A stretch of DNA of 57,733 bases. Origin: Bacillota bacterium. Lineage in GTDB: Bacteria > Bacillota > Limnochordia > DTU080. This document shows positions 1 to 57,733 of this stretch, piece after piece. The notes beneath the pieces were generated by a model. It made no database searches and was not told the origin of the DNA. It saw only the letters and a list, made by a program, of their open reading frames with translations. The first letter of the stretch is position 1. Every line of letters begins with the position of its first letter. The translations under genes and the position numbers were made by a program. Location: the NCBI GenBank assembly GCA_012840225.1, contig DULU01000021.1:1-57733 (forward strand), read 5' to 3'.

Positions 1-95
1 ATAAAAGTACAAATCTCACTATTTCAATTTCAACGATTGAGGCGACTTTCCTTCTTAAAAGCCGATTATCTACACCGATTTTTAATATAGGCCGT

Positions 96-1388
96 CTACC
101 TGCTTATTTGTAGGTATCCGCCCTGTTGCAAATATTCAAGTGCTGTTTCTAAAGCAACCTCAATTTGTTCCCGGGAACTCCCCCCTTGCATGAACACGGC
201 ATATGGCGGACGCATCGGGGCGTCTGCCGAGAGTTCGCTCGATGCGCCCTGCACAAAAGTGCCGGCCGCCATAACCACCGGATCCTGATAGCCCGGCAGG
301 TTGGCCGGCACCGGTGTGGCCGTGGAATCGATGGGAGAAGAATTCTGCACCGCCTTGCAGAAGGCCAGTACCGCTTCCGGACTGCCGAGAAGCAAAGCCT
401 GCACGCTGTCGGCACGCTCGCCGTTCCAGGCCGGCTCCACAGCAAACCCCAGCTCGGCAAAGAGATGGGCGGCAAGGATACCGCCGCACAATGCTTCCGC
501 CACAAATAGTGGAGCAAAATAGAATCCTTGCAACAGATTCCGACCCAAACCGAGCATTGGTCCCACTTTCAGACCCAGTCCGGGAGCAATGGCCGCATCG
601 GCAGCCAGAGAGACCAGGTGGCGGCGCCCGGTGATATAACCGCCGGCGATAGCGAGAGTACCGCCGGGATTTTTGATCAAGGAGCCGGCGAGGAGATCGA
701 CGCCACCGATCTGAGTGGGTTCCCACTCTTCAACGAACTCTCCGTAACAGTTGTCGACAAAGGTAGTCACGTGAGGAGCGGCTTTTTTCACCAGGGTGGC
801 GGTTTCGGCGATGTGCCGGGCGGATAAGGCCGGCCGGACGGTATAGCCTTTCGACCGCTGGAACATCACCACGCTGGTATTCTTGTTGATCGCCGCCAGG
901 ATGGCCTCCGGGACGCAGCGGCCGGCAGGCGAGAGATCCACCTCTCGATATGTGATCCCCCAATCGGCAAGCGACGGCCCGGGGCCGGAGATGATGCGCT
1001 TGAGGGTGTCGTATGGACTGCCGGTGGCCGAGAGTATCTCACTCCCCGGACGGCACACGCCGAACAGCGAGGCGGCGATAGCATGGGTGCCGGACACGAT
1101 CTGTGGCCGGACTATCGCCGCTTCTGTGCCGAACACCGTACAATATATCTCTTCCACCGCCTTGCGGGAAGGGTCATGATAGCCGTAGCCGGTGGTGCCA
1201 TTGAGATCGAATTCACTGATGCGGGCTTGCCTGAAGGCCTCCAGCACCCGCCGCTGATTGTGGCGGCGGATTTCCCAAACCTGCTCCCAGGCTGCTTTTA
1301 CCGCTCTTCTGGAGGCTTCGACGAGAGATGCCGTCCAATTGCTGTTTTTCAAACTGTGTTCAGCTCCAATAACTCCAATAATAGCCAT
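96..1388 (-). CDS. PLP-dependent methionine gamma-lyase-like (aluminium-resistance family) protein
   Basis: The 430-residue product matches the YnbB/'aluminium resistance protein' group of fold-type I PLP enzymes related to cystathionine and methionine lyases. Visible family marks are FDLNGTTGYGYHD near residue 62, the phosphate-binding-type stretch IVSGTHAIAASLFG near 99, and the presumed PLP lysine in GSLIKNPGGT near 235. The physiological substrate of this group is not settled, so only a carbon-sulfur lyase-type reaction can be suggested. It begins 9 bases after the trpA stop and is probably the last gene of the trp transcript. The ATG at 1388 has no visible Shine-Dalgarno sequence. A TTG at 1352, preceded by GGAG, would remove twelve residues and may be the true start. 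In Bacillus subtilis this gene lies near spoVK and hflX; here it follows trpA instead. Confidence 0.85.
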   Translation of the reverse strand: MAIIGVIGAEHSLKNSNWTASLVEASRRAVKAAWEQVWEIRRHNQRRVLEAFRQARISEFDLNGTTGYGYHDPSRKAVEEIYCTVFGTEAAIVRPQIVSGTHAIAASLFGVCRPGSEILSATGSPYDTLKRIISGPGPSLADWGITYREVDLSPAGRCVPEAILAAINKNTSVVMFQRSKGYTVRPALSARHIAETATLVKKAAPHVTTFVDNCYGEFVEEWEPTQIGGVDLLAGSLIKNPGGTLAIAGGYITGRRHLVSLAADAAIAPGLGLKVGPMLGLGRNLLQGFYFAPLFVAEALCGGILAAHLFAELGFAVEPAWNGERADSVQALLLGSPEAVLAFCKAVQNSSPIDSTATPVPANLPGYQDPVVMAAGTFVQGASSELSADAPMRPPYAVFMQGGSSREQIEVALETALEYLQQGGYLQISR

Positions 1389-1396
1389 TCTGAAAG

Positions 1397-2215
1397 CTAG
1401 TTTAGCATAAAACGGCCCAGAGCTGAACGATAGGCCCGGATAAAATCGGCGGCTGCCGGTGCCGCCGCACCAATGCCATAGCGGTTCATGTGTTCTATCA
1501 AACAGGAGATGAAAGCGCTGCCCACGATCACCCCGTCGACCAGAGGTGCGATGGAGGCAGCCTGTTCGGGGCTGGAAATGCCGAACCCAGCCGCCAGCGC
1601 TATATCCGTCTCGGCCCGCACCCTGGCGATGAAATCCGGCAACTCGGCCGATATGGCCGGACGGGCCCCGGTCACCCCTACATGACCGACGCAGTAAATG
1701 AAGCCTGAGGCTGTGGCCGCCGCCTCCTTGATGCGGGAAAGCGGGCTGGTGGGCGCCAACATCTGGATAAAATCGATGCCCAGGCGGCGCCCGGTCTCAA
1801 GAAGCGGCCCGGCTTCCCGGAGAGGCAGATCGGGAATCACCAGGCCGTCCACGCCGGCTGCCCGGCAGGAGACGAGAAACTCTTCTTCCCCATAATTCAC
1901 CATGGTGTTGAAGTAGACCAGCAACACCACGGGGACATCCGTCTCCTGCCTCAGGCGGGAAACCAGCTGCAACACCTTGCGGCAGGTGGCCCCGGCCCGC
2001 AGAGCCCGCTTTACGGCGGCCTGGATGACTGGGCCGTCGGCTGTGGGATCGGAAAAAGGTATGCCGATCTCCAGCACTTCGGCCCCGGCGCCGGCGCAGG
2101 CGCGAGCCAGGCTATAGGAAGTCTCCAGATCGGGATCGCCGCCGGTGAGATAAGGTATCATGGCTTTGCGCCCTTCACGGCGCCATTGGTTAAAGCTAGC
2201 GGCCAGCCGGCTCAT
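1397..2215 (-). CDS. trpA: Tryptophan synthase alpha subunit
   Basis: TrpA cleaves indole-3-glycerol phosphate to indole and glyceraldehyde 3-phosphate; indole is channelled to TrpB in the cytoplasmic alpha2-beta2 complex. The 272-residue product is of normal length for the family. It has the catalytic glutamate in [16 protein letters not shown] (about residues 45-60, which also holds the second acidic residue) and the phosphate-binding glycines VGSAFI near the C terminus. The ATG at 2215 lies inside the end of trpB (20-base overlap) behind AAGGAAGTGG, so translation is probably coupled. It is the last tryptophan gene of the operon. Confidence 0.97.
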
Positions 2216-3425
2216 GTTCCACTTCCTTAAGATGTTCGGCCACCTGGTGGACGTCTTTGTCGCCCCGGCCGGAGATATTGATCACGATTTGCCGCAACTT
2301 CCCTGGCGACTCTTTGGCCAGTTTCACGGCAAAGGCCACAGCATGGGAGCTTTCCAGAGCCGGGATGATGCCCTCCGTGCGGGCCAGCAGGCTGAAGGCT
2401 TCCAAAGCTTCCTGATCCGTGACGGGATAATATTCGGCCCGGCCGGCATCCTTCAGGAAACTGTGTTCAGGTCCCACGCCGGGGTAATCAAGACCTGCAG
2501 AGATGGAGTAGACCGGAAGCACCTGCCCATCTTCATCCTGCAGGAGATAGCTTTTGGACCCATGCAACACGCCTGGCTTACCCAGGGTGAGGGTGGCAGC
2601 ATGTTGGCCGGTGTCCAGTCCCAATCCGGCAGCTTCCACACCGATGAGCCGCACTCCCGGATCATCGAGGAAGGCTGAGAAGATGCCTATGGCATTGCTG
2701 CCGCCGCCCACGCAAGCCACCACCGCGTCCGGCAGGCAGCCGGTCTGAGCCAAAATCTGTTCTCTGGTCTCCCGGCCGATGACCGACTGAAAATCCTTCA
2801 CCATAGCCGGATAGGGATGCGGGCCCACCGCCGAGCCGATGATATAGAAAGTATCCCGGACGTTGGTCGCCCAGTCGCGGATGGCGGCGCTCACGGCATC
2901 GCTCAAGGTTTTCGTGCCGGTGGTCACTGCATGAACCTTGGCTCCTAATAGACGCATACGGAAAACATTCAGCTCCTGCCGCCGCGTGTCTTCCTCCCCC
3001 ATATATATCTCGCATTTCATGCCGAAAAGCGCACATACGGTGGCAGTGGCCACTCCATGCTGGCCGGCGCCAGTCTCGGCGATCACCCTCGTCTTGCCCA
3101 TACGTTTGGCAAGCAGGATCTGCCCTATGGTGTTGTTGATTTTGTGCGCTCCCGTATGGTTTAAGTCTTCCCTCTTTAGATAGATGAGCGGTCCGCCCAG
3201 GGCCTGGGTGAGACGGTCGGCCCGGTATAACGGGGTCGGCCGCCCGGCATATTGCGTAAGGTAATAGCGGAATTCGGCAATGAAGTCGGGATCATTTTTG
3301 GCCGCCAGATACGCCTGTTCCAGCTCATCCAAGGCCGGGAGCAAAATCTCCGGCACATACCGGCCGCCGTACGGACCAAAAAACGGTCCATGATGATTGA
3401 TGATGACTTTTTCTTCCTGCAACAT
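2196..3425 (-). CDS. trpB: Tryptophan synthase beta subunit
   Basis: TrpB condenses indole with L-serine to form L-tryptophan using PLP. The 409-residue protein shows the TrpB1-type start [12 protein letters not shown], the PLP lysine in [10 protein letters not shown] (about residue 95), and the PLP-phosphate loop GGGSNAIG (about residue 240). The start ATG at 3425 is preceded by GAGGTG at good spacing. A 74-base spacer separates it from trpF; this is the only sizeable gap inside the operon and it is unusually A-rich on the mRNA strand. No catalytic residue seems to be missing. Confidence 0.97.
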
Positions 3426-3436
3426 CCAGAAGCACC

Positions 3437-3474
3437 TCTTTTTGTTTTGTGTTTTTTATTTTTATTTTTATTTA
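3437..3474 (-). other. A-rich tract in front of trpB
   Basis: On the mRNA strand this stretch is almost entirely A with a few T and C, including three tandem AAATA-type units, and it ends just before the GAGGTG ribosome-binding site of trpB. The surrounding operon is GC-rich, so the composition is a sharp local exception. Unstructured A-rich leaders are known to help 30S binding, and boosted trpB translation is a reasonable inference. No promoter elements were recognised in it. Confidence 0.5.
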
Positions 3475-3499
3475 GCCTGAAACCTATGCCGGATCATAT

Positions 3500-4141
3500 C
3501 TATCTGCGCCGGGCCGCTTGGATGAAAGCCGCCATCTTGGCCGGATCCTTACGGCCGGGAGCCGCTTCTACCCCACCTGAGACATCAACGCCCCAAGGTT
3601 CTACCCGCTTCAGCGCTTCTTCAATATTTCCGGGGTGCAACCCTCCTGCCAATATTACCGGATATTTCCGGGCAGCCTCCATAGCCAGATCCCAGCGACA
3701 GGTGATGCCGCTCCCACCCTGTATTTTTCTTCCGGGTATATAAGAGTCGACCAAAAAGGCCAGCAAACCGGGGCCGCAATCCAAATAGCGCTCCATATCG
3801 TGAATGAGGGAGCGATCTCTGGTGACCAAAGACTTGATCACCCGGAAGCCGGTCTTTATGCAGGAGGCGACATATGCCGGCTCTTCTGCGCCGTGCAATT
3901 GCACCACCTCTAAGCCGGCCCGACCGGCAGCCGCCAGCAATTCCTCCAGGGGAGCGTCGGCAAACACGCCCACTTTCAGAACTCCTGCGGGCACGGCCCG
4001 GCTGATGCGCCTCGCTTCTTCCACGGTGACCTGCCTCCGGCTCTCGGTCAGCACCAAGCCGATGGCGTCCACTCCCAGCTCCGCTGCTTTTGTGGCCTCT
4101 TCAGCATTGGTGAATCCGCATATTTTAATGAAGAGCGACAT
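3500..4141 (-). CDS. trpF: Phosphoribosylanthranilate isomerase
   Basis: TrpF converts N-(5'-phosphoribosyl)anthranilate to the 1-deoxyribulose form. It is a 213-residue single-domain TIM barrel. The start MSLFIKICGFT holds the catalytic cysteine (residue 8), the catalytic aspartate lies in AFLVDSYIPG (about residue 130), and the phosphate-binding end is GVDVSGGVEAAPGRKD near the C terminus. The gene overlaps the end of trpC by 17 bases, which implies translational coupling. AGAGG precedes the ATG. The enzyme stands alone and is not fused to TrpC. Confidence 0.96.
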   Translation of the reverse strand: MSLFIKICGFTNAEEATKAAELGVDAIGLVLTESRRQVTVEEARRISRAVPAGVLKVGVFADAPLEELLAAAGRAGLEVVQLHGAEEPAYVASCIKTGFRVIKSLVTRDRSLIHDMERYLDCGPGLLAFLVDSYIPGRKIQGGSGITCRWDLAMEAARKYPVILAGGLHPGNIEEALKRVEPWGVDVSGGVEAAPGRKDPAKMAAFIQAARRR

Positions 4142-4949
4142 CTCGATCCTCTTTTCCGAGCAGCTCTTTCACCCCTGAGACCGGATCGGACCGGCGCATC
4201 AGCCATTCGCCCACCAATACCGCCGCTACACCCCATTCCATGAGCTGTTCGATATCATGGCGGCCACTGATGCCGCTTTCACTGACCACCAGAACATCCC
4301 TGGGCAAAAGCGGCAATAACTGCCTGGTGGCAGACAAGGAAGTCTCAAACGTGCCCAGGTCCCGGTTGTTGATGCCGATGATGGTGAGGCCGGGGAGAGC
4401 CGACAACACCTTGGCCAGATCAGCTTCGTCGTGCACCTCCACCAGAGGATCCATGCCCAGGGCCACGGTTAATGCGGCCAACTCCGCCAGTAAAGACGGA
4501 GAGAGCAAAGCGGCGATCAGCAACACGGCAGCGGCACCGTGAGCCCGCGCTTCATAAACTTGATAAGGATCAATGATAAAATCCTTGCGCAGCAATGGCA
4601 GGGCAGTAACCCGCCTGGCCATGTCCAAATGGTGCAGCCGACCGCCAAAAAAAGAGCTGTCGGTGAGGACCGACAAAGCATGTGCTCCTCCCCGGGTGTA
4701 GTCCCGGGCAATGGCCGTCGGGGAGAAATCTGCCCTCAGCAGGCCTTTGGACGGGGATTTTTTCTTCATCTCGGCTATCAGCGCCATGCCGTTCTCCGCT
4801 TTGCCGCGACGCAGGGCGGCGGTAAAAGATAAAGATACGGTCGGCCCATGAGCCCGGCAGAGCTCCTCCAGCCGGCTTTGCGGCAGCCGGCGGCGCCGCC
4901 AACTGATTTCCTTTCTCTTGTGAGCCACTATCTGTTTAAGCATCGCCAT
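4125..4949 (-). CDS. trpC: Indole-3-glycerol phosphate synthase
   Basis: TrpC performs the decarboxylative ring closure that gives indole-3-glycerol phosphate. The 274-residue protein has the family signature ALIAEMKKKSPSKG with the catalytic lysine (about residues 55-68), PLLRKDFIIDPYQVYEA (about 118-134), and GINNRDLGTFETSL (about 192-205). The start ATG at 4949 directly follows the trpD stop (TAGATG arrangement), so ribosomes can pass from one gene to the next. A second ATG two codons later is an equally possible start. Length is normal for an unfused bacterial TrpC. Confidence 0.96.
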   Translation of the reverse strand: MAMLKQIVAHKRKEISWRRRRLPQSRLEELCRAHGPTVSLSFTAALRRGKAENGMALIAEMKKKSPSKGLLRADFSPTAIARDYTRGGAHALSVLTDSSFFGGRLHHLDMARRVTALPLLRKDFIIDPYQVYEARAHGAAAVLLIAALLSPSLLAELAALTVALGMDPLVEVHDEADLAKVLSALPGLTIIGINNRDLGTFETSLSATRQLLPLLPRDVLVVSESGISGRHDIEQLMEWGVAAVLVGEWLMRRSDPVSGVKELLGKEDRDVALH

Positions 4950-5990
4950 CTACACCGCTTTCCGGCAGGAATTGGTATATTGCCGCAGGGTGCAAAGGGC
5001 TTGGTAGGCCTCTCCGGCATCAATTACCTCTTCAGCCAAACGCACCCCTTGCCGCAGGTCATCCGCCAGACCCCCCAGCTGCAAGGCGGCGGCGGCGTTC
5101 AAGGTCACGGCAGTGCGGCAGGGACCTTTTTCACCTTTCAGGACATCCAGCACCAGACGGGCGTTATAGGCGGCATCTCCTCCGGCAATAGCCCGCCGGT
5201 CGGGGAGGCGCATCAACCCCGCATCCTCCGGTGTGATCACAAATTCGCTCACCCGGCCTTCACGCAAATGGGCCACCCTGGTCGGAGCGCTGATGGAGAT
5301 TTCATCCACCCCATCCAGACCATGCACCACAAAAGCCTCCCTCACTCCCAGGCGGCCCAGCACCTCCGCCAGCAAGCCGGTAAGCGAGGCATGATACACC
5401 CCCAATAACTGCAGCTGCGCATGGGCCGGGTTGGTGAGGGGACCCAGCACGTTAAATACCGTACGGATGCCCAGTTCCCGGCGGGGAGCAGCGGCATGTT
5501 TCATGGCCTGGTGAAATTGGGGAGCAAAGAGAAAACCCAGACCCGTGCTTTCAATGCAGCCTTCCACCTCAGCAGGGGTTAGATCGATCCTCACACCCAG
5601 TGCTTCCAGGAGGTCGGCACTCCCGCAGCGACTGGAGGCTGCCCGGTTGCCATGTTTGGCCACCGGCAGACCGGCTCCCGCCACCACAAAGGCCGCAGCC
5701 GTGGAGATGTTGAAAGTATTGGCCCCGTCACCGCCTGTGCCGCAGGTATCTATGAGCGGTCCTCTGCCCGGGCGGATGGTATGGGCTTTGGCGCGCATCA
5801 CCCTGGCAAAACCGGTGATCTCGTCCACCGTCTCCCCCTTCATTTTCAGCGCCGTGAGAAAGGCGGCAATTTGCGCCGGAGTGGCCCGCCCTTCCATCAC
5901 CTCATTCATCGCCGCCTCAGCTTCCTTTTCCGCCAGATCCTTTCTCGCCGTCACGGTCGCAAGTGCTTCCTTTACTGTTCCGCTCATCAT
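4950..5990 (-). CDS. trpD: Anthranilate phosphoribosyltransferase
   Basis: TrpD transfers phosphoribosyl from PRPP to anthranilate. The open frame runs further upstream to 6389, but that extension is antisense-like and overlaps all of trpG. The real start is the ATGATG at 5990/5987, which overlaps the trpG stop and lies behind GGAGG at good spacing, giving about 346 residues, normal for TrpD. Motifs seen: DTCGTGGDGANTFNIST (PRPP pyrophosphate loop, about 80), KHGNRAASSRCGSADLLE (about 110), and the C-terminal QLGGLADDLRQGV. The protein is not fused to a TrpG domain. Confidence 0.96.
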   Translation of the reverse strand: MMSGTVKEALATVTARKDLAEKEAEAAMNEVMEGRATPAQIAAFLTALKMKGETVDEITGFARVMRAKAHTIRPGRGPLIDTCGTGGDGANTFNISTAAAFVVAGAGLPVAKHGNRAASSRCGSADLLEALGVRIDLTPAEVEGCIESTGLGFLFAPQFHQAMKHAAAPRRELGIRTVFNVLGPLTNPAHAQLQLLGVYHASLTGLLAEVLGRLGVREAFVVHGLDGVDEISISAPTRVAHLREGRVSEFVITPEDAGLMRLPDRRAIAGGDAAYNARLVLDVLKGEKGPCRTAVTLNAAAALQLGGLADDLRQGVRLAEEVIDAGEAYQALCTLRQYTNSCRKAV

Positions 5991-6574
5991 TTCCGTCCTC
6001 CTTCGCCTGTCAATTTGAGGAAATTGGCCAGAATGACCCGGCCCACACCGGTCAATACGGATTCCGGGTGAAACTGCACCCCTTCCACCAGATGCTTGGT
6101 GTGCCGCAATCCCATAATCTCCCCCTCGGCGGTCTCGGCGGTGACCTCCAGACACGGAGGCAAATCTTCCCTCGCCACCAGAAGCGAATGATACCTGCCG
6201 GCCGGAAAAGGCGACTCCACCCCGGCATACAGGCCGCCGCCGTGATGAAACACCGGTGAGGTTTTCCCATGCAGCAAGCGAGTTGCCCGGACGATCCGGG
6301 CCCCGTAGGCGGCGCCTATGCATTGGTGCCCCAGGCAGACGCCCAAAATGGGCAGGCGGCCGGCCAAACTCCGGATCACCTCCAGGCACACCCCGGCCTG
6401 CTCCGGCCGGCCCGGACCAGGTGAGATGACCACACCCCGTAAAGTACCGTCTGCGAGGAGTGCGCCGGGGGTGATCCGGTCATTGCGGAACACCTTGACG
6501 GCCGCGCCCATCTCGCCCAGATATTGCACCAGATTGTAGGTAAAGCTGTCATAATTGTCTATCACGGCTATCAT
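5987..6574 (-). CDS. trpG: Anthranilate synthase glutamine amidotransferase subunit
   Basis: TrpG is a class I glutamine amidotransferase that supplies ammonia to TrpE. The 195-residue protein has the oxyanion loop ISPGPGRPEQAG (about 50-61), the nucleophilic cysteine in GVCLGHQCIGAAYG (about 78-91), and the catalytic His/Glu pair in GVQFHPESVLT (about 168-178). The ATG at 6574 overlaps the trpE stop in an ATGA arrangement. In many Bacillota TrpG doubles as PabA for folate synthesis. Whether that applies here cannot be told, because no pabB is in the window. Confidence 0.96.
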   Translation of the reverse strand: MIAVIDNYDSFTYNLVQYLGEMGAAVKVFRNDRITPGALLADGTLRGVVISPGPGRPEQAGVCLEVIRSLAGRLPILGVCLGHQCIGAAYGARIVRATRLLHGKTSPVFHHGGGLYAGVESPFPAGRYHSLLVAREDLPPCLEVTAETAEGEIMGLRHTKHLVEGVQFHPESVLTGVGRVILANFLKLTGEGGRK

Positions 6575-8076
6575 GGCCGGATCGCCCCCTCCGCCAGCTC
6601 TATGGTTTTTATCAGAGCCTGCGCTTTGTGCCTGGTCTCTTCATATTCCTTTTCCGGATCGGAATCGGCCACGATGCCCGCTCCGGCCTGCAGGTAGGCA
6701 TAGCCATCGGCCATCACTATGGTGCGGATGGTGATGCAGGTATCCATGTTGCCGTTAAAGCTGAAATAGCCGACGGCGCCTGCATATGGGCCCCTCTTTA
6801 CCGGCTCCAGTTCATCTATGATCTCCATGGCCTTGATTTTCGGCGCTCCGGAAACGGTACCGGCCGGGAACGTGGCCCGGAGCAACGCAAAAGCGTCGTA
6901 ACCCGGAGCCAGGCGACCTTTGATGTTCGAAACGAGATGCATGACGTGCGAATAGCGCTCCACGGCCAGATATTCATCCACCTGCACCGAGCCGTATGAG
7001 CACACCCGGCCAAGATCATTACGTCCCAAGTCCACCAGCATGGTGTGTTCGGCCAATTCTTTTTCGTCCCGGAGCAATTCCTGAGCCAACTCTATATCAT
7101 TAGCCTGGTTTTCGCCCCGTGGCCGGGTGCCGGCAATGGGCCGCAAAACAGCCTCGCCGTCCTCCAGCCGCACCATCACCTCAGGAGAGGAGCCGATCAG
7201 CGCAAAACGGGGAAACTGCAGGTAAAAAAGGTAAGGCGAAGGATTCAAAGCCCGCAGGAGACGATAGACCAGAAAGGGTGGCGCCGTCACGGGCATGGCC
7301 AGGCGCTGCGACAGCACAATCTGAAAGGCCTCGCCGGCGGCGATATACTCTTTGGCCCGGACTGTGGCGGCCATAAAATCTTCTTTGGTAAAGGTGGAGG
7401 TGAGAGCCGGTAAAGCTGCCCGGGGAGCGTCTTTCATCGGTATGGACAACAGCGGCCCAACTCCGGGTTCCGCACTTAATTTCCTTATATAGTCATCGAT
7501 CGTGGCTGCGGCTTCTTCATAGACCCTCCCGGCAGAGGCCGGATCCGGCACCTCGGCGTTCACCAGGATTTTCAGACGCCGGGTGGTATGATCGAAAATA
7601 AGCAGGCAGTCGGTGAGATAAAAATAACAGTCGGGCAGGGTCGGCTGAGCCGCTTTCGGGCGGCCGGTCAGCCTTTCGAAACATTTCACCATGTCGTAGG
7701 CGATGTAACCGACGGCTCCCCCAATAAACCTGGGCAAGCCTGGGAAAGATGCCGGGCGGAAGCGGTGGAGCAAGGCGGCCAAAGCCTCCAGTGGGTCGGC
7801 GGAAATGAAAGTACGGCTCTCTCCCGCCTCTTCCACAGTAACCTGGGAACCGAAGCTGTAAAAATGCCTCCTGGCGCTGACGCCGAGGAAGGAATAGCGT
7901 CCCAGCTTTTCTCCCCCTTCCACGCTTTCCAGGAGATAGGCGCACTTGTCGGCACCAAGTTTATTTAAAGCGGATACCGGTGTCTCCATATCGGCCAGTA
8001 TCTCCCGGTAGACGGGGATCAGGTTGTAGGTGCGGGCCAGGGCCAGAAATTCCGACCGCTTCGGGTATAAGGTCAT
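6571..8076 (-). CDS. trpE: Anthranilate synthase component I
   Basis: TrpE makes anthranilate from chorismate with ammonia from TrpG. The 501-residue protein has the N-terminal tryptophan-binding feedback motif LLESVEGG with YSFLG (about 47-65) and the chorismate-binding core: PIAGTRPRG (about 320), [13 protein letters not shown] (about 347) and the stretch [20 protein letters not shown] (about 408-427). It is the first gene of the trp operon, with a leader of about 340 bases between the promoter at 8426-8454 and the ATG at 8076. AGGATGATG precedes the start. Feedback inhibition by tryptophan is expected from the LLES motif, and the leader suggests a second, RNA-level control. Confidence 0.97.
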
Positions 8077-8235
8077 GGCACATCATCCTTTACCAGTCAT
8101 ATCCGGTGCGGAAGGTGACGGCCGACCCGGCCAAGCCGGACTCGAATTTGGCCTCGGCTGGGAAGCAATTGGTCATAGAGCGGAGAGATGGCCAAAACCT
8201 GGAAGGCAGCTAATTCATCCTGAAAGGTGGTGGGC

Positions 8236-8267
8236 AAAAAAAGGCCGATCTCCCGCAGAGTTCGGCC
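8236..8267 (-). terminator. Intrinsic terminator (attenuator) in the trp leader
   Basis: On the mRNA strand a perfect 6-bp stem GGCCGA/TCGGCC, with an inner CTC/GAG pairing in its loop, is followed directly by seven T residues. It lies inside the trp leader, 160 bases before trpE and downstream of the trp promoter, so it must act as a conditional terminator and not as the end of a gene. The loop segment ACTCTGC (8255-8261) can pair instead with GCAGAGT at 8318-8324, inside the triplet-repeat region. This gives a simple antiterminator alternative. Confidence 0.85.
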
Positions 8268-8291
8268 CGCCTGATCGCTTATTCGGAATGC

Positions 8292-8338
8292 CTCAACACT
8301 CACCTAAGCTACAGCTGACTCTGCTCTACTGACTCCTA
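8292..8338 (-). promoter_or_regulatory. Putative TRAP-type (G/U)AG-repeat site in the trp leader
   Basis: Within 47 bases of the mRNA strand there are nine GAG or UAG triplets: at 8336, 8333, 8326, 8324, 8319, 8309, 8304, 8299 and 8292 (plus-strand lower coordinates). Two CAG triplets fill gaps, and several triplets are exactly five bases apart. Random sequence would give one or two. In B. subtilis the tryptophan-activated TRAP ring (MtrB) binds eleven such triplets spaced by 2-3 bases in the trp leader. The site overlaps the antiterminator arm GCAGAGT (8318-8324), so a bound protein would release the terminator at 8236-8267. The mtrB gene itself is not in the window. Confidence 0.7.
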
Positions 8339-8425
8339 TTGCCCACAAGGCGTCACCACAACACCCGGGCGCCGGCGACCTGCCCTCCGGCAAGTCTTCC
8401 ACCGGCAAAAGTATATGTTGCTCTC

Positions 8426-8454
8426 ATTTTAGTGGCCGTCTTCTTTCCTGTCAA
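8426..8454 (-). promoter_or_regulatory. Sigma-A-type promoter of the trp operon
   Basis: The minus strand shows a perfect -35 TTGACA (8449-8454), a 17-base spacer, and TAAAAT as the -10 (8426-8431). Transcription should begin near 8418, giving a leader of about 340 bases before trpE that carries the triplet repeats and the attenuator. An ATG overlaps the -10 and is therefore not transcribed, which argues against the small open frame that could begin there being a leader peptide. Confidence 0.85.
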
Positions 8455-8615
8455 GCTTTTTTCGGCTGTTCTGTTGTTCGACTGCGGCTGATACTCCCGG
8501 GCACCACCGGGTACGCGTCGGATATCACCGGAGAGGTATCTAAATAATTTCAAAGGGATTGCTAACCTATAGGCTAAACAGTAATAAAAAACCAAAATGG
8601 GAGGGAGTGTGCATT

Positions 8616-10247
8616 GTGCTCAAATTGATGATGAGTAAGGTACAAAACAAGGTACACAGGACCTTGTTGGCCAATCCTGCGGTCACGGAGGAAAAACTCC
8701 AGGGTACACTGGAATTGAGCTGGCAGGTCCTCAAAAAATTGACGGAGAACTTGCCGGCTTATCTTGTTTTGCTGACTTCCGATTATCAAGTGCCTTTCGC
8801 CAACCGTTTTTTTGTGGAGCGCTTCGGCGCCCCTCAAGGTCGCCGCTGTTTTGAGCATCTCTTTAACCGCCACACGCCTTGCGAGAACTGCCAGACTTAC
8901 CTGGTGCTAAAGACCAAAGCGGCGCATGAGTGGGAATGGACAGGGCCGGACCAGCGCCATTATTATAGTTACGTTTTCCCTCTCATCAACACCGACGGCT
9001 CGCAGTTTATCCTTGAGATGGGCATAGATAAGGACGATGCCGGGTGCCTGGCGGGCCAGGCGGAACTGGAGCAGAAAGTATTGGAAGCCATGGTCAGCGA
9101 GCGCACCAACCAATTGAAGTTGTTGGACAGCCGCAAGAATACATTCCTAGCTACCCTCTCCCATGAATTGCGCAATCATATTGCCGCCATCAGCAACGCC
9201 AACAGCATCCTGGAGCAGTTTAACGCCACCCTGCCCGCCAAAGTCGGATGGGCCAAAGAGGTGATCAAACGCCAGCTGAACCAGCTGGAGCGGCTGGTGG
9301 AGGATTTACTGGACATCTCCCGCATCGAACAAGGCAAAATTCACCTGGAACTGGAAGAGGTGGAACTCAACTCACTCGTGCGACAGGTAGCCGGGGATTA
9401 TAAATTCCTGTTCGACCAGGGCGGTATAAATCTGCAGGTCGGCATCTACCAGACCCCGCTTTATGTCCACGGCGATGCGGCGCGCCTCGCCCAGATTATA
9501 GGCAACCTTTTACGCAATGCCTATAAATTCACCCACAGCGGCGGAGAGGTACTGATCAGGCTGGAAAGCCGGCCGGCGGAAAACACCGCCGTCCTGGAAG
9601 TCGCCGACACCGGTATCGGCTTGGCCGAAGAGTCGCTCACCTCCATCTTTCTTCCCTTTACCCAGGTGCATGATAACGCCGGCAAGGATGGCATAAACGG
9701 CCTGGGCTTAGGTCTGGCATTGGTTAAGGGGCTTGTGGAATTGCACGGCGGTCAGGTGTGGGCCGAAAGCGCCGGGCTCGGCAAAGGATCCCGCTTTTTT
9801 GTCCGTCTACCGCTCATATCCTGCACCGCCTCCCAGCTGAGCACCGCTCAGGCCCTCACTGTGCCTCCCCGGAGAATATTGATCATAGACGACAACTTCG
9901 ACCTGGCCATGAGCCTCGGCGAGCTGCTCGGCAATGAAAACCATCAGGTGGAAGTGGCGACAAGCGGAAGTGAAGGGTTGGCCAAGGCGCGCCTCTTCCG
10001 TCCTGAGGTGATACTCTGCGACATCCGTCTGCCCAACATGGACGGTTACGATATTGTCAAAGCCGTGCGCACCGACGAAGCTCTCAGGCAGGTTAACCTC
10101 ATCGCCATCACCGGATACGCCCACTCGGAGGACTACAAACGGATGATCACGGCCGGCTTTGACGCCTGCCTGGTCAAACCGTTTGATTTATCACAAGTAA
10201 AAGAGGTTCTTTTGCAGATAGACAAGGCCGCGCCCAATTGCGAATAA
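8616..10247 (+). CDS. Soluble PAS histidine kinase with C-terminal receiver domain
   Basis: This cytoplasmic hybrid sensor kinase is expected to autophosphorylate a histidine and pass the phosphate to its own receiver aspartate. The chosen start is the GTG at 8616 behind GGAGGGA, giving 543 residues. Order: a PAS-like domain (about 20-145) with a cysteine cluster in RRCFEHLFNRHTPCENC; a short coiled coil; HisKA with the H-box TLSHELRNH (His183); HATPase with NLLRNAYKFT, DTGIGL and GLGLGLA; a receiver domain with IIDDN, the phospho-acceptor in ILCDIRLPNMDG (about Asp469), and KPF. No membrane segments are seen, so the signal must be intracellular. There is no DNA-binding output domain and no separate regulator nearby. 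The secreted lyase gene follows after 72 bases. Confidence 0.9.
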   Translation: MLKLMMSKVQNKVHRTLLANPAVTEEKLQGTLELSWQVLKKLTENLPAYLVLLTSDYQVPFANRFFVERFGAPQGRRCFEHLFNRHTPCENCQTYLVLKTKAAHEWEWTGPDQRHYYSYVFPLINTDGSQFILEMGIDKDDAGCLAGQAELEQKVLEAMVSERTNQLKLLDSRKNTFLATLSHELRNHIAAISNANSILEQFNATLPAKVGWAKEVIKRQLNQLERLVEDLLDISRIEQGKIHLELEEVELNSLVRQVAGDYKFLFDQGGINLQVGIYQTPLYVHGDAARLAQIIGNLLRNAYKFTHSGGEVLIRLESRPAENTAVLEVADTGIGLAEESLTSIFLPFTQVHDNAGKDGINGLGLGLALVKGLVELHGGQVWAESAGLGKGSRFFVRLPLISCTASQLSTAQALTVPPRRILIIDDNFDLAMSLGELLGNENHQVEVATSGSEGLAKARLFRPEVILCDIRLPNMDGYDIVKAVRTDEALRQVNLIAITGYAHSEDYKRMITAGFDACLVKPFDLSQVKEVLLQIDKAAPNCE

Positions 10248-10319
10248 TGTGGGCAGCATCACCAGGAGTACGATGGGAAGGGGCGAAATTAACTGTCCAT
10301 AGAAATGGAGGTCGCTCTC

Positions 10320-13300
10320 ATGTCTTCATTCCGCACCGCTCTCTTTATAGAGGCCAGCCAGTGGTTGTTGCTGCTCTTGGTCATCTGCGCCGCGGTGTTG
10401 CTTCCGGCCGTCGCCGCTCAGGCCAAAACTCATACCAATCTGTTGACGGCAGCGGAAGTGGCGGAAATCCGCCGCACCCGCCAATGGGAAGGGATAAACG
10501 TCAGCAGTGTGCTCGCCACGGCCAATAACTGGATGAAATATACCCCGGAAGAGTTGCGACAGATGGTGCCACCGGCCTGGATACCGCGGGCTTACGACGT
10601 CAATTTCAAGCAGGATCCGCAGCATTCCACGGAGATCCTGAGAATGGGCCGTTATCCTTTCATCGTCAATCCCGATCTGCCCTACAAGATCACCTGTCCG
10701 GTAGGCGGGGAAATCTATCCCACCAACGATTTCGACCCCACTCAGATCACTTTGCCCAATCAGACCACGAGCGACCCCTATGTGGACTACGGCTGGGGCT
10801 GGAGCATGCCCGGCGATCAGTATAGATACTGGTTTGTAGGCTACTATGTCCATTGGCTGTGGCAAAACCACCTGCGGCCGGCGGTTCTGGCTCTCGGCCA
10901 GGCTTACATCATCACCGGCGACCGGAAATATGCCCGCCAGGCCGCCGTCCTGCTCGACCGCATCGCCGAGGAATACCCCCAAATGGACTACCAGTCGCAA
11001 TCCAGGGAAGGTTTTGAAATATATGTAGGCAACTACCCGGGCCGCATCCTGAACAATATCTGGGAAACCGCCATGGTGACCGACCTGGCGGTGGGTTATG
11101 ATTACGCCTATGAGGGTATGGAAGGCGATACCCTGCTTGAGGAGGCCGTACAGAAAAGCGTGGCGGAGATCAGGCGCCATATTGAGCAAAACCTCCTGGA
11201 AAACGCCGCCCGCTCCATCTATACCATGGATATGCGCATCCGGGGCAACTTCGGCATGCACCAGAAAGCCCTGGCTACCATAGCTTTCGTGCTGGACAAC
11301 GAAAACACCGGGAGATATATAGACTTTGTGCTGCACAACACCGGGGGCCGCCACTGGCTGGATGAGGGGGTGCTCTCCGGCCTCACGAACTTCCTTTTCC
11401 GCGACGGGGCGCCGAATGAAAGCTCTCCCGGCTACAATTCCCTCTGGCTCAACCAGCTGAACGAAGTCGCCGGCCTGCTGAAAGATATCGGCATCGATCT
11501 ATACAAAAGTGAGCCGAAGCTCAAGCGGTTGTATGATTATCCGTTGCGCATCGTCATGGCGGACAAGTTTTCCCCAAACATCGGCGATACCGGATCGGTG
11601 AAAAGCGAAGGCATCGTCGGCTGGAACAATTATGTGTATGGCCGCGGCTTCAAGGAATACGGCGACCGTTCCTACCTTCTGGGCAAACCTTTGAGCACCA
11701 AGAGCGACAACATGAGTGCGTACGGACTGGCCATGCTGCGCAGCAGCGGACAGGGAGGGCCGCCGGCCGGGATCAGCATCTACTACGGTCCCGGCGGCGG
11801 GCATGATCATTTTGCCCGCCTCAATCTGGAGATGTTCGCCAAAGGTTCCCGCATCCTGCCCGATCTGGGTTACCCGGAATATGCCAATGCCTATTCCAAA
11901 AAGGACCAGGTCTGGGTGCGCAATACGGTAAGCCACAATGTGATGGTGGTGGATGAAAAACGCCAGGCTACCAAAGACGGCGGCCGCCTGCAGGCCTTTG
12001 CCGCCCTGCCGGATGTGCAGTATGTCGATGTGCGGGCTGAAGAGGCCTATCCGGGCATCGAACGCTACCAGAGATCCGTGGCGCTGATCAACGCTCCGGA
12101 AGGCGAGGTGTATGCTCTGGACGTCTTCCGGGTAGCCGGCGGGCAGCAGCATGATTATAGCCTCCACGGACCTGAAGGCCGGTTTACCGTGTCCGGGATT
12201 GAGCTTTCGCCCGTGCAGCCGGGCACCGCTGCCGGACCGGATGTGCCCTATGGCTATCTCTATGATGCTCCTGCCATGGAAGTGGCCGGTTTTCGCGGTC
12301 CCTATAGCTCCTATACCGGAAGCGGTTATTCTTACCTCACCAATGTGCAGCACGGCACGGCGAGCAGTGTCTGGAGCGCCGACTGGCAGCTCGCCGGAGG
12401 GCGCACGCACCTGCGGGCTACTTTCATTCCCCAGTCGGAAACCGGAATCATCGTAGCCGACGGCGAGCCGCCGCGCAATGTGGTAGGCAACCCGGAATGG
12501 CTGAAGTATATCTTGGCTCGGCAAAAGGCTGCTGGCCCGGATTCATTCACCTCCTCTGCATCGCGGTCCACATCCCACTCCTCCCCATCAGCCTCTCAAT
12601 TGGCCAGCACTTTCGTCACCATCCTGGAGCCGTATGAAGAGCAACCCTTCATCACCGGCGTGCGGCCGCTGGGCGGCCGGCTCCCGGCAGGCGCCGATCA
12701 GGTGGTGGCGCTGGCTGTTGAGCACAGGGGCGGCACAGACTACCTGTTCCAGGCCATCGCTGCCGCTGCCGGCGGCAGCTGGCCCGAGGAATCAGCCGCC
12801 TTCCGGGGCTCTCTCGGGGTGATCTCCTATGACCAGGGTGGAATGATCAGGCATGCATCCCTCGTCGGCGATGGTTACCTCAAGCACGGTCCCGTCAGCC
12901 TGGAGAGCGCCGGTGCCTACCGCGGTGCCATTGCGGAAGTCGACTACAGCACAGGGCGCATCGTGGTGGAACTGGACGAGAGTTCACTGTCGCTGCCCGA
13001 AGGCGAAGTGCTGGCTGGATCCCGCATTGTCATCGCCAACGACCAGCATGCCACGGAATATGAAATTAAGGAAGTGCGACAGCTCGGCGGGCGCCGCTAT
13101 GAAATGCACTTCACCGACACCTATTTCCAGACGGGCAAAGGTCTGGCGGGCACGGTGATAGAATACCCCGGCCGGGAAAGCCGCATCACCTCACCCACTC
13201 CGATGGTGCTGAACACTTATTATAACGGCCAGTGGCTGGTGAATCCCAACAACGGCCGGGGCGGGCGCATCTCCTCCTTCACCGGCAACGGCCGGAGCAT

Positions 13301-14261
13301 CACCGTAGCCTCCGGGGAACTGGGGTTGACCAACGGGGATTATTTCTATGTCTACGACTTTGGTGCCGGCGACCGTTTTCAGATCACCGTCACCATAAGC
13401 CTGAAGGCTGCCAGCGCCGGGCGGTATGAAGTGCAAAGCAATGTACCCGGGCGCCTGGAGCTGTGGAACGGCGCCGGGTATGACCTCTCGCCCGGCACTC
13501 AGATGGTGGCAGTGCCCGTCCTGGAACCGACGCTTCCCAACTGGCCGACCGCTCCCGTTTCAGGCCTCTTCAGGCCGGAATTCGGCATCATCGTTCCCGC
13601 CGGCCTGGAGTGGCAAAAGGTGGAAATCCTCCTGGATGATGTGGTCATATATACCGGTCCGGAACTGCCTGTTCAGGGTATACTGGCCATAGATACCACC
13701 AGTTTGACCGACGGCGAACATCGGCTGCAATTGCGGGCTACCGACTCCTTCGGCATAGCAGTCGGCAAAACCGGGACCTTTGAAGTGAAAAACTGGTGGG
13801 AAATAGACACCCAGCTCCAGGCTCCGGTGGTGTCTGCCTGGTTCGGGGCCATGGATTTCACATCCATATATGAAAAATCGGCCGGCTGGAGCTTTGTCAA
13901 GGATCGACCCCAGGAATATCTGGGCGATATCGACCGCATGATCCGAGTGGCCCCGGGCGATCAGTATATCATCTGGGAAACCCCTAACCTGAGGAGTTTT
14001 GAAATCACTTTCTACAGCAAAGAGGTTTCTCTGCCGGCAGAGGTGGAATTAGCCATCTCCCCCGACGGCAAGCAATGGGAAGAAGTGCCGGCTCAGGTGC
14101 AGGTGACCGGATCCTCCGAAAGCGGTCGGCAGCGCTTGGTGGTGGCGGGAGAGTTGCCGGAAACTGCCGCAGGGCAGTTCTTCCGCATTCTGGTGCGCTC
14201 TGCATTGCCGCTAGACGGCATCGAACTCGGCGCCGTGAAGCTGCGGGGGCGAGTCAGATGA
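10320..14261 (+). CDS. Secreted heparinase II/III-family polysaccharide lyase, multidomain
   Basis: The ATG at 10320 (GGAGG eight bases upstream) gives 1313 residues. A signal peptide (WLLLLLVICAAVLLPAVAAQA) is followed by an alpha-helical toroid region with Trp/Tyr-rich stretches (about 90-430), and then by the heparinase II/III beta-sheet domain containing GGGHDHFARLNLEMF (His495/His497) and VSHNVMVVD (His539). Such enzymes cleave acidic polysaccharides by beta-elimination. A Ser-rich linker (about 740-766) leads to further beta-rich domains, including an Ig-like module (about 1080-1160, with LTDGEHRLQLRATD) and a discoidin-like C terminus. No SLH, sortase or membrane anchor is seen, so it is probably released. 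The actual polysaccharide cannot be read from sequence. It probably shares a transcript with the preceding kinase. Confidence 0.88.
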   Translation: MSSFRTALFIEASQWLLLLLVICAAVLLPAVAAQAKTHTNLLTAAEVAEIRRTRQWEGINVSSVLATANNWMKYTPEELRQMVPPAWIPRAYDVNFKQDPQHSTEILRMGRYPFIVNPDLPYKITCPVGGEIYPTNDFDPTQITLPNQTTSDPYVDYGWGWSMPGDQYRYWFVGYYVHWLWQNHLRPAVLALGQAYIITGDRKYARQAAVLLDRIAEEYPQMDYQSQSREGFEIYVGNYPGRILNNIWETAMVTDLAVGYDYAYEGMEGDTLLEEAVQKSVAEIRRHIEQNLLENAARSIYTMDMRIRGNFGMHQKALATIAFVLDNENTGRYIDFVLHNTGGRHWLDEGVLSGLTNFLFRDGAPNESSPGYNSLWLNQLNEVAGLLKDIGIDLYKSEPKLKRLYDYPLRIVMADKFSPNIGDTGSVKSEGIVGWNNYVYGRGFKEYGDRSYLLGKPLSTKSDNMSAYGLAMLRSSGQGGPPAGISIYYGPGGGHDHFARLNLEMFAKGSRILPDLGYPEYANAYSKKDQVWVRNTVSHNVMVVDEKRQATKDGGRLQAFAALPDVQYVDVRAEEAYPGIERYQRSVALINAPEGEVYALDVFRVAGGQQHDYSLHGPEGRFTVSGIELSPVQPGTAAGPDVPYGYLYDAPAMEVAGFRGPYSSYTGSGYSYLTNVQHGTASSVWSADWQLAGGRTHLRATFIPQSETGIIVADGEPPRNVVGNPEWLKYILARQKAAGPDSFTSSASRSTSHSSPSASQLASTFVTILEPYEEQPFITGVRPLGGRLPAGADQVVALAVEHRGGTDYLFQAIAAAAGGSWPEESAAFRGSLGVISYDQGGMIRHASLVGDGYLKHGPVSLESAGAYRGAIAEVDYSTGRIVVELDESSLSLPEGEVLAGSRIVIANDQHATEYEIKEVRQLGGRRYEMHFTDTYFQTGKGLAGTVIEYPGRESRITSPTPMVLNTYYNGQWLVNPNNGRGGRISSFTGNGRSITVASGELGLTNGDYFYVYDFGAGDRFQITVTISLKAASAGRYEVQSNVPGRLELWNGAGYDLSPGTQMVAVPVLEPTLPNWPTAPVSGLFRPEFGIIVPAGLEWQKVEILLDDVVIYTGPELPVQGILAIDTTSLTDGEHRLQLRATDSFGIAVGKTGTFEVKNWWEIDTQLQAPVVSAWFGAMDFTSIYEKSAGWSFVKDRPQEYLGDIDRMIRVAPGDQYIIWETPNLRSFEITFYSKEVSLPAEVELAISPDGKQWEEVPAQVQVTGSSESGRQRLVVAGELPETAAGQFFRILVRSALPLDGIELGAVKLRGRVR

Positions 14262-14579
14262 AGATGATCCTTCAGGCTGCTGTTTCTGCTCTGCGCTGTG
14301 GCTAGGAGGTGCAGGTTCCGCCGCCGCTCCGACTGACGATACTTCGACGGCCGGTGGTCCTGCAGACAGTGCTCCGGCCCCAGCCGGCCCGGCGCCGCAT
14401 AATTGGCATGTCCCTTTGAGGCAGTTCTCCCGCCGCAGTTCCAGGGGAGCCAGAAGCCGCCCATGCGCTACGCCTTCCCGTAAACCTCGGCGTCGGCCGA
14501 TAAAGTATCCGGCAATAAAAAAAGGGAAAAGGACGATAAAAAAGAGCGACCAGAAATCCATCACGGCAATCATATCCAA
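14211..14579 (-). CDS. Small single-span membrane protein with Cys motif
   Basis: The 122-residue product has one N-terminal membrane segment (FWSLFFIVLFPFFIAGYFIG) followed by a basic patch RRRGLREG, a cysteine pair in CLKGTCQLC, and a low-complexity Pro/Ser/Ala tail. Its function is unknown. It starts 8 bases after the UbiA-like gene stops, with AAGG overlapping that stop, so it belongs to the spoVK-GTPase-UbiA-like transcript. Its 3' end overlaps the end of the convergent lyase gene by 51 bases. The start may be the TTG at 14579 or the ATG two codons later. The tail is weakly supported, but the N-terminal half looks truly coding. Confidence 0.6.
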   Translation of the reverse strand: MDMIAVMDFWSLFFIVLFPFFIAGYFIGRRRGLREGVAHGRLLAPLELRRENCLKGTCQLCGAGPAGAGALSAGPPAVEVSSVGAAAEPAPPSHSAEQKQQPEGSSSSDSPPQLHGAEFDAV

Positions 14580-14586
14580 TCTATAT

Positions 14587-15285
14587 TCATCCTTCCTGCC
14601 CTGCCCACATTCTCCACCAGTACGCCGACGTCGCCCATATAATATATGAAAATATTGCCGCCAGCCCGGTGACGGCGGTCAGCCCCGGACTCAACCTGAA
14701 GGCACAGACGAGCAAATAGATACCGATCATCAAAGTCTCCCCACTACCCAAAAGCCTGCAAAGGTTGCGTTGCCCGGCTAAGGCATCGAGCTTGAGATCA
14801 ACATAATCATCCAGGCATTGCAGCCCGGCCATAAAGCAAAAACCCCAGATCATGGCGGCCGGACCGGTTCCCCATATTCCGATCAGAATAACTATTATGA
14901 TTTCCAGCCCGGCCGGGAGACCGCTCGGTAGGCGTTGCTGCCAGTCTCCGGTCATACCGACCGCATATGCGGCCAAAAAGAGCACGGCGGCAGCCTTGGC
15001 CGCCAATAAGGCGGAGAGACAAAAAGCCAGCAAAGCGTAAGATGTGGTGCTATCTCCCAAAAAACGGGCGACAGTGAAGCGGAAGGCCAGCTCATCGCCA
15101 TATTTATCCAGTTGCTCATCCATCAGGCGAATAGCGACGGCGGCAGCCAACGCCGCCATTCCGGCAAGCCAAAGGCCCGGCCAGGCAGTAATGGCCCCGC
15201 TCTTCCCAATAGGCAAGATGGTTGTTCCTGCCGGTCCGACCCACCAGGGAAGGTCCATCGCCAAGCTATAGCCAGCGACAGACAT
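14587..15285 (-). CDS. UbiA-like integral membrane protein
   Basis: The 232-residue polytopic protein has about six or seven predicted membrane segments. Two acidic loops, RLMDEQLDKYGDELA (about residue 53) and CLDDYVDLKLDALAG (about 157), sit where UbiA-type prenyltransferases carry their Mg-diphosphate-binding aspartate motifs. The spacing is looser than the classical NDxxDxxxD, so this is a divergent member at best. It starts with a very strong GGAGGTGA site inside the end of the GTPase gene (20-base overlap), so the two are probably translated together. Prenyl-acceptor chemistry is possible but unproven. Confidence 0.55.
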   Translation of the reverse strand: MSVAGYSLAMDLPWWVGPAGTTILPIGKSGAITAWPGLWLAGMAALAAAVAIRLMDEQLDKYGDELAFRFTVARFLGDSTTSYALLAFCLSALLAAKAAAVLFLAAYAVGMTGDWQQRLPSGLPAGLEIIIVILIGIWGTGPAAMIWGFCFMAGLQCLDDYVDLKLDALAGQRNLCRLLGSGETLMIGIYLLVCAFRLSPGLTAVTGLAAIFSYIIWATSAYWWRMWAGQEG

Positions 15286-15874
15286 ATTGCTTCACCTCCC
15301 GGAAGCCATGTCCATAAAGGGCGGAGATGGGGATGATGGTATGGCCGGCAAACTCCCGGCGAATCAGAGCCAACCCGGTCTTGGCTGCAGGCAGGTCCAT
15401 CTTGTTGGCCAGAATGAGGTAACCCCCCCGCATTTGGGCAAACTGAGCCACCTGGTAGTCCACTTCCCCGATGGCTTCCACCGCCCCCGTCATCCCGGCC
15501 CGTGAAGCGTCGACCATGTGCAGGATGATTTTCGCCTCCCGCACATTGGCCAAGGTCTGGGCCATGGCCCGGCGCACGTTGATGTCGCTGTGTATGCCTT
15601 CGCTCAGCCCGCTCGTATCCACCAGCTCAAGCAGCTTCCTTCCCTTCCCCACCGGCAACTCCAGCTTGATCGATTGCAGGCAGAGGGTTTGATGGGGCGT
15701 AGCCCCAGACAGGTCGCGCACGGCATTCTCCACGGCAAACACTTTTTCCCGGCGCCGGCCTTCCGGATCTTCACAGGTCAGGCGCACCTCGGACACCCCG
15801 AGATAATGGGCGAAGTGCAGCACAAAAACGCTTTTGCCTACATTTGTCTTGCCGATGACCAGGCACCTGCTCAC
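15266..15874 (-). CDS. Small GTP-binding protein of the Era/50S-binding GTPase superfamily
   Basis: The 202-residue GTPase has a complete motif set: G1 GKTNVGKS (residues 8-15), G3 DTSG (about 89), G4 NKMD (about 157) and G5 SAL (about 184). It lacks the extra domains of Era, Der, HflX or Obg. The GTG start overlaps the spoVK stop (GTGA-type), so it is translationally coupled to SpoVK. In B. subtilis spoVK lies next to the HflX-type GTPase gene, but this protein is far shorter than HflX and is not that protein. A role with SpoVK or the membrane protein that follows is inferred only from operon structure. Confidence 0.75.
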   Translation of the reverse strand: MSRCLVIGKTNVGKSVFVLHFAHYLGVSEVRLTCEDPEGRRREKVFAVENAVRDLSGATPHQTLCLQSIKLELPVGKGRKLLELVDTSGLSEGIHSDINVRRAMAQTLANVREAKIILHMVDASRAGMTGAVEAIGEVDYQVAQFAQMRGGYLILANKMDLPAAKTGLALIRREFAGHTIIPISALYGHGFREVKQYVCRWL

Positions 15875-16866
15875 GTCTCAGGCACCTCCAGATCCGCTTC
15901 TGTAATGGTCATTAAATCAGCCCGGGTGAGATTGGGCTTATCCACCAGCCGCACCGCTTGCCGGCGAATGGCTTTTTCCATCAGGTTGCGCACAAAACGG
16001 GCATTACCGAAATGAGGATCCCCGGCCTCCAGTTGGTCCTCCAGTATCTCCACCAACTTTTGCCTGGCCCCGGGAGACAGGTGGTATTCCCGGCGGCGCA
16101 GCATCAACAGGGCAATACGCAGCAGCTCCTGAGCTGAAAAATCCGGGAAATCGACATGAATAGGAAAACGTGATTTCAGCCCGGGGTTGGTAAGCAGGAA
16201 CAGGTTCATCTCCCGCCGGTAGCCTGCCAGGATCATTATCAGCTGATCCTTATAGTCCTCCATGGCCTTCACCAGGGTATCGATGGCTTCTTTACCGAAA
16301 TCCTTTTCCCCGCCTCTGGCCAGGGAATACGCTTCGTCGATAAAAAGCACCCCGCCTAGGGCTTTACGAACCACTTCCCTGGTCTTCTGGGCGGTGTGCC
16401 CAATATATTCCCCCACCAGATCAGCCCGTTCCGCCTCGATCAGGTGACCTTTCGGCAAGACTCCCATGGCATTGAACAATCTGCCGAAAAGGCGGGCTAC
16501 GGTGGTTTTTCCGGTGCCCGGATTACCAACAAATACCATATGTAGGACCAACGGTTCAACAAGCAAAGAAGCCGCCCGCCGCCTCTCCTGCATCACCAGA
16601 AAGGCCTGGATCTCCCGGGCCAGCTTCTTTATACCGTCGAGGCCGATCAAGGCATCCAGTTCCCCAAAGATAGCCTCAATGCGGCGTTGCCGCTCGGCTT
16701 CCTCATCGACCGTTTTGGCTTTGCCTTCCCCCGCCCGGCGCACCAGGACCACCGGCGGCTGGTTCATCTCCAGCTTGCGGATCATGGCAAAAGCTTCTGC
16801 CGGGGTCAGGCGTCCTTTTTCAAACAGCTCCAGAATATCATTTGGCGTCTTGGCCGGCTCCACCAA
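15871..16866 (-). CDS. spoVK: AAA ATPase of the SpoVK/CbxX family
   Basis: The 331-residue protein matches the stage V sporulation protein K group in length and motifs: Walker A FVGNPGTGKTTVARLFG (about 112-128), Walker B GVLFIDEAYSL (about 172-182), the sensor stretch IMILAGYRREM (about 210), and the CbxX-type C-terminal lid. The first 90 residues are a variable, helical adaptor-like region. In B. subtilis SpoVK is made in the mother cell and is needed for spore maturation; its substrate is unclear. The start is TTG at 16866 or the adjoining GTG, with only a weak GGTGAGAG site. The 160 bases upstream contain no gene. Confidence 0.88.
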   Translation of the reverse strand: MVEPAKTPNDILELFEKGRLTPAEAFAMIRKLEMNQPPVVLVRRAGEGKAKTVDEEAERQRRIEAIFGELDALIGLDGIKKLAREIQAFLVMQERRRAASLLVEPLVLHMVFVGNPGTGKTTVARLFGRLFNAMGVLPKGHLIEAERADLVGEYIGHTAQKTREVVRKALGGVLFIDEAYSLARGGEKDFGKEAIDTLVKAMEDYKDQLIMILAGYRREMNLFLLTNPGLKSRFPIHVDFPDFSAQELLRIALLMLRRREYHLSPGARQKLVEILEDQLEAGDPHFGNARFVRNLMEKAIRRQAVRLVDKPNLTRADLMTITEADLEVPET

Positions 16867-17025
16867 CTCTCACCGCTTTCGGCGCTTTCGGCTTCTTCCT
16901 CGGCAAACTACCACCTACCTTGGAATGTATATGTCGGTAACCGCAATTGATGAATGGATCGGAGCCGATCAATCCATACATTGCTACTCGGCTCGAGACG
17001 TTGAAGAAACATCAGCAATATGTGC

Positions 17026-17632
17026 CTAGTCGATAATCCTATCAACGATAATACTTTGTGCATCGATGCCTGGTTTGGCTATATCGGCCGGAATGCTGTA
17101 CAACACTTTCAAGGCATGCTCCTCATGGGGCGCCAAAACCTCTCTATATTGCTTGGCCAAAAAAGGATGCATTAAACTGCCTATACCAATCGTGATATTT
17201 GGCGGGGATGGCCAGTCTCACCTTAACTTCCGGCCCGGGCCATCTGGCGGTCATGTATGGTCTCTCCAACAATTGGCGATTCTCATCGGCATACACAAAG
17301 GTGAACCCTATGAGGTCGTCCATATATTGCTTACCCCAATCCACCGGCTTCGCCAAATTCACCACTTTATTGGCGGTGAGCATTGTCTGCAGAGAAGCGC
17401 CATATAAAGCCGTAGCTTTGGTATTTACTCGCCGCCCTCGAAAAGCAAAGCGGCCATGCCTGTCGGACACCGTTGTGGCATTGTTGGTGACGACAGTGAC
17501 ATGCTGCAGCGGCAATAGCTCATCTTCCATGACCACCGTGGCATAATTGATTTTGCTGCCGCAACCTGCCGTCAGCAACAATGCAGCAAGAACGGCAATA
17601 ACTATGGCTAATTTACAGCTTCGCCATCGCAT
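17026..17632 (-). pseudogene. Lipoprotein gene interrupted by a one-base frameshift
   Basis: From the ATG at 17632 (GGGAGG upstream) the frame encodes a lipoprotein signal peptide ending LLTAGC, then VSDRHGRFAFRG, which resembles a carboxypeptidase-regulatory-like beta module. The frame ends early at 17144. If one C of the CCCC run at 17204-17207 is removed, reading continues as AIPPNITIGIGSLMHPFLA and on through HEEHALKVLYSIPADIA to a stop at 17026. That gives a coherent protein of 201 residues in normal codon usage. The break is therefore either a real inactivation, a phase-variable tract or a sequence error. No function beyond an exported lipoprotein can be named. It sits between miaA and spoVK. 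Confidence 0.7.
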
Positions 17633-17718
17633 GGAACCACCTCCCAACAATTATTCTTGCTATCAAGGCACCTGTGTCCTAAGCAAAAACTGCTCACTCC
17701 GGCAAACACTCAACCGGC

Positions 17719-18696
17719 TTAATCAGGCCAAAGCAAAGGGCGGGCATAGGCGGCAATAGCCTCTGCGGCGACAGAGGATGAGCTGTAATCTCCCATATCG
17801 AACCAGCGGATTTCCTTATCGCTCCTGAACCATGTTAACTGGCGCTTGGCATAGCGGCGGGTGGCTTTCTGAAGGTCGGCAATGGCCTGCTCCAGGCTGA
17901 TCTCGCCCGTGAGATACCGGTACATCTCTTTATAACCAATGGCTTGGGCGGCCACTTTCATGTTGCCGCTGAAAAAGCCCATATCCATCAGCCTTTTGGT
18001 CTCTTCCAACAGTCCGTTTTCTACCAGCCAAATGACGCGGCGGTTGATGCGTTCATATAATTCTTCCCGCCGCCGAACCAAGCCGATCTTTACCACCTGG
18101 TAGGGACAACTGTCATTGGTGCCCGGCTGGTTTTGCCTGGCGAGGTGAACGGAAAGGGGCTCACCGGTGCTCTTATACACTTCCAGGGCGCGAATCACCC
18201 TTCTGATATCGTTGGGATGGAGGCGGGCAGCAGTCTCGGGATCCACTTGCGCCAGCTCGGCATGCAAGACAGCCGCTCCTTCATGCTGAGCCCGTTCTTC
18301 CAGTTGCCGCCGCAGCTCAGGCAGGGCCCCCTCATCCGGAAACAGAAAATCACCGAGCACCGCTTTAATATAGAGGCCAGTGCCACCGCAAAGGATCGGC
18401 AGAGCTCCCCGCAGGTGTATGCCGGCGATGGCGGCTGTCGCCAGGCGGCGATATGTTGCGACATTGAAAGGAGTGCCGGGGTCGACCACATCGATGAGAT
18501 GATGCGGCACCCCCCGCCTCTCTTCCGGCCGGGGTTTGGCGGTGCCGATATCCATACCGCGATAGATTTGCATGGAATCGGCGCCGACCACTTCGCCACC
18601 AAGCAAAAGAGCGAGCTCAATGGCTACTTCAGTTTTACCCACCGCTGTCGGTCCAACCAGAACAAGCAGAGGAGGCTTTGATTGCTTTCCGGACAC
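17719..18696 (-). CDS. miaA: tRNA dimethylallyltransferase
   Basis: MiaA adds a dimethylallyl group to N6 of A37 in tRNAs that read UNN codons; MiaB, encoded at 24777-26237, then adds the methylthio group. The 325-residue protein has the P-loop VGPTAVGKTEVAIELA (about 14-29), DSMQIYRGMDIGTAKP (about 40-55), the substrate loop GGTGLYIKA (about 105), and the C-terminal RYAKRQLTWFR. The start is GTG at 18696. In B. subtilis hfq follows miaA, but here an 86-base spacer and the broken lipoprotein gene follow, and no hfq is present. Confidence 0.96.
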   Translation of the reverse strand: MSGKQSKPPLLVLVGPTAVGKTEVAIELALLLGGEVVGADSMQIYRGMDIGTAKPRPEERRGVPHHLIDVVDPGTPFNVATYRRLATAAIAGIHLRGALPILCGGTGLYIKAVLGDFLFPDEGALPELRRQLEERAQHEGAAVLHAELAQVDPETAARLHPNDIRRVIRALEVYKSTGEPLSVHLARQNQPGTNDSCPYQVVKIGLVRRREELYERINRRVIWLVENGLLEETKRLMDMGFFSGNMKVAAQAIGYKEMYRYLTGEISLEQAIADLQKATRRYAKRQLTWFRSDKEIRWFDMGDYSSSSVAAEAIAAYARPLLWPD

Positions 18697-18736
18697 GACG
18701 CTTACTACCCTACCTTTATTTATTATTTTGCTATGG

Positions 18737-19564
18737 TTAGTGGCCGGTGTCCGCCGCTCGGCGCAAGCAATAGACGATGCGACTGTGCCGACCGCCTATG
18801 ATCTCGTCCCAGGTCCACTTGGTCATATAATAGCCGCCATAGCGGTCCTTCACCACTACGGCGCGCCTGGCTATCTGCCCGGCCATTTGCAAAACATCCC
18901 CGGTTAACTGGGAATGGTCGGCCACCGTGCGCAAGGGAGCAATGCCGCTGCTCCCGGCCACCGGTTTGGTGAACATGGGATCAAAATAGACGATATCATA
19001 CTCCCCCGGCCGGCACCTGGCCAGGTAATCCCGGTATGATGCGTGCCGCACCCGCACCCGGCGCATGGCTGATATCAAAGCCCGATTATCGCCGCCATAT
19101 GTTTTCAGGCCCACTTTAAGAAGCAAGGCCAGAGCACCGATTCTTTCCAAAGCGGTTACCCGTCCCGCCGGGCCGACCGCATAGGCCGCGGTCACCGCAT
19201 CGGCACCTAGCCCGGCCGTACAATCCAGGACTCTGTCGCCAGGCTCTAGGTGCATCACGGTGGTAGTCATGATATCCGCCTCGCCGCGCCGCAAAGCCGC
19301 TACCCGATGTAAGGCCATGCCCGGATGATAATGCAGCGGACCGATGGGCGTCTGGATGAATAATTGCCCTTTTCCCACCACCACAAAGCCTTTGGGAGGT
19401 CTGCCCAAAAGGCTTTCTCCGCACCGCCACAACTCGCTCCAGGAAGGAGCGGCTTCCCGCTCGAGATAGTGCGTATGGAGGGCTTTGGCATAACGAACGG
19501 CTCTTTTTGTTTCCGCCTCACCAGGTCTCCTGCTGGTGGTAACCAGGACCGCATCCATAGTCAA
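18737..19564 (-). CDS. RsmJ-like SAM-dependent methyltransferase
   Basis: This 275-residue class I methyltransferase has the SAM motif VLDCTAGLGADAVTAAY (about 112-128) and the acceptor-side motif YFDPMF (about 193). Both resemble RsmJ, the 16S rRNA G1516 N2-methyltransferase of enterobacteria. In Bacillota such genes sit next to mutL and miaA, as here, but the RNA target is not established for this branch. The start may be TTG at 19564, overlapping the mutL stop, or the ATG two codons on. Either way it is coupled to mutL. No domain is missing relative to RsmJ. Confidence 0.75.
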   Translation of the reverse strand: MTMDAVLVTTSRRPGEAETKRAVRYAKALHTHYLEREAAPSWSELWRCGESLLGRPPKGFVVVGKGQLFIQTPIGPLHYHPGMALHRVAALRRGEADIMTTTVMHLEPGDRVLDCTAGLGADAVTAAYAVGPAGRVTALERIGALALLLKVGLKTYGGDNRALISAMRRVRVRHASYRDYLARCRPGEYDIVYFDPMFTKPVAGSSGIAPLRTVADHSQLTGDVLQMAGQIARRAVVVKDRYGGYYMTKWTWDEIIGGRHSRIVYCLRRAADTGH

Positions 19565-21489
19565 CGGCGCCCGAACCGCCTTTCCAGCTCGGAGCGATCA
19601 ATGGCTATCATCACCGGTCTGCCGTGCGGGCAGGTGAATGGGTTGGCGGCGGCAGCCAGTGAGGCGACGAGCGATTGCTGTACGGGCAGGCTCAAGCTCT
19701 CCCCCGCTTTGATGGCCCCATGGCAGGCTAAGGTGAGAGCGCTTCTTTCCAGGAGCGACAAGCCCCGGCCTTCTTCCGGTAAGACGGTTAGATCAGCCAG
19801 CAACTCGCGCAACACCTCTTTATCCTCCAGGCGGCTGAGAGCCAGCGGCACCGACCACACCCGGTAGAGATGCTCCCGGTGATCGACCACTTCCATTTGC
19901 AAGCCTATCTCGTTCAGTGCCGGCAGCATCTCATCCACCACGGCAGCTTCAGCAGGAGAAAGACTGATATCCAGCGGGGTGAGGAGCATCTGCACCGGCG
20001 GTTTCCCTTCCGTTTTCTGCCCAGCCAGCAGTTTCTCATATAGAATCCGTTCATGAGCGGCATGCTGATCTATGAGCCAAAGGCCGAATGGGGCGGCGAT
20101 GACCAGATAGGTATCGAGCACCTGGCCTAAAAGAGTGGCTTGCCGCAGCATTTCACCTGCTACACCGGATTCCTCATCTGTGGGAAGTGTGGCGGCAGTC
20201 GCAGCGGTTTCCTCCAGCGCTTTGGCTGGGATAGCCTTCGCCATCGGCATCGGCGACGACACCCGAAGCTCCGGAGGGCGAGGAGTGGTCAATAAAGGTG
20301 ATAATGGCGACGCTGACGGTGGCGGTGGTGATGGTGATGGCGATATGGGCGATGGCGGCGATAACGATGATGACGCCGGAGTTTTCCCGAATAACTCGCC
20401 TCGCTCCGCCCGGTACGGCGGCGGTGGTGGTTGAGATACCCGGCCCACCACAAAGGGTGCAGACGGTTTGGCTGATTGTATCTTCGGCACCAGGTCGGTG
20501 CCGCTCAGGGTTTGCTTAACCGTCAGCATAATGTGCTTGAAGGTTTCCTGTTCATATCTGAAGCGGATTTCCGTCTTGGCCGGATGCACATTTACATCCA
20601 GCATGGCCGGCTCGATGGTCAGGTGCAGCACGGCCACCGGATAGCGCCTGCCGGGTAGCAAGGTTTCATAACCTTTTTCTATGGCGGCATAGAGCTGGTG
20701 ATTCTGCACCCAGCGCCCGTTGACGAACACCGACATATGGCTGCGATTGTGACGGTTCTCCTGCGGCGGGGCGATGAAGCCGCCGATGCGCAAAAAAGGG
20801 CTCTCCCCGGCCAGAGGAATCATGCGGCCGGCGATTTCCGGGCCATAGACGGCGTGGATAGCCGTCAGCAGATCCGCTTTTCCCGGTGTGGACAAAACGG
20901 CGACATCATCCATGGTCAAGCCGAAAGAGATCGCCGGGTGGGCCAAAGCCATATGGGTGAGATACTCCACGATATAGCGCCTCTCTGTGGCCGGCTGGCG
21001 CAGGAATTTATAGCGGGCGGGGGTGTTGTAAAAGAGGCGGCGCACTGTGACGGAGGTACCCGGCGGTCCGGCTGCTGCCGCCGGAGAAGCAACCTGGCCG
21101 TTTTTTACCACCACCCGGAAGGCCACATCGCTCTCTGCCGGCCGGGAGAGCACTTCCACTTCGGAACAGGAAGCGATAGCCGGGAGGGCTTCCCCCCTGA
21201 AGCCCAGCGTCGTAATGTTGTCCAGGTCGGCCAACGTGGCGATTTTGCTGGTGGCATGTCGGCTGAAGGCGAGTTTCAGGTCTTCCTCCGACATCCCGCC
21301 GCCGTTATCGATCACCCTGATATACTCTTTACCGCCATCGCGGGCCTCCACCCTGATGTGGGTGGCGCCGGCGTCGATGCTGTTCTCCACCAATTCCTTC
21401 ACCACCGACATTGGACGCTCCACCACTTCGCCGGCGGCGATCTTGTTGGCCAGATCCATAGGTAAAATGTTGATTACCGGCCGTTTCAT
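19561..21489 (-). CDS. mutL: DNA mismatch repair endonuclease MutL
   Basis: MutL is recruited by MutS to mismatches and nicks the error-bearing strand. The 642-residue protein has the GHKL ATPase motifs ELVENSIDAGAT (about 32), DNGGGM (about 62) and LGFRGEALPAIAS (about 93-105). The C-terminal dimerisation domain has the endonuclease motif IDQHAAHERILYE (about 475) and the zinc-site motifs ACHGAIKAG and CPHGRP, so this is the nicking type that needs no MutH. Between them lies a linker made mostly of Pro, Ser and Ala (about 345-430), whose DNA is a GGYGAY-like simple repeat on the plus strand. It starts 26 bases after mutS. Confidence 0.96.
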   Translation of the reverse strand: MKRPVINILPMDLANKIAAGEVVERPMSVVKELVENSIDAGATHIRVEARDGGKEYIRVIDNGGGMSEEDLKLAFSRHATSKIATLADLDNITTLGFRGEALPAIASCSEVEVLSRPAESDVAFRVVVKNGQVASPAAAAGPPGTSVTVRRLFYNTPARYKFLRQPATERRYIVEYLTHMALAHPAISFGLTMDDVAVLSTPGKADLLTAIHAVYGPEIAGRMIPLAGESPFLRIGGFIAPPQENRHNRSHMSVFVNGRWVQNHQLYAAIEKGYETLLPGRRYPVAVLHLTIEPAMLDVNVHPAKTEIRFRYEQETFKHIMLTVKQTLSGTDLVPKIQSAKPSAPFVVGRVSQPPPPPYRAERGELFGKTPASSSLSPPSPISPSPSPPPPSASPLSPLLTTPRPPELRVSSPMPMAKAIPAKALEETAATAATLPTDEESGVAGEMLRQATLLGQVLDTYLVIAAPFGLWLIDQHAAHERILYEKLLAGQKTEGKPPVQMLLTPLDISLSPAEAAVVDEMLPALNEIGLQMEVVDHREHLYRVWSVPLALSRLEDKEVLRELLADLTVLPEEGRGLSLLERSALTLACHGAIKAGESLSLPVQQSLVASLAAAANPFTCPHGRPVMIAIDRSELERRFGRR

Positions 21490-21515
21490 TGACGGAAACC
21501 TCCAGGCAAATTTTG

Positions 21516-24242
21516 CTAGGCCGTCGTGTTTTCCACTGCCTCCAGGCGCTCCCGGGCTTTCCGGTGCAGTTCATATAACAGTTGCAACGCCGCACGCGGC
21601 GTCAGGTCATCAGGATCAATGGCCGCCAATTCGCTTACCAAAGCATCAGGCGGCAGGGACACCGGGGCAAAAAGGGCTAATTGGCCGACTTCCCTTTCCG
21701 GTGCAGAGGTGACCGCCTTTTTCCCTGTCCGCGGACGCCTGGAGGAAAGCGGCGGCAGCTCGGCCGGGGCCGGCGGCGGCAGCAGCTCCCCGGCCATAAT
21801 CTCCTTGGCCATGCGGGCTCTTTCATTTTGCTCCAGGTCGTCCAACACCTGGCGGGCCCGGGCCAAAACAGAGGACGGCAGACCGGCGAGGCGGGCCACT
21901 TCCAGTCCATAACTGCGGTTGGCGCCGCCTTTGACGATGCGGCGCAGAAAGACCACCCGTCCCTCTTCTTCCTTGACGGCAACGTGCACATTATGCACCC
22001 GCTCCAAGAGCTCCTCGAGCTCCGTCAGCTCATGGTAATGAGTGGCAAAAAGGGTCAGCGGGCGGCAGCGGGGCGATTCGTGCAGGTATTCCGTGACTGC
22101 CCAGGCAATGGATAACCCGTCGAAGGTGCTGGTGCCCCGACCCACTTCGTCCAGGATGACCAGGCTGTTGGCGGTGGCATTGTTCAGAATGTTGGCCACC
22201 TCATTCATCTCCACCATGAAGGTGCTTTGCCCGGCGGCCAGGTCGTCGGCCGCTCCCACGCGGGTGAAGATGCGGTCCACCAGGGGAATATCGGCTTCAT
22301 CGGCAGGGACGAAGGAGCCGACGTGCGCCAACAGCACAATGAGCGCCGTCTGCCGCAGGTAGGTGCTTTTCCCGGCCATATTGGGTCCGGTAATCAAGAG
22401 GATCTGCCGGGTAGCCGCTTCCATTTCGATATCGTTGGGGACAAAGGGCTCTTCCCGGCGCATCACTTCCACCACGGGGTGACGCCCGTTTTTCACCGTC
22501 AGCCGGCCCGCGGTATTTATGGTGGGGCGGCAATAACCCCTGGTCACCGCCACATCGGCCAGGGATTGATACACGTCGACCTTGGCGATGATGCCGGCGA
22601 GCTCCTGCATCCGGCCGATATGCGCCGCCACCTGGGAGCGCACCTGGCAAAAGAGATCATATTCCAGCTCCTTAAGGCGCTCCTCGGCTCCCAGGATCTC
22701 TTCTTCTTTTTGCTTGAGTTCAGGGGTGATGAAGCGCTCCGACCCCGCCAAGGTTTGTTTTCTCTCATAATGATCCGGCACGAGAGCCAGGTTCGGCCGG
22801 GTCACCTCGATGTAATAACCGAAAACCTTGTTATATCCTATCTTCAAAGATTTGATGCCGGTTTTCTCCCGCTCCTCCTTCTCCAGCCCGCTCACCCAGG
22901 ATTGCCCCTGAGTGAGAATAGCCCGTAAGCGATCCACTTCGGCATTATAACCCGGACATATGATCCCGCCTTCCTGCACCGAAACAGGGGGATCAGGATG
23001 CACGGCCAGGGTGATGAGGCGGGCTACGTCCAGACAAGGGTCGGTCTCGCCAGCCAACTGCAGCAGCTCCTGGGAGGCAGCCAGGCGGGTATACACGGCC
23101 TGCACAGCGGCGGCGGCTTCCAGCGAATGCGCCAAAGCTAAGAGATCGCGGGCATTGGCGGTGCCCATAGCCACCCGACCGAGCAACCGCTCGATATCAT
23201 GGACCTTTTTCAGGTTTTGCCCGAGCTCGCCGCGGGCGGCATGATCCTTCCTAAAGTCATCTATCGCATCCAAGCGACGGTTGATCTGATCGCCGGAGAT
23301 CAGCGGCTGCTCCAGCCACTGGCGGAGCAACCTGGCTCCCATGGCGGTTTCCGTGCGGTCCAAAATGGAGAGCAGGCTGCCTTGATACTGCCCATCCCGC
23401 GCCGTGCGGGTCAATTCCAGATTGCGCCTGGTGGCGGCATCGAGGATCATATAAGCGGACAAACTGTAGGGCACCAGCCGGGTAATGTGATCCATGGCGC
23501 TTTTCTGGGTATCGATCAGGTATGACAAGAGCGCCCCGGCTGCCGTAACGGCCCAGGTCATATGCTCGCAGCCGAAGCCCTCCAGCGACAGGAGATCGAA
23601 ATGGTCCAGCAGCACCCGCCTGGCATGGTCGGTGATAAAGAGACGTTCGTCCGTCTCCGGACAATAGATGCCCAACTCGGCGATCTTGGCCGCCAAGGCG
23701 GCCGGCACTTTAAATTGCAGGATCTCGGTCGGCTGCAGGCGATGCAATTCCGTCAGCACCAATTCCCCGGCTTCGGCACCGCTCACTTCGGTGCAGGTGA
23801 ACTCCCCGGTGGTCAAATCGCAGGCCGCCAAGCCATATCCTGAACCGCCTGAGGCGGCCGCCAGGGAGACCAGAAACTGGTTTTTTTCGGGCAGGACATC
23901 GGTGATGGTGCCCGGCGTCACTACCCGCACCACGTCCCGCTTTACCACCCCTTTGGCTTTTTTGGGATCCTCAAGCTGCTCGCAGATGGCCACGCGGAAA
24001 CCCTTGTGCACCAGGGTGGCGATATAGCTGTCGGCGGCATGATAGGGCACACCGCACATAGGGATGCGCCGGCCGCGGCCGGCTTCCCTTGAGGTGAGGG
24101 TGATCTGCAAAATGCGGGAAGCGATCTCCGCATCTTCTCCGAAAAGCTCATAAAAATCTCCCAGCCTGAAGAGGAGAAGGCAGCCGGCATAGGCCTCTTT
24201 CAGCCGGTTATATTGCGCCAGCATGGGCGTGACGGAATTCAA
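21516..24242 (-). CDS. mutS: DNA mismatch recognition protein MutS
   Basis: MutS binds mispaired bases and starts repair with MutL. The 908-residue protein has the mismatch-wedge motif RLGDFYELF (about 26-34), the long clamp and lever domains, the Walker A ITGPNMAGKSTYLRQT (about 620-635), the Walker B VILDEVGRGTSTFDG, and the C-terminal helix-turn-helix dimer region. It is MutS1, not the MutS2 type, which would have a Smr domain. The start is TTG at 24242 with GGAGG about ten bases upstream; the next in-frame ATG, six codons on, is an alternative. A small gene of unknown role precedes it in the same direction. Confidence 0.97.
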   Translation of the reverse strand: MNSVTPMLAQYNRLKEAYAGCLLLFRLGDFYELFGEDAEIASRILQITLTSREAGRGRRIPMCGVPYHAADSYIATLVHKGFRVAICEQLEDPKKAKGVVKRDVVRVVTPGTITDVLPEKNQFLVSLAAASGGSGYGLAACDLTTGEFTCTEVSGAEAGELVLTELHRLQPTEILQFKVPAALAAKIAELGIYCPETDERLFITDHARRVLLDHFDLLSLEGFGCEHMTWAVTAAGALLSYLIDTQKSAMDHITRLVPYSLSAYMILDAATRRNLELTRTARDGQYQGSLLSILDRTETAMGARLLRQWLEQPLISGDQINRRLDAIDDFRKDHAARGELGQNLKKVHDIERLLGRVAMGTANARDLLALAHSLEAAAAVQAVYTRLAASQELLQLAGETDPCLDVARLITLAVHPDPPVSVQEGGIICPGYNAEVDRLRAILTQGQSWVSGLEKEEREKTGIKSLKIGYNKVFGYYIEVTRPNLALVPDHYERKQTLAGSERFITPELKQKEEEILGAEERLKELEYDLFCQVRSQVAAHIGRMQELAGIIAKVDVYQSLADVAVTRGYCRPTINTAGRLTVKNGRHPVVEVMRREEPFVPNDIEMEAATRQILLITGPNMAGKSTYLRQTALIVLLAHVGSFVPADEADIPLVDRIFTRVGAADDLAAGQSTFMVEMNEVANILNNATANSLVILDEVGRGTSTFDGLSIAWAVTEYLHESPRCRPLTLFATHYHELTELEELLERVHNVHVAVKEEEGRVVFLRRIVKGGANRSYGLEVARLAGLPSSVLARARQVLDDLEQNERARMAKEIMAGELLPPPAPAELPPLSSRRPRTGKKAVTSAPEREVGQLALFAPVSLPPDALVSELAAIDPDDLTPRAALQLLYELHRKARERLEAVENTTA

Positions 24243-24284
24243 CGGCCAATAACCTCCGCAATGTATCTTCCCTTATGGGCTTTT

Positions 24285-24683
24285 CTAGAGGACCGGCTGG
24301 ATCCCTTCCGTATCGGCCCAGTAAGGCCGGCAGCCGGCCGCTTGGTGGACCAAAACTTCCATTTCCCGGGAAAGGGGGACGGTATATGGTTGGAGATGGA
24401 CGGCGGTTTGCGCCGAGATGTTGCAGATGATGCTGTCGGGTTCGGCATCCTGCACCAGGGAAGCCGGCAAAAGCAGGCGGCATTGGCGCTCCGGGTTATA
24501 TACAACCAGATAACGCACGCAATAGGTCCTTGGTTCAATGATCTGCTGCACGGCCCGGCCGATGCAGATGCGCTCGGAGGTGAGAATCCGGCATTGCCAG
24601 ATCTCCCGCGAGGGGCATTCGTAGAGAGTAGCCATATCGTTGACGGAAACAAGCATCCTATTTTTTCCCTGGCCGGCCGGCAT
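24285..24683 (-). CDS. PRC-barrel-like hypothetical protein
   Basis: The 132-residue product is predicted to be mostly beta. The stretch from ICIGRAVQQIIEP to YLVVYNPERQCRLLLPASLV (about 38-78) has the pattern of a PRC-barrel, a small RNA- or protein-binding fold. It is followed by SIICNISAQTAVHLQPYTVPLS, which resembles a second half-barrel. No catalytic residues are visible. It lies between miaB and mutS in the same direction, with 42 bases to mutS. GGGGGGA precedes the ATG at 24683; another ATG nine codons on is possible. The function is unknown. Confidence 0.65.
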   Translation of the reverse strand: MPAGQGKNRMLVSVNDMATLYECPSREIWQCRILTSERICIGRAVQQIIEPRTYCVRYLVVYNPERQCRLLLPASLVQDAEPDSIICNISAQTAVHLQPYTVPLSREMEVLVHQAAGCRPYWADTEGIQPVL

Positions 24684-24776
24684 AAACCAAATCCCCCCGA
24701 CTGTATCCTCACAAGCCTCGAATCATCTATAATGTGCCCGGCGGCGGACTTTTTCTTTCTATACTTTCAGAGTTGC

Positions 24777-26237
24777 TCAGAATTTCCGTGGGTCGGCAGT
24801 CGATCCTGCTCCCTCTCCCGCTCCGACCGCCAGCGGTCTACCAGACAAGCTCCAGGTATGCGCCTCCGTGATCTCCACTTCGACAAATTGCCCGATTTTC
24901 CGCCCCTCAGCCGGAAACACCACCAGTTTGTTGGTCCGGGTCCGGCCGGCGAGGGTTTGGGGCTCTTTGCCTGCACCGTCGACCAAGACGGTGACCCTCT
25001 TTCCGATGAGCTCTTTATTTTTCGCCAAGCTCACGGTGTTCTGCTGCTCCACCAGCCGGTGGATGCGCTCCCGCTTCACCTCTTCGGGAACGGTTTCCTG
25101 GAGCCGCGTCGCCGCCGTGCCGTCCCTGGGAGAGTAAATAAACATAAAAGCCCCATCGAACTGCACCTCGCGCACCAGGGAGAGCGTCTCGGCAAAGTCC
25201 TCTTCCGTCTCACCCGGAAACCCGACAATCAGGTCGGTGGTCACGGCCAGGTCGGGAATGGCTTGCTTCATTTTGGTCACGAGGTTGATATAATCGGCGC
25301 GGCTGTAGCGCCTACCCATGCGGCGCAGGACCCGGTCGCTCCCGGCTTGGGCCGGCAGGTGCACATGTTCGCAGATAGCCCGGCCGGCGGCCATGATGCT
25401 GATCACATCATCGCCGAAATAGCGGGGATGCGGTGAGGTGAACCGGAGACGCTTGATACCTGTATTTTCATCCAACAGTTGCAAAAGCCGGGCAAACGTG
25501 GTTTTCTCAGCCAGATCACGACCATAGGCGTTGACATTCTGCCCCAGGAGCATCACCTCCTGGCAGCCGTCGGCCGCCAATTCCTGCACTTCCTGCAGGA
25601 TCCGCTCCGGCTGCCGGGAGCGTTCTCTCCCCCGCACCGCCGGCACGATGCAATAGGTGCAGTGTTCGTCGCAGCCGTACATGATGGTGACATAAGCTTT
25701 TATGGCTGAGGAGCGGACGACGGGTAAATCCTCCACCACGCCTCCCGGCTCATCCCACACCTCCACCACCTGCTTGCCGGTGATCTCCGCCTCCTGGATC
25801 AATTCAGGCAGGCGATGCAGGTTGTGGGTGCCGAAAATGATCTTCACATGAGGAAACTCTTTGGCCATGCGCATATATTCGTCCTTTTTCTGCGCCATGC
25901 ACCCGCCGACGCCGATCAGGAGATCGGGACGGAGCTGATGCAGCCGGCGCAGCATGGCCAGTTGCCCGTATATTTTCCTTTCCGGATTCTCCCTCACGCA
26001 ACAGGTGTTGTATATGATCAGGTCGGCATCAAGCAAATTGTCCACCCGGCGGTAACCCAACCCGGTCAAAAGGCCCAGGATGATCTCGGAATCGTGTTCG
26101 TTCATCTGGCAACCCAAAGTATGGATAAAAACACCTTTTTTACCTGCGGCTCGGCGCCGCTCAGCTGCAGCGGCGATATCCGCTTCCGAAACCTCGCCGA
26201 TCAAGGGTAATTCGAAAGTTTTTGTCAAGCTCTCCAC
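24777..26237 (-). CDS. miaB: tRNA-2-methylthio-N6-dimethylallyladenosine synthase
   Basis: MiaB is a radical-SAM methylthiotransferase that completes ms2i6A37 in tRNA after MiaA. The 486-residue protein has the N-terminal cluster cysteines in TLGCQMNEHDSE, NTCCVRENPERK and VGGCMAQ, the radical-SAM CxxxCxxC in MYGCDEHCTYCIVP (about 190-205), and a C-terminal TRAM domain (IGKRVTVLVDGAG onward). The GTG at 26237 overlaps its own GAGGTGG site, so the TTG at 26228 (spacing about seven) is the more likely start. The last 15 residues are a variable tail. TATAAT at 26249-26254 lies just upstream. Confidence 0.96.
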   Translation of the reverse strand: MESLTKTFELPLIGEVSEADIAAAAERRRAAGKKGVFIHTLGCQMNEHDSEIILGLLTGLGYRRVDNLLDADLIIYNTCCVRENPERKIYGQLAMLRRLHQLRPDLLIGVGGCMAQKKDEYMRMAKEFPHVKIIFGTHNLHRLPELIQEAEITGKQVVEVWDEPGGVVEDLPVVRSSAIKAYVTIMYGCDEHCTYCIVPAVRGRERSRQPERILQEVQELAADGCQEVMLLGQNVNAYGRDLAEKTTFARLLQLLDENTGIKRLRFTSPHPRYFGDDVISIMAAGRAICEHVHLPAQAGSDRVLRRMGRRYSRADYINLVTKMKQAIPDLAVTTDLIVGFPGETEEDFAETLSLVREVQFDGAFMFIYSPRDGTAATRLQETVPEEVKRERIHRLVEQQNTVSLAKNKELIGKRVTVLVDGAGKEPQTLAGRTRTNKLVVFPAEGRKIGQFVEVEITEAHTWSLSGRPLAVGAGEGAGSTADPRKF

Positions 26238-26248
26238 CTCTTGCTCTA

Positions 26249-26254
26249 ATTATA
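26249..26254 (-). promoter_or_regulatory. Possible -10 element for miaB
   Basis: A perfect TATAAT on the minus strand lies 12-26 bases before the possible miaB starts, in a divergent intergenic region. No good -35 is found at 17 bases, so the assignment is tentative. If it is used, the leader is very short and the TTG start at 26228 becomes more likely than the GTG at 26237. Confidence 0.35.
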
Positions 26255-26323
26255 CTAGAGATTGCCTCACCGGACTATTCTGCCTCAAAACTGCTAGAAG
26301 GTGAACCATGATAGCCCGCCAAA

Positions 26324-26329
26324 TATAAT
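26324..26329 (+). promoter_or_regulatory. Possible -10 element for the pit-DUF47-thyX operon
   Basis: A perfect TATAAT on the plus strand with a weak upstream match GTGAAC at about 17 bases. Transcription would begin near 26336, one base inside the first possible ATG (26335). That supports the downstream TTG at 26386, which has its own GGAGG, as the real start of the transporter. No Pho-box-like direct repeats were recognised. Confidence 0.4.
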
Positions 26330-26385
26330 ACGGGATGTCGGATATTCCAGATAAGTTCTGGGGTCCACCGGGAGGTAGCAATTAT

Positions 26386-27357
26386 TTGGGTATAGTAGCC
26401 GGCTTGGTTGTGTTGGCAGGTTTGTTTGTAGGTTGGAATCTGGGAGCGAACGACGGCGCCAACGCCATGGGAACCGCTGTCGGCGCCAAGGTGCGCACCT
26501 TGCGCCAGGCCGTGTTTTTGGTGGCTGTTTTTGGTTTTTTGGGAGCTGTATTGCTGGGCGACAGGGTGATCAAGACCATAGGCAAAGGTATCGTGCCTAT
26601 GGAGCAGCTGGATTCCGGGTTGGCTATGCATATAGCCTTAGCCGCCATGTTTGCCGCCGGTCTTTGGATTCTTTTGGCCACTTATCTCAAGTTGCCCGTG
26701 TCGACCACCCATGCTACGGTGGGCGCCGTAGCCGGGGCGGGATTGGCTGCCCATAATGTGCCCATTTTATGGAACCAGTTTATTGATATCTGCCTGGCCT
26801 GGATTCTGACCCCGCTCGGCTCGGCTTTGATCGCGCTCCTAATCAGCAAGCTGTTGGCTGTGCTCTTTGCCGGCCGCTCTGTGGGAAACGGCCGGTGGAT
26901 CTCCTTCCTGCTCACCCTGAGCGGTATATATATGGCCTTTGCCTGGGGAGCGAACGATGTGGCCAATGCCACGGGGATCATGTTGGGTGCAGGTATTATC
27001 TCGGCCAAATGGGCGGCGGCACTCGGCGGCTTGGCCATCGCTTTGGGGGTGGCCACCTGGGGGTATAAGGTGATGGAGACCATCGGAACCAGGATCACAC
27101 ATCTTGTGCCGCTCATGGCTTTCGTCGCCGAATTGTCCGCCGCCCTGAATGTGTTTTTATATACCATGTGGGGGCTGCCGGTTTCGACTACCCACTCCAT
27201 TGTGGGAGCCGTCTTCGGGGTCGGCCTGGCCAACGGGCGGGCGGCGCTAAATTCCCGCACGATCAGGGATATCGTGGCCGCCTGGGCTTCCACCCCACTG
27301 ATCAGCGGTGCCATCTCTTTTTTGTTGTTCTACCTCTTCTTACCGTTATTTGCATGA
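26386..27357 (+). CDS. pit: PiT-family inorganic phosphate transporter
   Basis: This is a low-affinity phosphate (metal-phosphate) permease of the inner membrane, driven by the proton or sodium gradient. Both copies of the PiT signature are present, GANDGANAMGTAVGA near the N terminus and GANDVANATGIMLGA in the second half. Both PVSTTH re-entrant motifs are also there (LPVSTTHATVGAV and LPVSTTHSIVGAV). About ten membrane segments are predicted. The TTG at 26386 is preferred over the ATG at 26335 because it has GGAGG at nine bases and because the TATAAT upstream would leave the ATG untranscribed. A DUF47 gene follows after 40 bases, the usual partner. Confidence 0.94.
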   Translation: MGIVAGLVVLAGLFVGWNLGANDGANAMGTAVGAKVRTLRQAVFLVAVFGFLGAVLLGDRVIKTIGKGIVPMEQLDSGLAMHIALAAMFAAGLWILLATYLKLPVSTTHATVGAVAGAGLAAHNVPILWNQFIDICLAWILTPLGSALIALLISKLLAVLFAGRSVGNGRWISFLLTLSGIYMAFAWGANDVANATGIMLGAGIISAKWAAALGGLAIALGVATWGYKVMETIGTRITHLVPLMAFVAELSAALNVFLYTMWGLPVSTTHSIVGAVFGVGLANGRAALNSRTIRDIVAAWASTPLISGAISFLLFYLFLPLFA

Positions 27358-27397
27358 AGGAACGCGGTTGGGAGTGATTTATAAGGAGGCGTGATGG

Positions 27398-28081
27398 ATG
27401 TCGAATATTTTTGGCTGGATCGGCTTGAGAGAACAGCGGGACATCATGATGGATGTGCGCAAGCACATGGAACAAGTGGTGACCGTGGTTAAAGATCTGT
27501 GCCAGGCCATTGAAAAGGCCTGCAATGGAGAGTTCGAGCGGGTCCATGCACTGCATGAACAGCTCTCCGCGGCCGAGCACAAAGCGGACCTTATCCGCCG
27601 GGAACTGATGGTGAAGTTATCCCGCGGTCTAGTGCTGCCGCCGGACCGGCAGGACCTGGTCCAGTTGGTAAACCGCATAGATGATGTGGCCGACTATGCC
27701 GAGGGGGCTTCCCGCATTCTGATCATCGTGGCGGAAAAGCTTCCTACTACCCTGCCGGCTCACCTGCAACAGAAGCTGCAGCAGTTCATCGAGCCCTTGC
27801 TTATGGCAGTCGATCGCCTGATGGCGGCACTGGAAATGATGGCTATAGGGAAGGAAGAAAAGGCTCTGGAAGCCTGCACGCAGGTGGAAACCCTGGAGGA
27901 AGAGGGCGACCGCATGAAGGCCGATTTTCTCAAATCCTTGTTCGCCCTGGAAGGTCTGCCGGCCGGCTTCCTGCTTTTGATGCATGATCTGATAGATGCG
28001 GTGGAAAACACGTTCGACCGCGCCGAGGATACGGCCGATCTGGTGCGGGTCCTGACCGTGGCCGGGGTGCGCTCCAGATGA
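27398..28081 (+). CDS. DUF47 / PhoU-like Pit accessory protein
   Basis: The 227-residue all-helical protein belongs to the DUF47 (TIGR00153) group, a PhoU-like four-helix bundle. Two repeats with acidic metal-cluster-like residues are seen, RIDDVADYAEGAS (about 90) and DLIDAVENTFDRAEDTADL (about 198-216). Proteins of this kind are encoded beside Pit transporters and are thought to regulate them. The ATG at 27398 has GGAGG at eight bases. The stop overlaps the thyX start by four bases, an unusual coupling between phosphate uptake and thymidylate synthesis. Confidence 0.92.
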   Translation: MSNIFGWIGLREQRDIMMDVRKHMEQVVTVVKDLCQAIEKACNGEFERVHALHEQLSAAEHKADLIRRELMVKLSRGLVLPPDRQDLVQLVNRIDDVADYAEGASRILIIVAEKLPTTLPAHLQQKLQQFIEPLLMAVDRLMAALEMMAIGKEEKALEACTQVETLEEEGDRMKADFLKSLFALEGLPAGFLLLMHDLIDAVENTFDRAEDTADLVRVLTVAGVRSR

Positions 28082-29661
28082 CGGGAGCGCGAGAACAAGA
28101 ACGCCGGCATGTCGAACTCTTTACCCCGGCAGAAAAAGCCCTGCTTTCCCGCTATGTAACCAATGTGACGGGCGATGTATATGCCATTGTGAACGTGCCG
28201 GAAGAAGTAGTGGCGGTGATCTTTGCCTATGTCTCCCGCAGCCCGGCTTCCTTCAAGCGCAATCTGCTGCGCCTGATGCAAAGCGGCGACGTGGAGCTAC
28301 CTGTTGGGCCTTCTCTCTTCCAGAAAGCGGGAGAAAAAGCGGCGGAGTTTCACCGGCGCTGGGTGATCGGTTACGGCCACTCCAGCGTCGCCGAGCATGC
28401 CGTGGTCCACATCGGGGTGGAGAATGTGTCCAGACTGGCTTCCGCCGTTTTGGAGCTGGCCAACCCCTTCCTGTCTTTTACGGAATACAGCCAGCGCTAC
28501 CAAAAGCCGGTGCGGGGCCGCTATTATGTACCCTGTGAGCTGGCAGGAGACCTCCTCGCTGCCTACCGGCGCACGATGGATTTCCTCTACGACCGTTATG
28601 AAGAGCTCTACCACGGCCTGGTCGCCTATCTGGAAAGCGGCACCGCTCGCCTGCCCGGCGAGACGGATAATGCCAGAGCAGCCCGCCTGGACAAAAAGGC
28701 ATTTGAAGATGCCCGTTACGCCCTACCCTTGGCCATGTTCACCAGCCTGGGCGCCACCGGCAACGGGCGGGCCTGGCGGGATGCTCTTCAGATCCTATAT
28801 GCCTCCCCATATGCAGAAGTGCGCGCCATGGCCAACCGCATCGAAGAGGAAGCCGGGCAGGTGCTGCCGACCTTGCTGCGGCACAGCACTCCCACCGCTT
28901 ATATGGAAAAGATGGAAAAAGAGCGGCATCGGTTGGCGCAACCTCCAGCAAGATCTTGTACGGAGCCTGGACGAACAGTGCCCGGAAGAGCGGAACGGTC
29001 GGCGGCCAGCGGTGCTGGCGGTAACGGCGGTGGCAGCTCCGACAACAACCACGGGCCGCAAGCCATCCTGCTGGACTATACAGGATATGGCGCGGCTGAT
29101 CCTGAAGAGGTGGCCGTCAGGCGGATCGCCGAAGCTTTGGGCGCTACCCGACCGGGAGAGGCCATCTCTGCCGAACTGTACGCATTGGTGGATGCTGCCA
29201 TTGGAGAGATCACCACGCATGATGCCCTGCCGGAAGCCTGCCGCTGGGTGCGTTACGAAGCCTATTGCTGCCTGTCCGAGGCGGCCTGGCATCAACTCTT
29301 GCGTCACCGCCGCGGCATGACATTTCAATGGAACGCTCCGGGAATTGCCTATGGCTTCACCATACCCGGCAGCATCAAAGCCGCCGGGCTGGAGCAATGT
29401 CTGCGGGAAGCGGTGTCGGCAGCTGAAGAGCTTTATGTCTACCTGTGCGGCGCCGGTTTTCCCGAAGCTGCAGCCTATACCGTTCTCAATGCCCATCACC
29501 GCCGGATCCGGACGGAATTCGACTTAAGACAGTTTTACCATCTGGCCAATCTGCGCCTGGCGCCTGAGGCCCAGTGGGATATCAAAGAGCTGGTCCGCCA
29601 GCTTTACCAACAGATCATGGCCGTGCACCCCAACCTCTGCCGCCGGGCTTCTCGCCGGTGA
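28078..29661 (+). CDS. Tandem-domain flavin-dependent thymidylate synthase (ThyX-like)
   Basis: Normal ThyX is 210-260 residues and makes dTMP from dUMP with FAD and methylenetetrahydrofolate. This protein has 527 residues and two ThyX-like halves. The first half has GYGHSSVAEH (about 98-107), ENVSRLASAV, and the end of the ThyX signature SFTEYSQRY (Glu136-Tyr141), but ANP replaces its RHR. The second half has WHQLLRHRRGMTFQW (RHR at 409-411) but lacks the SxRY end. The signature RHRxxS...SxRY is thus divided between the halves, suggesting a pseudo-symmetric fused dimer. The linker at about 287-325 is low complexity and reads better in another frame. Activity is uncertain. Start ATG overlaps the DUF47 stop. 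Confidence 0.8.
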   Translation: MTGAREQERRHVELFTPAEKALLSRYVTNVTGDVYAIVNVPEEVVAVIFAYVSRSPASFKRNLLRLMQSGDVELPVGPSLFQKAGEKAAEFHRRWVIGYGHSSVAEHAVVHIGVENVSRLASAVLELANPFLSFTEYSQRYQKPVRGRYYVPCELAGDLLAAYRRTMDFLYDRYEELYHGLVAYLESGTARLPGETDNARAARLDKKAFEDARYALPLAMFTSLGATGNGRAWRDALQILYASPYAEVRAMANRIEEEAGQVLPTLLRHSTPTAYMEKMEKERHRLAQPPARSCTEPGRTVPGRAERSAASGAGGNGGGSSDNNHGPQAILLDYTGYGAADPEEVAVRRIAEALGATRPGEAISAELYALVDAAIGEITTHDALPEACRWVRYEAYCCLSEAAWHQLLRHRRGMTFQWNAPGIAYGFTIPGSIKAAGLEQCLREAVSAAEELYVYLCGAGFPEAAAYTVLNAHHRRIRTEFDLRQFYHLANLRLAPEAQWDIKELVRQLYQQIMAVHPNLCRRASRR

Positions 29662-29678
29662 CCGCCTGTCGCCGGTGC

Positions 29679-30947
29679 TCATAAGCCCGGCAGGGGGCCT
29701 CCTTCATAGAGCGCAGCCGTGGCATATGGTTTAACAGTCAGCTCTTCCATGCGCTCCAGTGCCATGGCGACGAGCTTTTCGATATCCAGACCGGCTTCAG
29801 CTGCCTCAATCTTCGGCAGGTGAGGTTTGGTTTGAGGATGGCGGGGTACATATATGGTGCAGCAGTCCTCATACGGCTCAATGGAAATGTCATAGGTACC
29901 GATGGCCCTGGCCAGAGTCATTATATTGGTTTTGTCGGCGGTGACGAGAGGACGCAGCACCGGCATATGAGTCACGGCATTGATGGCGGCCATGCTTTCT
30001 AAGGTCTGACTCGCCACCTGGCCGATGCTTTCCCCGGTCACCAAAGCGGGAATGCCGGCCGATTGGGCCAGTCTCTCCGCCACCCGCAGCATCATACGCC
30101 TCATGATGGTGATGAGCATTTTGTCGGGCACCTCCCGGCTCAACACGCCCATCACTTCCGTAAAGCGCACCATGTAGACGGTCAGCTCACCACCATACGC
30201 CGCGAGGATCCCCGATAAATCGATCACCTTGCGCCGGGCCCGCTCACTGGTAAACGGCTCGGTATGAAAGTGAACAACAGACGGTTTGACACCACGGCGC
30301 ATCACCAGCCAGCCGGCCACAGGGCTGTCTATGCCGCCTGATAGCAGAAGAAGCGCCCTCCCGCCTGTCCCCACCGGCAGACCGCCGGGGCCGGCCAGTG
30401 TGCCGTGGTAAAGATAGGCGCCGTCTTCCCGGATTTCCACCTCAAGCAAGATGTCCGGTTGGTGCACATCGACCACCAGGGTCGGGAATGAAGCCAATAA
30501 CTTGGCGCCGAGCAGGCGGCTCACCTCCGGGGAAGGAACGGGGAAGTTTTTGTCGGCCCGTACCGTCTCCACTTTAAAACTTATTTTCGCTTCCTTATTT
30601 CCCTGAGCCGCAATGTGCCCGCCGCTCCCCGTTCCGCCTTCCGCTCCGGCCAGAACTTCATTCATCACCTCAATCCCGACCCGGTAGATAGCCTCCAATT
30701 GGGCAGGCACCTTTTTGGCCAGGCTCACTCCCACCACACCGAAGGTGCGCGCCGCCGCTTTCAGGGCTTTCTGCGTCTCCACCGTTTCAATGCACAAGCG
30801 ACCGTAGCGCCTGAAGATCCTGGTGTCCGGAATATCCCGCATTTGCCACGCCAAATTGTGCATCAGCTGCTCCTCGAACTGTTTCCGATTCAGGCCTTTC
30901 AGGGCTATTTCGCCATATTTTACCATGATCACTACTTGGCTGGTCAT
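29679..30947 (-). CDS. thiI: tRNA 4-thiouridine synthase ThiI
   Basis: ThiI adenylates and thiolates U8 of tRNA, and in some bacteria also serves thiazole synthesis. The 422-residue protein has an N-terminal ferredoxin-like region beginning VIMVKYGEIALKG, a THUMP domain (about 60-190), and the PP-loop ATPase LLLLSGGIDSPVAGWL (about 195-210). It lacks the C-terminal rhodanese domain, as in B. subtilis, where a dedicated desulfurase provides sulfur. Such a desulfurase is encoded just upstream, four bases away. The open frame extends upstream to 31109, but that part overlaps the desulfurase gene; the ATG at 30947 behind AAGGAG is the start. Confidence 0.95.
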   Translation of the reverse strand: MTSQVVIMVKYGEIALKGLNRKQFEEQLMHNLAWQMRDIPDTRIFRRYGRLCIETVETQKALKAAARTFGVVGVSLAKKVPAQLEAIYRVGIEVMNEVLAGAEGGTGSGGHIAAQGNKEAKISFKVETVRADKNFPVPSPEVSRLLGAKLLASFPTLVVDVHQPDILLEVEIREDGAYLYHGTLAGPGGLPVGTGGRALLLLSGGIDSPVAGWLVMRRGVKPSVVHFHTEPFTSERARRKVIDLSGILAAYGGELTVYMVRFTEVMGVLSREVPDKMLITIMRRMMLRVAERLAQSAGIPALVTGESIGQVASQTLESMAAINAVTHMPVLRPLVTADKTNIMTLARAIGTYDISIEPYEDCCTIYVPRHPQTKPHLPKIEAAEAGLDIEKLVAMALERMEELTVKPYATAALYEGGPLPGL

Positions 30948-30951
30948 GGGC

Positions 30952-32142
30952 TCACCTGCTTCTCCTTTTGAGATCATCCAGCTGCTTCGCCACCTCGGCC
31001 ACAATGGCCAAGGCGGCATCAATATCCTTCTCCTCCTGATATAGGCTGAAGCTGAAACGGACGGCGCTTTGCACCCGCTCCGGCGACAAGCCCATAGCCC
31101 GCAGCACATGACTGCCTTGTCCGCCTTTGTTTTTCCGGCGCGACGAGCAGGCGGCAGCCGAAGAGGTATAGAGACCCTTCTCTGCCAGGACCCTTACCAG
31201 CATCTCACCGGTCCATCCCGGCCAGCTGATATTGCATATATGAGGAGCGGCATGACTGGTACGCGGGCCGTTCAGTGCCGAGCGGGGCACGATCTCCTCG
31301 ATGCCCTCAATCAGCTTCAGCCGCAGGCCGGCCAGTCTTTCTCCGGCAGCTTGACCCATGGCCATGGCTGAACGCAGCGCCTGGCCGAAACCGGCGATGC
31401 CCGGCACATTCTCGGTGCCCGAGCGCCGGCCGTTTTCCTGTCCTCCTCCATGGATTATGGGCTCCAGACGCAAGTCCGGGCGATGCCAGAGAGCGCCGAC
31501 ACCTTTCGGGCCATGCAATTTGTGGGCCGAAACACTCACCAGGTCGATACCCTGCTCCAGGGGCTTCAGTTCGATTTTGCCCAACGCCTGCACGGCATCG
31601 GTGTGCACCAAAACCTGAGGCCGGCGTTTTTTCACCGCCCCGGCGATTTCGGCCAGAGGCTGAATGACCCCTACCTCATTATTTACCGCCATGATCGAGA
31701 CTAAAACGGTGTCCTCGCTCACCGCCGCCGCCACGGCTTCCGGAGATACCCGGCCTATGGCATCGACACCGATCCTGGTGATGCGCCATCCCTTACTTTC
31801 CAGGTAGGCCAGAGGTGCCAGGACGGCTGAGTGCTCCACGGCGGAAGTGATGATGTGCCGACCGGATTTGGCATGGGCCATCGCCGTACCGATGATGGCC
31901 AGATTGTTGGCTTCGGTGCCCCCGGAGGTAAAGATGATGTGGCGATCCGATACACCCAGGAATTCCGCCAACAGCCGGCGGGTGTGACGCAGAATCTCTT
32001 CAGCCGCCGTCCCCAGCGGATGGGTCGAGGAGGGATTGCCGTAACATATGCGCAAAGCTTCTTCCACCGCCCGGCACACTTCGGGCAAGGCCTGGGTGGT
32101 GGCGGCGTTGTCTAAATAAACAAACGAGGTGCCGTCAATCAT
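30952..32142 (-). CDS. Cysteine desulfurase (NifS-like, ThiI partner)
   Basis: This PLP enzyme takes sulfur from cysteine and passes it as persulfide to ThiI. The 396-residue protein has YLDNAATT (9-16), the PLP lysine in SVSAHKLHGPKG (about 205), GGGQENGRRSGTENV (about 238), and the active-site cysteine in SSAAACSSRRKNKGG (about 330). The loop around the cysteine resembles NifS-type group I enzymes. Its linkage to thiI is the B. subtilis NifZ-ThiI arrangement. AGGGAGG precedes the ATG. The terminator of the preceding transcript ends only about 20 bases before the start, so the promoter must overlap it or lie upstream. Confidence 0.93.
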   Translation of the reverse strand: MIDGTSFVYLDNAATTQALPEVCRAVEEALRICYGNPSSTHPLGTAAEEILRHTRRLLAEFLGVSDRHIIFTSGGTEANNLAIIGTAMAHAKSGRHIITSAVEHSAVLAPLAYLESKGWRITRIGVDAIGRVSPEAVAAAVSEDTVLVSIMAVNNEVGVIQPLAEIAGAVKKRRPQVLVHTDAVQALGKIELKPLEQGIDLVSVSAHKLHGPKGVGALWHRPDLRLEPIIHGGGQENGRRSGTENVPGIAGFGQALRSAMAMGQAAGERLAGLRLKLIEGIEEIVPRSALNGPRTSHAAPHICNISWPGWTGEMLVRVLAEKGLYTSSAAACSSRRKNKGGQGSHVLRAMGLSPERVQSAVRFSFSLYQEEKDIDAALAIVAEVAKQLDDLKRRSR

Positions 32143-32164
32143 AAGCCGACTCTTTTGCCTCCCT

Positions 32165-32196
32165 AAAAAAGGAGCGCCCGAGAGGCGCCCCTTTTG
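32165..32196 (-). terminator. Intrinsic terminator of the exbB-SLH operon
   Basis: On the minus strand a GGGGCGCC/GGCGCTCC stem (one mismatch in eight pairs) with a TCTCG-like loop is followed by six T residues. It lies 34-65 bases after the stop of the SLH/coiled-coil gene and closes that operon. Because the cysteine desulfurase gene starts about 20 bases beyond the T run, read-through may supply part of its transcription. Confidence 0.85.
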
Positions 32197-32229
32197 CTGA
32201 AGTGCCTTTTGCCTTCTCCGGCTGCCTTA

Positions 32230-35200
32230 TCACTTGGGCTGCACCAGCACTCCCAGAAGTGTGGAGATGATGCTTGTCGCCCAGGTGGTGCGACTGTTGC
32301 TGGCCAACCTGTCGTCGGTCTTCTCTTTGTAGGCCGCTAGATCCTTCTGCATGTCCTCAAGCACCAGACGCAGTTCGGCTTCACGCAACAGGCTATTTTT
32401 GCCTTCTTCTTCAATTTTGTTGCGCAAGCTGTTTTCCAATTCCGCCATTTGCTCATCGGAAAGGGTGACCTGGCTCTCCATGGCCATAATTTGCGCCAGG
32501 AGTTCCCTGATTTCTTTCCTGATCGACTCGATGGCTGCATTGGCGGCGGCCAGATCCCCGCGGGTAGCCTCTAGTTCATCCTGCGTCCGAGCCAGCTCTT
32601 GTTGCGTGGCCGCCAGTTTTTCCTGAGTCGCCGTCAAGCCGGTCTGCAGTTCACCCACCTGGGCCCTGAGTCCGGCCAGCTCGTCCTGATGCCTTTGCTC
32701 CTGGGCCTCCAGCCTGGCCTGCCAATCGCGGGCGAGCGCCTCCATCATGGCTTGCATATCCGCATAGGCCTTTTGCCAGGAGGCCTCCAGATTCTGATCT
32801 TTCTCCTTCAGTTGGTCTATGGAGGATGCCAGACGCTCATCGGCAGCCTGGAGAGCGGCGACATCTTCTTCCAGTTTCCGGGTTTGCGAAGCTAATTCCT
32901 CGGTTGCCTGCCGCAATTGGTCGTCGGTGGCCTGTTGCCTGGCCAGAGTTTCCTCCTGGGCTGTGATGGCGGTCGCCAGGGCGTCATCGGCTTTCTGCAG
33001 TTCAGCCAGGCCCGCTTCCGCAGCGGCCAGGCGCCGGTCGAGCGCGGCCACTTCATTCTTCAGCGCCGTGCTTTGCTCGACACCCATCTCCGCCATGGCT
33101 GCCTCCAAGGTCGCTATCTTTGCTCCTGTGGCTTGGTCCAGCTGGTCCACCTTTTGCTCGACAGCCGTGATCCGGCTTTGCAGACTGTCGACAGCTGCGG
33201 AACGCTCGGCTTTTTCACTTTTCAGGGCGGCTTCCCACTTGGCATCAAGATCCGTCACCCGGCGCTCCAGGTCGGCATCGGCCGTCTGCTGTTTGTCGAG
33301 GATATCCGCCTGAGCGGCGGCTAAAGCCGCGGCCAATTCCTCATCCCGGTTCTTCAGCTCGCCAATCTGGATTTCCGCGGCATTCAGGCGCTCGCCAAGA
33401 GTGGCGGCTTCGCTTTGCAACCTACCCTTCAGATCGCTGTCCATGCCGATCATGGCGGCTTCCAAAAGCGCCACTTTATCGGCTACGACCTTGTCCACCT
33501 TTTGATCGACAGCCGTGATCCGGCTCTGCAGAGCTGCATCGGCTGCCTCTTGCCTTTCCAGGATTTCCGCCCGGGTTCTCTCCAGATCGCCGGCCAACTT
33601 CTCGTCTTTTTCGACAAGATCGGCAATCTGGATTTCGGCGGCATTCAGGCGCTGGTTGAGGTAGGCGGCTTCACTTTGCAACCTGGATTTCAGCTCATCA
33701 TCTATATTGGCCATAGCCGACTCCAGGAGCGACATTTTGTCGGCTATGACATCATCCACTTTTTTATCGACGACGGCGATCCGGCTTTGCAGGTTATCCA
33801 CCGCCGCCTGGCGCTCCGTTCTTTCGCCGGCCAGCGCCGTCTCCAGTTTGGCGTCGGCCTCCTGCAGTTGCCTGACGGACTGATCCAGCCGCCCGATGGA
33901 CTGGTTCAGCTGCGTATCGGCAGCATAGAGGCTGGTAATTTCCTGGCGCAACCCCTGATCGACTGCCGACAGCGCTACGATCTTCTGCTGCAGCTCTTCA
34001 TCGGTGGCCTGCAGGGCTGCCGCCGTCTCGGCCAGGCGGTTGTCGATCTGCTTAAGCAGCTGTTGCAGTTCCGATTTGGCTCCTGTTATGTTCCCCTGCA
34101 GGGTGGCAACATCCGTCTGCCGTGCCCGTTGCTCTTCCGCCACCGCCGCTTTGGTCTCTTGGGACGATTTATCTATCTCCGTCAAGAGCTCGCTGCGCAG
34201 CTCATTGAGTTGGGTCACGGTCTCGCCGATCTGCCCGGTGAGTTCCTGCCCCAGGGCATTGATCAATATCTGGTGCTGATCCTGCACCTTTCTTATATCA
34301 CTTTGCTGCTTCTGCTGCTCAATCTGCAGGGCGGCTATTTCCGCCTCATGCTTGTCCAGCTGCTTTTGCTGAACCGCGAGTTTCTCCTCATGGCCGGACA
34401 AACGCACCTCAAAAGCGGCATTCTGGGCGGCCTGCTGGTCAAACAAAGTGGGGAGCGACCTATCATAGCTTTCCAATGCGGCAATTTTCTGCAGTTGGGT
34501 GAGGAGGCGCTCCTCGTGATCCTGCAGAGCGGCATCATGCCCGGCCAGTTTGGTACTATGCTCACCGACCAGCACCTGGTGCGCCTGAAGCTGTGTCTCC
34601 GCCTCTTTGAGGCGCCGGACATTATCATCAATCCGGCCGGCCAGCACCGCGGCGAAATCCTGTTGCTGTGCAGACTGTTCCTCCAAGGCGGTGATCCGCA
34701 AACCTTGCAGGTTGATCAATTGTCCCTGGTCCCCGATAAGTACGTCCTGCCGATCGAGCCGGCCGCCTTGCTCGGTCAACAAAGCCGCCTGACTGCGCAA
34801 GCTCTTTTCATGATCGTTCAGGGTGGCGTCGTGGAGGGCGAGCTGATTCGTGTGCTCCTTCAGTTGTTGTTCTATGTTCTGCTGCGTAGCCGAAAGCAGG
34901 CCGGCCAGATCAAAGCTCACCTTCTCCAGGCCTTCCATAGTGGCACTCTTGAAGGCGGCGATATCCTTCTCATGCTGGTCCGTTTTCTGCTTCAGCTGGG
35001 CAATATCGACGGTATGAGCGGCAATATCTTTGTCGTGCTGATCAGCTTTGGCCTGGAGCTGATCGAGGCGGCCGGCATGAAGAGATATCTGCTCGCCATT
35101 GTAGGCCACCGCCGCCCTGGTCTGGGCCAACTCATTAGCCAGCGTCACATCTTTGGCCGCCAGATTGGTCGCCGCCTGATTCACCTGGGCGATATCGTTC

Positions 35201-36531
35201 TGCAGCGACCCTTTCATCTTTTCCATATCGCCTTTGAGCTCGTTCTTTAGCTGTTCCACCGCCTGGGACAACGCCGCCAGGGAGGTCGCCTGCTCTGCGG
35301 AGAGCCGTTCCTCCTTGGCCACGGATGCTTTCAGATTGCTGATCTCTCCGGACTGAGTGGTCAGGGCGGCGGATAAGTCGTTGATGCGCCGCCGTTCGGT
35401 TTGAATGGCCGCATCCAGATCGGCGTCCTTGGCCGTCATGGCACTTAGTATCCTTTTCTCCAGGTCTGCCAAGGATTTGTTAATATGCTCGGTCAAAGAG
35501 ATGGTGCGCTGCTCAATATCGTTTTTCAGACCGGCGATATCCTGAGTGAGGCGGTTTATGGTGGCCGCCTGCTCCGCCAGCCGGTTTGTCTGCAAAGCGA
35601 GATCTTCTTCCAGGCTGATTCTCAGGTTATTTATGGCGCCGGCACTGTCAGTAACGCGTTTTTCCAGCTCGGCCAGTCTTTTGTCCAGTTGAGACAGGTT
35701 GCGGGTATTCCTCTCCACTCCCACTTCAGTCTCAGCCAGGCGGAAATGCAGGTTGTCGATCCTGGCGCTTTGTTCGCCGATCATCTCATCCAGCATCTGC
35801 TTGATGATGGAGAGCTGCACCTGAACCTCCATGCGCACGGCATCGTCGCCTCTGGTCATGGCGTTGCGCAGTGAGGTCAATTCCTCATTCAGTTTGGTGG
35901 AGATGTTCTTCAGCTGCACGATATCGGAATTCAGGCTGGTCTGTACCGCCGTTATCTGCTGCGTCAGGCTATCCAACTTTTGCCCGGAATAAGTTCCTTG
36001 GTCCTCCAGCGACCTCCTCACTGAATCCAGATTCCGGCTTTGGTTTTCCACCTGAGCCGTCAGGTTGTCCACCTTTTGCAGGAACTGGCTGATGCTTTCC
36101 GTCAGGGCGGCCGTGCGCCGGATCTCCTCATTGAGACCGCTGGCCGTCTTCTGCTGTTCGTAATAATAGCGGACCAACTCGGCATGGTATTCATCCAGCA
36201 AGCGGGAGAGAGTCTTCGCCTCTTCCTGTCCCAGACCGGTGGCGCTGATATCATTCAGCATCTTGGCCAGAGCAATGGCCAGAGTGTATCTATCCACCGG
36301 TTCGCCGCCTCTATAGGTGCCGTCCCGGCCGATCTCCAGATATCCTTTGTCCACCAGGAGGCGCACCGCTTCATACGCCGGATGGGTAGGCGGCACATCC
36401 GATAACTCCGTGCTTTTCGCCCCAACCGGCGCGGCTGTGAAAGTCATGAACGCCGATATGAGGCACAGCACCGTCAGGCCCCATATCAGGCTGCTGCTCC
36501 AAGTGTTGTTATTCCGCCTGGCTGCCTTCAT
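32230..36531 (-). CDS. Giant SLH-domain coiled-coil surface protein with C-terminal hydrophobic tail
   Basis: The start is the ATG at 36531 (AGAGGTG upstream), giving 1433 residues. Order: signal peptide (about 1-38); a single S-layer-homology domain (about 44-93, with LSDVPPTHPAYEAVRLLVD and YTLAIALAKML) of the kind that binds secondary cell-wall polymers on peptidoglycan; then about 1300 residues of nearly unbroken heptad coiled coil rich in Ala, Gln, Glu, Leu and Lys; then a final hydrophobic stretch TTWATSIISTLLGVLV ending four residues before the C terminus. The architecture matches Thermotoga Omp-alpha and relates to OmpM of diderm Bacillota, which tether the outer membrane to the wall. 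Internal 87-residue repeats occur at about 914-1087. It is the last gene behind exbB, exbD and tonB. Confidence 0.85.
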   Translation of the reverse strand: MKAARRNNNTWSSSLIWGLTVLCLISAFMTFTAAPVGAKSTELSDVPPTHPAYEAVRLLVDKGYLEIGRDGTYRGGEPVDRYTLAIALAKMLNDISATGLGQEEAKTLSRLLDEYHAELVRYYYEQQKTASGLNEEIRRTAALTESISQFLQKVDNLTAQVENQSRNLDSVRRSLEDQGTYSGQKLDSLTQQITAVQTSLNSDIVQLKNISTKLNEELTSLRNAMTRGDDAVRMEVQVQLSIIKQMLDEMIGEQSARIDNLHFRLAETEVGVERNTRNLSQLDKRLAELEKRVTDSAGAINNLRISLEEDLALQTNRLAEQAATINRLTQDIAGLKNDIEQRTISLTEHINKSLADLEKRILSAMTAKDADLDAAIQTERRRINDLSAALTTQSGEISNLKASVAKEERLSAEQATSLAALSQAVEQLKNELKGDMEKMKGSLQNDIAQVNQAATNLAAKDVTLANELAQTRAAVAYNGEQISLHAGRLDQLQAKADQHDKDIAAHTVDIAQLKQKTDQHEKDIAAFKSATMEGLEKVSFDLAGLLSATQQNIEQQLKEHTNQLALHDATLNDHEKSLRSQAALLTEQGGRLDRQDVLIGDQGQLINLQGLRITALEEQSAQQQDFAAVLAGRIDDNVRRLKEAETQLQAHQVLVGEHSTKLAGHDAALQDHEERLLTQLQKIAALESYDRSLPTLFDQQAAQNAAFEVRLSGHEEKLAVQQKQLDKHEAEIAALQIEQQKQQSDIRKVQDQHQILINALGQELTGQIGETVTQLNELRSELLTEIDKSSQETKAAVAEEQRARQTDVATLQGNITGAKSELQQLLKQIDNRLAETAAALQATDEELQQKIVALSAVDQGLRQEITSLYAADTQLNQSIGRLDQSVRQLQEADAKLETALAGERTERQAAVDNLQSRIAVVDKKVDDVIADKMSLLESAMANIDDELKSRLQSEAAYLNQRLNAAEIQIADLVEKDEKLAGDLERTRAEILERQEAADAALQSRITAVDQKVDKVVADKVALLEAAMIGMDSDLKGRLQSEAATLGERLNAAEIQIGELKNRDEELAAALAAAQADILDKQQTADADLERRVTDLDAKWEAALKSEKAERSAAVDSLQSRITAVEQKVDQLDQATGAKIATLEAAMAEMGVEQSTALKNEVAALDRRLAAAEAGLAELQKADDALATAITAQEETLARQQATDDQLRQATEELASQTRKLEEDVAALQAADERLASSIDQLKEKDQNLEASWQKAYADMQAMMEALARDWQARLEAQEQRHQDELAGLRAQVGELQTGLTATQEKLAATQQELARTQDELEATRGDLAAANAAIESIRKEIRELLAQIMAMESQVTLSDEQMAELENSLRNKIEEEGKNSLLREAELRLVLEDMQKDLAAYKEKTDDRLASNSRTTWATSIISTLLGVLVQPK
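33271..33792 (-). repeat. Two tandem 87-residue (261-base) coiled-coil repeats
   Basis: The encoded segment starting LQSRIAVVDKKVDDVIADK (from 33792) recurs exactly 261 bases later as LQSRITAVDQKVDKVVADK (from 33531). The match holds along all 87 residues, including RLNAAEIQI in each. A 29-residue insert follows, and from 33183 a third, more diverged copy begins LQSRITAVEQKVDQLDQA. The repeats are protein-level duplications inside the coiled coil and suggest growth of the rod by unequal recombination. Confidence 0.8.
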
Positions 36532-36573
36532 GTAATCGCACCTCTTTTTCACTGACCATAGATAACCACGCAA

Positions 36574-38640
36574 TTACTTAACCTCCAGGTTCAGTCCGTA
36601 ATTCTGCACTATGGCTTCCTGTCCGTCGCAGTCGAGAACCCGGAATTTATCAAAGGTTACCGGGGAGATACCGGGAGCGACGGCGCGGAAGTATATCACG
36701 GCCACAGTGCCGTTAATCAAAGTGTCGGAAACGGCACACGTCCTCTCCCCTGCCAGGATCAATCTGGCCGGCGGCTGGGCCTTGTCGGCCAGAAGCTCGG
36801 GTTCGCTCCACCCGGCCGCCGACTCAAACAAAGTGCCCCGCTCCACGCCCAGAGTGCCCCCCAAGACCTCCAGAACGAGCGGATTATAGGTGATCTCCAG
36901 GTTAACCTTTCCGGCAGAGCGCAGGTTGGCGGCTTTCACCACCACCTGAAAATGCTCTCCGACCGTGAGCGGGCCGCTTTTCCCGGCCGCCCTCACTGTC
37001 TCCATATAAATGACAGGATCGAGAGCCGGCACAAAAAGCAAGCCATGCGCCGCGGCGCTATCCCCTCCATAGGAGGTGGCTTTTATGGAATAAGGCAGAT
37101 TCCCGGGCAGCTCGCCCGTCGGCATCAGGTGCCATCTGAACGTGCTGCTCTCGCCCGGAGCCAGGGTGCCGGCCAAGCGGTCGGTGATATCGCCGGCCGC
37201 GAGCCGAAGCCCCCGCTCGGAAGACCAGTGAGCGAGCACATTATAGGCCTCGGCTTCTCCTTCGTTGGTAATGGTGGCCGTCACGGCAAAAGGCAGCGGC
37301 TGCCAGCTGGTACCATCAGGCAGGAGACGGGCTTCAGGCTCGGCGATCTTCACCGTCAGGCGGGCCGGAGATATCACGGAGATGCTGCGGGAGAGCTCGT
37401 TGGGCTCGGCATTCATGGCACGCACCCCGACGCTGTAGGTATAGTCTCGCCTGCCGCTCCTGGCCAAAACTACATCCCATTTTACCTGGACGGTTTGCCC
37501 GACGGGCACGGTGCCGAGGGAACGCATGGCCGTCTGGCCGGGCACCAGGTCAAGTCCGGCAGGCAGGCGGATGTCGGCAATCACGTCCCGCGCTTCGCCG
37601 TCCCCCCGGTTCTGAATATAAGCCACCACCTGAAAGCGGGCGCCGGGACGGTCCACCAACTGGGTGGGAGCGGCCAATCCCAGCTGCAGCTGCCCGGGCG
37701 ATATGCTGATGCCGCCCAAACCATAGTACACCACATAGGTGCGTTTGGCCCCGGGTGGCAAGACGACCGGATCCCACAGCAGAGCAGTAGCGCTGTCCAG
37801 GTCGAACTCACCCAGCCGGGTGAAGTCCCGGCCGGGGCTGAAACTGAATTCCCACTCGCCTTCGGCCAGGGCGCCCCAGTTGGTAAAGTACACCCGGTCG
37901 GGAGTGGTCACTTCTCCACCGCGCAAGGTGCCCTGCGCCGTCACTTTCGGATCGAGCAGCGAATCAAAGGCCTGCCAGAAATCAGGGATGTCCGCACCGC
38001 TTAAGACAGTATCGACGGTGACGGCATCATCGCCGACCCGGAAGGGGGCCCCGTCGTTCTCCCCCAGCATGGTGTCGAGGGCGACGCGCAGCCCCACCTC
38101 GTGGGGCACCTGGTCGCGGTTATGCAGAGTATAGGTGATGGAAGCGGTGTCCAGCAACCCGGTGGTGCTGGAGCGGACGATGCGGATGGATTGTTCGGCG
38201 GCAATGGGTCCAAGTTGCCAGGCACACACAATCCGCTCATCGCTGATCACCGGCGGGGTGATAATCTCCCCATAACGGCCTTTGGTTCCGGCATCCCGCG
38301 ATTTGCCTCCGAAAACCCAAGGCGTCCCGTCTATCAATAATGTAGTATAAGAGGTCCAGGGGCTTTGCCCGGGCCGCCGGTAAATGAGATGCTTATCGTC
38401 GTCCGAGGTGCGGTCCGGGTCGCCGCCTGTGGTGCTGACGGCAAAACGCCCCGTGTTCTCGTCGGTATTGTTTACGGTGATGGAAATATATTCATTGGCA
38501 ATGGTGACGTCCGACAAGGCGGACAGAGCGGCGGCGCCGCCCGGAAAGGCGGCAAGGCAAGCCAAGGCCAGGCCGAGCGCCCAGCAGAAGTATTTCCGTC
38601 GGCTCACCCATTGCTCCCAAAAGTTGGTTTTACCGTTCAT
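36574..38640 (-). CDS. Secreted beta-rich protein with CARDB-like repeats and cohesin-like C terminus
   Basis: The start is the ATG at 38640 (GGAGTG upstream), 10 bases after the tonB stop; the open frame upstream of it is antisense-like. The 688-residue protein has a signal peptide (RKYFCWALGLALACLAAF...), an N-terminal beta domain of unknown type (about 40-310), two stretches that look like CARDB-type Ig folds (FQVVAYIQNRGDGEARDV near 335 and VTATITNEGEAEAYNV near 455), and a C-terminal segment with the pattern of a cohesin or cohesin-like domain (FQVVVKAANLRSAGKVNLEI... VAPGISPVTFDKFRVLD, about 570-680). No membrane anchor is seen. Its place between tonB and the SLH protein suggests a periplasmic or surface partner of the TonB system. 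Confidence 0.75.
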   Translation of the reverse strand: MNGKTNFWEQWVSRRKYFCWALGLALACLAAFPGGAAALSALSDVTIANEYISITVNNTDENTGRFAVSTTGGDPDRTSDDDKHLIYRRPGQSPWTSYTTLLIDGTPWVFGGKSRDAGTKGRYGEIITPPVISDERIVCAWQLGPIAAEQSIRIVRSSTTGLLDTASITYTLHNRDQVPHEVGLRVALDTMLGENDGAPFRVGDDAVTVDTVLSGADIPDFWQAFDSLLDPKVTAQGTLRGGEVTTPDRVYFTNWGALAEGEWEFSFSPGRDFTRLGEFDLDSATALLWDPVVLPPGAKRTYVVYYGLGGISISPGQLQLGLAAPTQLVDRPGARFQVVAYIQNRGDGEARDVIADIRLPAGLDLVPGQTAMRSLGTVPVGQTVQVKWDVVLARSGRRDYTYSVGVRAMNAEPNELSRSISVISPARLTVKIAEPEARLLPDGTSWQPLPFAVTATITNEGEAEAYNVLAHWSSERGLRLAAGDITDRLAGTLAPGESSTFRWHLMPTGELPGNLPYSIKATSYGGDSAAAHGLLFVPALDPVIYMETVRAAGKSGPLTVGEHFQVVVKAANLRSAGKVNLEITYNPLVLEVLGGTLGVERGTLFESAAGWSEPELLADKAQPPARLILAGERTCAVSDTLINGTVAVIYFRAVAPGISPVTFDKFRVLDCDGQEAIVQNYGLNLEVK

Positions 38641-38650
38641 CCGGTCACTC

Positions 38651-39445
38651 CTATTCTCCAACGCCATCCACATGCAGATAGCGCACACGCTCATCGACGG
38701 CCATCGGTTCCACCACCAGATTAACCGGATCGATGGCCACCTCCAGGCGCAATTCGTAGGGATAACCCAGCTTTTTGTAGGCATAGGCCTGTCTGGAAAC
38801 ATTAATAGCCCAGTTGTCCAGCATATCTATGCCTGTGGACCGTTCCACCACGGCTTTCTCCCATTTGCCGTCGGCGGAAACCTGCACCAGCACCGGCACC
38901 ACAAACCTGGCCTGCAGCTGTCTCCCTTCTTTGGGAAAGCGCAGCGGCACCAGGGTGGTAACTACACTGGATCCGAAGGGCGGCTCGGGCGGTCCGTCGT
39001 TCGGCGGCACCGTCTCCTCACCCAACTCGGTCTCTGCATCGGCAGGAGTGGTGGAAGTGGTCTCCTCCACAGGCACGGCAGGCTCTTCCTCCACCTCCGG
39101 CACCTTTTCAGGCTGCGAGGCGGTCTCCGTGGCCGGACCGGTGCTGGTGAGAGGTGGTTCTTCCTCCTCCTGCACCACAGGTTCCGGAGCCGGTTTGGGT
39201 TTCTCGGTCACTTGCGGGGGTTTGGGCAGCGGGGCGGATATGGCCGGGCCCTGCGGTTTCGTGCCGTCCACCACCACGGCGGCCGGCTCCACGATCAGGT
39301 TCACTTCCACCGGCCCACCTTTGGCGTGCAGCCAGCCATATTGTGGTGCTCCCACCGCAGGTATCAGGATGATCAAAGCGGCATGAAAAACCAAAGATAT
39401 CACATAAAAGGGTGCGCTCTGTTGTTCTTTTTGCTTGTCAATCAA
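38651..39445 (-). CDS. tonB: TonB family energy-transducing protein
   Basis: The 264-residue protein has the TonB layout: a short cytoplasmic start, one membrane anchor (FYVISLVFHAALIILIPAV, about 13-31), a Pro/Glu/Thr-rich stretch (about 65-165) able to span a periplasm, and a C-terminal TonB-like domain (VPVLVQVSADGKWEKAVVE, then STGIDMLDNWAINV, about 175-250). TonB carries energy from ExbB-ExbD to outer-membrane partners. The TTG start at 39445 has GAGGTGG at eight bases. It follows exbD by 21 bases. No TonB-dependent receptor is encoded in this window. Confidence 0.9.
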   Translation of the reverse strand: MIDKQKEQQSAPFYVISLVFHAALIILIPAVGAPQYGWLHAKGGPVEVNLIVEPAAVVVDGTKPQGPAISAPLPKPPQVTEKPKPAPEPVVQEEEEPPLTSTGPATETASQPEKVPEVEEEPAVPVEETTSTTPADAETELGEETVPPNDGPPEPPFGSSVVTTLVPLRFPKEGRQLQARFVVPVLVQVSADGKWEKAVVERSTGIDMLDNWAINVSRQAYAYKKLGYPYELRLEVAIDPVNLVVEPMAVDERVRYLHVDGVGE

Positions 39446-39466
39446 TTTGCGCCACCTCTTTGCGTC

Positions 39467-39880
39467 CTATAGGGGCCGCTCCGGAGTCGTTTGCACCGCC
39501 AGTTGTAATCGGGAGGCCCCACCTGCTCTGACGGCATCGATGGCATTCACCACATTCTGATAGTCGGTAGATCTGTCGGCTTTGATGGTCACCACCAGTT
39601 GCGGATTGGCCCTGAGCTGATCTTTCACCCACATGCTGATCATGGCGGCGGAACGGGGCCCCTCTGCCGTATACATGCGTCCCTGCGCGTCGACCGTGAT
39701 CACGATTTCCCTGGCCGCCTGCGGATCGGCCATGTTGGCCCCGGGCAGGTTTACATTGATCCCGGCTTGCGAAGAACGGAAAGTAGTGTATATCATAAAA
39801 AATATTATAAGAAAGGTGAGAACATCGACCATGGATATCAATTGCACGGTCGGCTGTCGCCTGGTTCTGGTAACCAACAT
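39467..39880 (-). CDS. exbD: ExbD/TolR-type proton-channel subunit
   Basis: The 137-residue protein has a single N-terminal membrane helix with the essential proton-relay aspartate in LISMVDVLTFLIIFF (about residue 18-20) and a C-terminal soluble domain with VTIKADRSTDYQNVVNAID, the common ExbD/TolR end. ExbD forms the stator channel with ExbB in the inner membrane. The ATG at 39880 overlaps the exbB stop (TGATG), with GAGGTGA upstream. Because a TonB-like gene follows, and not tolA, tolB or pal, the ExbD name fits better than TolR. Confidence 0.92.
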   Translation of the reverse strand: MLVTRTRRQPTVQLISMVDVLTFLIIFFMIYTTFRSSQAGINVNLPGANMADPQAAREIVITVDAQGRMYTAEGPRSAAMISMWVKDQLRANPQLVVTIKADRSTDYQNVVNAIDAVRAGGASRLQLAVQTTPERPL

Positions 39881-40497
39881 CACTTCTCACCTCGCGAGTC
39901 GATGATGATATCGATCAGCTTCGTCCCCCAGCGGTTCATCTGTTGCACCCGCCGATCGATGATGGAGCCGAACCATTCGTGAAAAGCCAGGCAAGGAATG
40001 GCCACAATCAACCCGGCGGCCGTGGTGATCAGAGCTTCGGCGATACCGGTACTCATGGCACTCGGACCCTCCAGGCCCTGCAGCGCCGACAGCACCCGGA
40101 ACGACTTGATCAGGCCGGTTACCGTTCCCAATAGACCCAAGAGCGGCGAGATGGTGACCACCGCCGAGAGCAATGCCAGTCCTCTTTCCATGCGGAATAT
40201 CTCATTCCTGGCGGACTGTTCCATATGCACCCGCAGCTCGTCGGCATCCTTGTCGGCGTAGGCCACGCCCGTGGCTATCAAAGCCGCCACGGGACCTCGC
40301 TCCTGGCGAGCCAGCTGCATAGCCTCCAGATTTTTGCCTTCGGATAGCGGTCCTCTCAGCTTTTCCAGAAAGTCGTCACCGTTGGAGCGGGTGCGCCAGA
40401 AAAACCAGATACGATCCAAAATCACGGCCAGGCCCAGGATGGAGCAGATGAGGATGGGAATCATTACCGGGCCGCCTTTGACCAGCGTGGCAAACAT
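39880..40497 (-). CDS. exbB: ExbB/TolQ/MotA-type proton-channel subunit
   Basis: The 205-residue inner-membrane protein has three predicted helices. The first is near the N terminus (MIPILICSILGLAVILDRIW), then come a cytoplasmic loop of about 80 residues and the paired helices TISPLLGLLGTVTGLI and GIAEALITTAAGLIVAIP, which carry the conserved channel residues of the MotA/TolQ/ExbB family. It forms a pentamer around ExbD and converts proton flow to movement of TonB. The start is the ATG at 40497 with GGAGG at eight bases. An upstream GTG/ATG in the same frame lies inside a long inverted repeat. It is the first gene of the operon. Confidence 0.92.
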   Translation of the reverse strand: MFATLVKGGPVMIPILICSILGLAVILDRIWFFWRTRSNGDDFLEKLRGPLSEGKNLEAMQLARQERGPVAALIATGVAYADKDADELRVHMEQSARNEIFRMERGLALLSAVVTISPLLGLLGTVTGLIKSFRVLSALQGLEGPSAMSTGIAEALITTAAGLIVAIPCLAFHEWFGSIIDRRVQQMNRWGTKLIDIIIDSRGEK

Positions 40498-40520
40498 AGA
40501 ATCGACCTCCGGTCCGTACA

Positions 40521-40607
40521 CAGAATGGTAACTACCTGTAATTTCCACTTCATCTTCGACACCTTGGCAGGGTAGTCCTGTCGGCAGAGGAGGAAATTAC
40601 CATTCTG
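40521..40607 (-). promoter_or_regulatory. Long inverted repeat in the exbB leader
   Basis: The 16-base right arm GGAAATTACCATTCTG (40592-40607) is matched perfectly on the other side by CAGAATGGTA (40521-40530) and ATTTCC (40541-40546), with ten extra bases between the two left segments. The 45-base interior contains a further CGACA/TGTCG pairing. The element lies directly before the exbB ribosome-binding site (40509-40513 region). It may be an RNA leader structure, such as a cis-regulator, or a protein operator. It fits no riboswitch family recognised here. Confidence 0.6.
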
Positions 40608-40645
40608 AATATGTTTTTCGCCATTTAGTCTTTAAAATGGTATAT

Positions 40646-40677
40646 AAAAAGGCCGGTGTTTAGCAAGCAGCACCGGC
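40646..40677 (-). terminator. Intrinsic terminator after the GNAT gene
   Basis: On the minus strand the stem GCCGGTG/CACCGGC (seven perfect pairs, twelve-base loop) is followed by CTTTTTATATA. It lies 60-90 bases after the stop of the acetyltransferase gene and separates that transcript from the exbB operon. Confidence 0.8.
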
Positions 40678-40737
40678 ATCTTTTGGCAATAATGGATTAT
40701 AAATGGATGAGAATTGCTTTGATATGGAGGAATGTAG

Positions 40738-41295
40738 TCAGGCGGAGTATTTGGCCGTCTTTCTGTTCTTGCCGCGCATGTATTCCTTTTTTAATATGCG
40801 CATCAGATAGACTTCACGCAGTTGCCCATCCTCGGCCGGACGGCTGATCCGGCCTTCCTTTTTGAAGCCGGCTTTTTCGTAACAGCGGATGGCCCTGTGA
40901 TTGGCACTGTATACCCGCAGGTAGACCCGGGACAAGTGCATGCTGAGAAAAGCGTGGGACAAAAGGGCGGTGACGGCATCGGTACCATAACCTTGATCCC
41001 ACCGGCTTCTTTCGCCGATGCGGATGCGCAGTTCGGCATCACCGCTGCGCCAGGTGATATGATCCAGCTCGATATCGCCGATCAACTCGCCGTCATGCCG
41101 GGAAACCACGGCAAACCGCTGGGTGTGGCGGCTGCTGGCCGCTTTCTGCAGCCAGGCTTCGCATTCGGCCAAGGAGAGCGGGTAGTCCCCTTCCAGGTAA
41201 CGATTTACCTCGGCATCGGCGCTCCAGGCTACCAGACGCGGGAAATCTTTAGGGGTGATGGCACGCAGCTGGACCTTTTCCCCATAGATGATCAT
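40738..41295 (-). CDS. GNAT-family acetyltransferase (RimJ/RimL-like)
   Basis: The 185-residue protein has the GNAT fold: an N-terminal LRAITPKDFPRLVAW, the core with GDIELDHITWRSGDAELRIRIG, the acetyl-CoA loop QGYGTDAVTALLSHAF (about 100-115) and the C-terminal RVYSANHRAIRCYEKAGFKKEG. This arrangement is typical of the RimJ/RimL/SpeG group, which acetylates ribosomal proteins, spermidine or small amines. The substrate cannot be told. GGAGTTGG precedes the ATG. It stands between sigF and the exbB operon as a probable single-gene unit with its own terminator. Confidence 0.88.
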   Translation of the reverse strand: MIIYGEKVQLRAITPKDFPRLVAWSADAEVNRYLEGDYPLSLAECEAWLQKAASSRHTQRFAVVSRHDGELIGDIELDHITWRSGDAELRIRIGERSRWDQGYGTDAVTALLSHAFLSMHLSRVYLRVYSANHRAIRCYEKAGFKKEGRISRPAEDGQLREVYLMRILKKEYMRGKNRKTAKYSA

Positions 41296-41457
41296 AACTA
41301 GCCAACTCCTTCAGTTCATGAGCATGAGATGATGTAACGTCATGGTACATGATTCTGCTTAATCGCTCCTCTGTCCAGGCTATTCTGTACCGGACCTGTA
41401 TGAGCCTTTAAGTAGATTATGGGAGTTCGGCCAAGGATGGGTGCCGGAGGTTATTGA

Positions 41458-42216
41458 TCAAGACATAAGAGAGCGCATCTTCAAAAGGACGCGCTGTTCC
41501 AGGCGGGACACATGGGCCTGCGACACCCCGAAGGCGCGGGCCACATCGACCTGACGCATGTTCCGGATAAAACGCATTTCCACCAGTTGCCGTTCTTCTT
41601 CGGGAAGCGAGCTCAGCACCTGCCGCAGGGCCAAATTGTCAACCACGGCCGCATCCTCGCTCTCAATGGCTATCTGATCGCCGAGTTTAAGAGGGGCGCC
41701 TTCATCCTGAAACACAATCTCTTCCACCGATACCGGCTGGGCCACAGCTTCCATGGCATAGACGACATCCTCCCGCCTGACCCCGATATCTAAGGCCACT
41801 TCCGTCACGGTGGGAGAACGTCCGAGCTCCTGGGTGAGCCGCTCACGGCTTGCGGCAGCTTTGCCGGCCAAGTCGTGCCAGTGACGGCTCACTTTCACGA
41901 CCGCTTCCTTTTGCAGGAAACGTTTGATCTCTCCCAGAATGCGCGGCACGGCATATGTGGAAAAGCGCACCTCATATTCCAGATTGAAGTGCTCAATGGC
42001 GCTCACCAGTCCCAGGCAGCCTACCTGGAAAAGGTCGTCGGCTTCAGCCCCGCGCCGGCTGAAGCGCTGCACCAGACTCATCACCAGCCGCAAATTGCTC
42101 TTGATCAATCTGTCTCGTGCCGCCAGATCCCCTTTCTGCGCCCGCCTGATCAAAAGGCGGGTCTCTTCCGGCGACAGGTCGGCCGGCGGCAGAGCCATCT
42201 TAATCAGCTCTTCCAT
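41458..42216 (-). CDS. sigF: Forespore RNA polymerase sigma factor SigF
   Basis: SigF is the first compartment-specific sigma factor of sporulation, held inactive by SpoIIAB until SpoIIAA frees it. The 252-residue protein has region 2 (DLFQVGCLGLVSAIEHFN and VRFSTYAVPRILGEIKRFL, about 62-100), region 3, and the region 4 helix-turn-helix MRQVDVARAFGVSQAHVSRLEQ (about 215-236; the last part is the recognition helix). SigF and SigG are close relatives. The position directly after spoIIAA and spoIIAB decides for SigF. It starts 19 bases after the spoIIAB stop. No spoVA genes follow. Confidence 0.95.
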   Translation of the reverse strand: MEELIKMALPPADLSPEETRLLIRRAQKGDLAARDRLIKSNLRLVMSLVQRFSRRGAEADDLFQVGCLGLVSAIEHFNLEYEVRFSTYAVPRILGEIKRFLQKEAVVKVSRHWHDLAGKAAASRERLTQELGRSPTVTEVALDIGVRREDVVYAMEAVAQPVSVEEIVFQDEGAPLKLGDQIAIESEDAAVVDNLALRQVLSSLPEEERQLVEMRFIRNMRQVDVARAFGVSQAHVSRLEQRVLLKMRSLMS

Positions 42217-42234
42217 CTTCGGCGGCCCCCTTTT

Positions 42235-42702
42235 TCAGGGCCGCGAGGCTGGTGCCAGCTTTTTCGCCATATATACCCTGGTGCCGGCACCCGGCCTGGA
42301 AGTGATCGTCAAGTCATCCATAAATTCCTTGATCACGCTCAATCCCAAACCCATGCGCGATTTATCGGTGGTATTGGTCGGCTGCATGGCCCACTCAATA
42401 TCTTCTATGCCGGTGCCTTTATCGGTCACCACCACTTCCAGTTCGTCTTCATATAGCTTCACGTCCACCTGAATCATTCCGGAAGTATCCCGGTACCCGT
42501 GTATGACGGCATTGGACACCGCCTCCGACACAGCCACCTTGATCTCATCGAGCTGATCGACGGTCAAATCGCGCTGAGAGGCTACGAGCGCCACCGCGGT
42601 GCGGGCAAAGCCGACATTCTCCGGCTTGCTGGTGAATAAGAGCTGTACTTCGTTTTCCGGTATCCGTCCCGCCCGGGACTTGTCCTGCGGTACGGCCTGC
42701 AT
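42235..42702 (-). CDS. spoIIAB: Anti-sigma F factor and SpoIIAA kinase
   Basis: SpoIIAB binds and blocks SigF and phosphorylates SpoIIAA. The 155-residue GHKL-type kinase has the N-box VSEAVSNAVIHGYRD (about 68-82), the G1 motif VTDKGTGI (about 101) and the glycine-rich lid MGLGLSVIKEFMDD (about 126-139). The ATG at 42702 with GGGAGG at eight bases is chosen; the frame upstream to 42765 overlaps spoIIAA and is not needed. The N-terminal extension of about ten residues before NEVQLLF is slightly longer than in B. subtilis (146 residues). Confidence 0.95.
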   Translation of the reverse strand: MQAVPQDKSRAGRIPENEVQLLFTSKPENVGFARTAVALVASQRDLTVDQLDEIKVAVSEAVSNAVIHGYRDTSGMIQVDVKLYEDELEVVVTDKGTGIEDIEWAMQPTNTTDKSRMGLGLSVIKEFMDDLTITSRPGAGTRVYMAKKLAPASRP

Positions 42703-42715
42703 ACCAATCGCCTCC

Positions 42716-43051
42716 CTATAACCGCGCCAAGGCGCGCCGTTCGGATTCTGCGGTCTCCACGACATTCAACACACCCGACAACTTCAGGATCCTTTTTACC
42801 ACCGGGCGCAATCCGACGGCGATCATGGTCCCGCCCCGCTCTTTGATGGTGCGGTAACGTCCTAATATGGCGCCGACGCCGGAGCTGTCGATCAGGCTGG
42901 TCTTGGAGAGGACCAGCACCAAATTTTTCACCCGTTTGTCCATCAGATAGCGTTCCGCTTCGTGCTTGAATTCTTCAACAGTATGCATGTCCAACTCGCC
43001 CTGCAAGCGGATCACCAAGGTATTGCCGACCAATTCGGCTGCTACATGCAC
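42716..43051 (-). CDS. spoIIAA: Anti-anti-sigma factor SpoIIAA
   Basis: SpoIIAA, when unphosphorylated, displaces SigF from SpoIIAB; the phosphatase SpoIIE reactivates it. The 111-residue STAS-domain protein has the phosphorylatable serine in SLIDSSGVGAILGRY (about residue 47) and LQGELDMHTVEEFK at the N-terminal side. The GTG at 43051 (GGAGG at eight bases) is preferred because it gives the usual length. The frame continues to a TTG at 43081, whose GGAGGTGA lies too close. It is the first of the three spoIIA genes, after dacF, as in B. subtilis. Confidence 0.93.
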   Translation of the reverse strand: MHVAAELVGNTLVIRLQGELDMHTVEEFKHEAERYLMDKRVKNLVLVLSKTSLIDSSGVGAILGRYRTIKERGGTMIAVGLRPVVKRILKLSGVLNVVETAESERRALARL

Positions 43052-43176
43052 ACGCTCATCCTCCTTCCGCCGGCGGATCAATCACCTCCTTTACACCTTC
43101 GCTCTTCTCCCCCGAGCACCTTTAAAATTGCTGCCTATGGGTGGCCGGGTATCTGTCGCTCGATATAGGTGGCGCA

Positions 43177-44403
43177 TTATGGATTGAAAACGCCACGCAC
43201 CGTGCTGAGCATCAGCTGCCACACCGATCCCCTATCCACATCTTCAGCCGCCAGCAGATCGAATCTGGCCACTTCCTCCCCGGACACCAGCACCACCAAC
43301 TCCGCCACCGCCTGCCCTTTCTTTATCGGGGCGGTGAGCTTCTGCTTGGGAATGATCTGCGTTTCGGGAGCGAGCTTGCTCTCCCGCGTCCCGGTGATGA
43401 TCACATCGCGGGCCGGAGCCACCTGCACGGTACCTTTTTTCCCTTTAGCCACTTCCACCTGACCCAGCACTTCACCCTGGCCGGCAATCTTAAGCGCTTG
43501 GCGCCTGGCAAAGCCATAATCGAGGAGTTTTGCCACATCTTTATTTCTCTCGGTGGAGCTGGGCGCACCTAAGACTACGGCGATCAGCCTGAGATTGGCT
43601 CTTTCCGCCGTAGCAGCCAGGCAGAATCCGGCCTCGTTCGTCATGCCGGTTTTGATGCCGTCCATACCAGCATATTGCTTCATCATTTTGTTATATGTCC
43701 ACAATTCCGGTTGCCTTTTGGTCTCCGGGCGCATGACTACCGGCCCCCAGGTGGAAACCAGCTCCCTGAATCGGGGCAGCTTCAGGGCCCAGCGGGACAA
43801 AAGAGCCAGATCATAGGCGGAAGCCAGATGAGGCGCCGTCTCTCCCAACTCGGCGGGAGGGAGCCCACTGGGGTTGGAGAAGGTGGTGTTTTCCATTCCC
43901 AAACTGCGCGCCTTCTGATTCATCATCTGCACGAAGGCAGGGACCGACCCGGCCAGATGTTCGGCCACAGCCACCGAGGCGTCGTTGGCCGAGCCTACGG
44001 CAATGGCAAAAAGCAAATCCTCAAAGCGCATCTGCTCGTTGGGCTCCAGCCAGATTTGGGTGCCGCCCATACTGGCCGCCAACTCGCTCGCCGTCACCAG
44101 GGTATCAGGCTGCACCCGGCCTTCGGCGAGAGCTTCCAGGGCCAGCGCCAGCGTCATGATCTTGGTCACGCTGGCCGGCGGCAGTGGGGTGTGAGCATTC
44201 TTCTCAAAAAGCACTTCCCCGGTGACATAGTCCATGAGAACGGCGGCTTTGGCCGTAAGCTGCAAATCTGCTCCCGGTGCCTGGGTTGGGGTCGAAGCGG
44301 CGAGGGCGACGACAGTGCCGCCGGCGGCTGCTGCAGCCATCACAACGGTGCTCACCAGCAACCATATTAGCACCTTTTGGCGTAAGTTCACGGAAATCGA
44401 CAT
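43177..44403 (-). CDS. dacF: D-alanyl-D-alanine carboxypeptidase DacF
   Basis: This penicillin-binding protein of the PBP5 class trims the terminal D-alanine of peptidoglycan stem peptides; in sporulation it tunes cortex cross-linking. The 408-residue precursor has a signal peptide (VLIWLLVSTVVMAAAAAGG), the active-site motifs SVTK (about residue 79), SAN (about 140) and DGIKTGMTN (about 245), and a C-terminal beta domain ending in an amphipathic anchor (SVWQLMLSTVRGVF). The ATG at 44403 has GGAGG at eight bases. The ribosome site and start codon can pair with an upstream arm. The position before spoIIAA matches B. subtilis. Confidence 0.94.
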   Translation of the reverse strand: MSISVNLRQKVLIWLLVSTVVMAAAAAGGTVVALAASTPTQAPGADLQLTAKAAVLMDYVTGEVLFEKNAHTPLPPASVTKIMTLALALEALAEGRVQPDTLVTASELAASMGGTQIWLEPNEQMRFEDLLFAIAVGSANDASVAVAEHLAGSVPAFVQMMNQKARSLGMENTTFSNPSGLPPAELGETAPHLASAYDLALLSRWALKLPRFRELVSTWGPVVMRPETKRQPELWTYNKMMKQYAGMDGIKTGMTNEAGFCLAATAERANLRLIAVVLGAPSSTERNKDVAKLLDYGFARRQALKIAGQGEVLGQVEVAKGKKGTVQVAPARDVIITGTRESKLAPETQIIPKQKLTAPIKKGQAVAELVVLVSGEEVARFDLLAAEDVDRGSVWQLMLSTVRGVFNP

Positions 44404-44483
44404 AACACACCCTCCTAGCTTTGCCATCCGTACCTTTATATTTCGAGGCACGAATGATTTATGCCGGAAAAGAGGGTGTTATG
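44401..44483 (-). promoter_or_regulatory. Inverted repeat covering the dacF start and ribosome site
   Basis: On the mRNA strand CATAACACCCTC (44472-44483) can pair with GAGGGTGTGTTATG (44401-44414), giving eight plus four base pairs with a two-base bulge and a loop of about 57 bases. The downstream arm includes the GGAGG site and the ATG of dacF, so the fold would block translation. A translational switch is inferred; a DNA operator is the alternative. Confidence 0.45.
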
Positions 44484-44497
44484 TACGTCTCTCCTGA

Positions 44498-45808
44498 TTA
44501 ATCGGCCACGATGTCGACTATTAACGGCTCAGGCGCCGGGAGAGGCTCCGATCTGATGGTAAAGGCCGCTTTCACTCTGGCGGCCGCCTCCTCAGCCAGG
44601 AAAGTATCTTGAGCATGAATGACGGCGAGCGGGCGGCCCGGGACGATTTCCTCTCCCGGTTTGACCAATAGCTCAATGCCGGCAGAGGGATCAATCCGGT
44701 CTTCCTTGCGGCGCCGGCCGGCGCCCAGTGGCACGGCGGCCAGGCCGATTTCACCGGCATCGACAGCATGCAGATAACCTGCGGCGGCCGCCTCCACCAC
44801 CCGCCTTACCGGCGCCCTGGGCAAAAGTTCCGGATGATCGATCACGGCTTCCTCCCCACCCTGAGCTGCCACCATCCGCTTCAGGGCCTCTATTCCCCGT
44901 CCGGAATGCAATGCCTCCAATAGCAGGCGGCGGGCACCGACCGCATCCTGGGCCTTGCCGGCCAAAACAAGCATGTGGCTGCCCAATACCAGCGACAGCT
45001 CCAGAAGGTCGGGTGGCCCGCCGCCCCGCAAAACGGCCACCGCTTCCGCCACTTCCAGAGCATTGCCTACCGCCCGGCCCAGGGGGGCCCACATACCGCT
45101 GATCACCGCCACGGCTTTTTTACCGTTTTTGGCGGCGATATCCACCAGGAGTTGAGCCAGGCGCCGGGCATCTGCCGGATCTTTCATGAACGCGCCTCCC
45201 CCTGTCTTGACATCAAAGACAAAGGCCGCGGCGCCGGCGGCGAGCTTCTTGCTCATGATGCTGGCCGCGATAAGAGGAATGGAGTCGACGGTGGCGGTCA
45301 CATCCCGCAAAGCATAAAGCAGTTTGTCGGCAGGCACCAGATCGGCTGTTTGCCCGGCGATCACCAGGCCGACGGCGCGCGCCTGGTCCAATATCTCCTG
45401 CTGGGAAAGATCCACCCGCATTCCCGGAATGGCTTCCAGCTTGTCGAGGGTGCCGCCGGTATGGCCCAGTCCCCGGCCGGAAAGCTTCACCACCGGCGCA
45501 CCGCAAGCGGCGACGAGAGGCGCCACCACCAGGGTGGTTTTGTCGCCCACCCCGCCGGTGGAATGCTTGTCCACCACCACACCGGGTATGGTGGACAGAT
45601 CCAGGGTTTGCCCGGAAAGCACCATCATTTTGGTTAAAAATGCTGTTTCGGCCGCGGTCATGCCGTTGAAATATACAGCCATCAGCCAGGCGGCGACCTG
45701 GTAGTCGGGGATCGTGCCCTTCACGATACCCTGGATCCAAAAGCTCATCTCTTCTTCGGTCATGCTTTCGCCCCGGCGTTTTTTCAATATCAGTTCGTAG
45801 GCCTCCAT
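44498..45808 (-). CDS. pdp: Pyrimidine-nucleoside phosphorylase
   Basis: The enzyme splits thymidine, deoxyuridine or uridine with phosphate to the base and (deoxy)ribose 1-phosphate. The 436-residue protein has the family signature SGRGLGHTGGTLDKLEAIPG (about 109-128), the phosphate site DKHSTGGVGDKTTL (about 82-95), and the C-terminal alpha/beta domain. Length and motifs fit both Pdp of Bacillus and DeoA of E. coli, and the Bacillota context favours Pdp. The start overlaps the deoB stop (TGATG), so the two salvage enzymes are coupled: the sugar phosphate made here is the DeoB substrate. Confidence 0.94.
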   Translation of the reverse strand: MEAYELILKKRRGESMTEEEMSFWIQGIVKGTIPDYQVAAWLMAVYFNGMTAAETAFLTKMMVLSGQTLDLSTIPGVVVDKHSTGGVGDKTTLVVAPLVAACGAPVVKLSGRGLGHTGGTLDKLEAIPGMRVDLSQQEILDQARAVGLVIAGQTADLVPADKLLYALRDVTATVDSIPLIAASIMSKKLAAGAAAFVFDVKTGGGAFMKDPADARRLAQLLVDIAAKNGKKAVAVISGMWAPLGRAVGNALEVAEAVAVLRGGGPPDLLELSLVLGSHMLVLAGKAQDAVGARRLLLEALHSGRGIEALKRMVAAQGGEEAVIDHPELLPRAPVRRVVEAAAAGYLHAVDAGEIGLAAVPLGAGRRRKEDRIDPSAGIELLVKPGEEIVPGRPLAVIHAQDTFLAEEAAARVKAAFTIRSEPLPAPEPLIVDIVAD

Positions 45809-47013
45809 CAGCGCTCCCCCTTTGCCGTCGTGCCGAAGATTTCACCGCAAAAGCTCTGCCCCGGACCGGGATTCCCGACCCCGAATATATCGGCCAAGGT
45901 GGCGGCCACGTCGGCAAAGGTCTCTCTGACCCCCAGAAAACGCGGTCGCACCAAGGGTCCACAGACGAGCAGCGGCACATATTCCCGGGAATGATCTGTA
46001 CTGGGCGTCGTCGGATCGCAGCCGTGATCGGCGGTGATCACCAGCAGATCATCTTCTCGCAATTCCGCCAAGAGCTTCGGAAGATGCTGATCGAAACGCC
46101 GCAGGCCCTCGGCATAAGAGGCCGCGTCGTTGCGGTGACCCCAAAGCATGTCGAAATCGTTGCAGTTGGCGAAAAGCAAGGCCGGCGCCGGTCTCTCTCC
46201 CAAAAGTCGGAGCACGGTGGCCAGCACCTCGTCGTTACCGTGGGCCGGGAAGGATCGGGTGACGCCCCGGCCGGCAAAGATATCCCAAATTTTGCCCACC
46301 GCCCACACTGCATAGCCGGCGCCGGTCAGCACATCCAATATGGTCTCCCCGGTCGGGGGCAGGCTGAAGTCGCGCCTGGCGGCCGTGCGCACAAAGGCTC
46401 CGGGCTTCCCGGTAAAGGGACGGGCGATCACCCTTCCCACCCCGTGCCGCCCTTGCAGGATCTCCCTGGCGATGCGGCACAGGCGGTATAATTCCTCTAC
46501 GCTGATGACCTCCTCATGGGCGGCGATCTGGAAGACGCTGTCGGCCGAGGTGTATACTATCGGGCGGCCGGTTTTAAGGTGCTCCGCTCCCAGCTCTTCG
46601 ATGATGGCGGTACCGGATGCGGCTTTGTTGCCCAGCACCCGGCGACCGACGGCAGCCTCGAAAGCGGTGATCACCTCCGCAGGGAAACCGTCGGGATAGA
46701 CGGGAAAAGGCTCTTTCAGCACCAGGCCGCAGAGTTCCCAGTGACCTGTGGTGGTATCTTTGCCCGGAGCTTTTTCAGCCATCTTGCCCCAGGCGGCCTT
46801 GGGAGCGGAGACCGGCGCCACCCCCTCCAGGGCTACAATATTTCCTAAGCCCAAAGCGGCCAGATTAGGAACCTGCAGTCCCCCGACGGCGCGGGCCGTA
46901 TTGCCCAAAGTATGGCTGCCGGTATCGCCATATTTATCCGCATCAGGCAACCAGCCTATGCCGGCGGAATCCAATACGATCAATATCACCCGGTTGATAA
47001 GGCGATCAGGCAA
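45808..47013 (-). CDS. deoB: Phosphopentomutase
   Basis: DeoB interconverts (deoxy)ribose 1- and 5-phosphate, linking nucleoside salvage to central metabolism. It is an alkaline-phosphatase-fold metalloenzyme. Visible are the metal/nucleophile region [17 protein letters not shown] with [11 protein letters not shown] (N-terminal 40 residues), [13 protein letters not shown] (about 95), [19 protein letters not shown] (about 335) and the C-terminal end. The TTG at 47013 with AAGGTGG gives 401 residues, close to the B. subtilis length; the frame extends to an ATG at 47091 without support. pdp follows in overlap. Confidence 0.93.
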
Positions 47014-47102
47014 AAAAGCCACCTTCCTCAAAGATGATATCTCGACACATAGCTTGTCCATCGAAGCATAATTCGGTGCAATAAATGCCAAACCTTTCCT
47101 GC

Positions 47103-47270
47103 TTAGATTATATATGTGGCGGAGCGGGGCAGGGGCGGCATCTCTTTGAGCGCCGGTTGCCAGACCCGATAAGCGGCATAAAAGATTAAGATCAGCAACA
47201 CCAGGAACATCAACTTAAGGAGGAAAACCCATATTTTCCGCTTGATGCCCACCAACCAGACGGCGATCAC
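47103..47270 (-). CDS. Small YqzK-like membrane protein
   Basis: A 55-residue frame from GTG at 47270 encodes one strong membrane helix ([20 protein letters not shown], residues about 19-38) preceded by a Lys/Arg stretch and followed by a short Pro-rich tail. In B. subtilis the gene yqzK (DUF4227), also a small single-helix protein, lies between spoIIM and the fur-xerD-deoB genes. Here this frame lies between spoIIM and deoB, so the positional match is good. GGGAG is about twelve bases before the GTG, which is loose spacing. The function is unknown. Confidence 0.6.
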
Positions 47271-47295
47271 GTTTCGGTCTCACTCCCAACTTAAG

Positions 47296-47949
47296 CTACA
47301 ATAGACCTCGGCCGGCATATAACACCAGCACCGGCGTGATATAAGCTTCAATCAGGCTGCCGGCGGCGAGCAGGATAGAGCCGACGACAGCCAGCGAACC
47401 TTCCGTGAGAAAATGGTGCCGGATACCGCCCGGAGAAGGCCGCCCCAGCATGCTTTGCAAGGCCCGAAACGAAAAGGCCACGGCTCCGGCGGCTGTCAGC
47501 ATCAACCCCGGCAGATGAAGCAAATTATGAGGCAAAAGGGCCAGCATGGCCAGAACGGTGCCTTTCCAGGCCAACTGACTTATGAGAACGCCGGCGGTGA
47601 AACCCAAAGAGAAGCCACGCAGAAAAAGGATGGCGGCAATAAGCGGCGCCCCGATCACCGAGAGGCCCAATAACCAAAGTAAACCGCCTGTTTTCAGTAC
47701 ATTTTCGCCCAGAATGTGCCCGATGTTTTTCGCCGGTAACATCCCTGCACCGGCCAGGCTGCTGAACAGATCATTGATGTAAACCATCAGTTCCCGGCGC
47801 GTCTGCTCGGGTAGAGCGCCGCCCCCGGCCATGCCGGCAACAAAACCCATGCCCATGATCCCGGCTAAAACAGCACACAACACCACCCGCTCTTTCAGGC
47901 AGGTTTTAAGCGAAAAAGGCACAATGCCACGGCGCCCGGCTTTCGGCAA
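47296..47949 (-). CDS. spoIIM: Stage II sporulation protein M
   Basis: SpoIIM forms the DMP complex with SpoIID and SpoIIP, which remodels septal peptidoglycan during engulfment. The 217-residue membrane protein has about five helices, including VVLCAVLAGIMGMGFVAGM near the N terminus and a glycine-rich middle (IGAPLIAAILFLRGFSLGF). The helix pattern and the loop LLPHNLLHLPGLML (PHNxxxxP) are typical of SpoIIM. The TTG start at 47949 has GGGAGGG at eight bases. The position next to the yqzK-like gene and deoB supports the call. Confidence 0.92.
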   Translation of the reverse strand: MPKAGRRGIVPFSLKTCLKERVVLCAVLAGIMGMGFVAGMAGGGALPEQTRRELMVYINDLFSSLAGAGMLPAKNIGHILGENVLKTGGLLWLLGLSVIGAPLIAAILFLRGFSLGFTAGVLISQLAWKGTVLAMLALLPHNLLHLPGLMLTAAGAVAFSFRALQSMLGRPSPGGIRHHFLTEGSLAVVGSILLAAGSLIEAYITPVLVLYAGRGLL

Positions 47950-48064
47950 GCGACGGTCCCTCCCGGCGGCGTCAGGAACACCAATATATGCTCCCCAATT
48001 CTATGCAATGTCGCCGTGGGGTATGAAAGGCGGCGCGGGTGAACGTAGCATTAAGGACGACTGG

Positions 48065-49168
48065 TCACGGCCGGCTGACTTTCTCCAAGCACCAGGCAGC
48101 GGCCAACTTGCCGGCTGCCGCGCCGGCGGCGAAAAAGGCCGGATCCTCTTCAGGTGTGCGCCCCATCGACTGCAAGGCTATGCCCGAGCGGGCGAACTCT
48201 GCCAGATAATCGCCGGGATGCTGCCAGATCAGCCGGTGCCTGTGGGCGAAGCCGGCCTCATCCACCAGCCTCTCCAGTTCCTGCTGCAGAGGGGGTTCCA
48301 GGTGCGGCAGGCAGACATAGGCTGGCCGCTGGGTGAGCCGTCCCAGCACCGTCAGAGTATGGTGGGAGAGGCCGCGGTGCCGGGGACGGGGATCGGCAAA
48401 ACTGAGGCGCGGCACGGCGATCTGGCGGGCGCCGAGGATGCCAGCCGCATCCAGCAAAAAAGCCTGCTCCAAGGCGGTGGTGCCCAGAGGGGTGCCTGTG
48501 CCCACCACGCCCGGCCCCATGGCCACGATGCAGGCCCGGCACTCCAGCACCTGGTGGGCGGCGTGCAGGGCGGAGTAGAAGGTGACTGCTTCCACCTCGC
48601 CACCAAAGGCATGACCGCAGGTGATGGTGATGTCGATGAGCCCTTCCTGCCGCAGCCGGCGCACCAGGTGGCTCCAGGCCAACGGCAGGGCGGCGCCATC
48701 AGTCATGATGTAAGCCAGCTTCATCCGGGAAGCGCTGTTTTTGAAAGCGATGGCAAAAGGAGCGATCAGGCTATGGACCGTGGCCACAGCCACCGGCATG
48801 CCCTGCAAATCGGCGGCGGCGCACATGGCCTCATGATAGGGACTTTCCTCTTCTTCTATGGCGGACACCCGCACCTGCAGCGGGGTATACCTCAGCTTCA
48901 TGATGTGGCCGGGAACCGACCGGTCAATATCCCGCTCTTTGCCGCAGATGGCCATGACAAAATGAAAACCGCCTGTGCCCAGGTTTAGGTACACGGCGGT
49001 GGTGTTCAGAATTACCTGGTCGCCCGGCGCCGCAGAACCGGTGAGCTCCGGATAATTGACGGCCGGAACGATGCTCTCTTCACAGCTCACCTGCAGCTGC
49101 TCTATATGCGCATTCCTCTCCGTGACCGAGAGGACGGTGCCCAGGCGGACCCTGATCATGGCCGCCAC
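48065..49168 (-). CDS. DUF3866 family protein
   Basis: The 367-residue soluble protein matches the DUF3866 group found in sporulating Bacillota and actinobacteria. Recognisable stretches are the N-terminal VRLGTVLSVTER and GDQVILNTTAVYLNLGTGG, the Asp-containing YIMTDGAALPLAWSHLV (about 175-191), GHAFGGEVEAVTFYSAL (about 205) and AMGPGVVGTGTPLGTTALEQ (about 235-254). The glycine-rich loops suggest a ligand-binding enzyme, but no reaction is known. It lies between pnp and spoIIM, 45 bases from pnp and 115 from spoIIM, all in the same direction. Confidence 0.85.
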   Translation of the reverse strand: MAAMIRVRLGTVLSVTERNAHIEQLQVSCEESIVPAVNYPELTGSAAPGDQVILNTTAVYLNLGTGGFHFVMAICGKERDIDRSVPGHIMKLRYTPLQVRVSAIEEEESPYHEAMCAAADLQGMPVAVATVHSLIAPFAIAFKNSASRMKLAYIMTDGAALPLAWSHLVRRLRQEGLIDITITCGHAFGGEVEAVTFYSALHAAHQVLECRACIVAMGPGVVGTGTPLGTTALEQAFLLDAAGILGARQIAVPRLSFADPRPRHRGLSHHTLTVLGRLTQRPAYVCLPHLEPPLQQELERLVDEAGFAHRHRLIWQHPGDYLAEFARSGIALQSMGRTPEEDPAFFAAGAAAGKLAAAWCLEKVSRP

Positions 49169-49213
49169 ACCGGCTCGGCGGCACCGGCCGGCAGGCAGGC
49201 GGAGCGGAAGTTA

Positions 49214-51358
49214 CTAGCGGCGGCGTCTGTCATCCTTATGCGACCTTTCTCCGCCGGCCGGACGCGGCGGCGGTTCCAGCAACTCCTTGCGGGTGAGATT
49301 GATGCGGCCCAAATGATCTATTTCCGACACTTTAACTGTTACCGTATCGCCGATGTTTAATACATCCTCTACCTTGGCCACCCGCTCATGAGCAATTTTG
49401 GATATGTGCAGCAAACCTTCTTTTCCGGGCAGGACCTCCACAAAGGCGCCGAAGTTCGTGATGCGGGTCACCTTGCCGGTATAGATGGCCCCTACCTCCA
49501 CTTCGGCGGTCAGGCTGCGGATCCATTCCATAGCCCGCCGCCCGTTTTCCTCATCCACCGAGGCCACAAAGACGCTGCCGTCGTCTTCCACGTCGATCTG
49601 CACGCCGGTCTCCTCGATGATCTTCCTGATCACCTTGCCTCCGGGACCGATCACATCTCTGATCTTATCCACCGGAATCTGCATGGTATGGATGCGCGGC
49701 GCCCACTTGGACAACTCCGGCCGCGGGCTGGAGATGGTCTCGTTCATCTTCCGGAGGATGAACAGGCGCCCCTCTCTGGCCTGTTCCAGGGCCCGATGCA
49801 GGATTTCCCGGGTAACGCCGGTGATTTTGATATCCATCTGCAGCGCCGTCACCCCGTCGGCCGTGCCGGCCACTTTGAAGTCCATATCGCCCAGATGGTC
49901 CTCAATCCCCTGGATATCGGTGAGAATGGCATGCTTGTCGCCTTCCAGCACCAAGCCCATGGCCACGCCGGCCACCGCCTTGCGGATAGGCACGCCGGCG
50001 TCCATCAAAGCCAGGGTGGAACCGCACACGCTGGCCTGGGAAGTGGATCCGTTGGATTCCAGCACCTCGGAGACCAGCCTGATGGTATAGGGAAACTCTT
50101 CTTCCGGCGGTATGACGGGCAAGAGCGCCCGTTCGGCCAAGGCTCCGTGGCCGATCTCCCGGCGGCCGGGCGAGCGCGCCGGACGCGTCTCCCCGACACT
50201 GAAAGCCGGGAAGTTATAGTGATGAATATATCTCTTCCGGTCCTCTTCGCTCAAGGTGTCCAGGATCTGTTCATCCGACTTCAAGCCCAGCGTGCATACG
50301 GTGCACACCTGAGTCTGGCCGCGGGTGAAGGTCCCTGAGCCGTGAGCGCGCGGCAAGATGCCGATCTCACAGGTGATCGGCCTGATCTCCGTGAAGCTCC
50401 GGCCGTCGATGCGCAGGCCTTCATTCAGGATAATTTTGCGCACCTGCTCTTTGAGGAGAATGTCGAAAATTTCGGCCAGATCCTGCTGATGCTCGGCAGC
50501 CGCCTCGCTGCCGAAAGCCGCTTCATACTCGGCGGTGATCTGCTCCTTCAGCTCGGCAAGGCGATCTTCCCGGGTGGCCTTATCCACGATGCGCACGGCG
50601 GCATCGATCTTGTCCATGACCATGGGCCGCATCCAGTTTTCCACCTCGGCATCAGGCTGGTGCAGCTCCACCTCGATCTTGGGCCGGCCTACCTTTCTCT
50701 GCAGCTCTTCGATCAGATCGATGATGCCCTGGAGGGCCTGATGGCCAAACATGATGGCCTCCAGCATCACCTCTTCAGGAAGCTCGTTGGCACCGGCTTC
50801 CACCATGTTCACCGCTTCTCTGGTGCCGGACACCACCAGATCCAGCCGACTTTCGGCGTTTTGGGCAACGGTGGGATTGACGACAAACTGCTCGTTCACA
50901 TAGCCGATTTTCACCCCGGCGATCGGTCCCAGGAACGGTATGTCCGAGATGGTCAAGGCGGCCGACGCCCCGATCATGCCGGCGATTTCCGGAGAGCAGT
51001 CCTGATCCACCGACATGACGGTAGCCACCACCTGAACGTCGTGACGGAAACCGTCGGGGAAAAGCGGTCTGATGGCCCTGTCGATCAGCCTGGCGGCTAA
51101 AATGGCACCCTCATAAGGCCGTCCCTCCCGCCGGAACCAGCCTCCCGGTATTTTGCCTACAGCATACTTTCTTTCCTCATAATCTACCAAAAGCGGGAAA
51201 AAATCCATCCCCTCACGCGGGGTGCTCATCGTGGCGGTCACCAGGACGACGGTATCGCCGTAGCGCACCAGCACGCTGGCATTGGCTTGTTTGGCCAGCT
51301 TGCCGGTTTCCAGGCTTAACTGTCTCCCGGCCAGATCCATGGAAACAATATGGGTCAT
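49214..51358 (-). CDS. pnp: Polynucleotide phosphorylase
   Basis: PNPase degrades RNA 3' to 5' by phosphorolysis in the degradosome. The 714-residue protein has two RNase PH domains ([15 protein letters not shown] at the start; the active-site regions [19 protein letters not shown], about 370-388, and [19 protein letters not shown], about 475-493), a KH domain ([19 protein letters not shown]), and an S1 domain ([19 protein letters not shown]) with a basic tail. The ATG at 51358 behind GGAGG is the start; the frame to 51481 runs through the promoter and terminator. It follows rpsO as in most bacteria. Confidence 0.97.
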
Positions 51359-51390
51359 CAATATTAGCCTCCTGTGTTCATCACCGGTAG

Positions 51391-51421
51391 TATTTACACT
51401 ACAGGTGCCTCCATTCGTCAA
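51391..51421 (-). promoter_or_regulatory. Possible pnp promoter
   Basis: Minus-strand TTGACG (51416-51421) is followed after 17 bases by TGTAAA (51393-51398), or after 19 by TAAATA. It lies between the rpsO terminator and pnp, where a second promoter for pnp is common in bacteria. The leader would be about 30 bases long. Confidence 0.5.
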
Positions 51422-51440
51422 ATCGCTCTGCCCGGCCGAT

Positions 51441-51479
51441 AAAAACCGGCGACCAGGAAGGCAGTGCCCCCTGGTCACC
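51441..51479 (-). terminator. Intrinsic terminator between rpsO and pnp
   Basis: On the minus strand GGTGACCAGG pairs with CCTGGTCGCC over ten base pairs (one G-T pair), followed by GGTTTTTAT. It begins seven bases after the rpsO stop. Partial read-through would let upstream transcripts reach pnp. Confidence 0.85.
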
Positions 51480-51485
51480 AAAAAC

Positions 51486-51752
51486 CTACCGGCGCAAGCC
51501 CAGACGATTGATCAAATCCCTGTATCTGTCGATGTCTTTGCGCTCGAGATAGTTGAGCAGACCGCGCCGCTGCCCGATCAGCTTATAGAGACCGCGCCGC
51601 GAATGGGTATCTTTTTTGTGCGTGCGGAGGTGCTCGGACAAGCTGTTGATCCGGTGGGTGAGGATGGCGATCTGCACCTCCGGTGATCCGGTATCTCCCG
51701 GATGCAGTCCGTATTCGTCGATGATGGCGGCTTTCTGTTCTTTACCTAACAA
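51486..51752 (-). CDS. rpsO: Ribosomal protein S15
   Basis: S15 is a primary 16S rRNA-binding protein of the 30S subunit. The TTG at 51752 (GGGAGG, eight bases) gives 88 residues, the family length. Motifs: [16 protein letters not shown] (about 15-30), [38 protein letters not shown] (about 50-69). The upstream frame to 51803 passes through a leader hairpin and is not coding. S15 often represses its own translation through such leaders. Confidence 0.97.
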
Positions 51753-51792
51753 ACTGGTATCCTCCCTACATGATTTATCGTCGCCGGAATCG

Positions 51793-51838
51793 CCTGGAGC
51801 CAAGAATCCGCCGTAGGTACGGATATCCTCGCTCCAGG
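51793..51838 (-). promoter_or_regulatory. Structured leader of rpsO (possible S15 autoregulatory site)
   Basis: On the mRNA strand CCTGGAGC (51831-51838) pairs perfectly with GCTCCAGG (51793-51800). Inside, ATCCG/CGGAT forms a second stem. The structure lies about 40 bases before the rpsO start. Ribosomal protein S15 of several phyla binds leader RNAs of this kind and blocks its own synthesis. Whether this RNA contains the GC/GU or three-way-junction contacts cannot be settled by eye. It also lies just after ribF. Confidence 0.45.
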
Positions 51839-51848
51839 TTCCACCAAG

Positions 51849-52847
51849 CTAATATACCACAGGCATTTGCTGTTGTAAACGATTGGTATTTGCCAAGTAA
51901 TCTTGAGCATTTTCCACATCGGCGGCGATCTGGCGGCGCAGTGCCTCCCGGTCGGCAAAGGCTCTGATGTCCCGCAGGCGATGGTGGAAGAGCACGGAGA
52001 GCCGGGTCCGGTAAAGATCGCCGGAAAAGCCAAAGATATACGTTTCTATGGAGCGGTCGTTCTCCCTGAAGGTCGGCTTGGCCCCAATCGACGTCACCGC
52101 CCCGCCCAGGGTTTTATGACCGGGAAGGGTGGCCACCTCGGTAACATAGACGCCGTCGGCCGGCACGGCCAGCTGCGGGTCGGCGGCCAGGTTGGCGGTG
52201 GGAAACCCTAGCTCCCGCCCGCGGGAGCGCCCGGCTTCCACCACCCCTGATAAGGCATAAGGCCGCCCCAGGCACAAACAGGCGTCCGCCACCCGCCCGG
52301 CCTGGACCAACTGGCGGATGCGGGTGCTGGACACTTGCCGGCCGGCCGCCAGCACCGGGGCCACCACCTCGACGACCAGTCCCACCTTTCCGGCCAACTC
52401 CCGCAAAGTATCGACATTGCCGGCGGCTTTGTGCCCGAACGTGTAGTTATACCCCACTGCCACGCCCCGGCAGTTTAGGCCCCGGCATAATACCTCGGTC
52501 ACAAACTGCGGCGGGGAAAGCGCGGCGAGCCGCTCATCGAAGCGCATCACCAGCACTTCATCGACATATTGCCCCAAAAGGGCGATCTTATCCTCTAAGG
52601 TGTTCAGACAAGGCATATGGCGCTCCGGGTTTAAAAAAGATACAGGCAAACGGTCGAAGGTAAAGGCCAAAGACTTCACTCCAAGGTGGCGGGCCGTCTC
52701 CACCGCTTGCTTTAAGATGGCTACATGTCCCAGGTGCACACCGTCAAAGGTGCCCAGAGCGGCGACACAAGGGGCCGCACCGGAAGTCCGTTTCAGCAGA
52801 TTATCCAGTTCTGTTACCTCTACCTGTAGCAGTGGCTTTTGACCCAT
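51849..52847 (-). CDS. ribF: Bifunctional riboflavin kinase / FAD synthetase
   Basis: RibF converts riboflavin to FMN and then FAD. The 332-residue protein has the N-terminal adenylyltransferase motif LGTFDGVHLGHVAIL (about 31-45, HxGH type), the second motif SSTRIRQLVQAG (about 175), and the C-terminal kinase motif GRSRGRELGFPTANLA (about 200) with the flavin-site strand DGVYVTEV. Length is normal. It follows truB by 8 bases in the infB-pnp operon. The FAD supply also serves ThyX, though there is no direct link. Confidence 0.95.
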   Translation of the reverse strand: MGQKPLLQVEVTELDNLLKRTSGAAPCVAALGTFDGVHLGHVAILKQAVETARHLGVKSLAFTFDRLPVSFLNPERHMPCLNTLEDKIALLGQYVDEVLVMRFDERLAALSPPQFVTEVLCRGLNCRGVAVGYNYTFGHKAAGNVDTLRELAGKVGLVVEVVAPVLAAGRQVSSTRIRQLVQAGRVADACLCLGRPYALSGVVEAGRSRGRELGFPTANLAADPQLAVPADGVYVTEVATLPGHKTLGGAVTSIGAKPTFRENDRSIETYIFGFSGDLYRTRLSVLFHHRLRDIRAFADREALRRQIAADVENAQDYLANTNRLQQQMPVVY

Positions 52848-52855
52848 CGGCTCAC

Positions 52856-53761
52856 CTACATACCAAAATACCTTTCCGTCACCCAGCAGTCCGGCTCAGG
52901 TCCCGGCTTGATCAGGGCCAAAAAGCGCCCGGTCATGTCGTATGCTCTCAAAAGGCCGGCGCCTGCTGCCGGCTGTTTCAGATAGAGCGGCCGGCCGCAG
53001 CGCAGATCCTCCGCCATAGCGGTGTTCAGCCTGACCTGAGGATAATGCTGCAGGGCGCCGTCCAGGGGAATGAGGTATTTATGTAACCGTCTCTCCTCGG
53101 CGGCGTCAGACAGCTCCTCCAAGGTGACGGCCTGCTCCAACCGAAAGCCTGCGGCGGCAGTGCGCAGGAGGAAACTCATGTGGGCGCCGCAACCGAGCGC
53201 CTTGCCGATATCGGCACAGAGAGTCCTGATATATGTCCCGCTGCTGCAGGTGACATCAAACAGCACTCTGGCGCCCATGCCAAATATGTCCACATTTTTC
53301 GGCCAGGCGGACCTGATATGCATCTCCTTGATGAAAACCTGGCGGAGCGGCCGGTCGATCTCTTCTCCCCGACGGGCCAGCTCATACAGGCGGCGGCCGC
53401 CGATGCGCACTGCCGAAGTCATGGGCGGCTCTTGCCAGATCGCTCCCAGATGGGCGGCAAACGCCTCCGCCAATTGCTTGGCGGTGACGGCGGTTTCATT
53501 GACCGCCACCGTATCCCCGGCGGCGTCGCCGGTATCCGTCACGATGCCCAAGGTCATCTCCGCTCTGTAGGACTTCTCCTCGGGAAGGTAGGGAAGCAGG
53601 CGGGTACCTTTGCCCAGCAAAACAGGGAGCACGCCGGCGGCGCCGGGATCGAGCGTGCCGGCATGACCGGCCTTCACCCCGCCGCAGAGGCGGCGCACGG
53701 CGCTGGTGGCGTCATGCGAGGTCATGCCCGGCACTTTCAACAGAATAATCAGGCCGTTCAT
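52856..53761 (-). CDS. truB: tRNA pseudouridine-55 synthase
   Basis: TruB makes pseudouridine at U55 of the T-loop in nearly all tRNAs. The protein has the start MNGLIILLKVPGMTSHD, the catalytic aspartate in GHAGTLDPGAAGVLPVLLG (about 35-53), YRAEMTLGIVTDTGDAAG (about 65), and the RNA-binding C-terminal part with SGTYIRTLCADIG (about 175). Start ATG at 53761 matches family starts; a GTG-ATG pair at 53773/53770 overlapping the nrnA stop is the alternative. The length of about 301 residues is usual. Confidence 0.95.
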   Translation of the reverse strand: MNGLIILLKVPGMTSHDATSAVRRLCGGVKAGHAGTLDPGAAGVLPVLLGKGTRLLPYLPEEKSYRAEMTLGIVTDTGDAAGDTVAVNETAVTAKQLAEAFAAHLGAIWQEPPMTSAVRIGGRRLYELARRGEEIDRPLRQVFIKEMHIRSAWPKNVDIFGMGARVLFDVTCSSGTYIRTLCADIGKALGCGAHMSFLLRTAAAGFRLEQAVTLEELSDAAEERRLHKYLIPLDGALQHYPQVRLNTAMAEDLRCGRPLYLKQPAAGAGLLRAYDMTGRFLALIKPGPEPDCWVTERYFGM

Positions 53762-53769
53762 CGCGTCCA

Positions 53770-54777
53770 TCACCGGCCGGCAGCCGCTTCCGCAAGGAAG
53801 GCTTCCGTTTTGGTAAGCACCTCACGACAAGCCGCCGCCAATGGCAGCTTGATGGTACAGCCAGCAGCTCTGGCATGGCCGCCCCCGCCGAATGATTGCG
53901 CCAGGCGACTCACATCCACTTTGTTTCTGGAGCGGAAGCTCACCCGCACCTCGCGAGGCCCGACCTCCCTGAACAAAATGGCTACCTCCACGCCCTGGAT
54001 CATGCGGGGGAATTGAATCAGGCCTTCGGACTCCTCCTGGCGCATGCCTGCCTCCAGCAAATCCGCCTCACCCAGGATGATCCAGGCGATGCGGCCGTCG
54101 GCGCTGCAGTCTAAGGTGGCGAGCACGCGGCGCAGCATCTGCATATAACTCCAGGGCCGGGTGTCGTACATCTCGCTGGCTATCACGGCCGGATCGGCCC
54201 CTTTGTCCACCAGATCGGCAGCGATGCGCAGGACGCGGGCGTTGGTGTTGCTGAAGCGGAAGGAACCCGTATCGGTCAGAATAGCCGTGTAAAGCAGGAT
54301 GGCCGTCTCCTCCGGCAAGCTCAAACCCAGCTCCTGAATCAGGTGGTAGATGATCTCACCCGCCGCCGCCGCCTCGGTGTTCAGCAACAGCACAGGGGCC
54401 GTGGCCGAATTGGTCACGTGATGATCGATATTGACCACCAGTTCCACCTGATCCGCCCAGGCGGCGGCCGCCCCGCTGCGCGGCAGGTCGCAATCGATCA
54501 CGATCAAAACCTGCCAGTCCCGGGGATCGACTTCATGCGGCCGGCGAATCCGTTCTTGGCGAGGCAAAAACTTCAAAGTCGGGGGCGGCTGGTCGGGTGA
54601 CACCGCTACCGCCACCTTGCCCATCTCGGTCAGAGCCCACTCCAGCGCCAGAAGGCTGCAGATGCTGTCGGGGTCGGGATCGACATGACCGGCCAAAATG
54701 AAGCGGTCGTAGCGGTGCAATACATCGCTCACGGCAGCCAGGGCTTCTTTATAGGAAGGTGCGGGATTCTCGCTCAT
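53770..54777 (-). CDS. nrnA: DHH-family oligoribonuclease / PAP phosphatase NrnA
   Basis: NrnA degrades nano-RNA and removes 3'-phosphate from phosphoadenosine phosphate. The 335-residue protein has the DHH motifs AGHVDPDPDSICS (about 30-42), IDCDLPRSG, INIDHHVTN (about 112) and the DHHA1 substrate motif GGGGHARAAGCTI (about 300). The ATG at 54777 behind GCGAGG is chosen; the longer frame to 54849 overlaps the end of rbfA. In Bacillota this gene lies between rbfA and truB, as here. Confidence 0.94.
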   Translation of the reverse strand: MSENPAPSYKEALAAVSDVLHRYDRFILAGHVDPDPDSICSLLALEWALTEMGKVAVAVSPDQPPPTLKFLPRQERIRRPHEVDPRDWQVLIVIDCDLPRSGAAAAWADQVELVVNIDHHVTNSATAPVLLLNTEAAAAGEIIYHLIQELGLSLPEETAILLYTAILTDTGSFRFSNTNARVLRIAADLVDKGADPAVIASEMYDTRPWSYMQMLRRVLATLDCSADGRIAWIILGEADLLEAGMRQEESEGLIQFPRMIQGVEVAILFREVGPREVRVSFRSRNKVDVSRLAQSFGGGGHARAAGCTIKLPLAAACREVLTKTEAFLAEAAAGR

Positions 54778-54790
54778 TGCTAGCCTCGCT

Positions 54791-55147
54791 TCATGATTCT
54801 TCTTGCGGGCGGTACAGATCCGCCAGCAATTCTTCAATGCGCGCTCCATGCCTGGCGGAATTATCCAACTTAAACACGACTTCCGGGGTATATCTCAAAC
54901 GGATGCGTTGTCCCAGTTCGGTGCGGACGAAACCTGTAGCCGACAGCAATGCCGCCATGGTGCGCTCGGTCTCGGCATCGTCGCCGTATACACTGACGTA
55001 TATCTTCACATGGCGCAGATCCGGCGATACATCGGCTCCGGTCACCGTGACGAAGCCGAGCCGGGGATCTTTCATTTTGCGCAATATATCGCTGGCTTCT
55101 TTTCTTACCTCTTCACGCACGCGGGCAATCCTCTGCGGGCTGGCCAT
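54791..55147 (-). CDS. rbfA: Ribosome-binding factor A
   Basis: RbfA is a KH-like factor that helps mature the 5' end of 16S rRNA in the 30S subunit and aids cold growth. The 118-residue protein has RIARVREEVRKEASDILRKM (6-25), DPRLGFVTVTGADVSPDLRH and KIYVSVYG, and the typical LRYTPEVVFKLDNSARHGARI near the C terminus. Position after infB and ylxP is standard. A 97-base spacer with no recognisable signal separates it from ylxP. GAGGTG precedes the ATG. Confidence 0.96.
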   Translation of the reverse strand: MASPQRIARVREEVRKEASDILRKMKDPRLGFVTVTGADVSPDLRHVKIYVSVYGDDAETERTMAALLSATGFVRTELGQRIRLRYTPEVVFKLDNSARHGARIEELLADLYRPQEES

Positions 55148-55244
55148 ACGGGTTCACCTCTATCACTCGCTATTGCTGCATTATCAGGTCTGGTCACATG
55201 CCGGCGCCCGAGTTACCTCAAAACTCTCTCCCTTATGGCTTTTT

Positions 55245-55526
55245 CTAGAGCAGCTCCACAGTCTGGGAGAGGATTTCGGCTTCCGTATCGGAAGCGAAAA
55301 AGCGGGCCGTCTCTTCCAGAGTGCGATGCACAACTGCTGCGGCGCTGCCGACACAGGTGGCCGCCAGCACCGCCATTTTGTGATGGTCCTGCATGCCGAC
55401 TTCCGCTACGGAGATGTTATAGCGCCGCCGGGCTCTGGTGAGCAACGATTGCAGCACCCGGCGCTTATCCTTGAGCGACGTGCTGGACGCCACGCGCAGT
55501 TCTATCGTCAACAAGCCGACTATCAA
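55245..55526 (-). CDS. ylxP: DUF503 (YlxP-like) protein
   Basis: The 93-residue protein matches the DUF503 family, a small alpha-beta fold encoded between infB and rbfA in Bacillota. Motifs are LTIELRVASSTSLKDKRRVL (6-25), LLTRARRRYNISVAEVG (about 28-44) and the conserved DHHKMAVLAATCVGS. The biochemical role is unknown; the context suggests ribosome assembly or RNA binding. It starts with TTG directly after the infB stop. Confidence 0.9.
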   Translation of the reverse strand: MIVGLLTIELRVASSTSLKDKRRVLQSLLTRARRRYNISVAEVGMQDHHKMAVLAATCVGSAAAVVHRTLEETARFFASDTEAEILSQTVELL

Positions 55527-57554
55527 TCACACTTTCACTTCCTGCATCTGATAGGCTTCAATCACATCGCCTTCCTTGATGTCGTTGAAGCGCTCGATGC
55601 CGATGCCGCACTCATATCCTTCGGCCACTTCCCTGGCATCGTCCTTGAAGCGTTTGAGAGACGATAGTTTGCCTTCAAATATAACCACGCTGTCCCGCAG
55701 GACGCGCACCGACGCGTTGCGCACCACTTTGCCGTCGCTGACATAGCAGCCGGCCACCGTGCCCACGCCCGGCACTTTAAAGGTAGCCCGGACCTCGGCC
55801 CGGCCGAGCACGACTTCTTTATAGGTCGGCTCAAGCAACCCGGCCATAGCCTTCTTGACGTCGTCGATGGCTTCGTAGATGATGCGGTACAGGTGAATGT
55901 CCACGCCTTCCCGCTCTGCGGCTCTTCTCACCGCCGGATCCGGCCGGACATTGAAGCCGATGATGATGCCGTCGGAAGCGGCCGCCAAGGCGATGTCGCT
56001 TTCCGTGATGGCCCCGGCTGCCCCATGGATCACATTCACCCTCACCTTGTTGTCCGAGAGCTTCTCCAGACTGGAGGTCAGCGCCTCCACCGATCCCTGT
56101 ACGTCGGCTTTCAGCACGATATTCAGATCTTTGACTTCGCCTTCCTGGATCTTGCTGAACAGATCGGAAAGGCGCAGCCGTCCGGCCTTCTGCAACTCGG
56201 TTTTATGCCCGGCGAGCTTCTCTTCGGCTGCCTGGCGGGCTGCCTTTTCATCTTCAACCACCTGCACCGAATCGCCGGCGGCTGGCACATCCTCAATCCC
56301 CAACACGGAGACGGGAGTGGAAGGACCGGCTTCTTTCAGGGCCGCTCCCCGGTAATCGAACATGGCCCGGATCTTGCCTGAAGTGACGCCGACCACCACG
56401 GCATCGCCCACCCGGAGGACACCGTTTTGCACCAGCACCGTAGCGACCGGACCCCTGGTCTTGTCCAGTTCGGCTTCGATCACCGTACCACTGGCCGGAC
56501 AGTTGTAGTCGGCTTTCAGCTCCCGGATGTCGGCGACCAAAAGGATCATCTCCAGGAGATCTTCTATGCCTTCCTTTTTCAGGGCGGACACCTCGACCAT
56601 CACTGTGTCGCCGCCCCAGTCTTCAGCCAGGAGGTCGTTGTCGGCCAGCTGCTGCTTGACGCGGTCGGGGTTGGCTCCCGGCCTGTCGATCTTGTTTATG
56701 GCCACCACGATGGGCACCCCGGCCGCCCGGGCATGATTGATGGCTTCCACCGTCTGGGGCATCACCCCGTCGTCGGCCGCCACCACCAATACGGCGATAT
56801 CCGTCACCTGGGCGCCGCGGGAGCGCATTTCGGTGAAGGCTTCATGACCGGGGGTGTCGAGGAAGGTGATCTTGCGCCCGTCCTTCTCCACCTGATAGGC
56901 GCCGATGTGCTGCGTGATGCCGCCGGCTTCCGTTTCCACCACCCGGGTCTGCCTGATGGCGTCCAGGAGGGTGGTCTTGCCATGGTCCACATGTCCGAGA
57001 ATGGTGACCACAGGAGGTCTCGTGGCCAGGTTATCGGTTTTGTCGGCCGCTTCCACCCCAATCCTCTGTACACGCTCTTTTTCGGTGGGAGTGCTTCTTT
57101 CCACCGTCACCTCAAACTGCGCCGCCACCTTCTTGGCCACATCAAAATCGATGACATTATTTATGGCGGCCATGACGCCTTCGCTCATCAGCGTCTTAAT
57201 AACGGCAGTAGCAGGAACCCGCAGTTCGGCCGCGAGTTCGGCCACAGTGAGGCTGTCGGGCAGATAGAGGATGGACGGCCGAACCTCTTCCTGAACTTCC
57301 GCAGTCTGCTGCTGCTTTACCGGTTTGCGGGGGCGCCGGCGCAAGCTCCGCGGCCCGACGGGTGCGTCCATCTGTATGACCGCATGGTGATCGCGGCGGC
57401 TGTAGGCCACTTTCTCGCGCATCGCCCGCCCCGTCCCGGCGCGCCCGGATTTCCGGTCCTTGCGTTTCGTGGTTTCCGGATCGATATCTTTCTCAATCTT
57501 CTTAGGCGGCGGTGCCGCCCCGGCCTCGGGTTTGATCAACGGTATAATAGGCAC
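55527..57554 (-). CDS. infB: Translation initiation factor IF-2 (5' part disturbed)
   Basis: IF-2 is the GTPase that places initiator tRNA on the 30S subunit. The frame encodes the conserved IF2_N subdomain ([23 protein letters not shown]), the G domain with G1 GHVDHGKT, G2 GGITQHIG, G3 DTPGHEAF, G4 NKID and G5 SAL, and domains II-IV to a normal C terminus. GTG at 57554 is only the first start-like codon and lacks a ribosome site. IF-2-like sequence continues in frame to about 57607, beyond which the composition changes and a stop occurs at 57705. The true N-terminal region is missing or rearranged at this edge. Confidence 0.9.
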
Positions 57555-57607
57555 AGGGAAAGCCGCTTCTCCGGGCGGTGGTCCTTCTGCTTTGCGTCCT
57601 CTCTTGA

Positions 57608-57733
57608 CCGGCTCCGCTGGCGGCTCAAACCAGGACCTCGGTACCGGAAGCCGGACCTGCGACCAAAAAGGAAGAAAGAGAAGCCAAAGCGCCGGCTGCC
57701 GGTTTCAGGACCCCGGATACCAGAAGAGAGCCC
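57608..57733 (+). other. Plus-strand open stretch with IF-2-linker-like composition
   Basis: After a stop at 57605 the plus strand is open for 42 codons to the window edge. It encodes [20 protein letters not shown] and then [12 protein letters not shown], a Lys/Glu/Ala/Pro-rich sequence of the type found in the N-terminal linkers of IF-2. The minus strand here is pyrimidine-rich and gives poor coding. This suggests that a piece of the infB linker, or another gene, lies in reversed orientation at this end. Confidence 0.4.

Follow-up and report, generated by a model that had tools for sequence, protein, structure and literature searches.

Organization of the five-gene unit

The window, i.e. the whole 57,733 nt stretch of DNA that was analysed, contains the genes exbB, exbD, tonB, P4 and CC as a single minus-strand unit (32230-40497) with a terminator at each side. 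We use P4 for a secreted protein of 688 residues and CC for an SLH/coiled-coil protein of 1433 residues; coordinates of all features are listed in Table 1. The first-pass annotation had described five minus-strand genes in this region, and we can confirm their places and gaps: all five reading frames are open, a purine-rich start site precedes each gene in the window sequence, and the intergenic spacing from exbB to CC consists of a 1-base overlap followed by 21, 10 and 42 bases. The terminator previously placed at 32165-32196 was recovered as a hairpin with a U run at nearly the same position. Since this element lies 3' of CC and a second hairpin lies ahead of exbB, the five genes look like one predicted transcription unit. 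The exbB leader (window 40521-40608, minus strand) carries a long inverted repeat of ~13 pairs (AGAATGGTAATTT / AAATTAC..TTACCATTCT; folding z -2.2). A comparison of this leader with Rfam gave no match, leaving an RNA element unsupported. Elsewhere in the window we noted a gene for a hybrid histidine kinase with a receiver domain (8559-10247) and, next after it, one for a protein of 1318 aa that has a heparinase II/III-like domain (10305-14261).

Table 1. Genes, domains and hairpins of the five-gene unit in window coordinates
Feature	Position	Strand	Support
exbB: MotA/TolQ/ExbB-type proton channel, 205 aa	39880..40497	-	Pfam MotA_ExbB 5e-32
exbD: ExbD/TolR, 137 aa, membrane aspartate (MVDVLTF)	39467..39880	-	Pfam ExbD 1.2e-23
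tonB: 264 aa, TTG start; TM helix with SxxxH, Pro-rich linker, TonB_C-like end	38651..39445	-	
P4: secreted, 688 aa; signal peptide, mutarotase-like, Ig-like and cohesin-like domains	36574..38640	-	AlphaFold2 pLDDT 90.9
P4 residues 40-310: galactose-mutarotase-like supersandwich	37711..38523	-	VIA-align Z 16-17 (GH94, GalM)
P4 residues 540-688: cohesin-fold domain	36577..37023	-	1.2e-14; Z 16.3, rmsd 1.9-2.2
CC: 1433 aa, SLH / coiled coil / C-terminal hydrophobic helix (Omp-alpha-like)	32230..36531	-	
CC SLH domain	36289..36402	-	PF00395 18.1 bits (genome search), 16.4 bits (protein scan)
CC coiled coil, ~1315 residues, one proline	32302..36249	-	heptad power
CC C-terminal hydrophobic helix	32233..32292	-	sequence; orthologues
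Operon intrinsic terminator: 13-pair hairpin, then U run, z -3.6	about 32167..32195	-	
Terminator-like hairpin between upstream GNAT acetyltransferase gene and exbB	40652..40677	.	

ExbB, ExbD and TonB of the Ton system are all three present according to family and profile matches, and their first identification was borne out by Pfam, by TonB_C matches of the orthologues and by profile comparison with the PDB. The window's ExbB (110.8 bits) and ExbD (84 bits) are clear Pfam family members, and the channel motifs of ExbB are retained. The window's TonB alone stays below threshold (19.8 bits vs a cut-off of 24.6 for Pfam TonB_C); 18 of 20 TonB orthologues match this family, the best at 6.7e-16. 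A profile of the orthologues retrieved solved TonB C-terminal domains from the PDB (5e-9) and reached TolA only via its linker. The only invariant columns among the 20 orthologues are S17 and H21, which form the SxxxH motif; in a wider set the motif is present in 63 of 71 TonB proteins, with the His kept in five more. By homology, ExbB-ExbD are predicted to be a proton-driven inner-membrane motor and TonB a pulling arm spanning the periplasm. A profile of 24 ExbB orthologues matches solved TolQ and solved ExbB about equally. For the window's ExbB the tolQ model scores higher than the exbB model (94 vs 57 bits), both far below the equivalog cut-offs. We rejected this as evidence for a TolQ/TolR identity of the pair because ExbB controls linked to TonB-dependent receptors score alike, again with tolQ above exbB.

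The secreted protein P4 and the putative tether CC

The P4 model was built with 58 sequences and has a high overall confidence (Table 1). Its residues 40-310 adopt the supersandwich fold of GalM and GH94 phosphorylases, with Z 16-17 over 205-247 residues in VIA-align, and thus share the fold of galactose mutarotase. The C-terminal residues 540-688 match the ScaB cohesin by profile (1.2e-14) and show the fold of cellulosome cohesins in the model (Z 16.3), in agreement with the cohesin-like character assigned to P4 at the outset. NPCBM-associated/CARDB-like modules sit between these two domains. Foldseek returned, the cohesin apart, low-TM matches to large multi-domain proteins only, and the N-terminal fold was resolved by VIA-align. 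Across two classes P4 shows an identity of 36-50%. The mutarotase-like domain is the most conserved part of the protein; most of the invariant residues among the 58 orthologues fall in it, including DTMLGxNDGAP, which suggests a putative conserved ligand site. The alignment contains no invariant column of His or Glu, the residue types that are catalytic in galactose mutarotases.

CC starts with a signal peptide and a single SLH domain, continues as a coil and ends in a terminal hydrophobic helix. This SLH-coil-hydrophobic-tail plan, proposed in the first-pass annotation, proved to be real and common to nearly all complete orthologues. The SLH domain of the window's CC is by itself sub-threshold (16.4 bits vs a cut-off of 20.8), and SLH is matched by 35 of 35 orthologous CC N-termini. 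Heptad power of the coil reaches 0.97, compared to 0.18 +/- 0.04 in shuffles. A C-terminal hydrophobic helix is found in 70 of 75 orthologues; among the five without it, L092, L111 and L138 run to contig ends. Extensive length variation was noted, complete CC proteins ranging from 211 to 1480 residues with a median of 400.

Beyond the SLH domain and into the subsequent stalk, the N-terminus of CC aligns with the tethers SlpA of Deinococcus (4e-19) and OmpM of Veillonella (2e-18). In contrast to these, CC has no beta-barrel, and its coil reaches the terminal helix. The CC plan matches that of Thermotoga Omp-alpha (PMC3387000, PMC9388160), which in T. maritima has an N-terminal SLH domain, a long coiled coil and ~20 hydrophobic C-terminal residues (PMC3387000). 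Omp-alpha differs in that it adjoins the porin Omp-beta and no motor, and the window's CC is far longer. By analogy with Omp-alpha, we would place the CC helix in the outer membrane.

The same genome encodes on another contig (C99; L268:1118-6622) a second giant SLH protein of 1834 aa. It begins like OmpM and continues into a coil of ~1170 residues; its C-terminal end is rich in Trp/Tyr with Phe as the last residue, which is what a barrel would show. Because both tethers are giant and their coils are close in length, this single data point suggests that they bridge the same wide gap, a hint of a wall-to-membrane ruler. A search for OmpM-type genes adjoining bamA, aimed at co-scaling of tether lengths, found none in 20 relatives. 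In one relative a second SLH/coiled-coil gene lies directly upstream of exbB (L148:4959-5651), and the cluster is hereby flanked by two tether genes.

Conservation of the unit and its link to the outer membrane

Conservation was followed in a class sample of 61 genomes and a phylum sample, an even set of 398 genomes; most genomes surveyed are fragmentary metagenome assemblies. In protein searches of the class sample, 59 of the 61 genomes had P4 and 60 had ExbB, and each of 20 wide loci taken from this class carries the order exbB-exbD-tonB-P4-CC, with one CC cut by a contig end. A one-genome-per-species scan yielded 232 P4 relatives, of which the best 80 were examined as loci. In 67 of these 80 all five genes are ordered on one strand; the remaining 13 loci are truncated, with genes missing on a side where the contig stops. 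Limnochordia or Limnochordaceae records (L090, L101, L106, L135), Halanaerobiia (Frackibacter, Orenia, Halanaerobacter, Halonatronum, Halanaerobium) and also Hydrogenispora are represented among these best 80 of 232. Judged by these relatives, the window itself would belong to Limnochordia. Full-length P4 is present in 88 of the 398 genomes of the phylum sample; exbB is located 1.1-1.9 kb upstream of P4 on the same strand in 82 of them, and the other 6 loci are at contig ends. The gene order, which the first-pass annotation had proposed to look for in other diderm Bacillota, is therefore kept in all 80 loci except at contig ends, and the two secreted genes, far from being unlinked to exbBD-tonB in relatives, are universally linked to it where contigs allow. 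Recurrence of this order across two classes is far beyond chance. A conventional or vestigial Ton system lying beside P4 and CC by chance, for which nothing speaks beyond the known ExbBD-TonB families, is hardly credible and is refuted by the gene order in 67/80 and the exbB linkage in 82/88 loci, with the P4 identity over two classes and the conserved coupling residues also against it.

The unit is not bound to one genomic neighborhood. Directly upstream of it the window carries spoIIAA-spoIIAB-sigF with dacF, pdp, deoB and spoIIM (41458-47949), and Limnochordia-type loci generally read deoB-pdp-dacF-spoIIAA-spoIIAB-sigF-GNAT, then the five-gene unit. In Halanaerobiia and several other lineages the unit has other neighbors. 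Such persistence of a block amid changing flanks is typical of functional units.

Omp85 is a marker of the outer membrane. In the phylum sample it was found in 87 of the 88 P4 genomes, compared to only 14 of the 310 genomes without P4 (Fisher 1.5e-71, a value that ignores shared ancestry). Twelve of these 14 have TonB-dependent receptors together with ExbB and behave like Negativicutes. The mutarotase-like domain of P4 recurs as a module in frames of 1200-2600 aa in other Bacillota (G272, G383, G422, G234, G208, G237, G288, G071). Since Omp85 was undetected in those genomes carrying the module in such giant proteins, the domain itself is not specific to the outer membrane.

A different picture emerged for TonB-dependent receptors. 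Their plug domain, searched with one Pfam model, was not detected in the window's genome; 52 of the 61 class-sample genomes and 59 of the 88 P4 genomes likewise gave no match. Of the 29 P4 genomes with a receptor, 16 have an additional ExbB 1.4-3.1 kb from the receptor gene; no ExbB was found near the receptor in the remaining 13, often on short contigs. P4 and CC are absent from the receptor-linked or Negativicutes-type ExbBD-TonB sets inspected (21 with ExbB and one with TonB only). Receptor-linked sets form separate paralogous clusters in the same genomes (L239-L247, L254, L256-L258), some with a TonB of 340-590 aa. In the ExbB tree cluster copies and receptor-linked copies are mostly separate (3 changes vs 17.8 in shuffles), with a single origin resolved for neither. 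Given the missing receptor gene, the first-pass annotation had suggested a non-uptake role, a view supported by the genome-wide lack of plug domains and by the separate receptor-linked sets; we found no support for gliding, which it had also considered.

A proposed powered tether and alternative readings

In the Tol-Pal system TolB is a six-bladed beta-propeller protein, Pal an OmpA-domain lipoprotein, and TolA combines an SHLS-type TM helix and a linker with a TonB/TolA-like C-terminal domain. The E. coli genes are ordered tolQ-tolR-tolA-tolB-pal. The five-gene unit matches this order with a motor pair, an SxxxH single-pass arm, a secreted beta-rich protein and a wall-binding tether, and likewise lacks receptor linkage. 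It differs in that P4 lacks a beta-propeller, the arm terminates with a TonB_C-type domain, and CC carries an SLH domain and a hydrophobic helix where Pal has its OmpA-like domain and lipid anchor. None of the 61 genomes of the class sample contains TolB over the TIGR02800 cut-off, with partial propeller matches below the cut-off only. No Pal was found in the window's genome, where the sole OmpA domain belongs to MotB beside MotA. We also considered a hidden Pal: an OmpA domain occurs in 54 of the 61 class-sample genomes. Of 20 such loci inspected, however, 15 encode MotB beside MotA, and the other five (L199, L200, L210, L211, L216) are scattered, non-MotB or undecided, and outside the five-gene unit. 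The parallel to Tol-Pal is positional and functional in kind, with homology limited to motor and arm. Motor and arm are also homologous to those of the Ton system, and the TonB C-terminal domain matches solved TonB domains. Unlike a Ton system, most five-gene members have no receptor, a receptor, if present, often has its own adjoining motor set, and P4 and CC are two additional fixed genes. By these criteria the unit falls outside Tol-Pal, as it lacks a TolB propeller and Pal, and outside the Ton uptake systems, as it lacks a receptor.

With about even odds (roughly 0.5), the five genes encode one envelope-spanning, proton-driven machine that acts via P4 on an outer-membrane-to-wall tether in a Tol-Pal-like manner. 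The ExbB-ExbD motor in the inner membrane would drive TonB as a pulling arm across the periplasm. CC would attach to the cell wall through its SLH domain; its C-terminal helix would, as judged from Omp-alpha, hold the outer membrane. P4 may serve as a secreted adaptor, its folds pointing to the binding of a glycan and/or a partner via the mutarotase-like and cohesin-like domains. Through P4, TonB could pull on, release or redistribute CC, which might let the outer membrane follow the wall during growth, division or spore engulfment. We infer a physical coupling of the motor to P4 and/or CC. In favor of such a machine are the invariant gene order in a block kept while its neighbors change, the tie to the outer membrane and not to uptake, the match of the CC N-terminus to the tethers SlpA and OmpM, the SxxxH coupling motif, and the order parallel to tolQ-tolR-tolA-tolB-pal in the window's genome without Pal and a class sample without TolB over the cut-off. 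Several observations speak against it: the hydrophobic tail of CC could instead lodge in the inner membrane, the ExbB sequence gives no telling preference for TolQ over ExbB, the mutarotase-like domain also occurs in genomes without Omp85, and Negativicutes-like genomes have an outer membrane without the unit. The unit probably does the job of Tol-Pal in diderm spore-forming relatives of Bacillus, standing in its place without being a member. More tentatively, and with somewhat less than an even chance, it may constitute a third kind of outer-membrane machine powered by protons, in addition to Ton uptake and Tol-Pal, namely a powered SLH tether, ancestral to the non-Negativicutes diderm Bacillota, that actively sets the attachment of the outer membrane to the wall.

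Uptake is the best-known role of TonB, and P4 combines a carbohydrate-enzyme fold with a cohesin domain, so TonB might instead open an unrecognised outer-membrane channel encoded elsewhere for energised uptake or export, with P4 as a glycan-binding or scaffold component. We regard this as unlikely: the plug domain is missing from the window's genome and most P4 genomes, more than half of the receptor genomes have a separate motor set beside the receptor gene, the unit holds no channel gene, and the invariant tether gene would be left unexplained. Slightly less probable is that the motor serves another envelope process, such as lipid/LPS transport or envelope sensing, while P4 and CC are structural neighbors kept for dosage and not driven by TonB. 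Genomic linkage by itself cannot demonstrate force transfer; the five genes are, however, inseparable over two classes despite changing flanks, and no other gene is constantly linked to them. The position directly downstream of spoIIAA-spoIIAB-sigF and GNAT in Limnochordia-type loci would fit a sporulation device that is controlled from the forespore or the mother cell and acts in engulfment, when an outer membrane has to form from the engulfing membrane. This is quite improbable, as Halanaerobiia keep the five genes away from sigF and a terminator-like hairpin separates the unit from the upstream gene.

The genome paper of Halothermothrix orenii in 2009 recorded ExbB, ExbD and TonB together but no receptors, and proposed that they serve some other function (PMC2626281); neither P4 and the SLH tether nor the conservation and the outer-membrane link feature in it. 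A locus study of 2016 considered Halanaerobiales SLH proteins to be anchors resembling OmpM and makes no reference to ExbB or TonB (PMC5007114). According to a 2022 survey, the Tol-Pal set of atypical diderms is reduced and includes neither pal nor tolB (PMC8871954). A 2025 survey restricts Tol-Pal to Gracilicutes and, within the diderm Firmicutes, Ton systems to Negativicutes (PMC12204202). Thus a receptor-less TonB in one Halanaerobiales genome is already known, while for the conserved five-gene unit with P4 and CC we found no description in the open-access literature.

The unit addresses the receptor-less TonB that has been left unexplained since 2009 (PMC2626281). Cultivable Halanaerobiia carry it and offer its five genes as targets for deletion. 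The near one-to-one match of P4 with Omp85 bears on the question whether the outer membrane is ancestral in Bacillota. For diderm Terrabacteria without Pal or TolB, the unit provides concrete candidates for the adaptor and the tether in constriction and stabilisation of the outer membrane.
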